NCBI GenBank assembly: GCA_950295325.1
Contig: OX485807.1
Coordinates: 44,110,440-44,174,439, forward strand
Direction of reading: 5' to 3'
Origin: Polytrichum commune
Lineage: Eukaryota > Streptophyta > Polytrichopsida > Polytrichales > Polytrichaceae
Length of the DNA: 64,000 nt
Part shown: in pieces, positions 1 to 64,000 of the stretch
Layout: every line of letters begins with the position of its first letter
Position numbering within the stretch: the stretch's first letter is position 1
Made by a program: the position numbers and the translations under genes
The notes under the pieces: model-generated
Told to the model about the DNA's origin: nothing
Seen by the model: only the letters and a program-made list of their open reading frames with translations
Databases searched by the model: none

Positions 1-2428
1 TGTTGAACAATATTGTTGATGCATCCAAGAGCCTCAATGGGGCCAAGCATGAATCGTTATTTGCACCTTGAAAAGTCTGCCAACCTCGTCTCACCTTACA
101 TGGAATTTTTGGTGATCATGAATTGTGGATTGCTTGTGAGGGTTACTGTATTGAGCAACATGTATTTTTGCAACCCTGGGTGATCAAATGTCATCGCAGC
201 ATGTATTTTTGGTGTCAGAGTTTGATGAAATTCCGATGTATCTCCCTCAACATATTGTAACACTTGTCAGGCCTGCTTTCACCTCTCTATCTGCTAGGAT
301 CTAACCACTTGACCAAGAAGCACTGAAACTCAGAATGTAAATGAACGAGATTGTTGTGTGCTCCAACGAGCTATGAACGCCTGCCTAGGCAGATCAATTC
401 ATATGACTCACAATCACAAATTAAGATATACCATTGGACAGAAAGACAAAACACTCAAAGTTATTCTGCGCACATCTCATTACTTGGCATGATTGAAGGG
501 ATTCTCAGGTGACGTCTTCCCCGAGGCATCCACAGCATGTCCTTATACTGTGTGTATGTCAGTCCTGGTTTCTCCTGCTCCGGGTTGGCTGCTGGGTATC
601 TTCAATAGCCTGTCAGACCAGGGGCAGACTGGAAGATTGCATGAACACCTAACTGTGGGGATATACAAGCAGAAGTATCTAAATACTTTCCCACACAGGG
701 GGAAATTATTGCTGACCATATTGACATCCCAAATCTTTAATTATAACTAGACCTCTAAGCCCTCACGATGTACGTCACCAAAAGTACTACCTATATGACA
801 CTTTGGACTTCATCATCTCCTCACCCTAAACACCCAGCAAAATAAGCCATCATGACACAAACTATAATTATATGCAGGTTTCATTGAGAATTTGACGCTC
901 TGTTGCTAGATAAATATCTACAAGTCACTTAAGGCTTACTGAACCCTAATGACTCCAAATACAATTTTTAGTAAAGGTTAACATGTAGTTGTAAATACAC
1001 TCCTTCACAACAATAATACACCATGTTCTTTACAATGTGGAGGTACCTAGGACGGGTTGTGCCCACTAGGCCAAGGGGGGGCCCACCACTATATCTTGCT
1101 CTTAAAATTGTTGTCACGGCCAAGCTTGGGACAAATAACATTATGTAAGTCGAGTCGAGCAGTAAGTGGGCAACTTTGCAAGGCTAGACGAAGTGTAGCT
1201 GCACTCTTCTTTTGAGTGGAGCATGGGTTCCACTAAAGATTTCTAAGGTTTTTGTTGTATTGCGGAGGCAAAGGCACCAAGATGTGTTTGGCAAGGACCC
1301 TTACCTCAACCACATGTTCGGACAAAAATCTATATACAGGTATATTGTTTATTTTTGTCCCTTAATTATATATACATATATATTATATATTATTGTCCTT
1401 TACATTTAAATAGAGACATGGTAATCGGTGTCCACTATATTTTTTGACGTTAGACATCGCATTTGATAGGGCTCAAAAGATTGAGAGATCAAGTGGCCAT
1501 TCTAGCGCTTTTACATGAGCTAAAACTGACCTTCTATCTTAGATCATCTAGAATCAATAAAATCATGTTCAAACATATAAATGTCCCTTCCCATGGATAA
1601 CCGATACATAAGTAGCACTATATTGTTGGACAATGGTATATGGAAGAGAAAGCTCGATTGCTATAGTATTAATATTAACACATATTTGTGGTAACTTAAA
1701 ACATGACAAACTTGCTCTTTGCCATTAACTCTCAAGATCTCTAAATGTAGGCCCATATTTGATCTCTATAATTGAAGACATCCTAATGTCTATCAAATAA
1801 AAACAATAAGCTCGATATGCGCGTATGACATATTGAAGCATGGCATGTAGCACCTCAACAATTGTTCCAAGGGGGGGGGGCGTTGCCAAGGTGGAAGAAG
1901 TAATATGATACAACCCTTAAAACTCTAAAATAATACCAAAACAATCTGTGTATTGTCGTTTTTTTTACCAATGCCCACCATAAGAGATTTTAAGATTTAC
2001 CCAGCTTTTTGATGTTATCTCCAAACTTATTTCGAGGTGCCCTATTTGATTGACTCCCCCAACTTTGGTATAGGCCGGATTAGTTGTTTGTATGCACTTT
2101 GAAGTTGCACGACCTAGTTCAAGCAAATTCCAGAAAATTGAAAGTTGATTGGTATGATTCACTATTGATGTGGTCACGGGATGGGAAAAATGGAAAAAAT
2201 AAACACCAAATACCAAGCTTATGATTAAACTTCTTAGGAAGTTTGTGAACAATTAGACATAGTTGTAAAATATTTGGCATGTCAGCGGCCTTCACAACCA
2301 CCGGTCCACCATCAGTGTATGTCTATTGTCGTGTAAATGGGTAGGTGGGACTTCAAACACACACTTGTGATGTTATCCCAAGGACTCAAGATTGTAGAGC
2401 ATTGGCTAGCTTGAGGAAGAACTTGCCA
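1..2428. other. AT-rich gene-free flank
   Basis: No convincing coding region is seen. The short open frames lack recognisable motifs and plausible splice context. The stretch contains a C/G homopolymer near 1870 and AT-rich microsatellite-like sequence near 1370-1400. It reads as intergenic, repeat-derived DNA. Confidence 0.5.
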
Positions 2429-3101
2429 ACTGGCACCAAGTTGATACCATCCATTATGGACCCCCACTAAGCCTTTCAGTTACAACCTTACATGAATAAA
2501 GAGACTTGGTGCCTTAGTACATTGAACTTTGTTAATCGCCAGGTGCGAGAATTATGGCTAGTAGAGGTTGGGCAATAGATATTTACTTTATTTTATTTTA
2601 AAAGTATGTATTAAATGACCATGACACTTTGACATGATGAAGAACAAAAAAATATGTGAGGCATGGTGCATATGTGGTCTCAATTTGGAATGGCACATTT
2701 ATTGGCCTAATTATGGAATCCTATATGCACAGCTGCCTGGCTTTGGCAACTGCCACAGATGTTGCCGCAGCGGCAACGACTACGGCAGTTGCCAAAGCCA
2801 GGTGATCGTTATCATTGGCTTCTATACCTAATCTTATGCATCTTTCGTAGATAATTATACTCATTCCATCAAGTGCAACTACGTGTGAGAGAGGGTATTC
2901 CGAACAAGGTAAACCCTAAAGCCACTTGCGCTAAAAAGTTGAACTTGAAGACCATAGGTGGCTCATGCGGGTCTCTCTTTGTGGGCTTGCAGTGATGCAA
3001 TGGATTGGACTACCATTGCAAACATATGGAGAAACATGCGGGTCCGAAAGATAATTACGCTCGATTGACATTTTGTGTATTGTTTGCAAATCAAGATTGT
3101 A
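2429..3101. repeat. 673-bp direct repeat, copy A
   Basis: Near-identical to 3806-4478 at a constant offset of 1377 bp; only a few substitutions are visible. It contains a 67-bp palindrome at 2736-2802 with 19-bp perfect arms (CCTGGCTTTGGCAACTGCC and its complement) around a smaller GTTGCC/GGCAAC hairpin. A 65-codon open frame inside recurs in both copies but has no recognisable motif and is probably fortuitous. Confidence 0.85.
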
Positions 3102-3154
3102 GTCAAACTAAGTGGTGCGCTGATGTAATTAGAGTGGTTTACATGACTTGTGTC

Positions 3155-3182
3155 AGGGTTAGGGTTTAGGGTTTAGGGTTAG
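3155..3182. repeat. Interstitial telomere-like TTTAGGG repeat
   Basis: About four imperfect units of the plant-type telomere heptamer (AGGGTTTAGGG) lie between the two long direct repeats. Short interstitial tracts like this are common in plant DNA and can mark old repair or insertion points. Confidence 0.7.
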
Positions 3183-3489
3183 CAAGGCAACCTGTTACAC
3201 CTAAGTTTGGTCCAATGTATAGGTTTACGGTAGATACCTACTCTCACCAATGGTCTACACTATTCATGTGCTATATACTTTGTTGAGCTTTCTACCAAAA
3301 ACCGCAATCCCTTTATGCAATGGCCATAATCTAGGTTAAATATCCGTCCAAGCTCATGATTATACGAGGACTTCACCCTTGAACCCCCCCCCCCCCCGCT
3401 TCTAACAGTCACCCGCAAGTTTAGTTATTGAAGTAGAGGCCCGATTGTTATTGGGTTTGTGATTTGAATGTCGTAAGTATGAATAATTA

Positions 3490-3805
3490 GGAGACTTGGT
3501 GCCTTAGTACATTGAACTTTGTTGTTCGCCATGTGCGAGAATTATGGCTAGTAGAGGTTGGGCCGTAGTGCATCCTCCTTTTTGTTTTTAAGAAACATCT
3601 ATTAAATGACTAGGGCACTTTCACATGAGTGCGAGAACAAAACAATATTTGAGGCTTGGCGCATATGTGATAGCAATTTGGAATGGCACAAAAATTTGCC
3701 CAATTATGGGGGACTATATGCACGGTTGCATGGCTATGGCAACGGCTACAGTCGCTGCCGCACAGACTGGCTGCGGCAACGACTGCAGCAATTGCCAAAG
3801 CCAGG
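3490..3805. repeat. Diverged third copy of the 673-bp repeat (partial)
   Basis: From the GAGACTTGGTGCC segment to the palindrome this stretch follows the same order of sequence as copies A and C but with many substitutions. Its palindrome (about 3727-3803) is imperfect. It directly abuts copy C, so the locus holds three related units of different age. Confidence 0.7.
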
Positions 3806-4478
3806 ACTGGCACCAAGTTGAAACCATCCATTATGGACCCCCACTAAGCCTTTCAGTTACAACCTTACATGAATAAAGAGACTTGGTGCCTTAGTACATT
3901 GAACTTTGTTAATTGCCAGGTGCGAGAATTATGGCTAGTAGAGGTTGGGCAGTAGATATTTACTTTATTTTATTTTAAAAGTATGTATTAAATGACCATG
4001 ACACTTTGACATGATGAAGAACAAAAAAATATGTGAGGCATGGTGCATATGTGGTCTCAATTTGGAATGGCACATTTATTGGCCTAATTATGGAATCCTA
4101 TATGCACAGCTGCCTGGCTTTGGCAACTGCCACAGATGTTGCCGTAGCGGCAACGACTACGGCAGTTGCCAAAGCCAGGTGATCGTTATCATTGGCTTCT
4201 ATACCTAATCTTATGCATCTTTCGTAGATAATTATACTCATTCCATCAAGTGCAACTACGTGTGAGAGAGGGTATTCCGAACAAGGTAAACCCTAAAGCC
4301 ACTTGCGCTAAAAAGTTGAACTTGAAGACCATAGGTGGCTCATGCGGGTCTCTCTTTGTGGGCTTGCAGTGATGCAATGGATTGGACTACCATTGCAAAC
4401 ATATGGAGAAACATGCGGGTCCGAAAGATAATTACACTCGATTGATATTTTGTGTATTGTTTGCAAATCAAGATTGTA
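3806..4478. repeat. 673-bp direct repeat, copy C
   Basis: Second near-identical copy of 2429-3101, with its 67-bp palindrome at 4113-4179. It ends 50 bp before the left end of the CACTA transposon. Confidence 0.85.
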
Positions 4479-4528
4479 TTTTGATAATTATATTAATTCC
4501 TCCAAAACATTGTGTAACCCAAAATTGT

Positions 4529-4557
4529 CACTACAACAGATTGGGTATTTTGTGACT
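4529..4557 (+). repeat. CACTA left terminal inverted repeat
   Basis: 29 bp beginning CACTACAACAG and ending TGTGACT, perfectly complementary to 20181-20209. It is followed by subterminal ATGACTG/AGTCAT motifs. Confidence 0.95.
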
Positions 4558-5347
4558 GAAATTTATGACTGCCTTAAGTCATAAAATCCCAAAATATGAC
4601 TGACGAGGCTCCGGATGAGGATGACGCGCGCGGTGACTGGGTCTAGTCATTACCGACGAGTCGCTTCGGACATGAGTCATATGAATATATACGGTTGTGG
4701 AGGCGTATAAAAGGACAGTTTCTACGATCCTCACTGCACGTGGGACATACCTTAACTAGCGTTGGAGTCAATGCCCTTTTTTGACCTGCCCGGGCAGAAA
4801 AAATACCAAACCGACGTGGAATGTGACTCCATGTGATCATGTTCTCTGCTGACGTGTAATATGACTTCCATGCGTCATAATTTTGCTGACGTGGCAGGCC
4901 ACGTGGAATGTGACTGCTAGTTTTTTGACTGCTTGTAGTCATGTTTTTTGGGGCGTTAGTCACATTTTCTGCGGGGATGACATTGTTATATAACGTTCTG
5001 TAGTCATATTCTTAGTAACATGTTCTGCACAATGTGACATGATGGAGTGATATTCGCGTAGATGGAGAGTCACATTGCGTAGTTCTTTGTGCGTTGTGAT
5101 AACTGTATTGAGTTAGATTCGTATTACTTGTAATTCTGATTGTCAGTCACATTTCGTGCCACATCCCAAGCAATGACGACATATTCAAGTCATGCGCTAC
5201 ATGACTGAGCCAAGTAAGAAATTGAGCACACAAATTGAGTACATAAATTTCAATAACTTGAACGACTTTATGTAGTCCATGTCTCCAAGCATATCCAAAT
5301 GTGTTCATCTTTCCTACATGACCCCTAAATGCGTAAACTACCGAAAT

Positions 5348-8300
5348 CTAAGTGGCTTGTTGAGGTTCCAGCGGGATAGCCTTCAGTGCTTCCACTGGCC
5401 ACTTGGTGATGGACTTCAGTGCATCGCCCAGACGCAACATCGGAGGATCGTCGTCGTTGTTGCCCTCGTACAGCAACACGGACTCTGCTCCCGGCTCGAT
5501 CGAGGACACGCTAACTGATACGTTGCCCTCCTCAATGAGGCGCCTGTGGAGTGAGCCTCTTGCAAGGTTCACGATGATGCCTTGCGCCACTACGTTCGCC
5601 TTGGCCTTGTTCTCCTCGTCCAGGTCAAACAATGCGACATTGGACCCCGTGGCCAACGGCAAGGGTGCGTCCTCCACCATCGCATTAGCCGTCTCCGACA
5701 ATACGGTGGTGACCTCTTCTGCTTGTGTCTGCAGCAGAAAAAATAATTATCAACAATCAAAACAATCCGCGTGGAGTTACTGGAGCTTCAATACTCAATA
5801 TATGACCTCACACTAGGCCATGATTGCATAATATGATAGAATATACTCATATACCGTACCGCAGTCATCAGATATGACAACAATGAGTAATATAATTGCG
5901 ACCTATAACTGAACATAGTCATATGACTGGACATAGTTATATAACCCATGACTAGCCATATTCATGTGACTGAACATAGTCATATTGCCTATGACTGACC
6001 ATAGTCATATGACTGGACATAGTCATATTGCCTATGACTGACCATAGTCATATGACTGGACATAGTCATATTGCCTATGACTGACCATAGTCATATGACT
6101 GGACATAGTCATATTGCCTATGACTGACCATAGTCATATGACTGGACATAGTCATATTGCCTATGACTGACCATAGTCATATGACTGGACATAGTCATAT
6201 TAAAATGACCACAAAAAGTAACACATTCGCCTAAGGTCCTCATATTGCTTCGTGGAGTGACATACCTATGCGGACATGTGTTATCAGCATTTTCCTTGTT
6301 TGCGATTGGAGTTAGAACCAAATAGAAACAAAAAATATCCAAGAGCAGCTTACATGTGTCGATGAACCTACCAGGTTCGCAGGTACCGACGCTAGATGGA
6401 CCTCCTTAGTCAGATACGCCAAGCAATATTCAATGTCGGATTACTTGCGGGCCAATCCTTCGAATGACCCGCAGATTCTGCCCAGGAAGTCATCGTTGGG
6501 GTTTAGGGGATCCCAGCGCGGAAAGTTTAGGACATTTGAGGGGGGGGAACGCGCCGTCGCCGTTGTATCCCAATCGATTTGGAGACACCGTGTTGAGCCG
6601 TGCGTGGGGTCCGGAATCATATCAAATAGATTGCGGAGGTCTCTTATTGGGTTCTGGAGGGGGTAAGTCCTCCCCCACAGAAAGCTCCATTGAGCTGTCG
6701 TTCCCGATACAAGAAATGCGCCTCCAACCTCTAGTACGTTCTGCTCTACGGGGGACCATATCCCGACATCAAAATTAGAGAGCAACATTGACAAAAACTT
6801 GTCGCAGTCGGTCATTTTTTTGATTTTTACATTCAGGTCCTTTGCGTGGTGGATGACTAGATCCGGGCCCCACTCTCTCCTATCGTGCAGAGGTCTGATA
6901 TCGCAAAGAAGTCCTACAACATTCAACACTATAATTTTCCTACGCCCGGAGTCCGACACTCTTACCGAGGGGACCTTCGGGGGTAACGGCTGAATCTTCG
7001 GAGCATTGCCAGCCTTCTTCTTCTTCTTCTGTGGACTGCCTCCTTTATGTGCCCGTTTTGTCGGCCTCTTCGTCGCAGGCGCCTCATGGTCCTCGTCCTC
7101 CTGCAAGTCCACGGGTTGATCTTCACTCGCTCCAACCGTCATAACCTGGGAGGCCACGACCCAATAACACTCTGGCGTTAGAGTATGACTCGGCCCTGTC
7201 ATACACGACTGCTTGTGATAACCTCATGTCATGTTATATGACTGCCACTTGTCATGTTTATGACTGCATTGAGTCATATACTATGACCGCCTATAGGCGT
7301 ATAACATGACTGCCTAGACTCATGTGATATGACTGCCTTCAGTCATATCATGTGATATAATCATATGACTGTCCAATGTTGAGGCCACATCAAAGACACA
7401 AAGCTTACACGTAAGTATAACTATCGGACAAGTATAATGTGCATATGACATGAATGCCAACCTCTTTCTGTCGAGCCATTGCACGCCGGGTAGGCCGTGC
7501 ATCGTGTTCCGCCAATAGCTTCTCCGCTTCGCCCTTCCTCTTCTTGGCTATGGGTTTCTTCTTTTCAATGATGGGTTGGCAACCCATATCTGCTAGGGTG
7601 TTACGCAGGGGCTCCGATGCCGCGGTCGACCCAATATGCCCGGATTCCGCCGACCTCCCAGTTGCCTGCATGTTCTAATGATCCACATGAGGCGTGTATT
7701 AGTGAACGATCCTAATGCAAGACATACAACATTGCTGAAGCAAAGGTGTTCCATACATGTATTCGACTGGAGTACTAGAGGGTATACAGACGCAACCTTT
7801 TCGGCGGTTACTTGGATCATGTCGACTCCCGCTTCCGCCGTGGCTGGCGGTTCCATGTCCGTGGCCGTCGTTCGCTTCTGCACCTCCAGCAGAAGCTGCT
7901 TCATCATAGCCTTCACATCTTCCATCTCCCCCTTCATGCTATCCTGGAAGTCGTGCAGCTCTGTCCGCGTAACAAAGAGGGCTCTATCTCCCGCTCTTGC
8001 ATTTGGGAGTGGCCCTCTGGATGACGATGACCGGCCCCGTCCTGATTTCCCGGGTGTCGCTAGCTCGGTTTCCACCTCCAGCTGCGTAGGGGGCCGCTCT
8101 AAATCTGCGGCCTGTGAAAGGAGCAACTGTGGATCCATGAAAAATACGTAAACATACTAAATATGACTATGGAAAGTCATATTACTTAGAATATGACTAG
8201 CTGAAGTCATATTACTCAACGTATGGCTAGGTGAAGTCATATGACTCACAATATGACTAGGTGAAGTCATATTACTCAACAAATGACTAGGTGAAGTCAT

Positions 8301-11160
8301 ATGACTCACAATATGACTAGGTGAAGTCATATGTCTCTAAATATGACTATGTGAAGTCATATTCAGGTAGCGTGTGACTATCTATGGTCATACGACTTCC
8401 GGTGTGACTATGTAAAGTGATATCATTCATTATATGACTGAATTATATGACTGCAGGTTGTCACATATTTATGTTTGAATGACTTGCACACAAAATCACT
8501 TACCAGTCTAGAGCGCACCTCCCCTTCGGACCTTCCAGAATACGACAAGGTCTGCACGGTTTGCCGTGCGGCTTTCATGCACGTGGCTTCCGCGATTTTG
8601 TCCGTCCGGGAAATTAACCTCTTGAAGTTGTCGACGTGCGCCTTCTTCACATACGGTGGGAGCGGGCCACAACTCTCTATGAGTTTCTTCATGTTCGACC
8701 TGCGAGTGCGCATCTGCTGCCGCAAAATCTGGAAAAAAATAGCTTCAGGCACGTCTCCGAGTCCACCACGGTACTCGAACTGTGCGGCCATCTTTTCTTT
8801 AATTGCCAACAACAAGGGCCGTGGGTGTGCCCTGAAGTTGTCGACGCTCCAGTCGAGGTCGCGAGAGTACCCGCGTAGTCGCGTCAGCCAGTCAAGCCTG
8901 TGTATCCCTGTCGGGCACCCGGCCTCGTCGACCTCGACCCACAAACGCTGACCACCACTGGAACTGTGCAGCTCGTCACTCTTCTTCAAGGACCGCCTAA
9001 GGTTCTTCAACTTCGACTGTCGAAGCCGCGCGCTTCCGTCGCCGCCTTCAACCTCTGCCGTCCGGCCAAGGCAACGCACCTTCTCCCGAAGTTCCGTTGG
9101 ATCGGCTCCTTTTTGAGCCATACGCCGCAAAATGCTTACTTCCCAGAGCTCCAGCTCGTCAAGGAGCTCGTTACGATGCCCTACGCCTATGTCTGCCTCC
9201 TCGATGTCCGCCGATGCTTCGTCGGCGTCCATCTCACAAGCCCGGAGAGTATCTTGCATGTCTTGGGACAGCAGGATATCCTCCTCCTCGACCGCCTTGC
9301 CCTTCTTTCCGCTAGATTGCAACGGCCATGACCTGGGTTCATTTGCATTACCCTACACACCCAGTCGTACAGTATGCTATATGAAACCGTGGAGTCACCC
9401 TACATGACTGTAGTAAGTTACATGATTGCATCGAGTCACACTACATGGCCGAGTGGAAGGATATTATTGTATAATATGACTGGACAAAGTTATATGACTA
9501 CCTATAGTCATATTACATGACTGCACTAAGTATCATGTTCGGGGTCAGATTATGACCTCCTGGAGTGATATGCATATACGGACATATGTTATCAACATTT
9601 TTTCTATATGTGTTTGGAATGAGACCCAAGTAACGCGAACGACTAAATGCGTTTCCAAGTGCAAGAAACTACGGAGATTTATGTTTTTACCTTCCGCCTC
9701 CTTGGTCTGGGCTGCTCGTCCTCGGAAGTCTCCTCTTCGTCCTCTTCATCCTCGTCATCATCGAGGTCCGTTTTAGGAAGTTGTTTTTTTCCTTTCGCTC
9801 TAGTGGTCACACCCCAGCCACCACCCTGCTCTACAAATGGGCCCGGCTCTCCCACAGGCATGCCACGGCTGCTCTCAAAAACACGCGCAACCTCATTCGA
9901 AATCATTTCCAAAACCGGCAATGTAATTGCCGGGAAACTAGCAATTGTGCGAAAAACTTCCACTTGCATGCCATCAGGCAGATTAGCTATTTTTGTTATC
10001 AAATTGACAAGTACATTGTTCATTTCGGCATTTTTGGTGGAAGTCGCGGGAACCACACTGTTCAGTACGAGCGTGAGTTATTAGACGGACATTACATCCC
10101 ACAAAAATTGTAAGGTAAACGACTGCCAATGCTGAAACATGACTCAAATGAGTCATGTGGTCTCCACATTTTTTTGACTGGGAGGAGTCATAATCATGAA
10201 ATTGTTCACAACATGGATTGAGGATGGTTGAAAATTAAAATTGAAATTGAATGTTATGAATCTATTGCAGAGTTGACAACACATACACATTGTCAACACA
10301 TTGTCAACACATACACCACACATACATGTTGTCAACACATACACATACACATACACAACACATACACGTACACATACACATACACAACACATACACATTG
10401 TCAACACATAAAATTGAGTTTGAACCTTTGCAAATTCATCTTACGAAAGGAATATGTAACAAACACATACACGTGCTCTAGCTAGTAATAATTGAGTTCC
10501 AATGATTCAAACTTTCATTATCATCACGGGCACCAACCAATCATGCATGTGGGCAGCTTAGTTAGCCCTCACTACATTGTTACTCAATATGACACCCGAA
10601 ATATTTAGCCTATGCATTATGGTTTCAATTCCCTTTCAAATTTGGTAACTCTGGACTGTTGGGTAGTATGGAATTATTCATTCATTATGTGATGTCAAAC
10701 AAAAACATTGTTCATACACATGATCATAAACCCACGATCATAGACAACCAATAGAAGCCACATATGATGCACAACAACATGGATGTTCAAAGAAGTTACA
10801 ATATGTTTAGGACTGGGAAGACTCACACTCACAAAAATGTGACTGGACTGTGTCATACAGACCTTAAAGTATGACTACAGGGATTCATAATACTATGAAC
10901 TATGACTGCAAACAATCATGTCTTCAGCAAGTTGTATGCAATTTATGACTACAAAGATTCATAAAAGTTTCAAACTTCATAAGCAAAGCTAGCGGTAGCA
11001 GGTCCGTTGTATTAGGGTTTGGGGTTACATACCCGGGGTCCTCAGGCCTCTTGAAATGAGAGGTCCCAATTGGTGTCAGACCGAGTTCCCTCAGCTTCTG
11101 GTTGTTGGCCTCGATGTTTTTCTTCCGTATCCTCTCATACTCCGGAATTTCTTCCTCCAT
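5348..11160 (-). CDS. TNPA-like CACTA protein with FCP1-like domain
   Basis: Seven-exon model on the minus strand: 11160-11033, 10057-9691, about 9304-8504, 8111-7797, 7665-7462, 7145-6372 and 5728-5348. Codon phases agree at every junction; the exon 3 acceptor is the weakest. Total 990 codons. Exon 1 has the basic YERIRKKNIEANNQKLREL segment seen at the start of many plant CACTA-associated proteins. Exon 2 ends in an acidic run followed by a basic run. Exon 3 carries a WVEVDEAGCPTG block like Ptta/En/Spm TNPA-type domains. Exons 4-5 are basic linker. Exon 6 has a KKKKK basic signal, then an FCP1/NIF-like HAD domain (about residues 675-860). Exon 7 matches the DUF8039-like tail (VVAQGI ... 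LGDAL ... WP). An in-frame TAA at 6443-6441 would cut the product at 839 residues unless it is spliced out. It diverges from the transposase gene. TNPA-type proteins bind subterminal motifs in transposition. Confidence 0.75.
5961..6201. repeat. 43-bp tandem array of TGACT/AGTCA motifs
   Basis: About six copies of a 43-bp unit (CATATGACTGGACATAGTCA...) repeat at exactly 43-bp spacing (6006, 6049, 6092 and so on). Every unit holds inverted TGACT/AGTCA pairs. It lies in the intron between TNPA-like exons 6 and 7. The same motif occurs at the transposon ends, so these may be internal binding sites for the element's own DNA-binding protein. Confidence 0.85.
8158..8440. repeat. About 30-bp tandem array of TGACT/AGTCA motifs
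   Basis: Eight or so imperfect units of ATATGACTAGGTGAAGTCAT with a spacer of about 10 bp, in the intron between TNPA-like exons 3 and 4. The core motif matches the 43-bp array and the element ends, but the spacing differs, so the array arose independently. Confidence 0.8.
10269..10412. repeat. ACACAT-type microsatellite
   Basis: Long run of ACACATACAC units with interspersed TTGTCAACAC, inside the first intron of the TNPA-like gene. Confidence 0.8.
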
Positions 11161-12231
11161 GATTCTGCAAAACCATAATCCACATTAGTGTTCACTAGAA
11201 TACAAACAGGTTGTATACATTTTTTATGTTTGTTTTGTATTCCCTACCAGTCCTCATCGATGTTTTGTGGATGCTACAGGTTAGCGGATAAGGGATTGAA
11301 CAACCAGCTCCTACTCAACAAATGCCAAGGGAGTTGCGAATATAGGTGAGGTCAACTTTCTCCACAGGTATTCGATTGTGTGTGCGGGGTTTTAGCATGA
11401 TATTTAGGTGTTTGACTAAGATAAGTGACCGGATTAGAATAACTTTCATTCGTGACATGTAGAATAATACATAGAGACCCGATTTTGTGTCCGAAATAGG
11501 GTTCATCATTTTTCAATTTAGATGTCGTCTTTCAAAGCACAAGTTTTGAAGTTTTTGAAGTATTATGAAATATTTAAACTAAAATTACTCTCCTTGGAGA
11601 TGGGAGAGTGCACAACCTTGGAGGGTGAGTGGAAGTGGTGGAGAGAGGGAAAACCCTGAAAAGTTTAGGAGAGAGGTCTACCTCTGAAAACCCTGCTGCC
11701 ACGTTACCTCCCGGAATAAATTCAAATGTGGTGCCGAGGTGCACCCACCACCGAAGTCGGGGGGTGGAGGAAGCTGCACCCACCAGCCAGCAGCTCCGAC
11801 ACCGAATCTGGTGTCGATTTAAACTCAGAAATGGCCAATGTATACCTGTCTCCCGAAACCCACCTGCTGCCGCAAAATCCACTCCCTCTCTCGAAACCCA
11901 CTCCCTCTCGGCACCCACCACCCACCACCCACCACCTCACACAACCAGCTCTCTAGATACATGCACTCTCACCCACCACCCACCACCCACCACCTCACCC
12001 AACACAACTCTCACAAAACCCTATCACCCACCACCTCACCTGAATGAGCCAAATGTATCGAGGCTGCGGAGATTTCGAGGCAGGTGCCGAATCCTTCGAG
12101 TCTGCCACCGAAATCCAAAGAGTCTGCCACCCTAAACCACATCAAATTTCGCGATCCCTAAACCATGTCTTCGACACTGAATCTGCCTCTCACCTGAATC
12201 AGCTATAAATTAAATCTGAATCCTCAAAGTT

Positions 12232-12535
12232 GTGACAGATGAGGGAGGAGGAGAGCGAGGGGATGGAGGGCGGGGGAGGGAGGGAGGGCGGGGGAGGAGG
12301 AGAGCGAGGGATGGAGGGCGGGGGAGGGAAGGAGGGCGGGGGAGGGTAGGAGGCACGAGTGAGGGACTGCGGCCGAGGGAGCGCGTGCGGGGGAGGGGAC
12401 GAGGAGGGCGAGGCAGGGACAGGGAGGGGGGGAGGGACAGAGAGAGAGGGAGGGAGGGAGAGAGAGAGAGAGAGAGAGAGGGGGAGGGGGAGGGAGGGAG
12501 GGAGAGAGAGGGAGGGAGAGAGAGAGAGAGAGAGG
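12232..12535. repeat. GGGAGG/GAGAGA purine tract
   Basis: About 300 bp of almost pure purine on the plus strand, changing from GGGAGGGCGG blocks to GAGAGAGA. It is low complexity and could form triplex or quadruplex structures. No gene is supported. Confidence 0.85.
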
Positions 12536-13969
12536 TAAATTATAAAAATAGACCTCTTTAAAATAGATCAGCAACTTTGATTTGCACGTAAATAGTGAAA
12601 TTTTACATTTTTTTATAGTAACAATTATTGGGCTATGAAAAAGTCATCAAACATTGTCGTGGATGGATGAGTTCATCCATCAACCAAATTAAAGCCCAAC
12701 ATTCTCTTTACTTTTACATCCTCAACATTTGAAATTACTTTTACATTCTCAACATTTGAAATTACTTTTACATTCTCAACATTCGAAATTACTTTTACCA
12801 AAAAAATATATATGGGCTTCATGACACTTACTTATAACCGGGGTATATGACTCCCCTGGAATCGATTACGATATATTTACGGTATATATCATAGGTCCAC
12901 ACTTATCCATGTGATCTTTTATACCAATATAAGTTTATCTCTATCAAATGAAGAATTGTCCAGTAGGTCAAATATTCATTTTTTGTAAGGGGATTCTAGC
13001 TCTTCTCCCTAATTTACTTTATAAGGCATGAACTTGACGAGGGATTCGTGGTGTCTATGTAAACTCATCCATTATGAAATTGACATCAAATTACACATCA
13101 AAGTCCCTAAATTAATCTTATGGAGTCTAGTTGGAATAAATCGACCCTCAACCTTAACGGGGACCTTTTTTAAACTAAATCCCCTTCATCCACATTGGAT
13201 CACTTGACATTATACGGACATAATAGTGGTCAATTATTGCTTAATATAATACCTATTCACCCTTTGAGATTGTATTTGGTACCTTCTTAATATTCAAGTG
13301 TTTTGTTAACAAATGAAACCCATCCTTCAGGTCGGTGTTCATTGAGTCTGCTTTGCACTTCTAGGACGAGTTTTCATTTAGGAGCGAAAAGAACTGTTGA
13401 TGTTGAAATGGTCCCTTGGTACCACCTTTTCTAAGTATGTAAGGTAGATGGGCTTAAGTGGCTCCCTTCTTTAATCGGACCCCTAGATATGATTGATAAT
13501 TGGTTCGGTGAGGATCATCAAAAAGAAAATATCATAAAGAAATATGTTTAGAAAAGATTGGAATACGTCTTCAAAATTCAAAGAACTACTCTACATTGAA
13601 CAATGAACACAATTGGGAGAACCCGCGTATTTAGTTAAGAAATCAACAAATGTTATGCATTTCTCATGACTATAATTAAATCAAATGAAAGTAATGCTTG
13701 GTGTTTGCTCGGCTTTGAAAATAGGAAACTTTAGCTCACTATGTGTGAGCTCCCATATATAATTGTGTACACTCAATGACCAAGAAGATACATATTGTGC
13801 ACAATGGTCATATCATACAATCATATGCCACGATTTATCAAACACGTTCATGAATGTTGTAAAAGAAGATTCATACAAAGTGGATTGGGTTCATGATGTT
13901 TCATAATATTCCTTCAAGTTGCTTCACGGCTTCGGTTAGAGTATTTTCACGCCTTCTAGTCATGGGCTG

Positions 13970-14215
13970 ATGACTGTCATGTCTTATATGACTGACATGT
14001 GTTATATGACCCCCGTGTGTTCTATGACAACCAGTCATATGACTACCCTGTGTCATATGACTGTCATGTCTTATATGACTGACATGTGTTATATGACCCC
14101 CGTGTGTTCTATGACAGCCAGTCATATGACTACCCTGTGTCATATGACTGTCATGTCTTATATGACTCCCCTGTGTTATATGACTGCCTCGATATATTTG
14201 ACTTCCCTTAGACCG
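13970..14215. repeat. 87-bp tandem array of TGACT motifs
   Basis: Nearly three copies of an 87-bp unit (starts at 13970, 14057 and 14144), each built of about three shorter ATATGACTGNCATGTGTT-like subunits. It lies immediately upstream of the plus-strand start codon at 14322, where it could act as promoter or protein-binding sequence. Confidence 0.8.
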
Positions 14216-14321
14216 TATTAAGCCACATAGATAGGTGACTGTGTGCATACGAGCACTTCCTCCTTGTAAGGTATTCCCATATCACAAATTGACCCAGCGC
14301 GTATGCCGTGCACACCACAGG

Positions 14322-15220
14322 ATGGCAGGAGGGGAGGTCGAAAGCTTGAAGCATCTACAGTTATGGCAAGAAGAAGAGGTCCAAGCAGATGCAATGCGGC
14401 TATCCAAGTACCCATGCCCCTGCATGGAGTGTGCAGGAGGGAAAGTCCTCGATCGAGCCACAATTCGAAAGCATCTTCGCAGCAGAAAAAGGGACCCCGT
14501 GTTTACAGCCTCTATCTTGGTGAGTCATTCCATGAAACGACTTGTGAATGAGCGTCAGCGGGTGGTCCTGCTTTGAGTGAGTTTTCATCTTTGTGTACAT
14601 GAATTTTGTAGGCCCGATGGAGACCCATTGTAAAAGCTGCTTGCAAGACATCCCTGAGAAAGTTTCTAGGAGGACACGAAATGCCTTCACAGTCAATGCC
14701 AAACACTGCGTCTGCAAGAGTACGAGCCTTGCAGTCATGGGGGTCAAACGTGTATGACGGACAGTGGTGTGACGGGCCCATCCCAAAACTTATAAAGTTT
14801 TCATACTGGAATAGAGAATGGGAAGTAAGGGTGTCCAACTTCCCATTCATGGGTTGGGGTCTCTTTGCACTTCAACCCGCCAAAGAGGGAGAGGAACTGC
14901 TTCCATTTGTAGGACCACAATACACCAAGGGAGAATACAATGCCTTGAAGAAGGCACATCCTCGAGTGAAGTCATATGCGATGCAAGTTGAGCCGGACTT
15001 GTACATCGATGGAGATGTAATGAAAGGGAATGTCGCATGCTTCATAAATAGTTCCATAGGACGCAAAGAAATAGGAAATGTGGTGTGGGAATTTCGCATG
15101 TTGCCAAAACCCTGGAACAAACAGGAATGGGGGTATGTAATCACCATGGCCACAAAGGACATTATGGTCGGAGAAGAGTTGTATGCACATTACTCTTTGA
15201 ACCCGCACACCACATTGTAG
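14322..15220 (+). CDS. SET-domain protein encoded inside the CACTA element
   Basis: Two exons, 14322-14519 and 14612-15220, joined in phase 0 across a 92-bp intron (TTG|gtgagt ... ttttgtag|GCC); 268 residues. Exon 1 has a CPCxxC ... HL pattern like the N-terminal zinc-binding region of TNP2 transposases. Exon 2 carries a SET fold at about residues 140-262: GWGLFA, then GEELLPFVG, YIDG, GNVACFINSS, NVVWEF and a closing DIMVGEELYAHY. SET domains usually methylate lysines of histones or other proteins. The usual NHSC is NSSI here, so the His and Cys are missing while the Asn and the C-terminal Tyr remain; activity is uncertain. The frame is intact although the neighbouring transposase is broken. 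A role in chromatin around the element is my inference. Confidence 0.75.
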
Positions 15221-18200
15221 GCTGACACCCATTAGTCCACATTCGGAATGACTAAAGTGTGCCATGTGTTCACTAACATGACTACACGAAGTCATATTTT
15301 GTTTTGACAAAATTTTGTATACATGTCCAGACCACGGTATACATGTGTACGTGGAACATGACCAATTTTTTACATCCAATGCTTGTATTTGTATGGTGCA
15401 TGAAATTTCTTTTACCTAACACACTCTTGTCTTCATAATCGATGAACATCCCCCCCCCCCCACGCATGTTACAAGTTCATGTTATATTCGGCGTTTCATG
15501 ATTGCCCCTCGTAGATACATTATTCATTTTATGACAAAATCATGTAACACAGAAGTCACAAATTTATGACTCATCCATGTGATACAATGTTACTTGTGAT
15601 TGCTCCTTGTCGTTTTTATACATTTGTATATAATATGTGCACGTTATATACAGTCCGTGTTCTATGATCGTCATTGTTATGAGTCCTTGTCGTATGTTTC
15701 TGCCAAAGCGAAAATATATAACGTGCGAACAAATTTATCACTATCTGCAGGACGAGTACAGCCCGATTGACTTGTTCTCCCATGCACCCCGGATTGGGCA
15801 AAGAAGCCAGACATACCCTAACACAAACAATGGACAAGAAGGAGAAGTTGAGGTTCTACGTATGGTGGCAGAGTGCTTTGGCAAGTACGATGACCTCAAA
15901 TTTGATGGACATGAAACCGAAGCCACCATACATGAGGGACTCGGGGATGCATTGGTTGAAGACGATGAAGGGGAGGATGGTTTCACAACGAAGGACAGTG
16001 AAGGTAGCGAGGGGGAAAGGGAAGAAACGAATGACCCCATGGAAACAAGAGGGAGTACGATGAACAGTGAGGACCCCACTGGGGTAGACCACCAGAAGCT
16101 CTTATGCGAAGTTGGAACTCCACTGTATGAGGGAAGCCCCTCGAACCGTCTCACATCGACACTCTTGATACTATTGTGTTGCACCACATTCGCTGTACCA
16201 AACAACTTTGTGGATGAGTTGTTGAAGTTGTTGAAGGAGACAATTTTACCCAAGGACAACACAATACCGAAATCATTTAACGAGGCGAAAGGCTTGTTGA
16301 TGAAGTTGGGGTTGTCCTACAACTCAATACATGCGTGTAGATATGGATGTTGTTTGTTTCGGAAAGAATTGGAGAATGCAACGGAGTGCCCAACATGCTA
16401 CAAATCGCGCTTTGTAGAGAACTCCGGTACAATTCCAGTCAAAGTTTTGAGACATTTTCCCTTGATTCCTCGTTTGCGAAGGATGTACAGCTGCACACGG
16501 ATCGCGGGCCTAATGAAGTGGCATGTAGGTGGGAAAAGTAAGGACAAGGTGATGAGGTCCGTGGTGGACTCGAAGGCTTGGGACCACGTAAATAATAGGT
16601 GGCCATGGTTTGCGGAAGATGAACGGAACGTTAGGCTTGGCCTTGCACTGGATGGCGTAAATCCATTTAGGAACCAAAGTCTCAGCCACTCTACTTGGCC
16701 CGTGGTCATGCTAAACTACGATCTCCCCCCTTGGTTAGTGACCAAAAACTTCTTCATGATGCTTGCGCTAATCATACCAGGAAAAAAGAGTGTAAGGGAC
16801 AGGAACGTGGATGTGTACATGGCACCGTTGATTGAGGAGCTCCAAGAGCTTTGGAAAGGGATCGATTGCTTGGACGGATCGCAAGGAAACCCCAAAGAGA
16901 AAACATTTAAGCTACATGGCATGCTTTTGTGGACGGTGAATGACTTCCCGGCGTACGGTTTGATTTCGGGGCAAGTAACAAAAGGACATAGGGCTTGCCC
17001 CGTGTGTGGCCCCAACGTGGCAACACAGCGTTCCAAAGCGCTGAAAAAAAATGTTTACCTTGGGCATAGACGACAACTGCCAATGACCCACCAATGGAGA
17101 CGACAAAGGTCCAATTTTGACGGGCAGCCGGAGATGAGACCACCGCCAAGAAGGATGAGTGGTCGAGAGCAATTGCGATATGCGAACGAGCGAGAAGAGT
17201 GGACGAAAAAACACTACAGAAACCAAACTGGGCAGACGACAGACCCCGTATACGAACATGGAGTGAAGAGGAGGACATGTCTATATGACCTTCCATACTG
17301 GAAAGTACGTGTTTCTTATTATGAGAATTAAGGGAGTGGACGTAGTCACATGATTGCATATAGTAATATTGTTTATGAGTATTATGTGAGTGGACGTAGT
17401 CATGTACAGTCACATGATTGCACGTAGTGATATTGTGATTTGCTCCGGAGCATTTCTCACTGGGTCGAGTCATTGTGCAGGATCTTCTAATTCGACACAC
17501 GTTGGATGTTATGCACTGTGAGAAAAACATCGCTGAGAATGTGATGAAAACCATATTTGGAGAGAAGGATACACTTGGAGTTCGTCTGGACATGAAGGAG
17601 GCGGGTATACGCCCGCATCTTTGGCCCGTAGCATGAACAAAACCCGGTAGTGTGATTCTACCTCGATCCTCGTACGTTATGACGAAAGAAGAGCGTGAAG
17701 TCTTTGTGGAGCAAGTTCGTGCACTGCGAACCCCACTCACTATGTGGGACAGTTGAAGAAGCGCGTAAACGTGGATGGGCAAATTAAAGGCCTGAAATCC
17801 CACGACTACCATGTCCTCGTGCAGCAAGTGTTGGCACTATGTGTGCGCTGCACAATGGAAAAGGAAGTACGGACATCAATAATAATGTTGAGCCGTGTAT
17901 TCAGGAGGGTGTGTGCTAAGTCCATTGATCCTGCAACAATACAGGAGATGAGGTGTGAAGCGGCCATAGCACTATGCATGTTGGAAAAAGAATTCCCGCC
18001 ATCATTTTTTGACATCATGAGCCATTTGGTCCTGCATCTCGTGGAGGAAGTGGAAATTTGTGGACCCGTACATACACGTTGGATGTACCCTATTGAGAGG
18101 TACCTGAAAACTCTAAAAGGGTATGTCCGAAACCGTACTCGCCCAGAGGGTTGCATGGCTGAAGGCTACGCCATAGTAGAGGCATTGGGATTTTGTACGG

Positions 18201-19553
18201 AGTATATGCAAGAATATACAGTCACCACTCGAAGAGTGTGGGATGACAAAGAAGACCCATCAATGTATGATGAGATCCTCGAAGGTGGCGGGCGGGCGGG
18301 CGCGTCATCTCCCATCCGACCTTCGACAATGGATACATGAGTTCGTGGTGAACAATGCGGCACCACTGGAGGAGTGGAGGAGGTGAGTTCACATTTTAGT
18401 GGAAGAACCTTAAATGCACCACCTCTCTTAGAACAACAGTACAGACCATACGAACTATAACAAAACACATCTTTTGTGACAAAAAAATATGACTGCAGTC
18501 AATCATATTTTGGGATTTATGACTGAGTACAATCACAAAATGTAGTCGTAAAATATGCATTTCGTTGTAGTTATCGCGACACAGTACGACTACTGTTGTA
18601 TGCAAATATGACCACCCTTAGTAATTTCAACAAGTCACGGGTAATGATGTGTTGGGTTGTATCCAAAATGCAGGAAACACGAGGATGATATGTCACGGCG
18701 GGAATGTGAGCGGCACGAATACAGGCGCAAGAAGCGGAAGGCACGGGTAATGTACCCAGCGGAGCTGCGCGACGAGGATTTCCACATTTGGTTTCCAAAA
18801 GCAGTGATGCGCACCATAGAAGAAGGCACGAAGGAGGTACACGAAGACGTTAGGGCCTTGATGTTACCTCCATCGGATGCAGCGAAGTCGTATCGATCCA
18901 TGTATGCGTTTGGAAACCACATCCGTGTCCGAAGCGCACAGGCGCAATTGACAACGATGGACTCTGGGGTGGCCGCAACATTTCGACAAGTATGTCGCTC
19001 GGGCCTGAAGGACACAAATCCAAAGGCAGCGGAGTTGGAGTATGTGGGTTGGGTGGAGGAAATCCTATCTGTGGACTATGGATTCTTCGAGGTGGTGGTC
19101 CTCTATTGCAATTGGGTCGTTGCAAACATTAAGGGAGATGGGGCGACGATGAAGCGCGACGACTATGGTTTCACCAGTGTAAACTTTGACAGATTGATCC
19201 CGTTCTCAGCACAATCATTTGCATTTCCTCTCCACATCGAACAAGTTTTTTTTGCACCTGATGTAGCGAAGTGTGGATGGGAAGTTGTTTTACGCAAGGA
19301 ACCGAGAGGGGTTCGGGTATTCTCCAAACAACAAAGAACGGATGAAGTACAGTGCATAGCACTAGGTAGGACTTCTGATTTTCCCGGATTACAAGTGACG
19401 GCGTTTCAGGACGATATTGTACCGAAAACACCCATATTGGGCGATGCAGTGGAAGTAGGGCCAGGAGTGGTTGCCAAGGCACTAGAATGTCTAGAGGGAC
19501 CGGATGACGCATCGGTAGATGACTCTGAGCACTGCGTATCGGACGGTGATTGA
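14322..19553 (+). pseudogene. TNPD-like CACTA transposase (TNP2, DUF4218, DUF4216), mutated
   Basis: Probable exons: 14322-14519 (shared with the SET transcript), 15751-17304, 17481-18382 and 18674-19553, with good GT/AG signals and matching phases. Exon 2 is the TNP2 catalytic-type region (RLGLALDGVNPF, YDLPPWL, LLWTVNDFPAYG, HRACPVCG). Exon 3 gives LDVMHCEKNIAENVM and a DUF4218 block (GLKSHDYHVLVQQ, YPIERYLKTLKGYVRNR). Exon 4 is DUF4216-like (FGNHIRVRS, KRDDYGFTSVN, EQVFFAPD). Three lesions lie in exon 3: a TGA at 17634-17636 where a sense codon is expected, a one-base shift near 17733-17735, and a compensating shift in a GGGC repeat at about 18287-18303. DUF4218 therefore sits in a displaced frame and no full-length product is expected. 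The role is excision and insertion of CACTA elements. Confidence 0.85.
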
Positions 19554-20180
19554 CTTCCCATCCGTGCAAGAAGTTGTATAAATGAAACTTAGGTTTTTTA
19601 TATATTTAATTTCAATTATATACATGTTCAATTAGTCTCTTGGCAATAGTAAAAATCAAATTTCCTCCCCAATTTCCCCCCTATACTCCCTAAAACATCA
19701 ATCAATTAATTATTCAATAAATAAACATGGGGCATTCCCAATTCTCATTGCCGTTCATACTATAACACACAAAGTACTTAATTTTGACCAATATCTGTCA
19801 TTATTAAATAAATACTCCACACCATAATACTAGATAATGAGTCACGGGGCAAAAACACAAGAGGCCCATCTAGGGCAGCCTGAATTATCAAGGGCTGCCC
19901 AAAAGAAGGAAAAAAATGGTCCTAGTCAGAATGTGACTGAAGAATATGACTCGCAGAAAAATGTGACTGCCACACATGACTGGGCGTCCACCATAGACGT
20001 TCCCCGTCGTTCCCTATAAAGGCACTCGTCGTTCCCATACGCCGTATACAGTACATTTGCCGAATACGACACAAAAATATGACTGCGAGTCATATTTTTG
20101 AATTTCGTACCCGACAAAGGTCGAGGCCTGCCAAAATGTGACTGCATGTAGTCACCAGTCATCCCCAGTCATATTTCCCT
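19554..20180. other. CACTA 3' subterminal region
   Basis: AT-rich sequence after the transposase stop, then several TGACT/AGTCA motifs from about 19830 to the right terminal repeat, mirroring the left subterminal region. No coding region is supported. Confidence 0.7.
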
Positions 20181-20209
20181 AGTCACAAAATACCCAATCT
20201 GTTGTAGTG
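20181..20209 (-). repeat. CACTA right terminal inverted repeat
   Basis: 29 bp ending CTGTTGTAGTG, exact inverse complement of the left end, followed by the TGT target duplication at 20210-20212. Confidence 0.95.
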
Positions 20210-20212
20210 TGT

Positions 20213-22031
20213 GGTGACATTTTAGAATAACATGTGACCGTCAATTGGCATTTCCGTCTGTATTTAAAAAAGCCATGCGACACTGTGGGTTTGAAGTGGA
20301 ACGTGGTATGATTATTGTGTTGCACACACACTGGGCCCGAGCAGGCATGCTTTCAACCCAATAGGAGGTGGCCACACACCCTCATGTACCACGGCACCAC
20401 CCCACCACCACCCCACCCCACCACCTCCTAGGACCATGTCCGTTTCAGGAGTTTCCCCCCACCCCACCCACTCAAAAAGTGCTCGGGTTTGCCGCCCAAG
20501 CTCCACATCTGCTTTCCTTCCCACCAGCACTTTGCTTTCCTTCCCACCAGCCCCAGGCGCGGTCGTTCCGGAGCTTGTTGCTGCTCCTACTCCTGTCCAT
20601 CGGGTCGCATCGCAGGGGCCATTGCTGCGCTCATAGTGTAAGTGTCCACCCTCGTGCTAGGCGAGCATACAATCCAAACTTTGTCTACGCTGAGTTTATG
20701 CAACGGTATAATGCTCTGCAGATGAAAGTTTACATGCTTGTTTGTCCCTTGTACACTTTGCCATACGTATCCTCTGAGCTCACAGTGAAGAAAACCAGCT
20801 TGTTCACAGTCCAAGTGTAGTACCCAACTCAATTAATTTCTACGGTCTATTTTTGAAGAAGAGAGTGCATTTCTGGTTGACGACCTGCTATGCAGTCTGA
20901 TATCGCCTCGGAGTAGTCCGGCTTTACTACACATTCAGTGAGCAGTTTCAAGGAGAATGACAACCTCTGGTGTTCTGTGTGTTGATCATGATGTTTTCGT
21001 GTAGAGTAGAGTGCTTTGGTGGATGGAGTTAAGTGTCAGAATGGGATCTGCGGCTGTGGTGGCGTGTGCTAGAAGCATTGAAAGTTTATACCTAATGATC
21101 CACCTGATGGTATAGCCGGTTGACCTTGAGAAGTAATGCCATCGTATTGCAGTGTGGAGAACCGTAATGTCTACTGGCTCAATCATACGTTGGCATAATA
21201 GTGTGTGCATTCTATCAAATATTATCATACATGTCACGGTGATCAGGATTTATTGCACCTCACTACATTACTCATTTGTCGCACCTCTGCTTCCATTAAG
21301 GGGAGTCCGGGCAGTCCTAACAATATCGTACAACTGGGTTGAGAAACAATTGTCTACAAACTGTGCTTTATCGTTACAGAATGGCTACATTCAATACCAG
21401 GAACTGCAGGTATACCCTATCCTCCATAGCACCTTGTTGTAGGGTACATCTGACTATCATGATTCGCTGTGCCTGGGTCGCGGTTGTTCCTTCCCCATCA
21501 TGTACAGTGTGCTCATCAAAGTTGTCCTGCTTGGGGGAAGTTCATGATATAGCGTCAGGGCCATTGAAGGTTCAGTTTTTCTCAATTGAACCACTATATT
21601 TGGGTGGGATGTGGTTAGGTGTTTTTCTAATAATGGACACTACAAAGACGTGTTTGAGAAGGGCTACTTGGGAGAAGTTTGTTAACCAATTTAAATTCCA
21701 CATGTAGCCAACATGTGGCCTGCCACCAATTTTTGTTGGTCTGAAGCCTCCTATCATGGGGGTCAGGTGCTCTCCAGGGTCAGAGACCCTTATTCTGGAT
21801 GTAGTTATAATAGTTGACATTCTCATTGTGACTTCTTATTTCTGGGTATTTTTTGGGGGGAGGGGTTCGGTCATGTGTGCATGCCCACATAGTGTCATTT
21901 GTGCGTTCAGCGGGGTTGGCTATTGGGTGAGAACATACACTGAGCTTGTGCATCCCTGGTCAGTGCATCCGGCGTTAGTGCATAGTGGCCATACTGCCGT
22001 GGATTCCTGGTCAGGCGGCCCTCGTGCAACC
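20213..22031. other. Intergenic stretch upstream of the integrase-like gene
   Basis: Includes a CCACCACCCC-rich segment (about 20395-20430) and moderate-GC sequence. Open frames here show no recognisable motif. Promoter and 5' UTR of the gene starting at 22032 presumably lie in its right part, but no clear TATA box was found. Confidence 0.4.
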
Positions 22032-23671
22032 ATGGAGGCTGCGAACAATGAAATGGTCCCAGTCCCTAATGTAGAGCAGACGAGAGTTGTGTATGTGGAT
22101 GGGCATCTACTTTTGAAGTATGTGGAGCGACGACTCGGCAGAGGTGACCATTTTAAGGATGTGGCAGGGACGTTAGGAATTGGCAGAAATATTCTTAGGA
22201 GGAGGTTGCAGCTGCTTGGATGGAGGGGGGTTTATGATACTCCTAATGTGGACTCCGGAGACGTCATAGCAGCCATTCGCAGCGAAGTTCCAATTCTGCG
22301 AGCCGGAGTGAATTGGGGTATCCGTAGTGTGCAGTGCAGACTTCGACTGTCAGGACTGAGGGTCGGCAGAGAGGCGGTCCGGGATGCGCTGAACACAATG
22401 CACCCTGAACATATGGAGCGGCGCCAACTCGGCCGGCTGAGAAGGGGGCAATACACCATCACGAAGCCCATGATCTTATGGCACATGGACTGTGAGACCT
22501 TCTCGATCTTGCTTTTTGAAATATCTTGTTTAAGGGACACTTGAGGTGTTTACGCACATTCATGCACTCTTCATGTCGTTGCAGCATATGACAAGTTGGC
22601 GAAGTGGGGAATCAAAATCCATGCGGGCATAGATGGAGGGACACATTTTGTGTTATGGGCTCGTGCTGCAGTGGATAAACGACAAACCACCATATATGAT
22701 GCGTATGCAGATGCCGTTCGCAGATATGGCCGTCCCCTCCGATTGAGATCGGACTTTGCGGCGGAGCACAACATGGTAGAAGCGGACATGAGAAGGGGTC
22801 GACCCAACATATTCCGGCCATTTCTGCGGGGCTCGTCTGTGCACAACCAACGTATCGAGCATTTTTGGAGGCAAGTATGGACGCATCTCATTTTTTACTA
22901 CAAACACTTGTTGACGCTTTTGGGCCGCCATGGTTTCCTGAACCTGGTTAACCCCGTCCAAAAGGCGTCCATGGTGGCTGTTTTCCTCCCGGCCATCCAA
23001 CAGGACCTTGCGAACTTTGTGGCGACATGGAACGTTCACAGAGTGAGGAAGATCAATCAAAATGGCCGGCACTTGGCGGGCCATGTACCAGATTGCATGT
23101 TCCAGTCATGGGAGCGCGAAATGGGGTAACACACCTCCTTTGCCTGCACATTGGGTTTGTTTGTTATCTGCGCAGTACTGGAGTGTGTAGTTGTGAATTC
23201 ATGAATGTTGAATTGATTGCGTGAGAACCCTTGACACACGCCGGGTAGGGCTTGCCCATCGCTGATATGCAAGTTTGCACATGAATGCGCAGGCTAGTGT
23301 TGCCACCATCTGTGGACGATGATCCTTGGAATATGGAGGACTCGGGCCACGACGACCTGGAGGTGAATAGAAGACCGTATGCACCCGACCCGCCGCAGCC
23401 TGCATCCTTGTTGGCCGAGGACATTGAGCACGTTCGTGACGCAGCATACATGATTGGCGCTGCAGGAATGCGTGGGAGCTTGCAGAGAATGTACAATCTC
23501 CACGTGGCCCTGACATATGAGTGTTTGCATTATGTTGATGAAGGTGGCCCTGACCTGCAGTCTCATTGTGATATGGTTATGAGCCGGGAAGCATTGCCAG
23601 CAGATAGACGGACAACATGCAGACTTCTGCAAGCTGCTCTCCAAAGGAGGAATTCTTCGCACAGTGGTTAA
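22032..23671 (+). CDS. DDE integrase-like protein (WHxD ... SVHNQRIE family)
   Basis: Three exons, 22032-22491, 22585-23125 and 23293-23671, phases 1 and 2 matching, 459 residues without stop or frameshift. The N-terminal part has a helix-turn-helix-like region (DVAGTLGIGRNILRRRLQ) and a second helical block (WGIRSVQCRLRLSGLRV) like the HTH_21 region of IS3-type transposases. The catalytic core reads WHMD spanning the first intron, then KIHAGIDGGTHF, then LRSDFAAEH, then SVHNQRIEHFWRQVW: all three acidic residues of a DDE retroviral-integrase fold are kept. Near relatives I remember are uncharacterised 'integrase core domain' proteins of fish, cnidarians and fungi, possibly the IS3EU group. 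I found no terminal repeats, so it may be an immobile or domesticated gene, or an element whose ends I missed. The last exon is acidic and unrecognised. Confidence 0.8.
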
Positions 23672-26600
23672 TTGTGTTTGGTCATGGTTCAAGCCCCAAT
23701 GGATTTCCAAGTTCCAAGTTCCACATTTTTTGGGCGCTTTGTAATATCCCACAGTAGACCTGGAAATAAAGAGCTTCATTTGCTCAGGTCTGCAACCTTG
23801 AGCCAAAGAGTGACATTCGTAGTTGTAGAGAGACCCCCCCCCCATTATTCACAATAGGTCTTGACAATCTAAATTCCTTGGCTTCAGACATGAGTGAGAA
23901 ATCATGAGCTTAGAATGGTCCCTGGTCAACCTAGACATCTGAACCAGCTGAACCCATTTCAGATCTGAGGATTATTTAGTAGGTTTCATATGAGGTATAT
24001 GAAGGATAATCCCTGGGCTTGTGTTGTATGTCTAGGGTAGGTTGATCGCATCAACCTCTACAATGCCGCTCCGTAGTCATAGTGGTGCACTACGGAATTT
24101 TCTGGCACTTTGTGGTGTATCAGTTAGGCAATTCTGTGTAAATGCGTTCCTTTCATTGGGCACCCATTAATCACTGCCTGGAACTGGTCATTTTTCTCAT
24201 CTTTGTGAACCTACGAAGTGATAGTGTTTAGCAATTTGAAAGAGAACAGTATGAGTTAATGAAAAGCAATTATAATGCTCCTGGAATTATGAGATATGTG
24301 GGTGCATGTCGGGTCTAACTTCTGATGTCCTTGGACCCAGTTTATGTTCAATTTGACTACGTAACAATAATGGCATTTTGCCTTCTTTCAGGGAGCCATT
24401 GAAGTGTTTGAAAACTTGGCGATGTCAAGTGCGTTTAGTGGAAACATTGTCTCAACTCTTCATCCAACATGTGCAGGGGGTTAAGGATTAGAACTTACGG
24501 CTACAACCTAGTGATGACGTTTTTGTGCTAACATATTAAGTGTTTGACCTGTCATGGACAGTACCATCCGAAGAATTGTGCACGGAAATATGATTGAAAG
24601 GTATGTGGGCGTTATACATACTGTTCTATACCTAATGTTCTATCGACCTCATCTGTAAGTTAGTAGAATGCTTTACTCGGCCATGCATGTTAATATCTCG
24701 GGTGGTGAATTTGTCATGTATCATGAAGCAATTAATTACCAAACTTTTTGAGCTGAGTTATTGTGGTTGTTGCATATGATCGAGCTCTTTGTAGCCCATG
24801 GTTATTGTTATCGAGATGCCGATGTTTTCATGACACATGGGGCCTTAGGGCCAAGAAATATTGAGGACACATTAATCCCCATTTGTTGATTAACAACCAA
24901 CATTGATCTTGCTTGGAAGTTAGGTTCAGTTCCTATCAGTGTGGTTGGAAAAGAGGGGGACTTGCAGATTTTCCCCTTCTCCAACCTCTCTCTTGTTCTC
25001 TCTCCATGGCGAATCATGGAGTGTGTGTTACATGCATTGTGGGCTACACGAACCATTTATTTAGTTTTGTCGTCAATTTGTGATGGAAAAATCATGGCTA
25101 ATCATAGAGATTGCTCATCGATGTATATCTACCTGTCTATCTATGTGAGTGGAACCCAGTGAAGATGAAAGGAAGCATAGGGAATCATCAACACAAATAC
25201 AAGGCATCTCAGGTACCAATAATGTTTGCAAATACTGTGGCTGTGTGGCCACAGGATCAATCTTTTGCATTAAGAAAGTTTTGATCCAAAGTCACAGTGA
25301 ATAGCAACTTATATACGACCTTCGCTGGAGTTTCTGACATTGAGTAAGTTACATGTGCACTCTTTGTCCACAAAACATCCCGAGTGTTGAGCGTCTGCTT
25401 ATTGCTGACTTGCCATACATGTGGAGAATGGAGGCATTCTTGTATTTCTGGCCAACTAGAATTAATGTGCAGTACTGGACGCCCATCCAAGTTTGATACT
25501 CTAGAGAAAATTCGGTTGGCCTGTGGAGGTAAGACAGCGATGCCACATTCGGCTGTTTGGGTCGACATTCCGGGCATATTGTATGACTTCGAGAATCGGA
25601 AGCAATGCAATAATGGTTGTTGCACAAGCCAACTGTGATGCCACTATAGCCTGCAAACGATTTGTGAACCTGTGCAAATCAAACTGTCAAACCAAATAAC
25701 TTTGACAATAGTCATCTATAAAGTCTTCATGTCAAAGTTCGTGTGAGTTTGGACCTGTCGAATTACGTCATTGACACCAGGGCAAAGTCCTCCACAGGTT
25801 ACAATTGCTGCTCTGACCTCCTGAGGATCAAAGTAGATTTTTGATCTAGGTCCTGCCCTTGGGACCCTGCACATACAATCACAAAAACATTCCAGACATC
25901 ACCCAGAAAAAGATCATGTGGGCAAGAACTTAAATGGATTGCTAAAGACAATTTTATCATGAGTCAGAATGTGTGAAATTACACGTATTTCTGAGTGTTA
26001 CCATTGTTGCACAAATTTACAAGAATTGTCAAGAGGTCCAGCTCCCGGTGATGCAGGTTTTGTGTACTTTATGACCTGAGAATTCAGTGCAAGGTGGCCA
26101 CTGAGAAATTATCAACAACGTATATATTGTATTAAACTCAACCTTCAGCAGAGCTTGCAAAGTCCTTTCCACATCACTAAAGGAAAAACTACGAGGGACG
26201 GTTTATGAGGATTCAATGTGTATCAAGCTCAGTTCTGACTGACTGGCTGACTGGCTAACTATTGTTTCAAACAGTGGTAATCGTAGCGATTGTAAAGTGT
26301 CCTGTGAGAATTAAAGAATGTTCAGAGTTCAAAGACTTCGATGGAATTGTCAAACTATGTCATGTATCTACCATTTTTTAAATGTTGAAGATACTCATTA
26401 CCTTGAGAAGAACTTGATCATCGTCGTGCACATATATCTTATTCACAACATCCAATTGCCCAGCACTTGCCCCTTTCTCTGGCAGTGGACAACTGTAGAC
26501 AACTTTATAAATATCTCCTGAACAACCGTCACAAATCTCCTAATGGAATGGCTCGATCGAGTCTAATTATTGCCTTGTATGACACGCGACAATTGTCGTA

Positions 26601-28520
26601 GTTGCTCCTTTATAGGGTTAACTCAATATCAATAACAATGCGGTACTGCAGAGCTTCTGCCGAATTAATTGGTCTTCCAGACATGATGAGCTCACAGTGA
26701 GTTATTTAGCATAATCGAGTTTAGAGCAGCTCCTATTATCACTAGAACACGATTCTCTCAATCCTAAGTTTTCTATTTGGGGGGGGGGGGGAGGGGCACA
26801 AGACCGCATGCTCAGTCCACCCACAAATCCTTATCGCCCACCGATTTTTGAGAGAGAGGCAGCCCTCTGAACCCCTTCCCACGCTCAATAATTGAGAGTC
26901 GAAGTGCATGAGACTCGTCTCTCTCCCAATATATTTGGTGGGCAACGAAGACTTATGATACATATGGATTTTATGCGTGAGACGAGCATGCTCATGCATT
27001 GGCCCTAAGAGCTTTTCAAGCCTATGGCTATTGAGAAAGCCGAATTTGAGGCTCTAGTGACTGACTGACTGTTGTTCAAAGATTGCTTAGAGCTCAAAAA
27101 CTTTGCTGGAATTCTCAAACTGAGGTATTCTTGTTTGTCATGTATCTATCCATTTATATTAATTATTGAAGATCCTGGGTAGCTTGAGAAGGACATGATC
27201 TTTGATCCCAAGCAAGTATATCACACTCATCAACATACGTAAACTGAGGACACTAAAGGGTTTGAAAAAAACGCACCTGCTCTGGATACAGAATGTGGAT
27301 GGCCACTTTCAGAATCTCCAGAACATCAGTATTATGAGGCAACTTGAACCTCTCCCCAAATAGTTGATCATCGATATCTGGGTAGTCTTCCTTGGAGCTC
27401 AGGTTTCTCTTCTCACACATGCCATGGTCACTGCTCATTGCCCTGCCTCTGTTGATCACCTTCTGTGTCCTTGTGGACTTAAAACACACAAGATGATCCA
27501 TTTCATGATTCGAAGAGCCCCTGTTTTCTCTCTGCTTTTGCAACATAGTCATTGCTGGCCTTGGAAAGAAATGCACAGAAATTGGTGCCGACTTTGGACA
27601 CATTATGGGAGAATTATGCCAAAACATATGGAGTGATGAAGATTTGGCAGCCTCAGCGAACGTCGAGGAATTGACAATCGGTAGAGGCAACATCGGTGGC
27701 ATTGTGATTTTGCAATATTTAGGTCAGATATGATTGTGCTTCTGAGCCTGCAGCTGAGCTGATTTCTTACCCCTCTTGCTAGTTCATAAAGACGAAAAGC
27801 CTATGATAGAATGGTTTGAGTATATTGTGTTGCATTCATACCCAAACATGTAAGTGATGAAGATGACGGACTATGTGAGAATAGGGCAACGATGTGTACC
27901 GGACACATGTGGATGTAATTTGGCTTATACAAACGGATTCTTGCAGGTTCTTGTAGAATATGACCTAATTAACACTTATCTTTGTGACTGTGCCCCACAT
28001 GACACAATTCAAATCCGGTTTATGTATTTTTGAGGCTGACGTCGATCCCTCGACGTATTACCAAGTTCTTTAGCCCGAATTAATTGAGGGGAGGCATCAA
28101 AAGAGTGTACATTAAATGCTTTGCATCATATAAAGTTTGTCCAGAAGGGGGTTCTCAATGTCACCATGGTTCATCAAATCAAAAAAGGATTAGCGGCAGC
28201 CCATGCGGCCTCTTACTATTGTACAGAGTTTGCATGCCTAGAAAGTCTCAACTAATTAATGTCTGTTATCCTGAATTCGGGTACAAAAGAGCCTGGCACT
28301 TCACCAGTCTTAAAGTCTTGTAGTATTGCATGACATGCAATACCAAAATTACATCTCCACTGTGCCTTGATGCTGAACATTTCATTTTACCTCCTGCCAA
28401 GGTCCAAGTGCATGTCTGATAACGAAGGCGTAACGTCTGATTTTTTCCCTCGCTCTTTAGTGGTCAAAAACTCGCTCTTTAGTGGTCAGATTTTTACCTT
28501 TCCATACTAGCTGAGTTTTT
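23672..28520. other. Gene-poor interval with degenerate repeats
   Basis: Mostly unique-looking, AT-rich sequence. It contains one copy of the 450-bp duplication (25877-26319) and a more diverged echo of its right part at about 27050-27230. A 149-codon minus-strand frame at 27253-27702 ends beside a good donor (CAG|gtgcgt) but matches nothing I know. A poly-G run lies near 26780. Confidence 0.4.
25877..26319. repeat. Direct duplication, left copy (about 450 bp)
   Basis: From AAAAACATTCCAGACATCAC to TGTTCAGAGTT this matches 30970-31418 with scattered substitutions. The two copies flank 4.6 kb that includes the 434-bp tandem array. The ends do not read TG...CA, so LTRs are unlikely. Confidence 0.75.
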
Positions 28521-28889
28521 TTAAGTCGAATCCTCGCCGTGATCTGAGGCCGCAATGTCAATCAAATACTTACACCACCATCGCACCCAACGCTCCTCCC
28601 TGCCGGAAGACCACACAACGCTGTCGCACATTGTATTTCGCCCAATTCCTGGATCTTTGTCGAAAAGGAGGGGGGTGTCATGGCGAAAGATTTTTTTGAA
28701 CAAAATAAACTGTTGCCCATCCTTACAACGATCCACCAAATCCGTATGCTGGCTGCGGGACCTACTGTTGACACCCGCCTTAGCCTCCCCCACAACCTGG
28801 AAGTCGAATCCCGGGTGCAAGACCCAACATCGCGTGCCAGGTCGGAGGGGAGTCTGCACACGACCAAGGAGGTTGTTAGTACGACCAAC

Positions 28890-30955
28890 TTGGTGAAAAC
28901 ATATAATGCTAAGGTTATGTGGCACCTGCCGCCAATACACATCGCACATTGCAACATAATGTCGGGGAGAAAACAAAATCAAGAATAAATTCAGGGAACC
29001 TTGATTATACATGCTTTGAGAACGAATGTAGTCCAACTAATACTCTACAGATGTGATGTTCACTTATAGCCTAGACTTGTACTCTGTAGTAATTCACTTC
29101 TGGAACTCTTTATGCCAGTCTGTTTACTATAGACACCACTGATTTATATACATCTGAAGCAATTCTAATATGACTGGAAATTCATTCATAAATCTGACTC
29201 TACTAAATACCTACTCACCCCCTCCTTACTTGTCGCAAAATTTTGGGCCTAGGAATTACATGCCTAGTTATAACGATGAAGAGGCTTTCAGTTACGACAT
29301 GCCCCACAGTCATATTCTTTCTCACACAACGCACATATAATGCTGAGGTTATGTGGCACCTGCCGCCAATACACATCGCACATTGCAACATAATGTCGGG
29401 GAGAAAACAAAATCAAGAATAAGTGATGGGAACTGTGATTAAACATGCTCTGAGAACGAATGTCGTCCAACTAACACTCTACAGATGTGATGTTCACTTA
29501 TAGCCTAGACTTGTACTATGTAGTAATTCACTTCTGGAACTCTTTATGCCATTTTCTTTACCATAGACACCACTGATTTATATACATCTAAAGCAATTCT
29601 ACTATGACTGAAAATTCATTCTTCAATCTGACTCTACCCCATACAACTCACCCCCTTCTTACTTGTCGCATAATTTTGGGCCTAGGAATTACATCTCTAG
29701 TTATAACGATGAAGAGGCTTTCAGTCACGACATGCCCCCCAGTCAAATTCTTTCTCACACAACACACATATAATGCTGAGGTTATGTGGCACCTGCCACC
29801 AATACACATCGCACATGGCAACATAATGTCTATGGTAAACAAAATCAGGAATAAGTGTAGCTAACATATGATTAAACATGCTCTGATAACGATTGCAGTC
29901 CAACTAAAACTCTACATATGTGATGTTCACTTATAGCCTAGACTTGTACTATGTAATAATTCACTTCTGCATCTACTTTTTATGCCATTTTGTTTACCAT
30001 AGACACCACTGATTTATATACATCTGAAGCAATTCCACTATGACTGGAAATTCATTCTTCAATCTGACTCTACTAAATACCTACTCACCCCCTTCTTACT
30101 TGTCGCATCATTTTGGGCCTAGGAATTACATCTCTAGTTATAACGATGAAGAGGCTTTCAATCAAGACATACCCCAGTCAAATTCTTTCTCAGACAACAC
30201 ACATATAATGCTGAGGTTATGTGGCACCTACCACCAATACACATCGCAAATTGCAACATAATGTCTATGATAAACAAAATCAGGAATAAGTGATGGGAAC
30301 CTTGATTAAACATGCTCTGATAACGATTGCAGTCCAACTAAAACTCTACATATGTGATGTTCACTTATAGCCTAGACTTGTACTATGAAATAATTTACTT
30401 CTGCATCTACTTTTTATGCCATTTTGTTTACCATAGACACCACTGATTTATATACATATGAAGCAATTCCACTATGACTGGAAATTCATTCTTCAATCTG
30501 ACTCTACTAAATACCTACTCACCCCCTTCTTACTTGTCGCATAATTTTGAGCCTAGGAATTACATCTCTAGTTGGGCACACGATGAAGAGGCTTTCAGTC
30601 ACGACATACCCCAGTCAAATTCTTTCTCACACAACACACATATAATGCTGAGGTTATGTGGCACCTGCCACCAATACACATCGCAAATGGCAACATAATG
30701 TCTATGGTAAACAAAATCAGGAATAAGTGATGGGAACCTTGATTAAACATGCTCTGATAACGATTGCAGTCCAACTAAAACTCTACATATGTGATGTTCA
30801 CTTATAGCCTAGCCTTGTACTATGTAATAATTCACTTCTGCATCTACTTTTTATGCCATTTTGTTTACCATAGACACCACTGATTTATATACATATGAAG
30901 CAATTCTACTATGACTGGAAATTCATTCATAAATCCGACTCTACTAAATACCTAC
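28890..30955. repeat. Tandem array of about five 434-bp units
   Basis: The landmark GTTATGTGGCACCTGCC recurs at 28914, 29348, 29781, 30216 and 30653 (spacing 433-437 bp). Units share sequence throughout, including TATAGCCTAGACTTGTACTA and GGAATTACATCTCTAG. The 71- to 86-codon frames seen in each unit are repeats of one another and not credible genes. The last unit is cut off near 30955, where the right copy of the 450-bp duplication begins. Confidence 0.9.
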
Positions 30956-30969
30956 TCAGACAACACCCA

Positions 30970-31418
30970 GAAAAACATTCCAGACATCACCCGGGAAAAG
31001 ATCAGGTGGGGAAGAACTTAAATGGATTGCTAAAGACAGTTTTATCATGAGTCAGAACGTGTGAAATTACAAGTATTTCTGAGTGTTACCATTGTTGCAC
31101 AAATTTACAAGAATTGAGCTGACGGTCCAGCTCCCAGTGATGCAGGTTATGTGTACTTTATGATCTCAGAATTCAGTGCAAGGTGGCCACTGAGAAATTA
31201 TCAACAATGTATATATTGTATTAAACTCAACCTGGTGCAGAACTTCCAAAGTCCTTTCCACATCAGTAAAGGCAAAACTACGAGGGATGGTTTGTGAGGA
31301 TTCAATGTGTATCAAGCTCAGTTCTGACTGAGTGGCTGACTAGCTAACTGATGTTTCAAACAGTGGTAATCGTAGCGATTGTAAAGTGTCCTGTGAGAAT
31401 TAAAGAATGTTCAGAGTT
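30970..31418. repeat. Direct duplication, right copy (about 450 bp)
   Basis: Second copy of 25877-26319, ending at the same TGTTCAGAGTT. It directly follows the truncated last unit of the 434-bp array. Confidence 0.75.
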
Positions 31419-33009
31419 AATTTCCTAGAATTTGAAGGTGGGATCCCTTCTCAAAGTTGCTTATGTTCTCAAATAATATCATATTGGCAATTAATAGGGG
31501 AGACATCAGAGATAGGTAACAACTTACCGGTTTTGTTTTTGGCTGCAAGACGGGGGGCTTGAAGTATGGCTCGTCCGGAGCACCGAAATCCGTGACTCCG
31601 GCATAACCCGGAGGGTCCCTGTACCTAGGTGCACCCGTATTTCTCGAAGGTGTAGCTCCCGCCTCTCCTTTGCCCGCGCCGGCTGCCACACATAGGAGTT
31701 GTTTTGCGCACGGGACGACTCTCGCACGGGGCTGGCTATGGACGCGCTTGCCCACCGAGTTTGGTGTCGTGCTGAGCGGATTAGGTGTGCATTTGCACGG
31801 AGCGTCAGTTGCTGACTTGGTGGGATCGCTTTGGCTAGACCCATTATCTCCGTCCACTAGAATGGGATGGCCTAGCTCCGTGCCCGGAGGCGCGTCTAGT
31901 TTAGGACCCACTTGTGGTTGAGGGCACGAAGGGGTCTCGGGTTGGGGTTGCCCAATAGTGTCACCCACGTTCTTCTTCGTGGCGCATTGTTGCCATCCGG
32001 ATGGGGAGTCTGTGGGCACATCCACATGTGCTTTATCGTTGTCAACGGTGCCCTTATTGGTGTGGCCTCCTGCATCCTTCCTTACATGATGTTCCCCATG
32101 GTGAGGCAATTCTCCCCCAAGGTTTGCAATGCTGCCAACTACAGTGTGAAGGGTGTCTTCAACACCGGTGACACGTGTTAATAGCAGGTTCAACATTCGG
32201 TGCACTTCAGTTCGCCACCCCGATTCATGGTCTACTCCACATGCACGACATGTCTCGCGTTGTGCACACACCCCCGGGAATTCCAATGCCAATCGCACTC
32301 CGGGACTTGGAGTTCGCATGCTAGTGCCACATGTCGGAGGCTGGCATGCACATGGTAGTTAGTTAGTGGTTGATATAAAACACAACATGCAACATAAAGG
32401 GCCACATGGCCCAATAAAGAACAAAATAATGATATGGGCTGGGATAAAAAGTTACATTTTGACTCGGACGCTCGTGCGATGCTGCATTACGAAACACCTG
32501 CGAAAGAGGCACGTCGTCCTCTTCGGCATGTGCATTGATAACCAGAGTTGGCGCCTGCGACATGGGCACATGTGGGCTCAGCGCCGGGCTAGTGGATGTC
32601 GGCGCCACAGTCCCCGCCTCAGTCCCCGTGTGCGCTATAGGTGTGTATTGATGGACCGGCACAACAACCGATGCGGCATGGTCGATGGCGCGCTCACATT
32701 GGGCCCCCATATCATCGCTGGAGTAGCTGCGGCCAGTAGAGGGTGAAGTCGGTCGGGGTCGACGTGCGCGGCTTGATGACGCATGATATGTAGGGGCATA
32801 CCCACCATACGGATATGCATGCGATGCCATGTCATATCCGGATGAGGGATGTGGCGGGTAGTACGCACATGGTGGGTATGGGTAAGGGGCAGACCACGGG
32901 TAATGCGTAGGAGGCGCGTCCCTCTGCCTCTGCATGTGGGAAGACGGATGCATTAGCAACTGATAGGGGATAAGCCAGAAAAAAAAAAAACAAAGGCAAT
33001 TGTGCGCCG

Positions 33010-33026
33010 GGGGGGGGGGGGGGGGG
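33010..33026. repeat. Poly-G run
   Basis: A run of about 17 G, close to an A run at 32980. On the minus strand it falls near the presumed end of the first exon of the degenerate TNPA-like gene, so reading across it is unreliable. Confidence 0.8.
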
Positions 33027-33163
33027 ACATGCCTCGGGCGGACATGGTCGTTTACGTCGTTGACGCCGATCCGATCCAGCATGTCCACGATGAGCTCTGT
33101 TCCGGCGATTGCGCGTACCGTGTGCGTGTGCGCTCCCCACATCCTCACCCACCAGCAGGACAC

Positions 33164-33911
33164 TAGGAATGCTTCGAAGGGCAGTGGGCTGGGAGTTGGT
33201 CATCTTCTGGTTATCCTTCTACTACTACTGCTATGCTTCTACTACTACTCCTATCCCTCCACTACTATTGCTATGTTTCTACTACTACTGATACTAGTGC
33301 TATCCTACTACTACTGGGGCCACCGAATTCTTCCAAGTCACCGCATAAGGCCCAGAGACCTTAGAGACATTTGCCCCCCAGGGTTACCTTTCAACACCCA
33401 GTGGCGGTCTCGCAGAGGACGAATTACCTGGAACACATAGGACACAATTAGATACAATCTTGAGGGGATTGGTTTGAACAACTTGAACCACATTGTTATC
33501 CTTCATGAAACCAAAACACAAAATTTGGTGGCAGTTGCTTGCAATTCATTTTGCACTGCAAGTTGCTATTAGTTTCTGCGAACACTAGGTGATATTTATC
33601 AACTTATCCCACAAAAGAGTTTCCAAATCACATGCCATAGATGCAAGATACATGGTGAAATGGGCACAGTATGCAGGGGTGATCAAGTATGCAGCCAAAG
33701 TGTTAAACCTGTAACCACATATCAAACACATCACACCCCAAAAATGGACAACAACTGTGATGTGACCCCTACAACAAGTGAACACTTGCAACCAAACTTG
33801 TACTTCTCACACCATTGAATTATTTCTGAAAAATCTTTCGAATGTGAATAATCCAGTTGCATGTAGTTGTGGACATGTTATGGAAATGAAGTTGATGCAG
33901 AGAGACCTTAC
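33164..33911. other. Short intergenic stretch with CTACTA repeats
   Basis: Contains a CTACTACTACTGCTATG-like low-complexity segment at 33218-33320. No gene is supported. Confidence 0.5.
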
Positions 33912-36900
33912 CAATCAGGCAGGGGACTGAAGACTTGGCTCTCAGGCGTAATAAGAGCATGATGTCGCTCATATATACTGCTGGTGAATCCTGGAAGGTC
34001 TGGTCAAATCCATCCACAATGGCGTTAGTAAAAGGGATGTGGCCACATTGTGCGCACTTGCAACTCCACAGACAATTTGACCGTTAAATCGGATCGGGAA
34101 TTGCCTCATCTGACTATCAATTGCAAATCACAGATTGTCCTGGAACATGTTCCAGAATCGAAGTTGAGATGCAACAGTCATAAGAAGCCAAAGCGAAGAT
34201 TCACTTTCTTTTCAAATGATCACTCAGGCCCTCCCAATTGTCTTCACAATTGAACCTATAATGGTTAGAATAATTTGAGCACAGAGTCCAAATGTCATTG
34301 TAACACATGTTTTTTTGTTGTTCATTCTTAACTACAAGCTTTGCCACATACCACTCCAACATAGGTGTTAAATTGAGTAGAGCGACCACACAAGGCCCAC
34401 ATTCCTTATTATTCATGTTCAAATTGTAAGCACCATCACCAGCAAGTAAGGTAGCACATTGATCTCGACTTGCTTAGCGCAAGAAAATTATCAAGTGTAC
34501 CTTTGAGAAATCAATTTTGAGAATTCAGGATATTACAACCAACAACTCTGTGTAGGTCATCACTATGAAAAGTGGGTTGTTCTTCAGAGTTGTAACTTAC
34601 CTTGGAGATGAGATGCAGACAGCGTAGGATCCATAACTTTGGACTACATGTCGGGTGTCTCGAGACATGACTCTGTCTTCGCAAGAGATGATGCGGCGAC
34701 TACAGGACCACCACGAAACAACGTCAAAAAGTCTCACAAACATTGTGATAGATTTTCAGCATGCAGTAAAGGAGCAACAAATAAATGACCAAAAAAATCT
34801 AATGTGAGATCTAACGCCTGTATTCTGCAGTCATTTGAATACCTGGTACATTTCTAATAAGTAGCTTAATACTGAGCTGGTCCTAAGTAGAGAAATAACT
34901 CATGTACAAGCTCCAGTACACAAGAACATAGGAAATTACTCCAGCTTCAATTCCCTTCCATCTATGACCATGTCTAGTGCATCCCACCCATAGCTCAAGT
35001 TTACAAAAATTTGGAGGTCAATCATCAAATCGCAACAACCCAAAATTCCTGGATAAATATGATCTGTAAGTTCACATTCCCCATGTCAATCTCATTGATG
35101 CTAAATCCACCACGCAACAACGTCAGAAATTTTGACAAATATTGTCACAGGTTCTGAGCAATGGAATGCATGTAGTATAAGAGTAACAGTCAAGCGACCA
35201 AGAAATCGATTGTGAGATCAATGCTTGTGTTCTACAGTCATTTGAATATCTGCCACATGACTAATTAGCGAGAGTAGCACCGAGCTGATCCTCTTTGTAA
35301 GCTTGTTTTTTCCACCATATAATCTCATCATATATAAGAATAGACCATAAATGTGTTCATATATAGATGTACTCTAAACATACACATGTCCAGTGGTCCA
35401 AATTACTGGTGCATACAAATTTCACTACACACTTCACTAACTATGACAGCTTCATGCAATTTCACAGTGCAGGTCAGAGTCACAAAGCCTACATCTTTTG
35501 CATCTTTTTACATCTTTTGCAACCCACAATATCAGCTCTATCAATGAGAGTAGACAGAGAGACATAAAGCATATTCTGCCCATTGCGGACACCATCCGCT
35601 TGGAAATCATGAAGAATGGGTGCACATAGTTTCAAAGCCTAATCTGTTCAATTCAGCTGGAGTATGCCTTCATCGTACTGCCAAAATTTTACCTGCTCCA
35701 GATGAATGAGAAGCAGTGCCAAAGGGTGCACAGACGATGGAGCCTGATTGGCCACCCAGGCAGAGAATATGAGAAGTAGTAGCAAATGCAATCACATGAT
35801 TTCGCTGAGAAGTAGAAGATGTAGTGACATGAAGTAGTCGCTGTATGTCTGGAGAAAGGTCAATCTGTTGATTACTAGAGAGCCTCCAGCCACTCGCTGC
35901 GCCTGATATTTCTACTCGATAGACAACCCCATGAATAGTTACCACCCAGACAGTATACCGAGCTTTTCCTGTGCCCTGTCAAAAATAGACAGCATTCACA
36001 GTGGTTAAGCCTGAACTGCCAGCATTTTGATTATTCTTCTTCAAGAGAAAAATCCACTCTCATCTGCAAGACAAAGGTGACCCCGCTGCAAATTCATGTA
36101 CACCAATGCTCACAGGAGAACTTGTTGTTTTCCGAACATGTGCATGTTCCTATCCAACAATGGTAAGGGGAGGTACCACATGACGTAAAGGTCAACAGGC
36201 ACATTGAACAGCTCCAACAGGACATCCGCAAAATTCATATCCCTGTTTTGTGAAAGTGGAATTTGTATTATCTGCCAATACTGGTGGGGGAGTTTCCAAT
36301 GTAACTTTGTGGAGAGAGATTGTTGCAATACGTCTCACTATCCTCACAACCACAATACAGAGAATGAAATTGAGGAAAGTCCTGTTTACAGATTCCCTTT
36401 GACTTTTACATCGTACCTTTCGTCTATTACTTGCCCTGTGAAGTGAAGGACTTTATAATCATGGTTCAGAAAGTGATACCTGGGATGGTATGACTGAAGC
36501 AAATGAGGAAAGACCATCTTCGAATACAAGGTGGAGACCCCTCCTATGAACATCTTGGTAACTTGACAATTCAACAAGCTGCACGATTTTGGATGACTCT
36601 TTGTGAATACGCCTGCAATGCAACAACAGCTTGAGAAACTAACACAGATTGTAGTCAACCCCTGTTCTTGATAAAACCATGTACTCCTTGCCAGTTTTAA
36701 GTAGTATTATCTGGACCTCTTAGATTGGGAACTCCCCTACATACAACACATTCCCAGCAACTGGCAACTTGCTGCAGGATACATGTTCCCAGCTCATCAA
36801 ATTACTCTCAAATGTTTCTCACACCCATTCTACAAAGTCCAGACCATTGCTCAATACAAAGCATCAACAATCAGAGCCCAAGTGTGTGCATATCATATAG

Positions 36901-37282
36901 GTCTACAAAGAATATGACTGTGTGAGCCCTCTGTTCTTAAACAAAAACCTCTCTAAAAACTCATGAACCTGTCAGCTGAAAATATTGTCAAGTGCCGCAC
37001 CTGCGGGCGACGCTTGCTGTTGCTCAAAAATCTGGGGTCAGCCAACACCCTCTGTTCTGCTTGTCGCCGCTTGTTGTTGCTGCTTTCCCAAGGCGAGTGA
37101 ACCTGAAATCGCACCACATGGTATCTTAACCCTTCAAGAGTAGAAACAAAGATCATCGCATGCCTCAAATCATGACATGAAGCGAGGTGACCCGTACCCG
37201 CGACCCAAGACATCGCGTCGAGCCAAATCGGAGCTTCATCATATTCCGGCCGCTTCTCAATCCTCATCGCCATTGAGTGCAT
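33912..37282 (-). CDS. Possible multi-exon gene with a Nup160-like exon
   Basis: Low-confidence model from exon-like pieces with good splice signals: 37282-37001 (donor CAG|gtgcgg), 35975-35693 (acceptor gacag, donor CAG|gtaaaa), a piece ending at 34601 (AAG|gtaagt) and a piece of about 34060-33912 (TTG|gtaagg). The second reads VWVVTIHGVVYRVEISGA ... HILCLGGQSGSIVCAPFG, which resembles the beta-propeller of the nuclear pore protein Nup160, where a VLTVSGVAYL-like strand is followed by a V-GR-DGSV strand. The first (APIWLDAMSWVAGTGHLASC) and the last (CKCAQCGHIPFTNAIVDG) are not recognised. The pieces could belong to different genes or be pseudogene remnants. Confidence 0.3.
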
Positions 37283-37379
37283 GAAAAATCGTACTCATAT
37301 GCATGAGGGGGGTTTCGTGGCGAAAAGGAGGGGGGTATCATTGGATGTTTTTAGCCCAGTGCCAATTCTAAATTTTCCC

Positions 37380-37640
37380 CGGGCAGGCTTGGCTGCCCAG
37401 GCACGTCATGTACCGAAAATGGCTACCGGTTGCCCCGGTAGCGGCCCGTCAACGGGGACGGGCCTACCCCTAAACCCCTTGTTGCAGCCAACGCGAGGCT
37501 GCAACCGCGAGGGCGGTACTGCAACCACCAGCGCGAGGCTGCAACCGCGAGGGCGACGGTGCGGCCGCGAACGCGAGGCTGCGGCCACGAGCGCCACGGC
37601 GCCGCAGCGACGGTGGTGGCTACGAAGGCGAGCCCGCCGT
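37380..37640. repeat. GC-rich minisatellite-like block
   Basis: Repeated GCGAGGCTGCAACCGCGAGG and GCGGCCGCGA-type units stand out against AT-rich surroundings. The plus-strand frame over it is Arg/Ala-rich and looks compositional. Confidence 0.6.
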
Positions 37641-37699
37641 GCGTATTGGCTTCCATACTCTGGAACTCTCAGTTGAATTCTTGCCAAAGTCCTCACTAA

Positions 37700-39041
37700 G
37701 GGCAAGGTTCCATGTACCGGTCCCGGTCTGTTTTAAAAAAAATAAATGGGTGGTTGGTGAAAAGAGGGTGGTGCCATGTGCCCATCCCTCTCACCCAAGG
37801 ACCGGTACCCCCCATGGTTGGGTGTCCCACATTGTATGTTGTGCAAGGACCGGTGCCAAAGGACGGGCGGTCCTAACGGTCACAAGAAGGATATGTGCCA
37901 GTTAGAAAGCTCCGGTGACCAGATCGGTCAGTCACCATGGGTACTGAAGGGCACTTTGTTCTTCAAGTCCTTTCTTTTGAGGGGTACTCCTAGGGCTCCT
38001 TGCTCTTGCATCAAGCACTCTTTGTACACTTAAAACCTAGTTGTGAGAAGAAATGAAAAGGAAAGAAGAGATAGAAAATGATTGTATGTTATATTGTCAA
38101 AGTTCTCATTGTGAACTAAAGTGAATTCATGAGAACGTGTATCTCATGATGTTTTCAAGAATATGGATCTTAATAACCAAAAATACATATATAAAATGCA
38201 ATCTGATAGTAATTGTCGGGTTTACTAGATTTAAAATAATAATAATCAAAGACTACACAAATGTATCCAAATTCACTTATGCACAACGTACAATCACGGT
38301 TTCAACTAAAAGTAGAATATATAAATATGTATATATCTCCATAGATGACATCCGTATCACCTATATATGGACACCAAGAGAAGGCACCACGGGCCTTGGC
38401 TTGGTGGTTAGGGCTCATGGCCCCCAATGAGGAGGTTGTGGGTTCTATTCCCCATGCCGGCGTGGTGCTCACAACCTTAGTCCACCCAACTAAGGTGGGG
38501 GGTCCTTGGACCTTGTTGTATGGGTACCTCAAAGCCCTTAGGGGGGATATCATGTCCGGTATCTTCAAGGCACTAGTGGCTAGCTAGGAACTAGTATAGT
38601 GTGTCACTATAGTGTCCATCCTCGAAAGGGGAGAGTAGTATTGTCCCAATGTCCCCTTGTCCAGTGGGCATCGGGTCATTGGCATTACGAACGGACACTT
38701 TATTCACGCCGGCCCCTTGCTAAAAAAGGACCGGAGTTTCTATCTATCTGGACACCAAGAACACATAATTTGAAATTCATTTAATGAATGTATGGAAATT
38801 GATGTGCAAATCAAATATGAAAAGTTAAATGATGATGGCCTTCATTGCCAGTCACCTTCATAAAGTGTCATGTCTCATCACTCACCAAATTTAGTGAAAA
38901 AGTAGGAAATCGAAATAAACCGACACCCCACATAGAAGTACCCCTCCATAAAATGAGTGACATCACCCATTTTTTGAATAATTTCACCCGTTTCTCACCC
39001 ATTTAAAAAATAGACCGGGACCAGTACATGGAACTTTGCCC
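37700..39041. mobile_element. Harbinger/Tourist-like non-autonomous element
   Basis: The ends are inverted repeats: GGGCAAGGTTCCATGTACCG at the left against GGGCAAAGTTCCATGTACTG read inward from the right, about 28 of 30 positions identical through GGTCCCGGTCT, with weaker similarity continuing inward (AAATGGGTG). The trinucleotide TAA flanks both sides (37697-37699 and 39042-39044), the target duplication typical of PIF/Harbinger. No transposase frame lies inside; a SINE is nested at 38380-38748. Diverged inner sequence suggests an old insertion. Confidence 0.75.
38380..38748 (+). mobile_element. tRNA-derived SINE, nested
   Basis: A tRNA-like head carries a box A (TGGCTTGGTGG, 38397-38407) and a box B (GGTTCTATTCC, 38441-38451) at tRNA-like spacing, the internal RNA polymerase III promoter. 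The body runs about 370 bp without coding potential and ends near a TATCTATC tail. A 12-bp direct repeat, TGGACACCAAGA, flanks it (38368-38379 and 38749-38760), as expected for LINE-assisted insertion. It sits inside the Harbinger-like element. Confidence 0.8.
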
Positions 39042-39044
39042 TAA

Positions 39045-40001
39045 ATAAGGAGGCAAGCTTACGAGTCAATCTTCGTGGATTATGGTCTCACGCTCACTTT
39101 CGTGCCACCAACCATGACTGGCACTTGAGAAAAGGTTGTGAAGGATTTGTGGTCCATTTTCTGGCAAATTTTGCAAGGAAAATGTGTGGACAAGCTCGGA
39201 ATACGTCTTCATCTACTTTGTTTGGCAATCTGTTTCAAGGTTTTTTCGTGGTCATCTTGCAATGTGATGACCGAGACAACAAGGACATCGATAACGTGGA
39301 TATCTCTTCTGCTGTTTTGAGCCACATTGAGGCCACATCCACATGCATCGGCAGACACCAATGAACACCGAATGGAGCTAGTAATCGTTCTTGCTCAGGT
39401 TAGTTTGGGAGGTGCTTGCTGCCATGAGCACCAACACCCTGGTGCTCTGCAAAATCTGAGGTTTTGCGATGTCAGCTTCATCGGCACACACTGTTGAACA
39501 CCGAACGGAGCTACCATGCGTTATTCTTGCAGCTCAAGTTAGATTGGGAGGTGCTTGCTATGAGCATCGGCGCACAGCGGTGCTCATCCGCTCCAGAGCT
39601 TTTTGTAACATCTGAAGCCACCGAGCTTCAGTGACTGCAATGCCTCACAATAAATTTGAAAGCTTGGTGTGCTGGCATTTTTGTCGTCCGCAAACTTTTT
39701 GTCGTTTAAACTTGGAATTATTAGACGAGCCTTCTTCTTCTTCTTCTGGCAGAACAGATCGGAACAAATTATGCACTTTGTTCTCAAATCTGTGACCAAA
39801 TCTCACCAGATAGATCTGGTCCTCACAGTGTGTAGGAAGATTTTGGGCACAACCGAAGCTAGAGCTCACACCGAAGCAAGCTCGGGACAAAAGATATGTC
39901 CCCCTGCTAACACAGACAACCACAAATCCTTCGATTCCCGAGAAAAACCACTCTAGCCATTTTGGATAATGGTCGCTAAAATTGAGACCCCTTTTGTACT
40001 A
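39045..40001. other. Intergenic stretch, no gene seen
   Basis: Short frames only. Two similar segments (about 39370-39430 and 39485-39560, GGAGGTGCTTGCT) repeat each other. Nothing recognisable as coding. Confidence 0.4.
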
Positions 40002-40765
40002 CAGTCTAACCTCGTTAATACGACATTCGTTTATACGACACCCTCGATATTACGACACAATTTTGCGCGACCAAACTTTTTAGTTCAAAACTCCCTCTTT
40101 TATACGACTACGACACTTGTTAATGCGACATTTAGAACCTCCGTTTTGTCATATTCAAGAGGTAGTTAATGTTGAAATTCCTTTCATCTATGTTTTGTAC
40201 ATCTAAAATACATCTATTTTCACTTGGGAATTATTTGGGAACTTAATGATAATTAGGGTTACTAGTGTAGAATGAACATGCAGTTAGGGTTAGAGTGGCC
40301 TCCTGCCTAGTATGTTGCCCTGTACTCATCATGATGTTGCTCCACCTACAATAAAGCTTAGTGATGCTAAACGTCATGCATCATTGTTGTCTAATTTCTT
40401 ATTAGACAACAATTTATATTTTGATGTTAATGAAATTATTAGTTTTCAAAAGTTAGTAGGGAATTTAGATAAGATGACAATTGCTAACTTGGGTAGGCAA
40501 CACCAAAGACCTTTAGACTCCTAATTCAAGAGGTCTTGAGAATATTTGTATTTGTTTGGAGTTATAAGTTTTATTTCATACCATCTATATTGCTTAAAAC
40601 TCATTATATATATATTTTGGCTCATATTACTTATGATTTTGTATTCCCTCAACAGTACAACAATTTTATACCATTTGTCATATTAACGAGAAGACAACAC
40701 CTCGATAATACAACATTTTTTATGTTTCTCAAACGTGTCATACTAGAGAGGGAGAACAATACGTA
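40002..40765 (+). mobile_element. Decayed pogo/Tigger-like element
   Basis: The left end, CAGTCTAACCTCGTTAATAC, preceded by TA, has the look of pogo/Tigger termini, and CCTCGATAT-TACGACA motifs repeat inward. Near the right end, GTCATATTAACGAGA and GTCATACTAGAGAGG are inverted relatives of the left end. A short frame (40312-40524) ending ANLGRQHQRPLDS resembles the extreme C-terminus of a pogo-type transposase. The rest of the transposase is absent. A 21-bp direct repeat (ATTGAGACCCCTTTTGTACT) flanks the whole segment at 39981 and 40796, longer than a TA duplication and unexplained. Confidence 0.5.
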
Positions 40766-40961
40766 CAATGACATTTTTGGGTAATCACTACTGAAATTGA
40801 GACCCCTTTTGTACTAGTGTAATCCAAATATCATCATGTACTACTCACCCACCAAATTAGAGCATTTGTATCGTCAATTAGGAGCCAACAATAGGTGTCC
40901 AATTAAAGGAGGCTAACCGAATGAGCCTCATCTACCTTAAATGAATCCTTGCGCCATAGAT

Positions 40962-41300
40962 ACAGTTCTCACATTTCCTAGTCCGTTGCATGAGCACAGG
41001 GAAGGGGAAACCTCTACCCATAATCTTTGTGCAACAATGTGGAAGCAGGATCATGTATGTCGGTGGTGGGATTGCAGGCACGACTATACTTGAACAGGAT
41101 CTGTTCTATAGTGCGTACCTTGGATCTGTGTTCATCTATACAGACAACACCTTCATCCCGGACGATGAGACATGGCTCTTCGTCCTGAACGCGATTACTG
41201 CGGTCTCCTTGGCCAGCAATGACTTGGGGGATATATCTGCTTGATGAACGTCCCGCTTGCCCAATCCGCAGGCGGTGATGGGCGGAGAGTACTCTTTGTT
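40962..41300 (+). repeat. Dispersed repeat family R1, copy 1
   Basis: Shares GATACAGTTCTCAC ... GTTGCATGAGC, then ACGACTATACTTGAACAGGA and ...TTGATGAACGTCCCGC, with copies at 54107-54440 (same orientation), 55255-55487 and 56715-56930 (opposite orientation). The 84-codon frame here is not kept in the other copies, so the repeat is non-coding. The other copies form the arms of a long inverted repeat. Confidence 0.75.
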
Positions 41301-42809
41301 CACTAGTGTTCTGACAGGGTAGTGTTTGCCTTGAGAATCTTTTGTGATATTGATGAATATACGGTGCCGCTCGGCGAATATTAAAGTAAAACAGGTTTTA
41401 CCAGAGTGTACCGAGTTTTCAGAGCATGACCTAGAACCTCTCGCTGTGTCCATACCAGAGTTCGGGAAGTTTTTGAAGCCTTAGTGGCTAATTGCCGGTA
41501 GTTGCTACGAAGGGTCGGATTTTTTCCAATTTACATCGGCAAGAGCCGGTCTTTTGTAAAATCAATCGGCCAATTGCCTATATTTTCATATTTTCATTGG
41601 CCAATATCCGATTCAATGGAATTCATATCGGCACTAATTGTTTAAAAAATGTATGAAAAGTTATTAGAAATCATTTCTTAGTACAAAATTTTTGAATAAG
41701 TGAAAAGAAAAGCATGTTCAAAACTTTAAATTTGAAGAGTTAATATCCTTGGCAGGAATTGAGCCTAGCAATGCCTTCACCGCTTGAAGGCCAAGGGTCC
41801 CCCAATTCTTCATAGAAGCAATTGGATTTGGTCATGAAAAGGTTGCATAATTCAAAAACTTTAAGGTTTAGGGTACTTCCTCAAGTGCATCATCAGATGC
41901 CCCAGACAAACAACGCTCTGGATGCTTCTCGCTGAAATCCAGTAACTCACAAGAAGAATCGGCTACATTTCCGGGACATTTTCTAGTTCATCAGCTAATT
42001 GCCGGAGGATTGAAATTACAGTCGGATTGCCATCCGATGGTTGGGAATTTGGACCGGCCATGAGGGGAAATCCATCGGCTGATAATGAACTAGCCGTCGG
42101 TTTTCCCCAAACATAGGTCCATACAGGAGAGAGGACAGTGGCAATGGCTGTGGCCAATTTGTGTGAATCTGTGACCGGTTTTGAGACCCCCTGTTTTTAA
42201 GTCTTAGATCTCGATGAACGACCAGAGAAGGCAAAGGTCCGTTCAAGAATCAAAGAGTCTAACGCGGAAGTTCTTGAACTTCGTGTTGTTGTGTTCAGTC
42301 TGTCATTGCTGGTCGACGATTTTCAACGGGTGGCTGCTTTCCCCTTCGACGTACCGAGTCTTCCGACCATGACCTAGATTCTCTCTTTGTACTCCATACA
42401 GAATCTTGTGGACATTGGGAATGGCACCTGTCAATGTGTGTGAATCTGTAACTGCAATTGAGACCCCTGTCCAAGTGTTAGACCTCCATGAACGACAAGG
42501 GAAGGCAGTCTCCGTTTCTGTTGTTTTCAGGGTCTCCGATTTCGATGCCGCTCATGCTGTGGCAGCCCGGTCTATAATGGATTTCCACAACTGCCCCTTC
42601 GACCATTTCCGGCTCCCCCTTAATTCTGAATCTGATGGCTTTTCGAAACGCCTGTTAATAGTGAAGAGTGTGCTAGCATTACTATTCGACCGCATTCATT
42701 TGAACTTTACCATTCGTCGTACTTCACTGAGGCGGCTTTGTTGTCATCAAATTCACAAACCTTCATGAGTTGTTAAGTAAGACGAGATTAATGCAGCAGG
42801 AGTGAATAC
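41301..42809. other. Repeat-rich interval, no gene seen
   Basis: Segments near 42165-42260 and 42425-42520 resemble each other (GTGTGAATCTGT ... TCATGAACGAC-like), as do 41405-41455 and 42350-42400. ATCGGCCAATTGCC-type short repeats occur at 41500-41640. The frames show no known motif. Confidence 0.4.
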
Positions 42810-43010
42810 CTGGGTCAGCGCCTCGGTCTTGCTCATTTCCAGAGAGAAGATTTCCCAGCCTGATCATCGCGAAAGGAGTCTCGTCTCCCAGTGGCTTGGC
42901 CATACCCATAGCTATGGCTGTCTTCCCTGTGCCCGGCTAGCCAGCCAAGAGAACGGCAACCCCCGCAATTTTTCTTTGACTTATCAACTGCAGAATAACA
43001 CCTACAGCAC
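42810..43010 (-). pseudogene. RuvB-like helicase (Pontin/Reptin) pseudogene exon
   Basis: Read on the minus strand this encodes GVILQLISQRKIAGVAVLLA, then a TAG (42939-42937) in place of the Gln of AGQPGTGKT, then PGTGKTAIAMGMAKPLGDET and PFAM. After a one-base shift it continues EIFSLEMSKTEALTQ before a GT donor at 42809. This is the Walker A region of the AAA+ ATPases RUVBL1/RUVBL2, subunits of INO80, SWR1 and R2TP. The stop, the frameshift and the loss of similarity upstream of 43010 show a dead fragment. The preserved exon-edge GT suggests a copy of genomic rather than mRNA origin. Confidence 0.75.
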
Positions 43011-44751
43011 ATTGTTCTTGTGTTGGTCGACATCTCCAAGCATCGTTCACCTTTCCAGAGCATTCCCACGCGGAACTTCACGAGAATTCAAGGCGTACGA
43101 TACGAATCTTTTGCAAAACAAAAATCAAAACATTAGTCTCTTTCTCTCACAAAGTAGCTCGACAAAGGGAATGAAATTCTGGACACAGTGCCGAATACCG
43201 TTGCACATCTTCCTCCTGCGCTTCTGACATTCTCTATACGTGGACTAAACGCACCATTCCCGCATGAAGGATCAGAAATTACTCACTCTCGAGCCCTAAC
43301 TCCACTCTCGAGCACATTGCTCAAGACCAGAGAGACCGATACTGTCAGCCGCAGGCGCAGGAATCGCTCACCGTAATTAAAACTTGGTTTTTAAGCTACT
43401 AAAACCCTCTCAAGTGATTTTATAAGAGACTGGCCTAAGGATTGTGTCTCAACAGTGTCAAATGCTTGCACCGGCGATCAGTGAGGTCTTCTTCCTTCTC
43501 TTGGGATTGGAAGAGCCTAGGTTAGCTTAGTCGTCAAAAGTCCATCACATGGGCACAGTTCATGGGAACTACAATATGGATTAAGTTGTTTGTGCAATCT
43601 GAATGGCACTTAGATTTATCCTCAGTACTGTTATGTTCGAAGCATTTGCTTGAAACAATATATGTCCTTGCTCAAGATTCTTGTTATGGAATGTAAATGG
43701 CATCTGCGCGTCATAATTTGTTCTTTTAAATGAGAACCCTGACCTTGGGATCAAACTTCTATTCCATTCCAAATGTTTCCTTGGAGGTAGGGTGAATTAA
43801 ACCGAAGTTGTGTGTCTTTTCAGACTTTGCACAGTGATGTGATTGTCCAGATTGCAGAATCAGTGCAAAGCCCATTTGGAGTATGTACACGTGTAAATAA
43901 AGATGAAAAGCGTAGAAGCACAATCTCTTGATTAAATTTTGAAGTGCAACTTGACTGCCGTTTAGGGTTCTAAGTTATATCTTGTGTGAAGCTTTTGAAG
44001 TACTCAAATTGGAGAGAAATGTCTCTCAGATAGAAATCAAATTGTTATGCCTGATGCATGACCTATCTCTTCCAGCAGCTTGACATGCCAGCATCTGCTA
44101 GCAATCTGGTGAATGCTTTCTCACTTATGCATTTTGACTGTTAATGTCAACTTATTGAGCACAATAATGTCACAAATATGACACTTTCTAGTGGAAACTT
44201 AGAATGTCACAAAGTTGACGTACAAATGTGACATTAAATCCACTGGATTCCAATAGTGTTTGTATGCCTTATCAACGTTTTTACAGCTAACTTCCCGAAC
44301 CTCATTAGCTATCACTGCCAGCTATTGCTAATATATATCCTAAGCTATGCTCTCCACCGAATCTTCAAGGAACGGATACTAACCTGTGTGTAACCCACAT
44401 TAAGACCTCCATTGTAGACAGTCCTGTCACATTTGGACTATGTACGCATGTAAACATAGAGAGAAACAAATGGAATAACAAACTCTTGAATAACTGTTAA
44501 ACTGCAATTCTGCCGTTTAAACTATTATATCTGACATGTAAAGCTTCTGAAATGCTCAAAATGAAGATACTCTCAGATACCAAACTCTACGTGAATTGTT
44601 ACCCCTGATGCATGATAACCTGTCTCTTCCAACACCTTCACATATATACACACATACTACCATTCGCTAGAAGTCTGGTGAACGATTCCTGTGTACCTAT
44701 CAACATGTTTACAGAACCTCCCGAAACTCATCAGTATTGCTGATCTAAATT
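43011..44751. other. Intergenic, downstream of the OPR gene
   Basis: No gene is supported. It contains an approximately 120-bp dispersed repeat (44148-44270) that recurs at 53069-53197. Two segments (about 43870-44110 and 44445-44700) resemble each other (GTAAACATAGAG..., TTGAATAACTGT...), probably an old tandem duplication. Confidence 0.45.
44148..44270. repeat. MITE-like dispersed repeat, copy 1
   Basis: Matches 53069-53197 with scattered changes. It begins TGTCAACTTATTGAGC and an inverted AAGTTGAC follows about 70 bp later; shared sequence continues to CCAATAGTGTTTG. Confidence 0.65.
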
Positions 44752-46731
<1,980 letters not shown>

Positions 46732-47007
46732 TTTAATTTGCAACCTCACCTCAATCTCTTTCCACAACTCACACGAATCCCGTTCCAAACTCAAGCTCTT
46801 CAACACCAATCCTGTCCCCGATCAACTCAAGATCTCTTCTGATCTCGTCTTTGGCAACTGTAATCCGAAGTGTTGAGACCCGAGCCTCGGCTTGTAGACT
46901 CCAGAGAGACAAATTTTTATTTTTGAAGAAAATGGTGGTAGTGATGTACAGTATGTCGGCTTGAAATGCAGGCTGTTGGGAATGCAACTAACGTAGACGC
47001 CAGAGGC

Positions 47008-47015
47008 TTATATAG
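47008..47015 (-). promoter_or_regulatory. TATA box of the OPR gene
   Basis: The minus strand reads CCCTATATAAGCC here, 277 bp upstream of the OPR start codon. It implies transcription starting near 46980 and a 5' UTR of about 250 nt without an obvious intron. Confidence 0.6.
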
Positions 47016-47151
47016 GGGGTGGCCCAAGAAATCGGGGTGTAAAGTATCTGACATAAAAAGTGCAATTTTTATGTATTAATATCAAATCTCAACTGTAGAA
47101 AACAAACTAGGGCCACCACTTTTGACAGTTTGCCCAGTCCCAATGGATTTG

Positions 47152-47427
47152 CCTAAATACCCCCGACGAGCGTGGCTCGGAGGCTAGGTTCGGGAGGGGG
47201 TGGCAGGGTTGGCATAAAACATGCCCCCTATTTTTTTAATTGGGTGGGGCCTTATTTGATCTCATAAGGGGCTCCCTAGGGTAATTTGGGGCCGCATGAC
47301 CCAAATTTAGCAAAAAAAAACCAAAAAAAGTCACCAAGTGGCTAAAACGGGGAGGGCCAAAAAAATAAACCCCACCGAACCTGGCCTCCGAACCTGACAC
47401 CTGCAACGCTCGTCGGGGGTATTTAGG
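47152..47427. mobile_element. MITE with 22-bp terminal inverted repeats
   Basis: The left end begins CCTAAATACCCCCGACGAGC and the right end (47406-47427) is its perfect complement over 22 bp. A GGAGGC-AGGTTCGG block just inside is also mirrored. A 13-bp direct repeat CCCAGTCCCAATG flanks it at 47133-47145 and 47432-47444, a few bases outside the inverted repeats. The 276-bp interior is non-coding. Superfamily is unassigned. Confidence 0.7.
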
Positions 47428-47444
47428 GAGCCCCAGTCCCAATG

Positions 47445-50400
47445 CATGTGGTCCAGCTTCACTATTAAAGCTCTTCTTGACAAATCCAACCGTATAGATG
47501 TTTGCATGTTAGAGGTGACTATTCATATTGTAAAATTTGAAGTCATGTTATGTAGGAGATTATAATAAAAATGTCAATAATGGTCTTGAGGGGCAACAGT
47601 TTAGAACTTAAATTGGGGTTGGTTTTTTGATCGAAATTCCACTCAAATCATCTCCAAATGAAAATTTGTTATCCTCATTCAAAAGAGGGGCAATATGCCC
47701 ACTCAAATCAACTCACAAAATCTTGAAATCATTATTCTGTGATTTTTTGGGTAGCTTTGCAATTTGAGGTAGTGGTGCCACCACGGGGAGGTGAATATTG
47801 AAATTTTAGAAACCACGTGAGATAAAAAATAGGGTCAATTTAATTCATCGAGGGTAAATTTTACAAATTCGTTAGATCTACCATAGCATTGGAAATATGT
47901 CCTCTACATGATTATTTGTAAAATAGGATGGTGAATAATTCCTCCATTTTAGTAATCAATAGAAAAAAATAGGGTATTAGATATTGGATCCCCCCAAATG
48001 TGTGTAGTACAGTAGAATCAATAGAATAATTATGGGTTTGAGTACTTTGATGAATAATTGTGTAAATTTTGTCCAAATTTGAATGAAACGCGTTAGTATG
48101 GAGGAAAATGTTGTGGATTTTTTTTGGGGGAGGAATGTTGTGACTTCTCAATGGCCCTTGGCTTGCTTAAGGTTGGGCAAGCACAGTGGCGTAAAGGCGG
48201 TGAAGCGTTCGGGTAGGAAGTCTTGCGTTGGTAAAGTGTGGCGCATAGGCGGTAGGTAAGACACATTTTTTGGAGTTTTCTTCTTTGCTTCATAACGTTC
48301 ACACAAGGTGTTTCATGAGCGCCAAAGATTCAACTTGCTCTGCTTGCATGCGGTAAGAATTGATTTCAAACTCCTCCTCTTTGATTTTTCCCTTCCACTG
48401 TTTGTTTTTTGATGACATGCTATTGATTTCCGATGCCTTCCTAAATGTGAGATGTAGAAAGATCAAGAGTTACAAAACTTGAATGTGAGCAAAGAAAGAT
48501 GAAATGCTTTCCAGGTTATTCTGTACTTGTATCTTGTTCTTTGAGACATCTACCTCAAGTGGGATGTTCTGATGTCTACCAATAGTTATAAAAATGTGTA
48601 CGTTTTGATGAGATGTGTCATTCGGATTTTGTGTAACATGTGGTTTCGTAGTCAAAGGACGAGGTCCTACTGGAGATTGCAGTGTCATTCCATGAGAGGC
48701 CAATTTTGTCATCGAACTGGAACTAATGTCGTGGAAACTAGGAGATTACTCACATGAAAAAGATATTAAGAAAAGTTCGTGAGGTTGGAATTGGTATCTA
48801 GAAAGGCCGATATTGGGATTATCTCGAAAATGTGAGCCTACTTTTTTCATATGATCATTTTCAACCCTAGAATTATAGGTTTCTTTCGAAGATTTCAAAC
48901 ATAAAATTATAAACTCCATTATGTAATCATAGTAATGCTAGTACTGTCCAATATGCCAACATTGTATTGATTATATTTTTGCTACAACAATCTTTTGTAG
49001 ATGATCGATGATGCGCTACAACATTTGGCAACGTCACCGTGGTAGACGTAAAGGATTGCGCCTTGCCTTGCACTCTGCCTTGGAAGAAGACTTGGTGGAG
49101 TCGTTGGAGACTTCAAAGGTTACCCGCCTCATGCCATCAATTATTTTTTAATTAGTTATTTGTCATCATTGGTGTTAAGCAAATTTCTCCAATTTTTTTA
49201 GTCTTATCATGACATTGTAGTGGATATTGACATGTATTGGAGGGTGCATAGTTATATCCTAACCCTTCACATTGTAAATATTTGGTACAAGATTGAATGT
49301 GTTTGTAAACACAATTGAAGTAAATGATTTCAATTTGTGTATTTAACTTTCTTTTATTTGAATGCAATCTTTTGTTTTTGGAGTACATAGTTGTGCAAAA
49401 AATCATGTTTTGTGATAATTGATTGTGTTTCTTGTTTTGTTCTATCCGTTTTTACAACTTGTCTATGTTAGCTTGTACATTTTGTTATCTCTATGTTTAT
49501 TGGTAACCTTTTAAATAATATCCAAGTGTTATTGATTGTGTTTTGAACGGCATTTTGAATGGTTTAGCATTGGTAAAACTAATTGAAACTGATTAAATGA
49601 CAAGATGGATGCTATAGAACGTTTGTTGCTCACATAGTCAACTTTGCAATGCTATAGTATTCCGTCTACTATTTGGTACTTGTACGATTTATAAAAAATA
49701 TATGATGCCAAAAATTAGCCTTTCTAAACAATTACAAATAAATATAGGGTGTTAAAAAATACGTCAAAGTAGCTTTATATCTACATATAGGGAGGGAAAA
49801 AATATTGAGAGGTGCATAAATATCCCCCCATTAAATACCCCATTATCGCACGTGGTTACAAAATGTAAGGGGGTGTGATCCCCCCGTGGGTGCCACAATT
49901 GTGCATCTTCCACATGGATTTACACCCACCAACACATATCCAACTACAAAATTCAACTTTAGATGTCTAGGATAAGCTACAATTGAGTGTCATGCAAATT
50001 TTCAAATCAATCAAGGATCATTTGCACATAGTGATCAACAACAAACATGTTTGAGATATGATGCCCTAAATTATGGAGGTGACAAATGCCAAGCAGGCGT
50101 ATGTGGATTGGTTCCACCGAAAACCAATTCGGAGCACACCCCCATATTTAAATTAAATTAAAATAACTACTTTTGTTGACACTAATTTATCCACATGGCA
50201 GGACATAGCATACCTGAACAAGAACAAGATCGAGGAATTGTTGAAACCATCCGAATTGGTGTCAAAGGGGTCAGAGCCAATTGTTTATGACCAGATTATG
50301 GTTGCATAGGACATTAGGGGTTAACATGATGCATGAAATAGTGTGTCCGTCGTGCACGAAACACCCTTGGAAAAGCATGAAGTGGGAAGAATGCGCATCT

Positions 50401-53068
50401 TCAGTGATGGTCTCCTGCCTTCAGTTTGAGCCCAGCCTTGCCTTTGGAATGTTCACAATACCTACCATCATGTGTCAAATTATCATCTAAATTGGGGTCA
50501 AAAATCCCAAATTAGTTTACTGAAATTGAGGATGAACATTCAATGAAACTTATCGGGGTTAGGTTTTACCACACCCCAAGTTTATAAGTTTTGGGAAATG
50601 AAATCCCTTGCATCTAGATCATGTGTAGGTTTCCGATGCTTTAAATAGGATATTTGCATATAAATGGTGACACATTGATTTCCCCAATAATTGGAATTGC
50701 ACACATGGACACAAGTGAAAGAATACGTCTACATTGCATGGAAGCAAACAACACTCCATGAATGCAAAGTTCTCCCCACCGGGGTGGCATGGTATGTTGA
50801 CCATTTTGCTAAATCTCCGGCAACTTGTGGCCACATTTGCAACCTGGAATGATAAGCAGGTTGCATGGTTGCTACAACCACCTCAAGATGAAGGGCCCTT
50901 GAATAATTATGAGTGTGCTCACTTGGATCATGTTTGGTTACCTGGAAATTTCAATTTGGTAGCTTGGAGTTTTACATGGTCATTACTAACTACGTTTTTG
51001 GCTACTGGCTATAATTGGCTCTTCTAGTTTACCTTGTTCATGATTGATTGGTTGAATTGTTATTATAGATTGGTGCTTCCATTTGTTCTCCCTCTTGGGT
51101 CTAACTTAGTTGGGACAACTTGATGCCAATGTAGTGTGTATGTACTCTTTCAATGGACTATTATTTTACAAAAAACATTTATTACTTGATAACTCTAAAA
51201 TCAATAATTATTATTCCAAAACAGCAACCCCCGTATAGTAGTTAGGGTTAGGATTGCATATCCTAGTGGAAATTTTGCATTGTAAATAGCAAACACCTTA
51301 TATTGTGTAATTAACCGATGTTGACCTTGGAGGGGCCTTCTACGGGGAAGGCACCTTTATAGAAAATTGGCATACATGAGCAAAAACCAAAGTATTGGTA
51401 TAAGGGGCTACTTATCTTAGTCTTTGAATTTTTTTAAACCTTGTAATTATTCAAAATTTTACTTATCACCATTTGTTTCCACCCTATAGGTTGTTGCATA
51501 TTCTATAATTGTGCAAAACATTGCACCTTTTAAAAAAAATAAAAATAGGGCTTCAAGTTTTTTCCTCATGGTATTGGAGTGGAGCTCCTTGTTTGATGAT
51601 GTTTGTCATGTAAGAAAACATAGAAAATGACAAAACGTTTGAGCAATCTAAAGATGGCATTACTATGTGGATAGGGGAGTTGTGCAAAATGACGTTGGAA
51701 AACGAAAACTAGCTCAATATGCCTCTAAACCCTAAAGAACCTCATTTTTCTTGTTTCATCCACAGGGAGCCAAAGTCCATCCACATCATAGCAAATGTCA
51801 TCCACAATGATTGACAATTCATTCATGTTTCCAACAAATCACTCATTTTTTTTTAACACAACTTAACTTACCCTCTATACGTACTCATCCTACCAAAAAA
51901 TATCCATCCCAATTTTTGTTAGTTTATTTTACAATAAAAAAAATAGAAGTAAATTAGGGAGCAAGCATAGTCAAGTATATGGAAAAATTGCTCCGGTATA
52001 CAAAAACCATAATTTTTTTGGTCAAACACCTAAAAGTAGTAGCAAAGCATTGTTTGAATTGGATTGTTTTCATGGTACCCTCTATTGTTGTGATAGGTAC
52101 ACAAATATAGAATATCAAGATGAGATCTTCAAAAACGTATCATTAAAAGTATTGCTCAAAAGGTAATGGCTAATTCCAGTTTTGAACGTAGATTTCATGA
52201 CCTTAACTATTTTAAAGTTGGAATTTTTCTTCCATATTCCTTGCATTCATTATAAACTTGAGGGCAACATCACAAAGATTTCTAGAAAAAATCAATTTAG
52301 TGTAATTTTATCATGGCTTGAACAAATTCTAGACAATTATGTGTTCAATTTATTTACTTGCACACTAAACAATACATTGTCTTCAAAAATATGTAGAGTT
52401 TCTTGAAAAAAATTTGGCAAAAGAAATTGCTTGGTTTTATAGATCAATGTGTTTTTCAATTGTCTTTGATTTTTTCCTTCACAAAATCCAAATTTAGTAT
52501 ATACTCCGTAGTTTTGAATCACCTTCACTTAAAGCTATGCAAGGTAATGGAGTTGTGTACTTGTACGTGTTTGCACCCAATAACATAATTTAAAATATCA
52601 TATGTTATATATATATATATATGTATAATGGAACCTAATGTAGATCTAAGCAAAAATAGAATTTATGTTTTGCAAATATATTCCACCCTACCTTTTCTCA
52701 CACGTCATTTCTACATAGATCACCAGTGAACGCCCCTAGGGACCTTCTTTGTAAACATGTGTGCACCATTGTGCGAGTGTACCTCATGGGGCTTTTGGGA
52801 TTCCTTACTATGCATGAAGCCAGTTCCTTCCAACACTCCTTCCTTCTTTGTTACCTTCCTTCTTTGTTACCTTCCTCCTTTGTTACCTTGTCCGCACCTC
52901 CCTCCCCAACTTCCCAATCTTCTCCAATTGACTCATCAACCGCCTTCTTCCTTCCTTAATGAATTTCAGGCCTCAGCTAGATGTCACTGCCAAACTTAAG
53001 AAGTCAATCAATCAGGGACTTGGGGCTCACAAAGTGGCATGAGCTTTCACTACTGTGTTTTGATTGTG
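47445..53068. other. AT-rich intergenic desert
   Basis: About 5.6 kb of AT-rich sequence with many short frames but no recognisable motif or consistent splice structure. It includes an (AT)n run near 52605-52622 and three 19-bp CCTTCCTTCTTTGTTA-type tandem units near 52845-52890. Confidence 0.5.
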
Positions 53069-53197
53069 TTCATGTCAACTTATTGAGCGCGATAATGTCA
53101 CACATTTGACGACACTTTCTCTTATTGGAAACTTAAAATGTCACAAAGTTGACAAACAAATGTGACATTCAATCCACTGGATTCCAATAGTGTTTGC
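53069..53197. repeat. MITE-like dispersed repeat, copy 2
   Basis: Second copy of 44148-44270: TGTCAACTTATTGAGC at the left, AAAGTTGACA inverted about 80 bp later, then shared sequence through CCACTGGATTCCAATAGTG. Confidence 0.65.
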
Positions 53198-54106
53198 GGA
53201 TCCGAATTCGGATGGTCCATCATTGGCACCTCCATTTTCATGGCCTTTAATAGCCCACTCGCACATGGTGAACGTCCAACATTTCGGAACACCAAGATCA
53301 TCCCGCAAGTCAGGGACCCACCTTTTCATGCACTTTCACGTCATACGACTGAGAACGTTCGACGTTTCAACGCAGGGCTCCACACGGTCATCGAACGTTT
53401 TGAAACATTCGACAACTCTGAAACACAATGAGACGGAAGACCAAGTTACCTTCCTCGTCACAACACGCAGTTTGCAATTGGTGACAACTTTGTTGGTTTC
53501 TCACCTTCGTATGTAAGCCATGACTTTCTACCGAAATATTGTACCCAAACATTGGATGTTACGGAGCATTCGACGTCTCAAAATCATTTTGCCCTCGCAC
53601 ACAGGAGGCTGCCTTTTCACCTGTGGAGAGACATGAACTCATTGTCGCCATGCTTCTTCATCCATGGAGGAGTGAACTCGAACAACCATAATGCTCTTGG
53701 ATGAGCGATCAGTTCTGGTACTAAGTGGGCACTTTCTAATAGGACTAAGGTACTCTCAAATAGGCACTTTTAGCTCTACACCCACTTCTTGTAGGATATG
53801 AAACATGACATCGAATGCAAGGTAGCATATCCAAATCCAAATCATGCACGTAGTCATTTTCGTCATAATTTTCCAAGCCCATATCATGATTACTTCACCT
53901 AGTATGATATAAAATGAAAAACATATTGAACACGTAATCCAATCTCTTTAAGGCCTCCTCCCATTTGATGTTTGTTCTTAGATCCACACCTAACACTAAT
54001 ATAGGTGTCCGTTGAAGTCGAGACCACATTAAGCACGCTTACCTTGACAAACTTGTAAAAGGTTTTGAAGAGTGGAAGGGACGACTGCCGTCATCTTCCT
54101 TGCATT
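53198..54106. other. Intergenic, no gene seen
   Basis: Several ACGTT-rich segments and short frames without known motifs. No transposon ends were recognised. Confidence 0.4.
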
Positions 54107-54440
54107 TGTGGATACAGTTCTCACAGTTCCTACTCTGTTGCATGAGCGCAGTGAAGAAGAGAGCCATGTCCCATGAGCTTTGCGCAACAATGCGGAAGCA
54201 GGAGTATAGTTGTCGATGCCGAAGTTGCTAGTACGACTATACTTGAACAGGATCTGTTCTATAGTGCGTACCTTGATCTGTGTTTTCCAATACAGACAAT
54301 ATCTTCATCCCGGACGATGACACATGGCTCTCCGCCTTGAGCGCGAATACTGCAACTGCCTCCGCCGGCGATGGCTGAGGAGGTTCGCTTGATGAACGTC
54401 CCGCCTGCCCATTCTGCAGGCGGTGATGGACGGAGAGGGT
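54107..54440 (+). repeat. Dispersed repeat family R1, copy 2
   Basis: Related to 40962-41300 across its length, and to the complement of 56715-56930 from 54233 onward. It forms the outer left arm of the inverted-repeat element. Confidence 0.75.
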
Positions 54441-55254
54441 TCTGACTGGATTTTAATAAATGGTGTTGTTTTTGGAATTGTTAACAATCTTTGACCCCTT
54501 GGTTTGTTTAGACATCAAGTTAGCAGCAGCAAGATGGACAGAATAAGCTATGAGTCGTCCGTGGATGTGTTTGATTTCAATATCATGAACTAAGAAACCA
54601 TGGCGATCCCCTTTCTTTTTTATAGCGCAGATAATGGAAATCTAAGGAAAACTTCTGGATTTTTGTTTCACAATTGGCAGTTGGTTGGCCTGTCATGACT
54701 CACCATCACCTTCCAACAGCTTTCCAACATTGTGGAGTGCACATCCCTATCTCAACAATACCACTGCGAGGGTTATCAAAACATAGTGAATATGGCAGTG
54801 CGGTTTCGCTAAGTTCTCTAATTTGCAGGTATCTCTTTGAAAGCAATTGCTAAATCTCTAACCAATTCAAGCCATGATTCATGAGCGATTAGGTCTCCAG
54901 GCATTATTATCTTTGGTAGTTGAAAAATAAAAGAAATTCAAAGGACCCGTGAGAACACTCTCCATCCGTCAAGCACAAACTCTCCCACATGATTGTTCAT
55001 ACATTGTCCACAATATGTCGTTATTATATTGGTCATTTCATTTGAAACCATCGCCGAACCGAATGCCAGTTCTACCTGGTTTGGATGACTTGGTAGACTT
55101 AGTAAGCTGGAAGCATGTCCATGGAGACTCACACCCAACCAGATTTGTTCTGGATCTCAGAGTCAAGCTTCATAAGCTTCATCCCAGAGACTCCAATGTC
55201 TCCCTACGCTCGTCAACCGTTCCAAGCATTAAGAGATTTCAAAAATGAAATGCC

Positions 55255-55487
55255 CGTCAGAACACTTTCCATCCATCACCGGCTGCGGAAAGGGCAGGCC
55301 GGACGTCCATCAAGCAAACCTCCTCAGCCATCGCTGGCCAGGGAACCCATGGTATTCGTGCTCAGGACGGAAATTCGTTTCTCATCATCCGGGAACAAAG
55401 TTATTATCTGTATTAGAGAACACAGATCAGAAGTACGCACTATAGAACAGATCCTGAGCAAGTATAGTCGTGGTTATATTTTATTCT
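55255..55487 (-). repeat. Dispersed repeat family R1, copy 3
   Basis: Complement of the family: CCCGTCAGAACACTTTCCAT ... CAAGTATAGTCGT. A shorter related piece (GAGAACACTCTCCATCCGTC) lies at 54950. Confidence 0.7.
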
Positions 55488-56714
55488 CTCGCAACTGTAA
55501 TCCAGATACCCGCTCATTTGAAATGGATGCAATGGTCTACCCTTTGGGTCATCCTGGGGCCTTACCATCCCTCCTGCTGCATTTCTGAAACTCCTACTGT
55601 CCCATAGGTAGTTGAGTGTGTCGATCAATTGTGTGATCTGACATGAGCATTGGTCTGTCAGCAAGCTTTTGAATCTATGTTGGTGGTCTCATGGTAGTAG
55701 CGTAGAGTGCTTCCTAAATGATTTGTCTTGCACTAGTGCCAGATGGCAGACTTATCTTCTTGTAGACCCACTCAGATTCCAAGTGGAAGCCATAGTTCGG
55801 CATCAATAAGGGTTGCACCTTACGGTAAACGGGACTCGGATCAACACAGGATGTAAGCATTGGAAACATAGTCACAGCACTCGACATGTGTAATTATCTA
55901 AAGTGTGACTCGCAGATCGGGCATCTCACTCTGGCAAATTCCAGGGGCAACAGAAAATTAGAAATCAGCTCCAGGAGATGGTTTTATAGTCCTCACAAGG
56001 AATTCATACCTGTGTGTCTGCACAAAAGTGGCGATGAGTAGGTAGGTGGGATCTAGATGAGGCTGAATCCAGTGTGCGACACAAAAGCTGAGGCATTCGA
56101 GACCTCTTGGTTTGTGCTACCTTAGACTCTTTGAATTCCTAAAAGCAGGTATCCTAGGTTGGATCCAGATGAGGCTTCCAGTAAGATCTCAAAACTTTAC
56201 TACCAACCAGCCCCCTTTAAGTCCAGTTAAGAAGAGTGCTTATACTGTGGATTAAGAAATTGGCAAAGGGGGATAAAGTTGTTGACACACCCAATAATTG
56301 TAATTGTAGAGGAGTTGAAAAGCGATGATGAGTCAGGACATGCCAACCAACTGCCAATTGTAAAAAATTCACAAATCATCCCTAAAATTCCATAATTTTT
56401 GCAAAAATAGAAAGAAGATCATCATGACTTGTTAGTCGATGATTATGAGATAAGACACATTCACGGACGAGTCAGCTTACACTGTCCATCTTGCTGCTGC
56501 TAGTGTCTAAGCAACTCGTAATTGAAGGCACAAAACCGTCCAGTCGTTGAAATTGTTAACCATCACCGGGTATTCATTGTTCTTGACAAGACCTCCAAAA
56601 CAGATATCGATATACATCTGAGCCTCTGCAAAACACGCCAGAATGTCCATTCCAGGCATGAAGAAATTGGCAGAGGGTTGCAAAATTGTTACATTACAGA
56701 AAAAATGAATAATA

Positions 56715-56930
56715 ACCCCCGTCAGAACACTCTCCGTCCATCACCGACTGCGGAATGGGCAAGCAGGCGGGACGTTCATCAAGCAGACCCCTTTCCTGGG
56801 TAGGAGGAGGTTGTGTAGTATTCGCGCTCAGGAGGAAGAGTCATGTCTCATCGTCCGGGATGAAGGTCTTGTCTGTATTGGATAACACAGATCAGAGGTA
56901 CGCACTATAGAACAGATCCTGTTCAAGTAT
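56715..56930 (-). repeat. Dispersed repeat family R1, copy 4
   Basis: Complement of the family, closest to copy 3 in order of sequence, forming the outer right arm of the inverted-repeat element. Confidence 0.75.
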
Positions 56931-59484
56931 AGTCGTATCAGCATTCTCTCCGACCTCTACTATAATCTGCCTCCCTTTGATCTTCCCAAAGCCTATGGGC
57001 TAACCCACTTTCTTTAAAACCCTCCTTTGGTCAAGAACTCCTAAGCTTACAAACTGGATGCTGTTCGTTTCCATAGTGCATGGCCATTCTTAGACCTCAG
57101 TCCATCAACAGAAGACTCCTTATATAATGAATAACATTCTGCGCACGTTTCCTGTAAGGTTGGCAATTCCTCCTATCATCTACAGTTCATTCCTAAATGT
57201 TTGCACAATGCGGATCGATCTTTCCTTACAAATCAACAGGGCGGACGTACCACACCATTAGACTCTAAGGTTGGTGAGCCTAAAACAGTTACTTCCAGCA
57301 TTCCAGCATTCCAGCACGTCTAAGGATCCTAGAAAGAAGTAGAAATTACATGATCACATCAACAAATTCAAATGAGTCGAGATGAACATCTTTGTCGATT
57401 TTCATGATGCCCATAGAGTTACACTACCTTGAACATGCAGCAACACCATGACTCACGCTGGTGACTACATCAGAATCATTGCTTCTCTTCTTCTAGTGTA
57501 AAAGTTATATCACACACCCAACTATTGAGTTTAATCCTCAACGAACCAAAGGAGGTTGCTCAACACTAGCATTCAAACACTGCCCCAAGCATGCACCACA
57601 AATGGAAAGAATTATTAAATCTTGTAAGACAGGCAATGGGAAATAACTTACTTCTGACCAACAGTGGGGTTGTGTTATAATATACTTCTATATCTTCACT
57701 CTCATCATCTCTTCAAGTTTGATGAGAGTCTAAGGCCACTTTGTTAATGTCATGGAAACTCAGTGAGAGTTATTAAAGTGGTTGTTGGTGTCAACGAGCA
57801 AGCACTCAGGTGGACAACGGGTGCTCAGAATTCATGCAGTAAGTTAGAATTGTGAAACATAATGGTTGATCATAAGGTACTGAGGCCTTAAAGTACCACC
57901 TTCCTTTTGGTGACATCTAATTTTAATCTTTAAGCCGTCAACAAGTGAGTGCGCCATCAAGTAAGTCATTGTTAAAAGCAGTTAATCATATGCAGCATTA
58001 AGTATAAAATAGCACCACTTCGACCATTCATAATAGCCGTGTAAGAAGGATGCAAGAACACTTTTAGAAGAGCACCAACTTTGGCCAATCATAATGGCTA
58101 ATCGGGAATCTATCCGCTCAATGAGTTGGTATAAGAAGTGATCCACAAAAGGGGGACACCACCTTTCATATAATAGAAGATCCTCATCCGCAACAAGGTT
58201 CATCTTATGATGCTTCTCACTTAGCAATAAACCCCCTGGTAGAGAGGAAATGGCTCTTTCTGTAAGATGACTTTGCAAATTTCTGTAGGTTGCATATTTC
58301 AGTTTGAATTTTTTTCTGTATACTCTGCATATATTTGCTAATCTGTGGATTTTGTTTGAAATTTTCCAAGCTATCTAACTTGCTTGATAGCAAAAGTTTC
58401 TTTAAGTGTTGCTTGAAGGCCTCGGTACTTTAGAGGGTAACTATTCATATCTGCACCTGTGACCTCATTCTTTGTTGAAGGTACTGGTACCAAATGTAGA
58501 TAAGTACTCACATCAAAGAGGGTTTTACTATGTCACCATCCATTGGCTACTTCCAGAGACCTATTAATGATTCTGGTTTGTTTCAAGGTGTAATATCCTA
58601 CATAGAATGCAATAAAGAACCGTATAAGGAACCTACATGTTTTGCTCTTTCCAAACTCGCAACCCTTACTGCATATTCCATAAAGAAATCTGAGAAAAAT
58701 GTTAACAAATCTGTTTCATCTTCACTCTTTGATAGCCACATAAACTATTGTTGATTAGGAAGGTCTCAAATGGTGTTTATTTACTTGTCAGTCATGCCAC
58801 ATAAAATCAATTCCCAGTAGGTGCCAAGTAAGAACGTGATACATTCTTGTAGGGGATAACCAAGACGTTTAGGTACAACCAAGTGAATATTCTAAGAACT
58901 TCATGGAGCTCAGAATACCGTACTTGAATCTCACCACAAACCATATGAAATTCGTCTGGACTTCAGATGCTCTTGGAATTAGGAGCTTCTAACTAGGGTG
59001 GACCAATTCCCATATGCATCCATTCACAGATGTCCTTGGAATCAGGAACTTCTAGGATATGCCCCAGTGCTATGGCGTACCAATACTAATCAATATCAAT
59101 TATGTGCATTCCCTAAGTAGGGCACATAACAATTGCAATTCATAAACCAAGACCCCAAGGCAACTCTTTTGAAAGCAATGCAGACACAAATTGTAATGTA
59201 AAAGTTGTGGCAATGAAATGGATTCAGGACCTGACAAGCTGTTGTTTTGTGTTATTAACAAGGCGCTTGCCCTAGAAACTACAACCACATGCCAGCTATT
59301 ACAATAAAAGCTGATGTGAAAAATCAGTATCACCGGGAGGTAGTGTTGCACTTAACTCCACCAAGAATGCTGGACTGGCCCACAGAACGTGGGACTGGCC
59401 CAAAGAATGATCTACAGGATCTGAGTATGTATTTAAACTCGGTTTCAGCTGAAAGTGTGTGGATACGTATACAAGAAAAGACTT
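56931..59484. other. Intergenic, no gene seen
   Basis: Short frames only; no motif recognised. The right end presumably contains the 3' flank of the adaptor gene on the minus strand. Confidence 0.45.
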
Positions 59485-62192
59485 CTAGTAAGAAGCATAA
59501 GGGTTCTGCACAGGCATACTCATGTTGTAGTGCGGCACAGCTAAATTCTGTTGTGGCATGGCTGGCATACCTACATAGGGATTCTTCATGAAACTTTGTT
59601 CACCTCGCATCCCATCCATCTGGTATTGCTGCCATAAAGCTTGCTCATGGGCCAGGAACTGCTGTTTCTTGGACATGTCTGCGATCTGCACATAAGCGGG
59701 AGGGGGAACCACAGCTGAGGCAGCAAAAGGATCATAGCCTCCAACAGGTGCGGGTGTGGCACCAGGTGGAGCAGGCAGAGCAAGGAGGGCTGAACTAGGC
59801 TTGGGTAGCACAGCTACACTACTGGCGCTGCCTTGTGGAGCAATTGCAAGGGCAGTTTGTTGATTGACAAGCCCCTGATCATACATACTCGTCAAAAGGA
59901 GAGGATCAAGCCCTCCTGCAAGGGTGCCAGCAACAGGCTTGGACATGTGACTAGTAGACTCCACGAGAGCTAGCTCCCAGTCAGCTTTTCCATCTAAACT
60001 ATTCTGCCAGTTGGTGTTGGTCCCTTGTGTTGAGTCTTCAGCTGCACCAAACGGTTCCCATTTAGTTGTGCCTGCGCCATCTGAAAACAGAGCCAATGCA
60101 AGGCTGTTCTCATGACTTTCGGGGGATACTGTTGGGTCTAAATCCAGCAAGTCTGCACACACATCACATTTCAAGTCCAGTCAGGTAAGGGGGTAGTGTA
60201 CACCAATGAAATTCTCCATAGCAAGAACCAAATTTGTAAGAAACCTGTGCAGACTGATGAAGTCAAATGACAAAAATATGAGGCAGGTATGCAAATAGTA
60301 TTGACAATTGGAAAGACCGAGACCTCGCAATAGAATGATAAACCAAGGAAGAGCGACCAAGCTTAGATAACACATGAAGTACAGTGAGGATTCAAAATAG
60401 TTGCCAAAAAACAAGGCATCATAGATATTGTTGACAAATAAAATTTGAAGATAGTGACATATTGACTTACAAACATGCAAAATCCAATGTATAATAAATT
60501 CATTGCAAGGATTCCTACTCAGTGTGTACAGTGCAGACATAATTTGACTGCTAAACAAGAACCAAATGATAAACTTAGACAGAATGATACACGTATAGTT
60601 TAGTTTTTGCTTTTCACCTGGTTGCTTCTGCACAATCTCTGGCTCAGGTTCCATGTAATCCTGTTGGGGTTCTACCTCAACTTTGTCTTCCAGAGCCTCT
60701 TCCACCACTTCAGGTTCTCTTTTTGGAGTTGGTGGCCTATATTCAATCTGCAATTGCTCTGCTTCAGGTACCTTTGGCTTCTGATTGCGGGATGGTGCAT
60801 TGTGAGAGCGTTCCCTCAGGAACTCTTCCAGTGTATCCAGATGCTCTTGGGAAACCTTTTGCACCTGTAAAAACCAGAATCAAAATGCAAATGAGAAACC
60901 TGAAATTCTCAACTACAGCAAAGAGATTGAGCAACCTAAGGCATTATCAATATTAAGATCTCACACATTCAAGTAGGCACTAGTTGGAAGAATCATGGAC
61001 TCTACAGCATCAAGAGAACACATTAATACGCCAAATGGGAGTAGAGAATATTGAATACAGAGTTGTTTATAGAATTGCACTCACTAAAACTGATCCACTA
61101 CTGCTCTTATGAAAAGAGCACCCAATCTCTGCAAGATGTACTTGTCTCAGAGGAAACATAATGAGACAGAAGCCCAACCTGCGGATATTCATGGGATCTT
61201 CCAACTCCATAATTTTTGCACAGATTGTAGAAAGCTGCCAGTTCATCTCCTTGTTTGGCTGATTGATTATAAATCTCAAAGGCTCTCACACGGTTAGGCT
61301 GCTCAAGTTCAAAAAACCCATCGAGAATAACTGTCATCCCATCACAAATCTCCGAGTACAAATGATAACTCTCCCTCACAAGGGGATACAATGCAATCTG
61401 CACCAAACGATTAGTTTTTGCAGCTCCAGTAGGCCGACACCCTAAAATACGATCCATCAACCTCTGTAGCACCGGAAGCTTCTCCAGGACCTTGGTGATG
61501 CTCATGTCCTTCATTTGAATCCTTTCCTTCTTCCCACGCTGACCATCTTCAAATTTGTCGACATCAAAACTATGGGACCTGTTAGACCGAGCACCATCAA
61601 AACTGTGTCTCCTTCCTGATTGATCTGGTGAATGATGGCCTTTGACGCTGGAGTCGTCCATTCCAAAGCTGGACTTCCACCCAATTTCAACAGGAGACCG
61701 GATATGGCCACTAATTCTCACATCTCCAGAGACAGAAGAGTCTAACTTTTCGTCGATAAAGAGAGCGTAGGTCCTTACAAAGGCTGAGTAGTCCCAAGCA
61801 CTGGAATTAGAATCATCTCTAAAATGAGAGAGGTTCAACATTCGCATACCACACCTTCCTGCATGCTTCAATTCAGTCTCAAATTGAGGATCACCCTCTC
61901 GCATCAACCGGTGGGTGACCATCAGCGTTTTCAGCGCAACAATCCAGTTCCTTGTCTTTCCAAGGCGTCTAGCCAGACCCGCCACACATACATTCACATA
62001 TCCTCGTGAGCAAGAAGTCATCTGTAGGATCTCCTGCACATACTTCTCATCCACTAGAGCTTCCTCATGGCTTGTGGCCTTCACCAGAGCTATGTCAAGC
62101 TCTGGAGCACGTGTGCTGGCAACATTTGCCAGAGCTATGCTTGTCTGGTCCTTCATAGCCCCAAGGGCCTTCCGTAATCTGCGAGGAGCCAT
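59485..62192 (-). CDS. AP180/CALM-type clathrin assembly protein (ANTH domain)
   Basis: Three coding exons, 62192-61179, 60864-60618 and 60152-59485, phases 0 and 1 matching, 642 residues, no lesions. The ANTH domain binds PtdIns(4,5)P2 and recruits clathrin and SNARE cargo at the plasma membrane or trans-Golgi. Visible blocks: VKATSHEEALVDEKYVQEIL, LARRLGKTRNWIVALKTLMV, HRLMREGDPQFE, MLNLSHFRDDSNSSAWDYSA, FVRTYALFIDEKLD; then the helical half with LPVLQRLMDRILGCRPTGAA and ALYPLVRESYHLY. The C-terminal third is disordered, with adaptor-type motifs DLLDLDP, WEPFG and NPY. Layout and length fit plant CAP proteins of the ECA4/CAP1 kind. An AG acceptor lies 4 bases before the ATG (ttttgcag|ACAATGG), so the 5' UTR is interrupted by an intron. 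Confidence 0.93.
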
Positions 62193-64000
62193 TGTCTGCA
62201 AAAGCACAAAGCAGAGTACTGGTCGAGCTCAAAACCAATCATTATTGGTGTAACTTATCATAACCACCTCTGTGTCCTACTTTGTTGAAAGAAATCTGTT
62301 ACCACGAGAACATATTTACCCATGAACTCCGCATGTTTACCCATGAACACTACATTACACATCTGCTTTAGTGTGGCCCACACCATTCATCATCGACCCT
62401 CGTTGATGGTCTTGCAATCTCTGCGTGGCACCTAGAGAGGGTGTCACATGACACTTGGTGCTACATGACAGCTCACGAAGACCGCTCTAATTAACATGGC
62501 ACACCAATTGAAATGTCACACTAAATCATATGTTCAGCGTAGTGGCCTCAGACAGATATGACTTTATGCCACATCGAACGCTTCCCTGGTCAATATCAAG
62601 GACTTCCGGGTTCCACAAGTAGGGGCAACCACTCTACTCATGAAGGGTGCTTCATCCCATAAGTTGCCGAAGGTATGAATATGTAAGCAAACATGACAAC
62701 ATCCAGAGATAAAACTTACCTTCACTTGTATAGTATCCAAAGCCCAGTCTCCTTTACTCCAAATATGCACTCCTTTAAATTTGTGGGTTTGTCCAAGGCT
62801 CTCGATGCTCAAGTTAAGTTTACTCTTCAGTATCTGACTCGTGAACCTGACCACCAACCCAGTTGTAAGTATCTGGTTGTGCGATTGCAACATTCAGTGC
62901 CAATATTGAAGAACCAAGTAAAGAAATCACAGATCCACACAGCAACTTAAAGAATTCATGCCCTTTGACATCGGAAGGACCAAGTAGAGAGAGCCTCAGA
63001 ATGGGCAATGAACACCAGAGGAGTCACTAACGAAGGTACCAATGTGGGCCTTATAATTATGTGGTCACTCCTCTTAATTGGACATCTATGTTTGAGTGGT
63101 ATATGGCAAGGCTTGTAGTTATGTATAGACACCAAAAAAAGACATGTTACAATGACATTGGACCCTTCACTGACTGAAGCGCTAGTCGATCCTCCATACG
63201 TCGGAGATAACACCATCGTAACAATTTCAAACCATGTTGGAAAGCCTAAAACCACCTTCCAAGATACCTCTACCTTGAACAACTCCGCATCCACATAGCA
63301 GTGCCCTTCTTACATCCACGACAGCAATGCCATCAAAAAGTGTAGAAGTCAAATCCTTCTAACTTCATACCTTAGCCTTCAGAAATGCCCTGCCACAATG
63401 TGCTCCAGAAAGGATCACCGAACTCCACCAACTCGACATTCAGGAACAGGTGCATCATCAGCCTGGGCTTGATGGAGGAAATGAAACTTAGAGAATGTTG
63501 GCAAATCAGGGCAGAGCGAGGGATGTGCATAAGCTCCTATTACGCATCCAGAACGCGAAGCAGGAAGCCTTTCAGCATTGATAGAACGTAAGTTAAAGTA
63601 CACAGAGACAGAAAGGCGGAGACACACAGCGGAGACACAAGCGAGAGTGATGAGCAGTGGAGGAGAGACTAAACGACAAACGAAGAGCTAGGTCTAGCTC
63701 AGGCTTCGGGTGCCAGGCTGCACCACTGAGGCGCCTGATCTCATGGGTGAGGGAGTGGGCAAGGCGCCTGCCTCTCTGCCGTCGGATGGCGCCAGGCCCA
63801 GCCACATCCACGGCTTGCAGGCCCGGGCTGGGAGCTCCAGCGGGCAGCCCCGGGGTTAGAGGCCGGGCAGCCGGGCAGCGCAGCGGGCTTCGGGAGAAGG
63901 GCGGGGATGGGGGTCGATACCTGAGCCGACACTGGCTCCGCCTTGGAGGTGGGACCCAGGAAGGTCCAGCTGGCAGTCACCGCTTTCCTGTTAAATCTCA
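62193..64000 (-). promoter_or_regulatory. Probable 5' UTR intron and promoter side of the adaptor gene
   Basis: No coding region is supported. An acceptor at 62197 implies an upstream non-coding exon. A CT-rich stretch on the minus strand at about 63590-63680 looks like a plant 5' leader. From about 63700 to 63960 the sequence becomes strongly GC-rich and CpG-rich, unlike the rest of the window, as near a transcription start. The assignment is an inference. Confidence 0.35.

Follow-up and report, generated by a model that had tools for sequence, protein, structure and literature searches.

The window, i.e. the whole stretch of 64,000 nucleotides of Polytrichum commune DNA that was analysed, contains a complete CACTA/EnSpm element in which an exon encoding a SET domain lies between the first exon of the transposase gene and the exon encoding its Tnp2 domain. 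We consider it plausible, with a probability of about 0.55, that through this exon, used as an alternative last exon, the element encodes a chromatin modifier that would act on element copies and counter their silencing. The element, its termini and the exons of its transposase gene are as follows.

4529..20209, no strand: complete CACTA/EnSpm element, 15,681 bp, with perfect 29-nt terminal repeats (TIRs) and a TGT duplication
4529..4557, plus strand: left TIR, 29 nt, starting CACTACAACAG, 100% complementary to the right TIR
20181..20209, minus strand: right TIR, pairing with the left TIR, 100% complementary
14322..14519, plus strand: exon 1 of the transposase gene, 66 codons ending in phase 0, encoding an N-terminal domain that resembles Transpos_assoc
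14520..14611, plus strand: intron 1, 92 bp, GTGAGT...TTGTAG, predicted splice sites
14612..15220, plus strand: SET exon, ending in its own TAG stop (15218-15220)
15047..15055, plus strand: NSS replacing NHS (exon residues 146-148)
15751..17304, plus strand: Tnp2 exon (Transposase_21), starting in phase 0 at the acceptor CTGCAG/GAC, to which exon 1 could be joined instead
17481..18384, plus strand: transposase exon(s) with DUF4218 (PF13960, E 4.8e-38 in 17699-18337); the 3' end, 18384, is an assigned boundary
18673..19553, plus strand: transposase exon with a weak DUF4216 (PF13952, E 2.3e-6, 28.5 bits against a cut-off of 30.6, from ORF 18648-19550); the 5' boundary, 18673, is assigned

The element belongs to CACTA/EnSpm: its TIRs have a CACTA/CACTG-type start (CACTACAACAG), it is flanked by a 3-bp target duplication (TGT, at 4526-4528 and 20210-20212) and it encodes a Tnp2-type transposase (PF02992, DUF4218), though one that is broken in this copy. 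This transposase is Transposase_21 (CACTA) and not of the Harbinger type. An earlier note on this DNA had described the SET exon as cargo between perfect terminal repeats, and the exon does lie inside these TIRs with their TGT duplications. A lone TGTTGTAGTG at 59523 resembles the right end of the element, and there is no second CACTACAACA within the 64-kb window. By eye, a stretch of ~650 bp occurs twice, at about 2430-3110 and 3808-4480, each copy having a 67-bp core made up of two inverted arms of 32-33 nt that are 88% complementary. The window also contains an ANTH-domain gene (61107-62228, minus strand), Oxidored_FMN exons (44752-46421, minus strand), a tandem array of a 434-bp unit (28899-30958; 4.7 copies, 93% matches) and, outside the element, plus-strand ORFs at 22050-23129 that perhaps belong to another mobile element; an integrase core domain (rva_4, E 2.1e-35) is encoded by the second of them.

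Translation of the SET exon from 14612 to 15217 gives 202 amino acids without stops. Residues 81-194 match positions 1-104 of the 105 in the PF00856 (SET) profile, with an E-value of 4.5e-10 and a score of 40.3 bits against a cut-off of 22.4. The earlier note had recognised a SET domain from GWGLFA, then GNVACFINSS, then DIMVGEELYAHY, in SET order, and the Pfam search that it proposed thus bears the identification out. Exon 1 was matched by BLAST at E ≤0.005 by the N-termini of 25 Tnp2 homologues among 204 fetched proteins (best match P0167, E 5.6e-9), and it is therefore the transposase's own N-terminal exon. Transpos_assoc is precomputed by Pfam for 14 of these 25 homologues; exon 1 itself scores 21.4 bits against this profile, under the cut-off of 27.7. 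A U-box match to overlapping residues, at 22.1 bits barely above its cut-off (21.4), was rejected as spurious in view of the 25 matching Tnp2 N-termini. Its Transpos_assoc-type domain is presumably DNA-binding.

Exon 1 ends at the donor TTG/GTGAGT and the SET exon begins at the acceptor TTTTGTAG/GC at 14612; joined in frame they encode 268 residues. The SET exon (14612) and the Tnp2 exon (15751) both start in phase 0, the phase in which exon 1 ends, and in the close homologues P0086-P0089 (4/4) the sequence Q/DEYSP is found at the same acceptor point as in the Tnp2 exon. The possibility of joining exon 1 to the Tnp2 exon in equal phase was absent from the earlier note and alters the gene model: the SET exon, with its own stop, is now predicted to be an alternative last exon. 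The join between the SET exon and the element's own first exon, which that note had put forward, stands as a phase-0 join, and the same order recurs in the distant SET homologue P0081. Directly upstream of its SET exon, P0081 has 28 exon 1-like residues (61% identity), which end at residue 66, i.e. the last residue of exon 1, at the donor. P0081 reads uninterrupted from the exon 1-like part via a short stretch into the SET exon; this short stretch begins with V, and the DNA there therefore starts with GT, like an intron donor. By eye, the SET part of P0081 is out of frame after VSNF. Some homologue ORFs as called (e.g. P0002-P0004, P0009, P0012 and P0014) start with Met near the start of the exon, and in those cases SET may have a single-exon gene of its own. 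This copy retains an intact Transposase_21 exon (PF02992, E 1.4e-72, ORF 15634-17328); the neighbouring transposase sequence is decayed, as had been claimed, with an in-frame TGA at 17634-17636 and then a frame change before about 17750.

In the mechanism that we propose, one pre-mRNA would be spliced two ways. Spliced to the Tnp2 exon, exon 1 would give the transposase; spliced to the SET exon, which ends in a stop of its own, it would give the 268-residue protein with the same presumed DNA-binding N-terminal domain. This shared domain would guide the SET protein to element copies, targeting being perhaps aided by the element's other protein and by arrays of an ATGACT/AGTCAT motif. At these copies the SET protein would write or protect an active histone state, and the transposase gene would stay expressed. 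The arrays, and the candidate gene for the other protein, are located as follows.

5902..6201, no strand: tandem array of a 43-bp unit, 7 copies, ATGACT/AGTCAT motif
8159..8363, no strand: tandem array of a 30-bp unit, 6.8 copies, ATGACT/AGTCAT motif
13970..14188, no strand: tandem array of 87-bp and 18-bp units, ATGACT/AGTCAT motif, immediately 5' of exon 1
5348..11184, minus strand: candidate second multi-exon gene, six ORFs within the element
5348-5746, 6441-7223, 7593-8156, 8423-9352, 9679-10077 and 10924-11184, minus strand: the ORFs of this candidate gene

The units of the three arrays differ, the ATGACT/AGTCAT motif is common to them, and all three lie outside the assigned exons. Across the element the motif occurs 108 times, where a first-order Markov control predicts 11; in the flanks of the element the numbers are 39 observed and 33 expected. 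In the plus-strand unit (13900-20180) there are 12.6 motifs per kb of noncoding DNA versus 0.96 in exons, and the density rises to 29.9 per kb between 13900 and 14300. Two motifs fall in the SET exon (3.3 per kb), above the other exons, though this is a small number. Tandem motif arrays in noncoding parts are a feature of the VANC system of VANDAL elements, which belong to the MULE superfamily. The ATGACT arrays may equally well serve to bind a TnpA-like protein. No Pfam match reached its cut-off when the six ORFs of the opposite strand were scanned in unspliced form, and DUF1985/DUF287 (VANC) was not among their matches. One of them, ORF 6441-7223, has a sub-threshold match to an NLI-interacting-factor (FCP1-like) phosphatase (E 0.008, 16.3 against 21.8 bits) and no credible match in the PDB. 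It contains FDVGIWS, and DxD, which we take to be the usual catalytic motif of NIF/FCP1-like phosphatases, is apparently replaced by NVV; its product is possibly a second captured regulator. The more complete proposal, in which alternative last exons would yield either the transposase or a sequence-guided chromatin writer from a shared DNA-binding exon and the noncoding DNA would carry arrays of the binding motif, i.e. a self-targeted histone modifier, is one that we advance tentatively, as possible rather than probable. If true, it would be a silencing escape distinct from the VANC and TET solutions.

The association of SET with Tnp2 in other elements speaks for our reading. It also bears on a rival one, in which the SET protein serves transposition instead: by marking or reading target chromatin, or by methylating either the transposase or a different protein, it would bias the choice of insertion sites or control activity. 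Linkage was judged by a proxy, in which SET and Tnp2 homologues were matched by identical longest-contig size and the same source, the contigs themselves being unread; 83 of the 84 SET homologues (P0016 is without a contig) were compared with 120 listed of 1,249 Tnp2 matches. This gave four same-source pairs on three contigs, involving four SET homologues and three Tnp2 homologues among the 120 listed, where chance would give 0.32 same-source pairs overall (P 0.04 for at least two) and 0.0012 pairs above 20 kb. For SET P0048 and Tnp2 P0104 the longest contig is 23,147 bp in both cases. The contig shared by SET P0017 and Tnp2 P0114 is 2,846 bp, which fits a 192-residue SET, an intron of about 500 bp and a Tnp2 ORF (roughly 2.7 kb, an estimate) and is not decisive alone; that shared by SET P0054 and P0065 with Tnp2 P0095 is 598,999 bp, too long for tight linkage. 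Matches at 3,705 and 1,825 bp were dropped, as their sources differ. In a FastTree phylogeny of 121 Tnp2 sequences, rooted by midpoint, the Tnp2 of the window and the three linked Tnp2 sequences group together in a clade of 35 sequences (support 0.998) that the unrooted tree likewise shows as a split; the SET link is known for just 3 of the 34 other members. Fused Transpos_assoc-Tnp2 ORFs number 0 of 35 inside this clade versus 25 of 86 outside it (Fisher 1e-4), in a count that left out BLAST matches with E >0.005 (P0108, P0109, P0131 and P0169). Because the linked Tnp2 sequences share a clade without fused ORFs, an ancestral uninterrupted Transpos_assoc-Tnp2 gene was probably split once by the SET exon in the ancestry of the clade, the exon then being kept; we infer that the direction of change was from fused to split. 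A role in transposition draws on this history, i.e. on SET having apparently been kept with the transposase through about 50% divergence, and on the fact that exon 1 can be common to both proteins. However, the SET part is without a transposase domain and terminates at a stop of its own before the Tnp2 exon, and we regard this role as rather unlikely.

Another rival reading is a catalytically dead SET domain that serves for binding or that competes with the methyltransferases of the host. The altered NHS motif pointed out in the earlier note is real. In an alignment of 53 of the 84 SET homologues with the window, position 147 is S in 46 of the 52 homologues with a letter there and H in none of the 53; as the alteration is common to them, it is therefore not a lesion of this copy. 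The residues around it are kept: N146 in 48 of 52 aligned homologues, Y122 in 51 of 53, Y194 in 46 of the 47 with a letter there, and the G-N pair in most of the 53. We take Y122 and Y194 to be the active-site Tyr residues of SET. The protein thus has the SET fold and profile and the conserved Tyr residues of a SET-domain lysine methyltransferase and lacks the NHS with His, and because this His is missing in all 53 homologues aligned its putative methyltransferase activity is uncertain. The missing His is what speaks for a dead domain; the retention of N146, Y122 and Y194 and the good conservation of the SET core argue against it, as does PRDM9, which is without NHS yet active. We hold this reading to be more doubtful still than a role in transposition. 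The structure model falls below pLDDT 50 at residues 147-153 and is hence uninformative on the NHS site; trimming the alignment gave a second model of lower quality (mean pLDDT 52.5), which was set aside. Inspection by eye showed neither a pre-SET nor a post-SET cysteine motif in the SET protein. In profile comparisons with solved SETs, Set1 H3K4 methyltransferases came closest (E 6.5e-7 to 4.3e-6), followed by ASH1L, although rank among SETs does not fix specificity, and MLL1, ASH1L, SET8 and SET7/9 were tied as fold matches to the model. PRDM-type SETs, considered on account of the missing His, were not among the structure and profile matches listed, which excludes nothing. A LegAS4 match (NCBIfam) of 33 bits against a cut-off of 550 was rejected as a generic SET match. 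Residue 143, the Cys of GNVACFINSS in this copy, is Gly in 19 of the 22 homologues with a letter there in the alignment of longer homologues described below, and also in P0001, which is 96% identical to this copy.

The protein database contains 84 distinct SET homologues with identities from 96% to 32%, 23 being found at E ≤10 by a search with the spliced protein and 83 at E ≤0.001 by a profile search; P0084, from the liverwort Riccia sorocarpa, has 32% identity over half of the query. At least 150 residues are present in 30 of the 84, and 51 have 131 or fewer; the database consists of called ORFs, so decayed copies are under-represented, and one homologue, P0065, is visibly frame-shifted by eye. 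In an alignment (A1) of the window with 23 homologues of at least 150 amino acids each (24 sequences), the median pairwise identity is 0.54, and conservation is 0.73 in the SET core, 0.72 in the preceding GQW..GPIPK module and 0.40 in the N-terminal tail. A neutral simulation without indels was run 2000 times at each level of identity; the frame was still open in 54 runs at 75%, in 1 run at 50% and in 2 runs at 41%. These results support selection on the SET exon at the protein level, resting on the diverged, longer members. The open frame of this copy beside its decayed transposase, which the earlier note had read as a hint of selection or of recent capture, is a weak sign in itself, as the transposase exons have about 2 lesions in 3,339 nt, a rate at which an exon of 609 nt would remain free of lesions with P about 0.69. 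The selection part of that claim survives through the protein-level conservation; recent capture does not, as the SET family appears to be as deep as its transposase clade, i.e. it is not a recent one-off capture. For the DNA of relatives there were 28 pattern matches in genome contigs and 74 in viral contigs, none confirmed. It is very improbable that the exon is a passive host fragment, caught by chance and functionless in the element: CACTA elements do capture host DNA (Pack-CACTA, in passages of the review PMC8616336), and the transposase of this copy is broken, but in diverged homologues the frame and the motifs are preserved, as are signs of exon 1 and of a Tnp2 neighbourhood. Least credible of all is a single protein with SET as an internal transposase domain spliced to the Tnp2 exon, which the position of SET between two transposase exons on the same strand might suggest, as the SET exon ends in a stop, a GT at 15217 leaves phase 2 against phase 0 at 15751 (by hand, donors not exhaustive), and precomputed SET is found in 0 of 120 listed of 1,249 Tnp2 homologues, although gene callers would split such a protein at introns.

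Our preferred reading thus remains that the element encodes a chromatin modifier by means of an alternative last exon, and it can be set beside known systems. To our knowledge, few transposons with chromatin-acting enzymes are known. The SET part resembles Set1/MLL-type proteins and ASH1L, the nearest solved SETs by profile, with MLL1 and ASH1L among the tied fold matches, but identity is about 15-25%, the His of NHS is replaced and there are no flanking chromatin domains here. One SETMAR chain matched at E 0.019; SETMAR is a host gene that joins SET with a captured transposase. Other host-transposase fusions with SET domains exist (PMC8616336), and in these, as here, SET and transposase sequence have been brought together; those are host genes with a captured transposase, whereas here the transposon carries SET. 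In VANDAL elements the targets of the anti-silencing protein VANC lie in varied tandem motif arrays, introns and terminal noncoding regions, according to passages of PMC5735166, and the element described here likewise repeats a short motif in varied tandem arrays of its noncoding parts; VANC has no SET, and its DUF1985/DUF287 was not among the Pfam matches of the six unspliced opposite-strand ORFs here. In Phytophthora, HarbingerS and MuDR elements are DNA transposons that likewise encode a SET-domain protein, a methyltransferase (Kojima and Jurka 2014, Repbase Reports, cited in passages of PMC12730594), but they are of other superfamilies and have an oomycete host, whereas here a CACTA/EnSpm element of a plant has SET between two transposase exons; the distinction is drawn from their description. 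Fungal EnSpm elements with a TET/JBP dioxygenase, for which escape from silencing has been proposed (a proposal that its own paper calls not experimentally validated; passages of PMC12730594), share with this element the CACTA/EnSpm superfamily, the 3-bp duplication and a chromatin- or DNA-modifying cargo with a proposed silencing escape; their cargo acts on methylcytosine and not on protein, their host is fungal, and the passages cited describe no sharing of an exon. Our anti-silencing proposal for the SET protein would be of the same kind as that for transposon-borne TET/JBP. We found no report of a SET-bearing CACTA element in the open-licence literature (subscription papers, preprints and Repbase may differ), and the passages of the review PMC8616336 cover Pack-CACTA and host-transposase SET fusions with no SET-bearing CACTA. 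SET in HarbingerS/MuDR and TET/JBP in CACTA/EnSpm are thus already in print in the passages cited, and what is apparently new, relative to the open-licence literature, is SET in CACTA. A SET gene kept through deep divergence in CACTA elements, with a first exon that can be shared with the transposase, would provide a concrete, testable example of a transposon that sets its own histone marks, and if so the arms race between transposable elements and their hosts would extend beyond the TET/JBP and VANC solutions.
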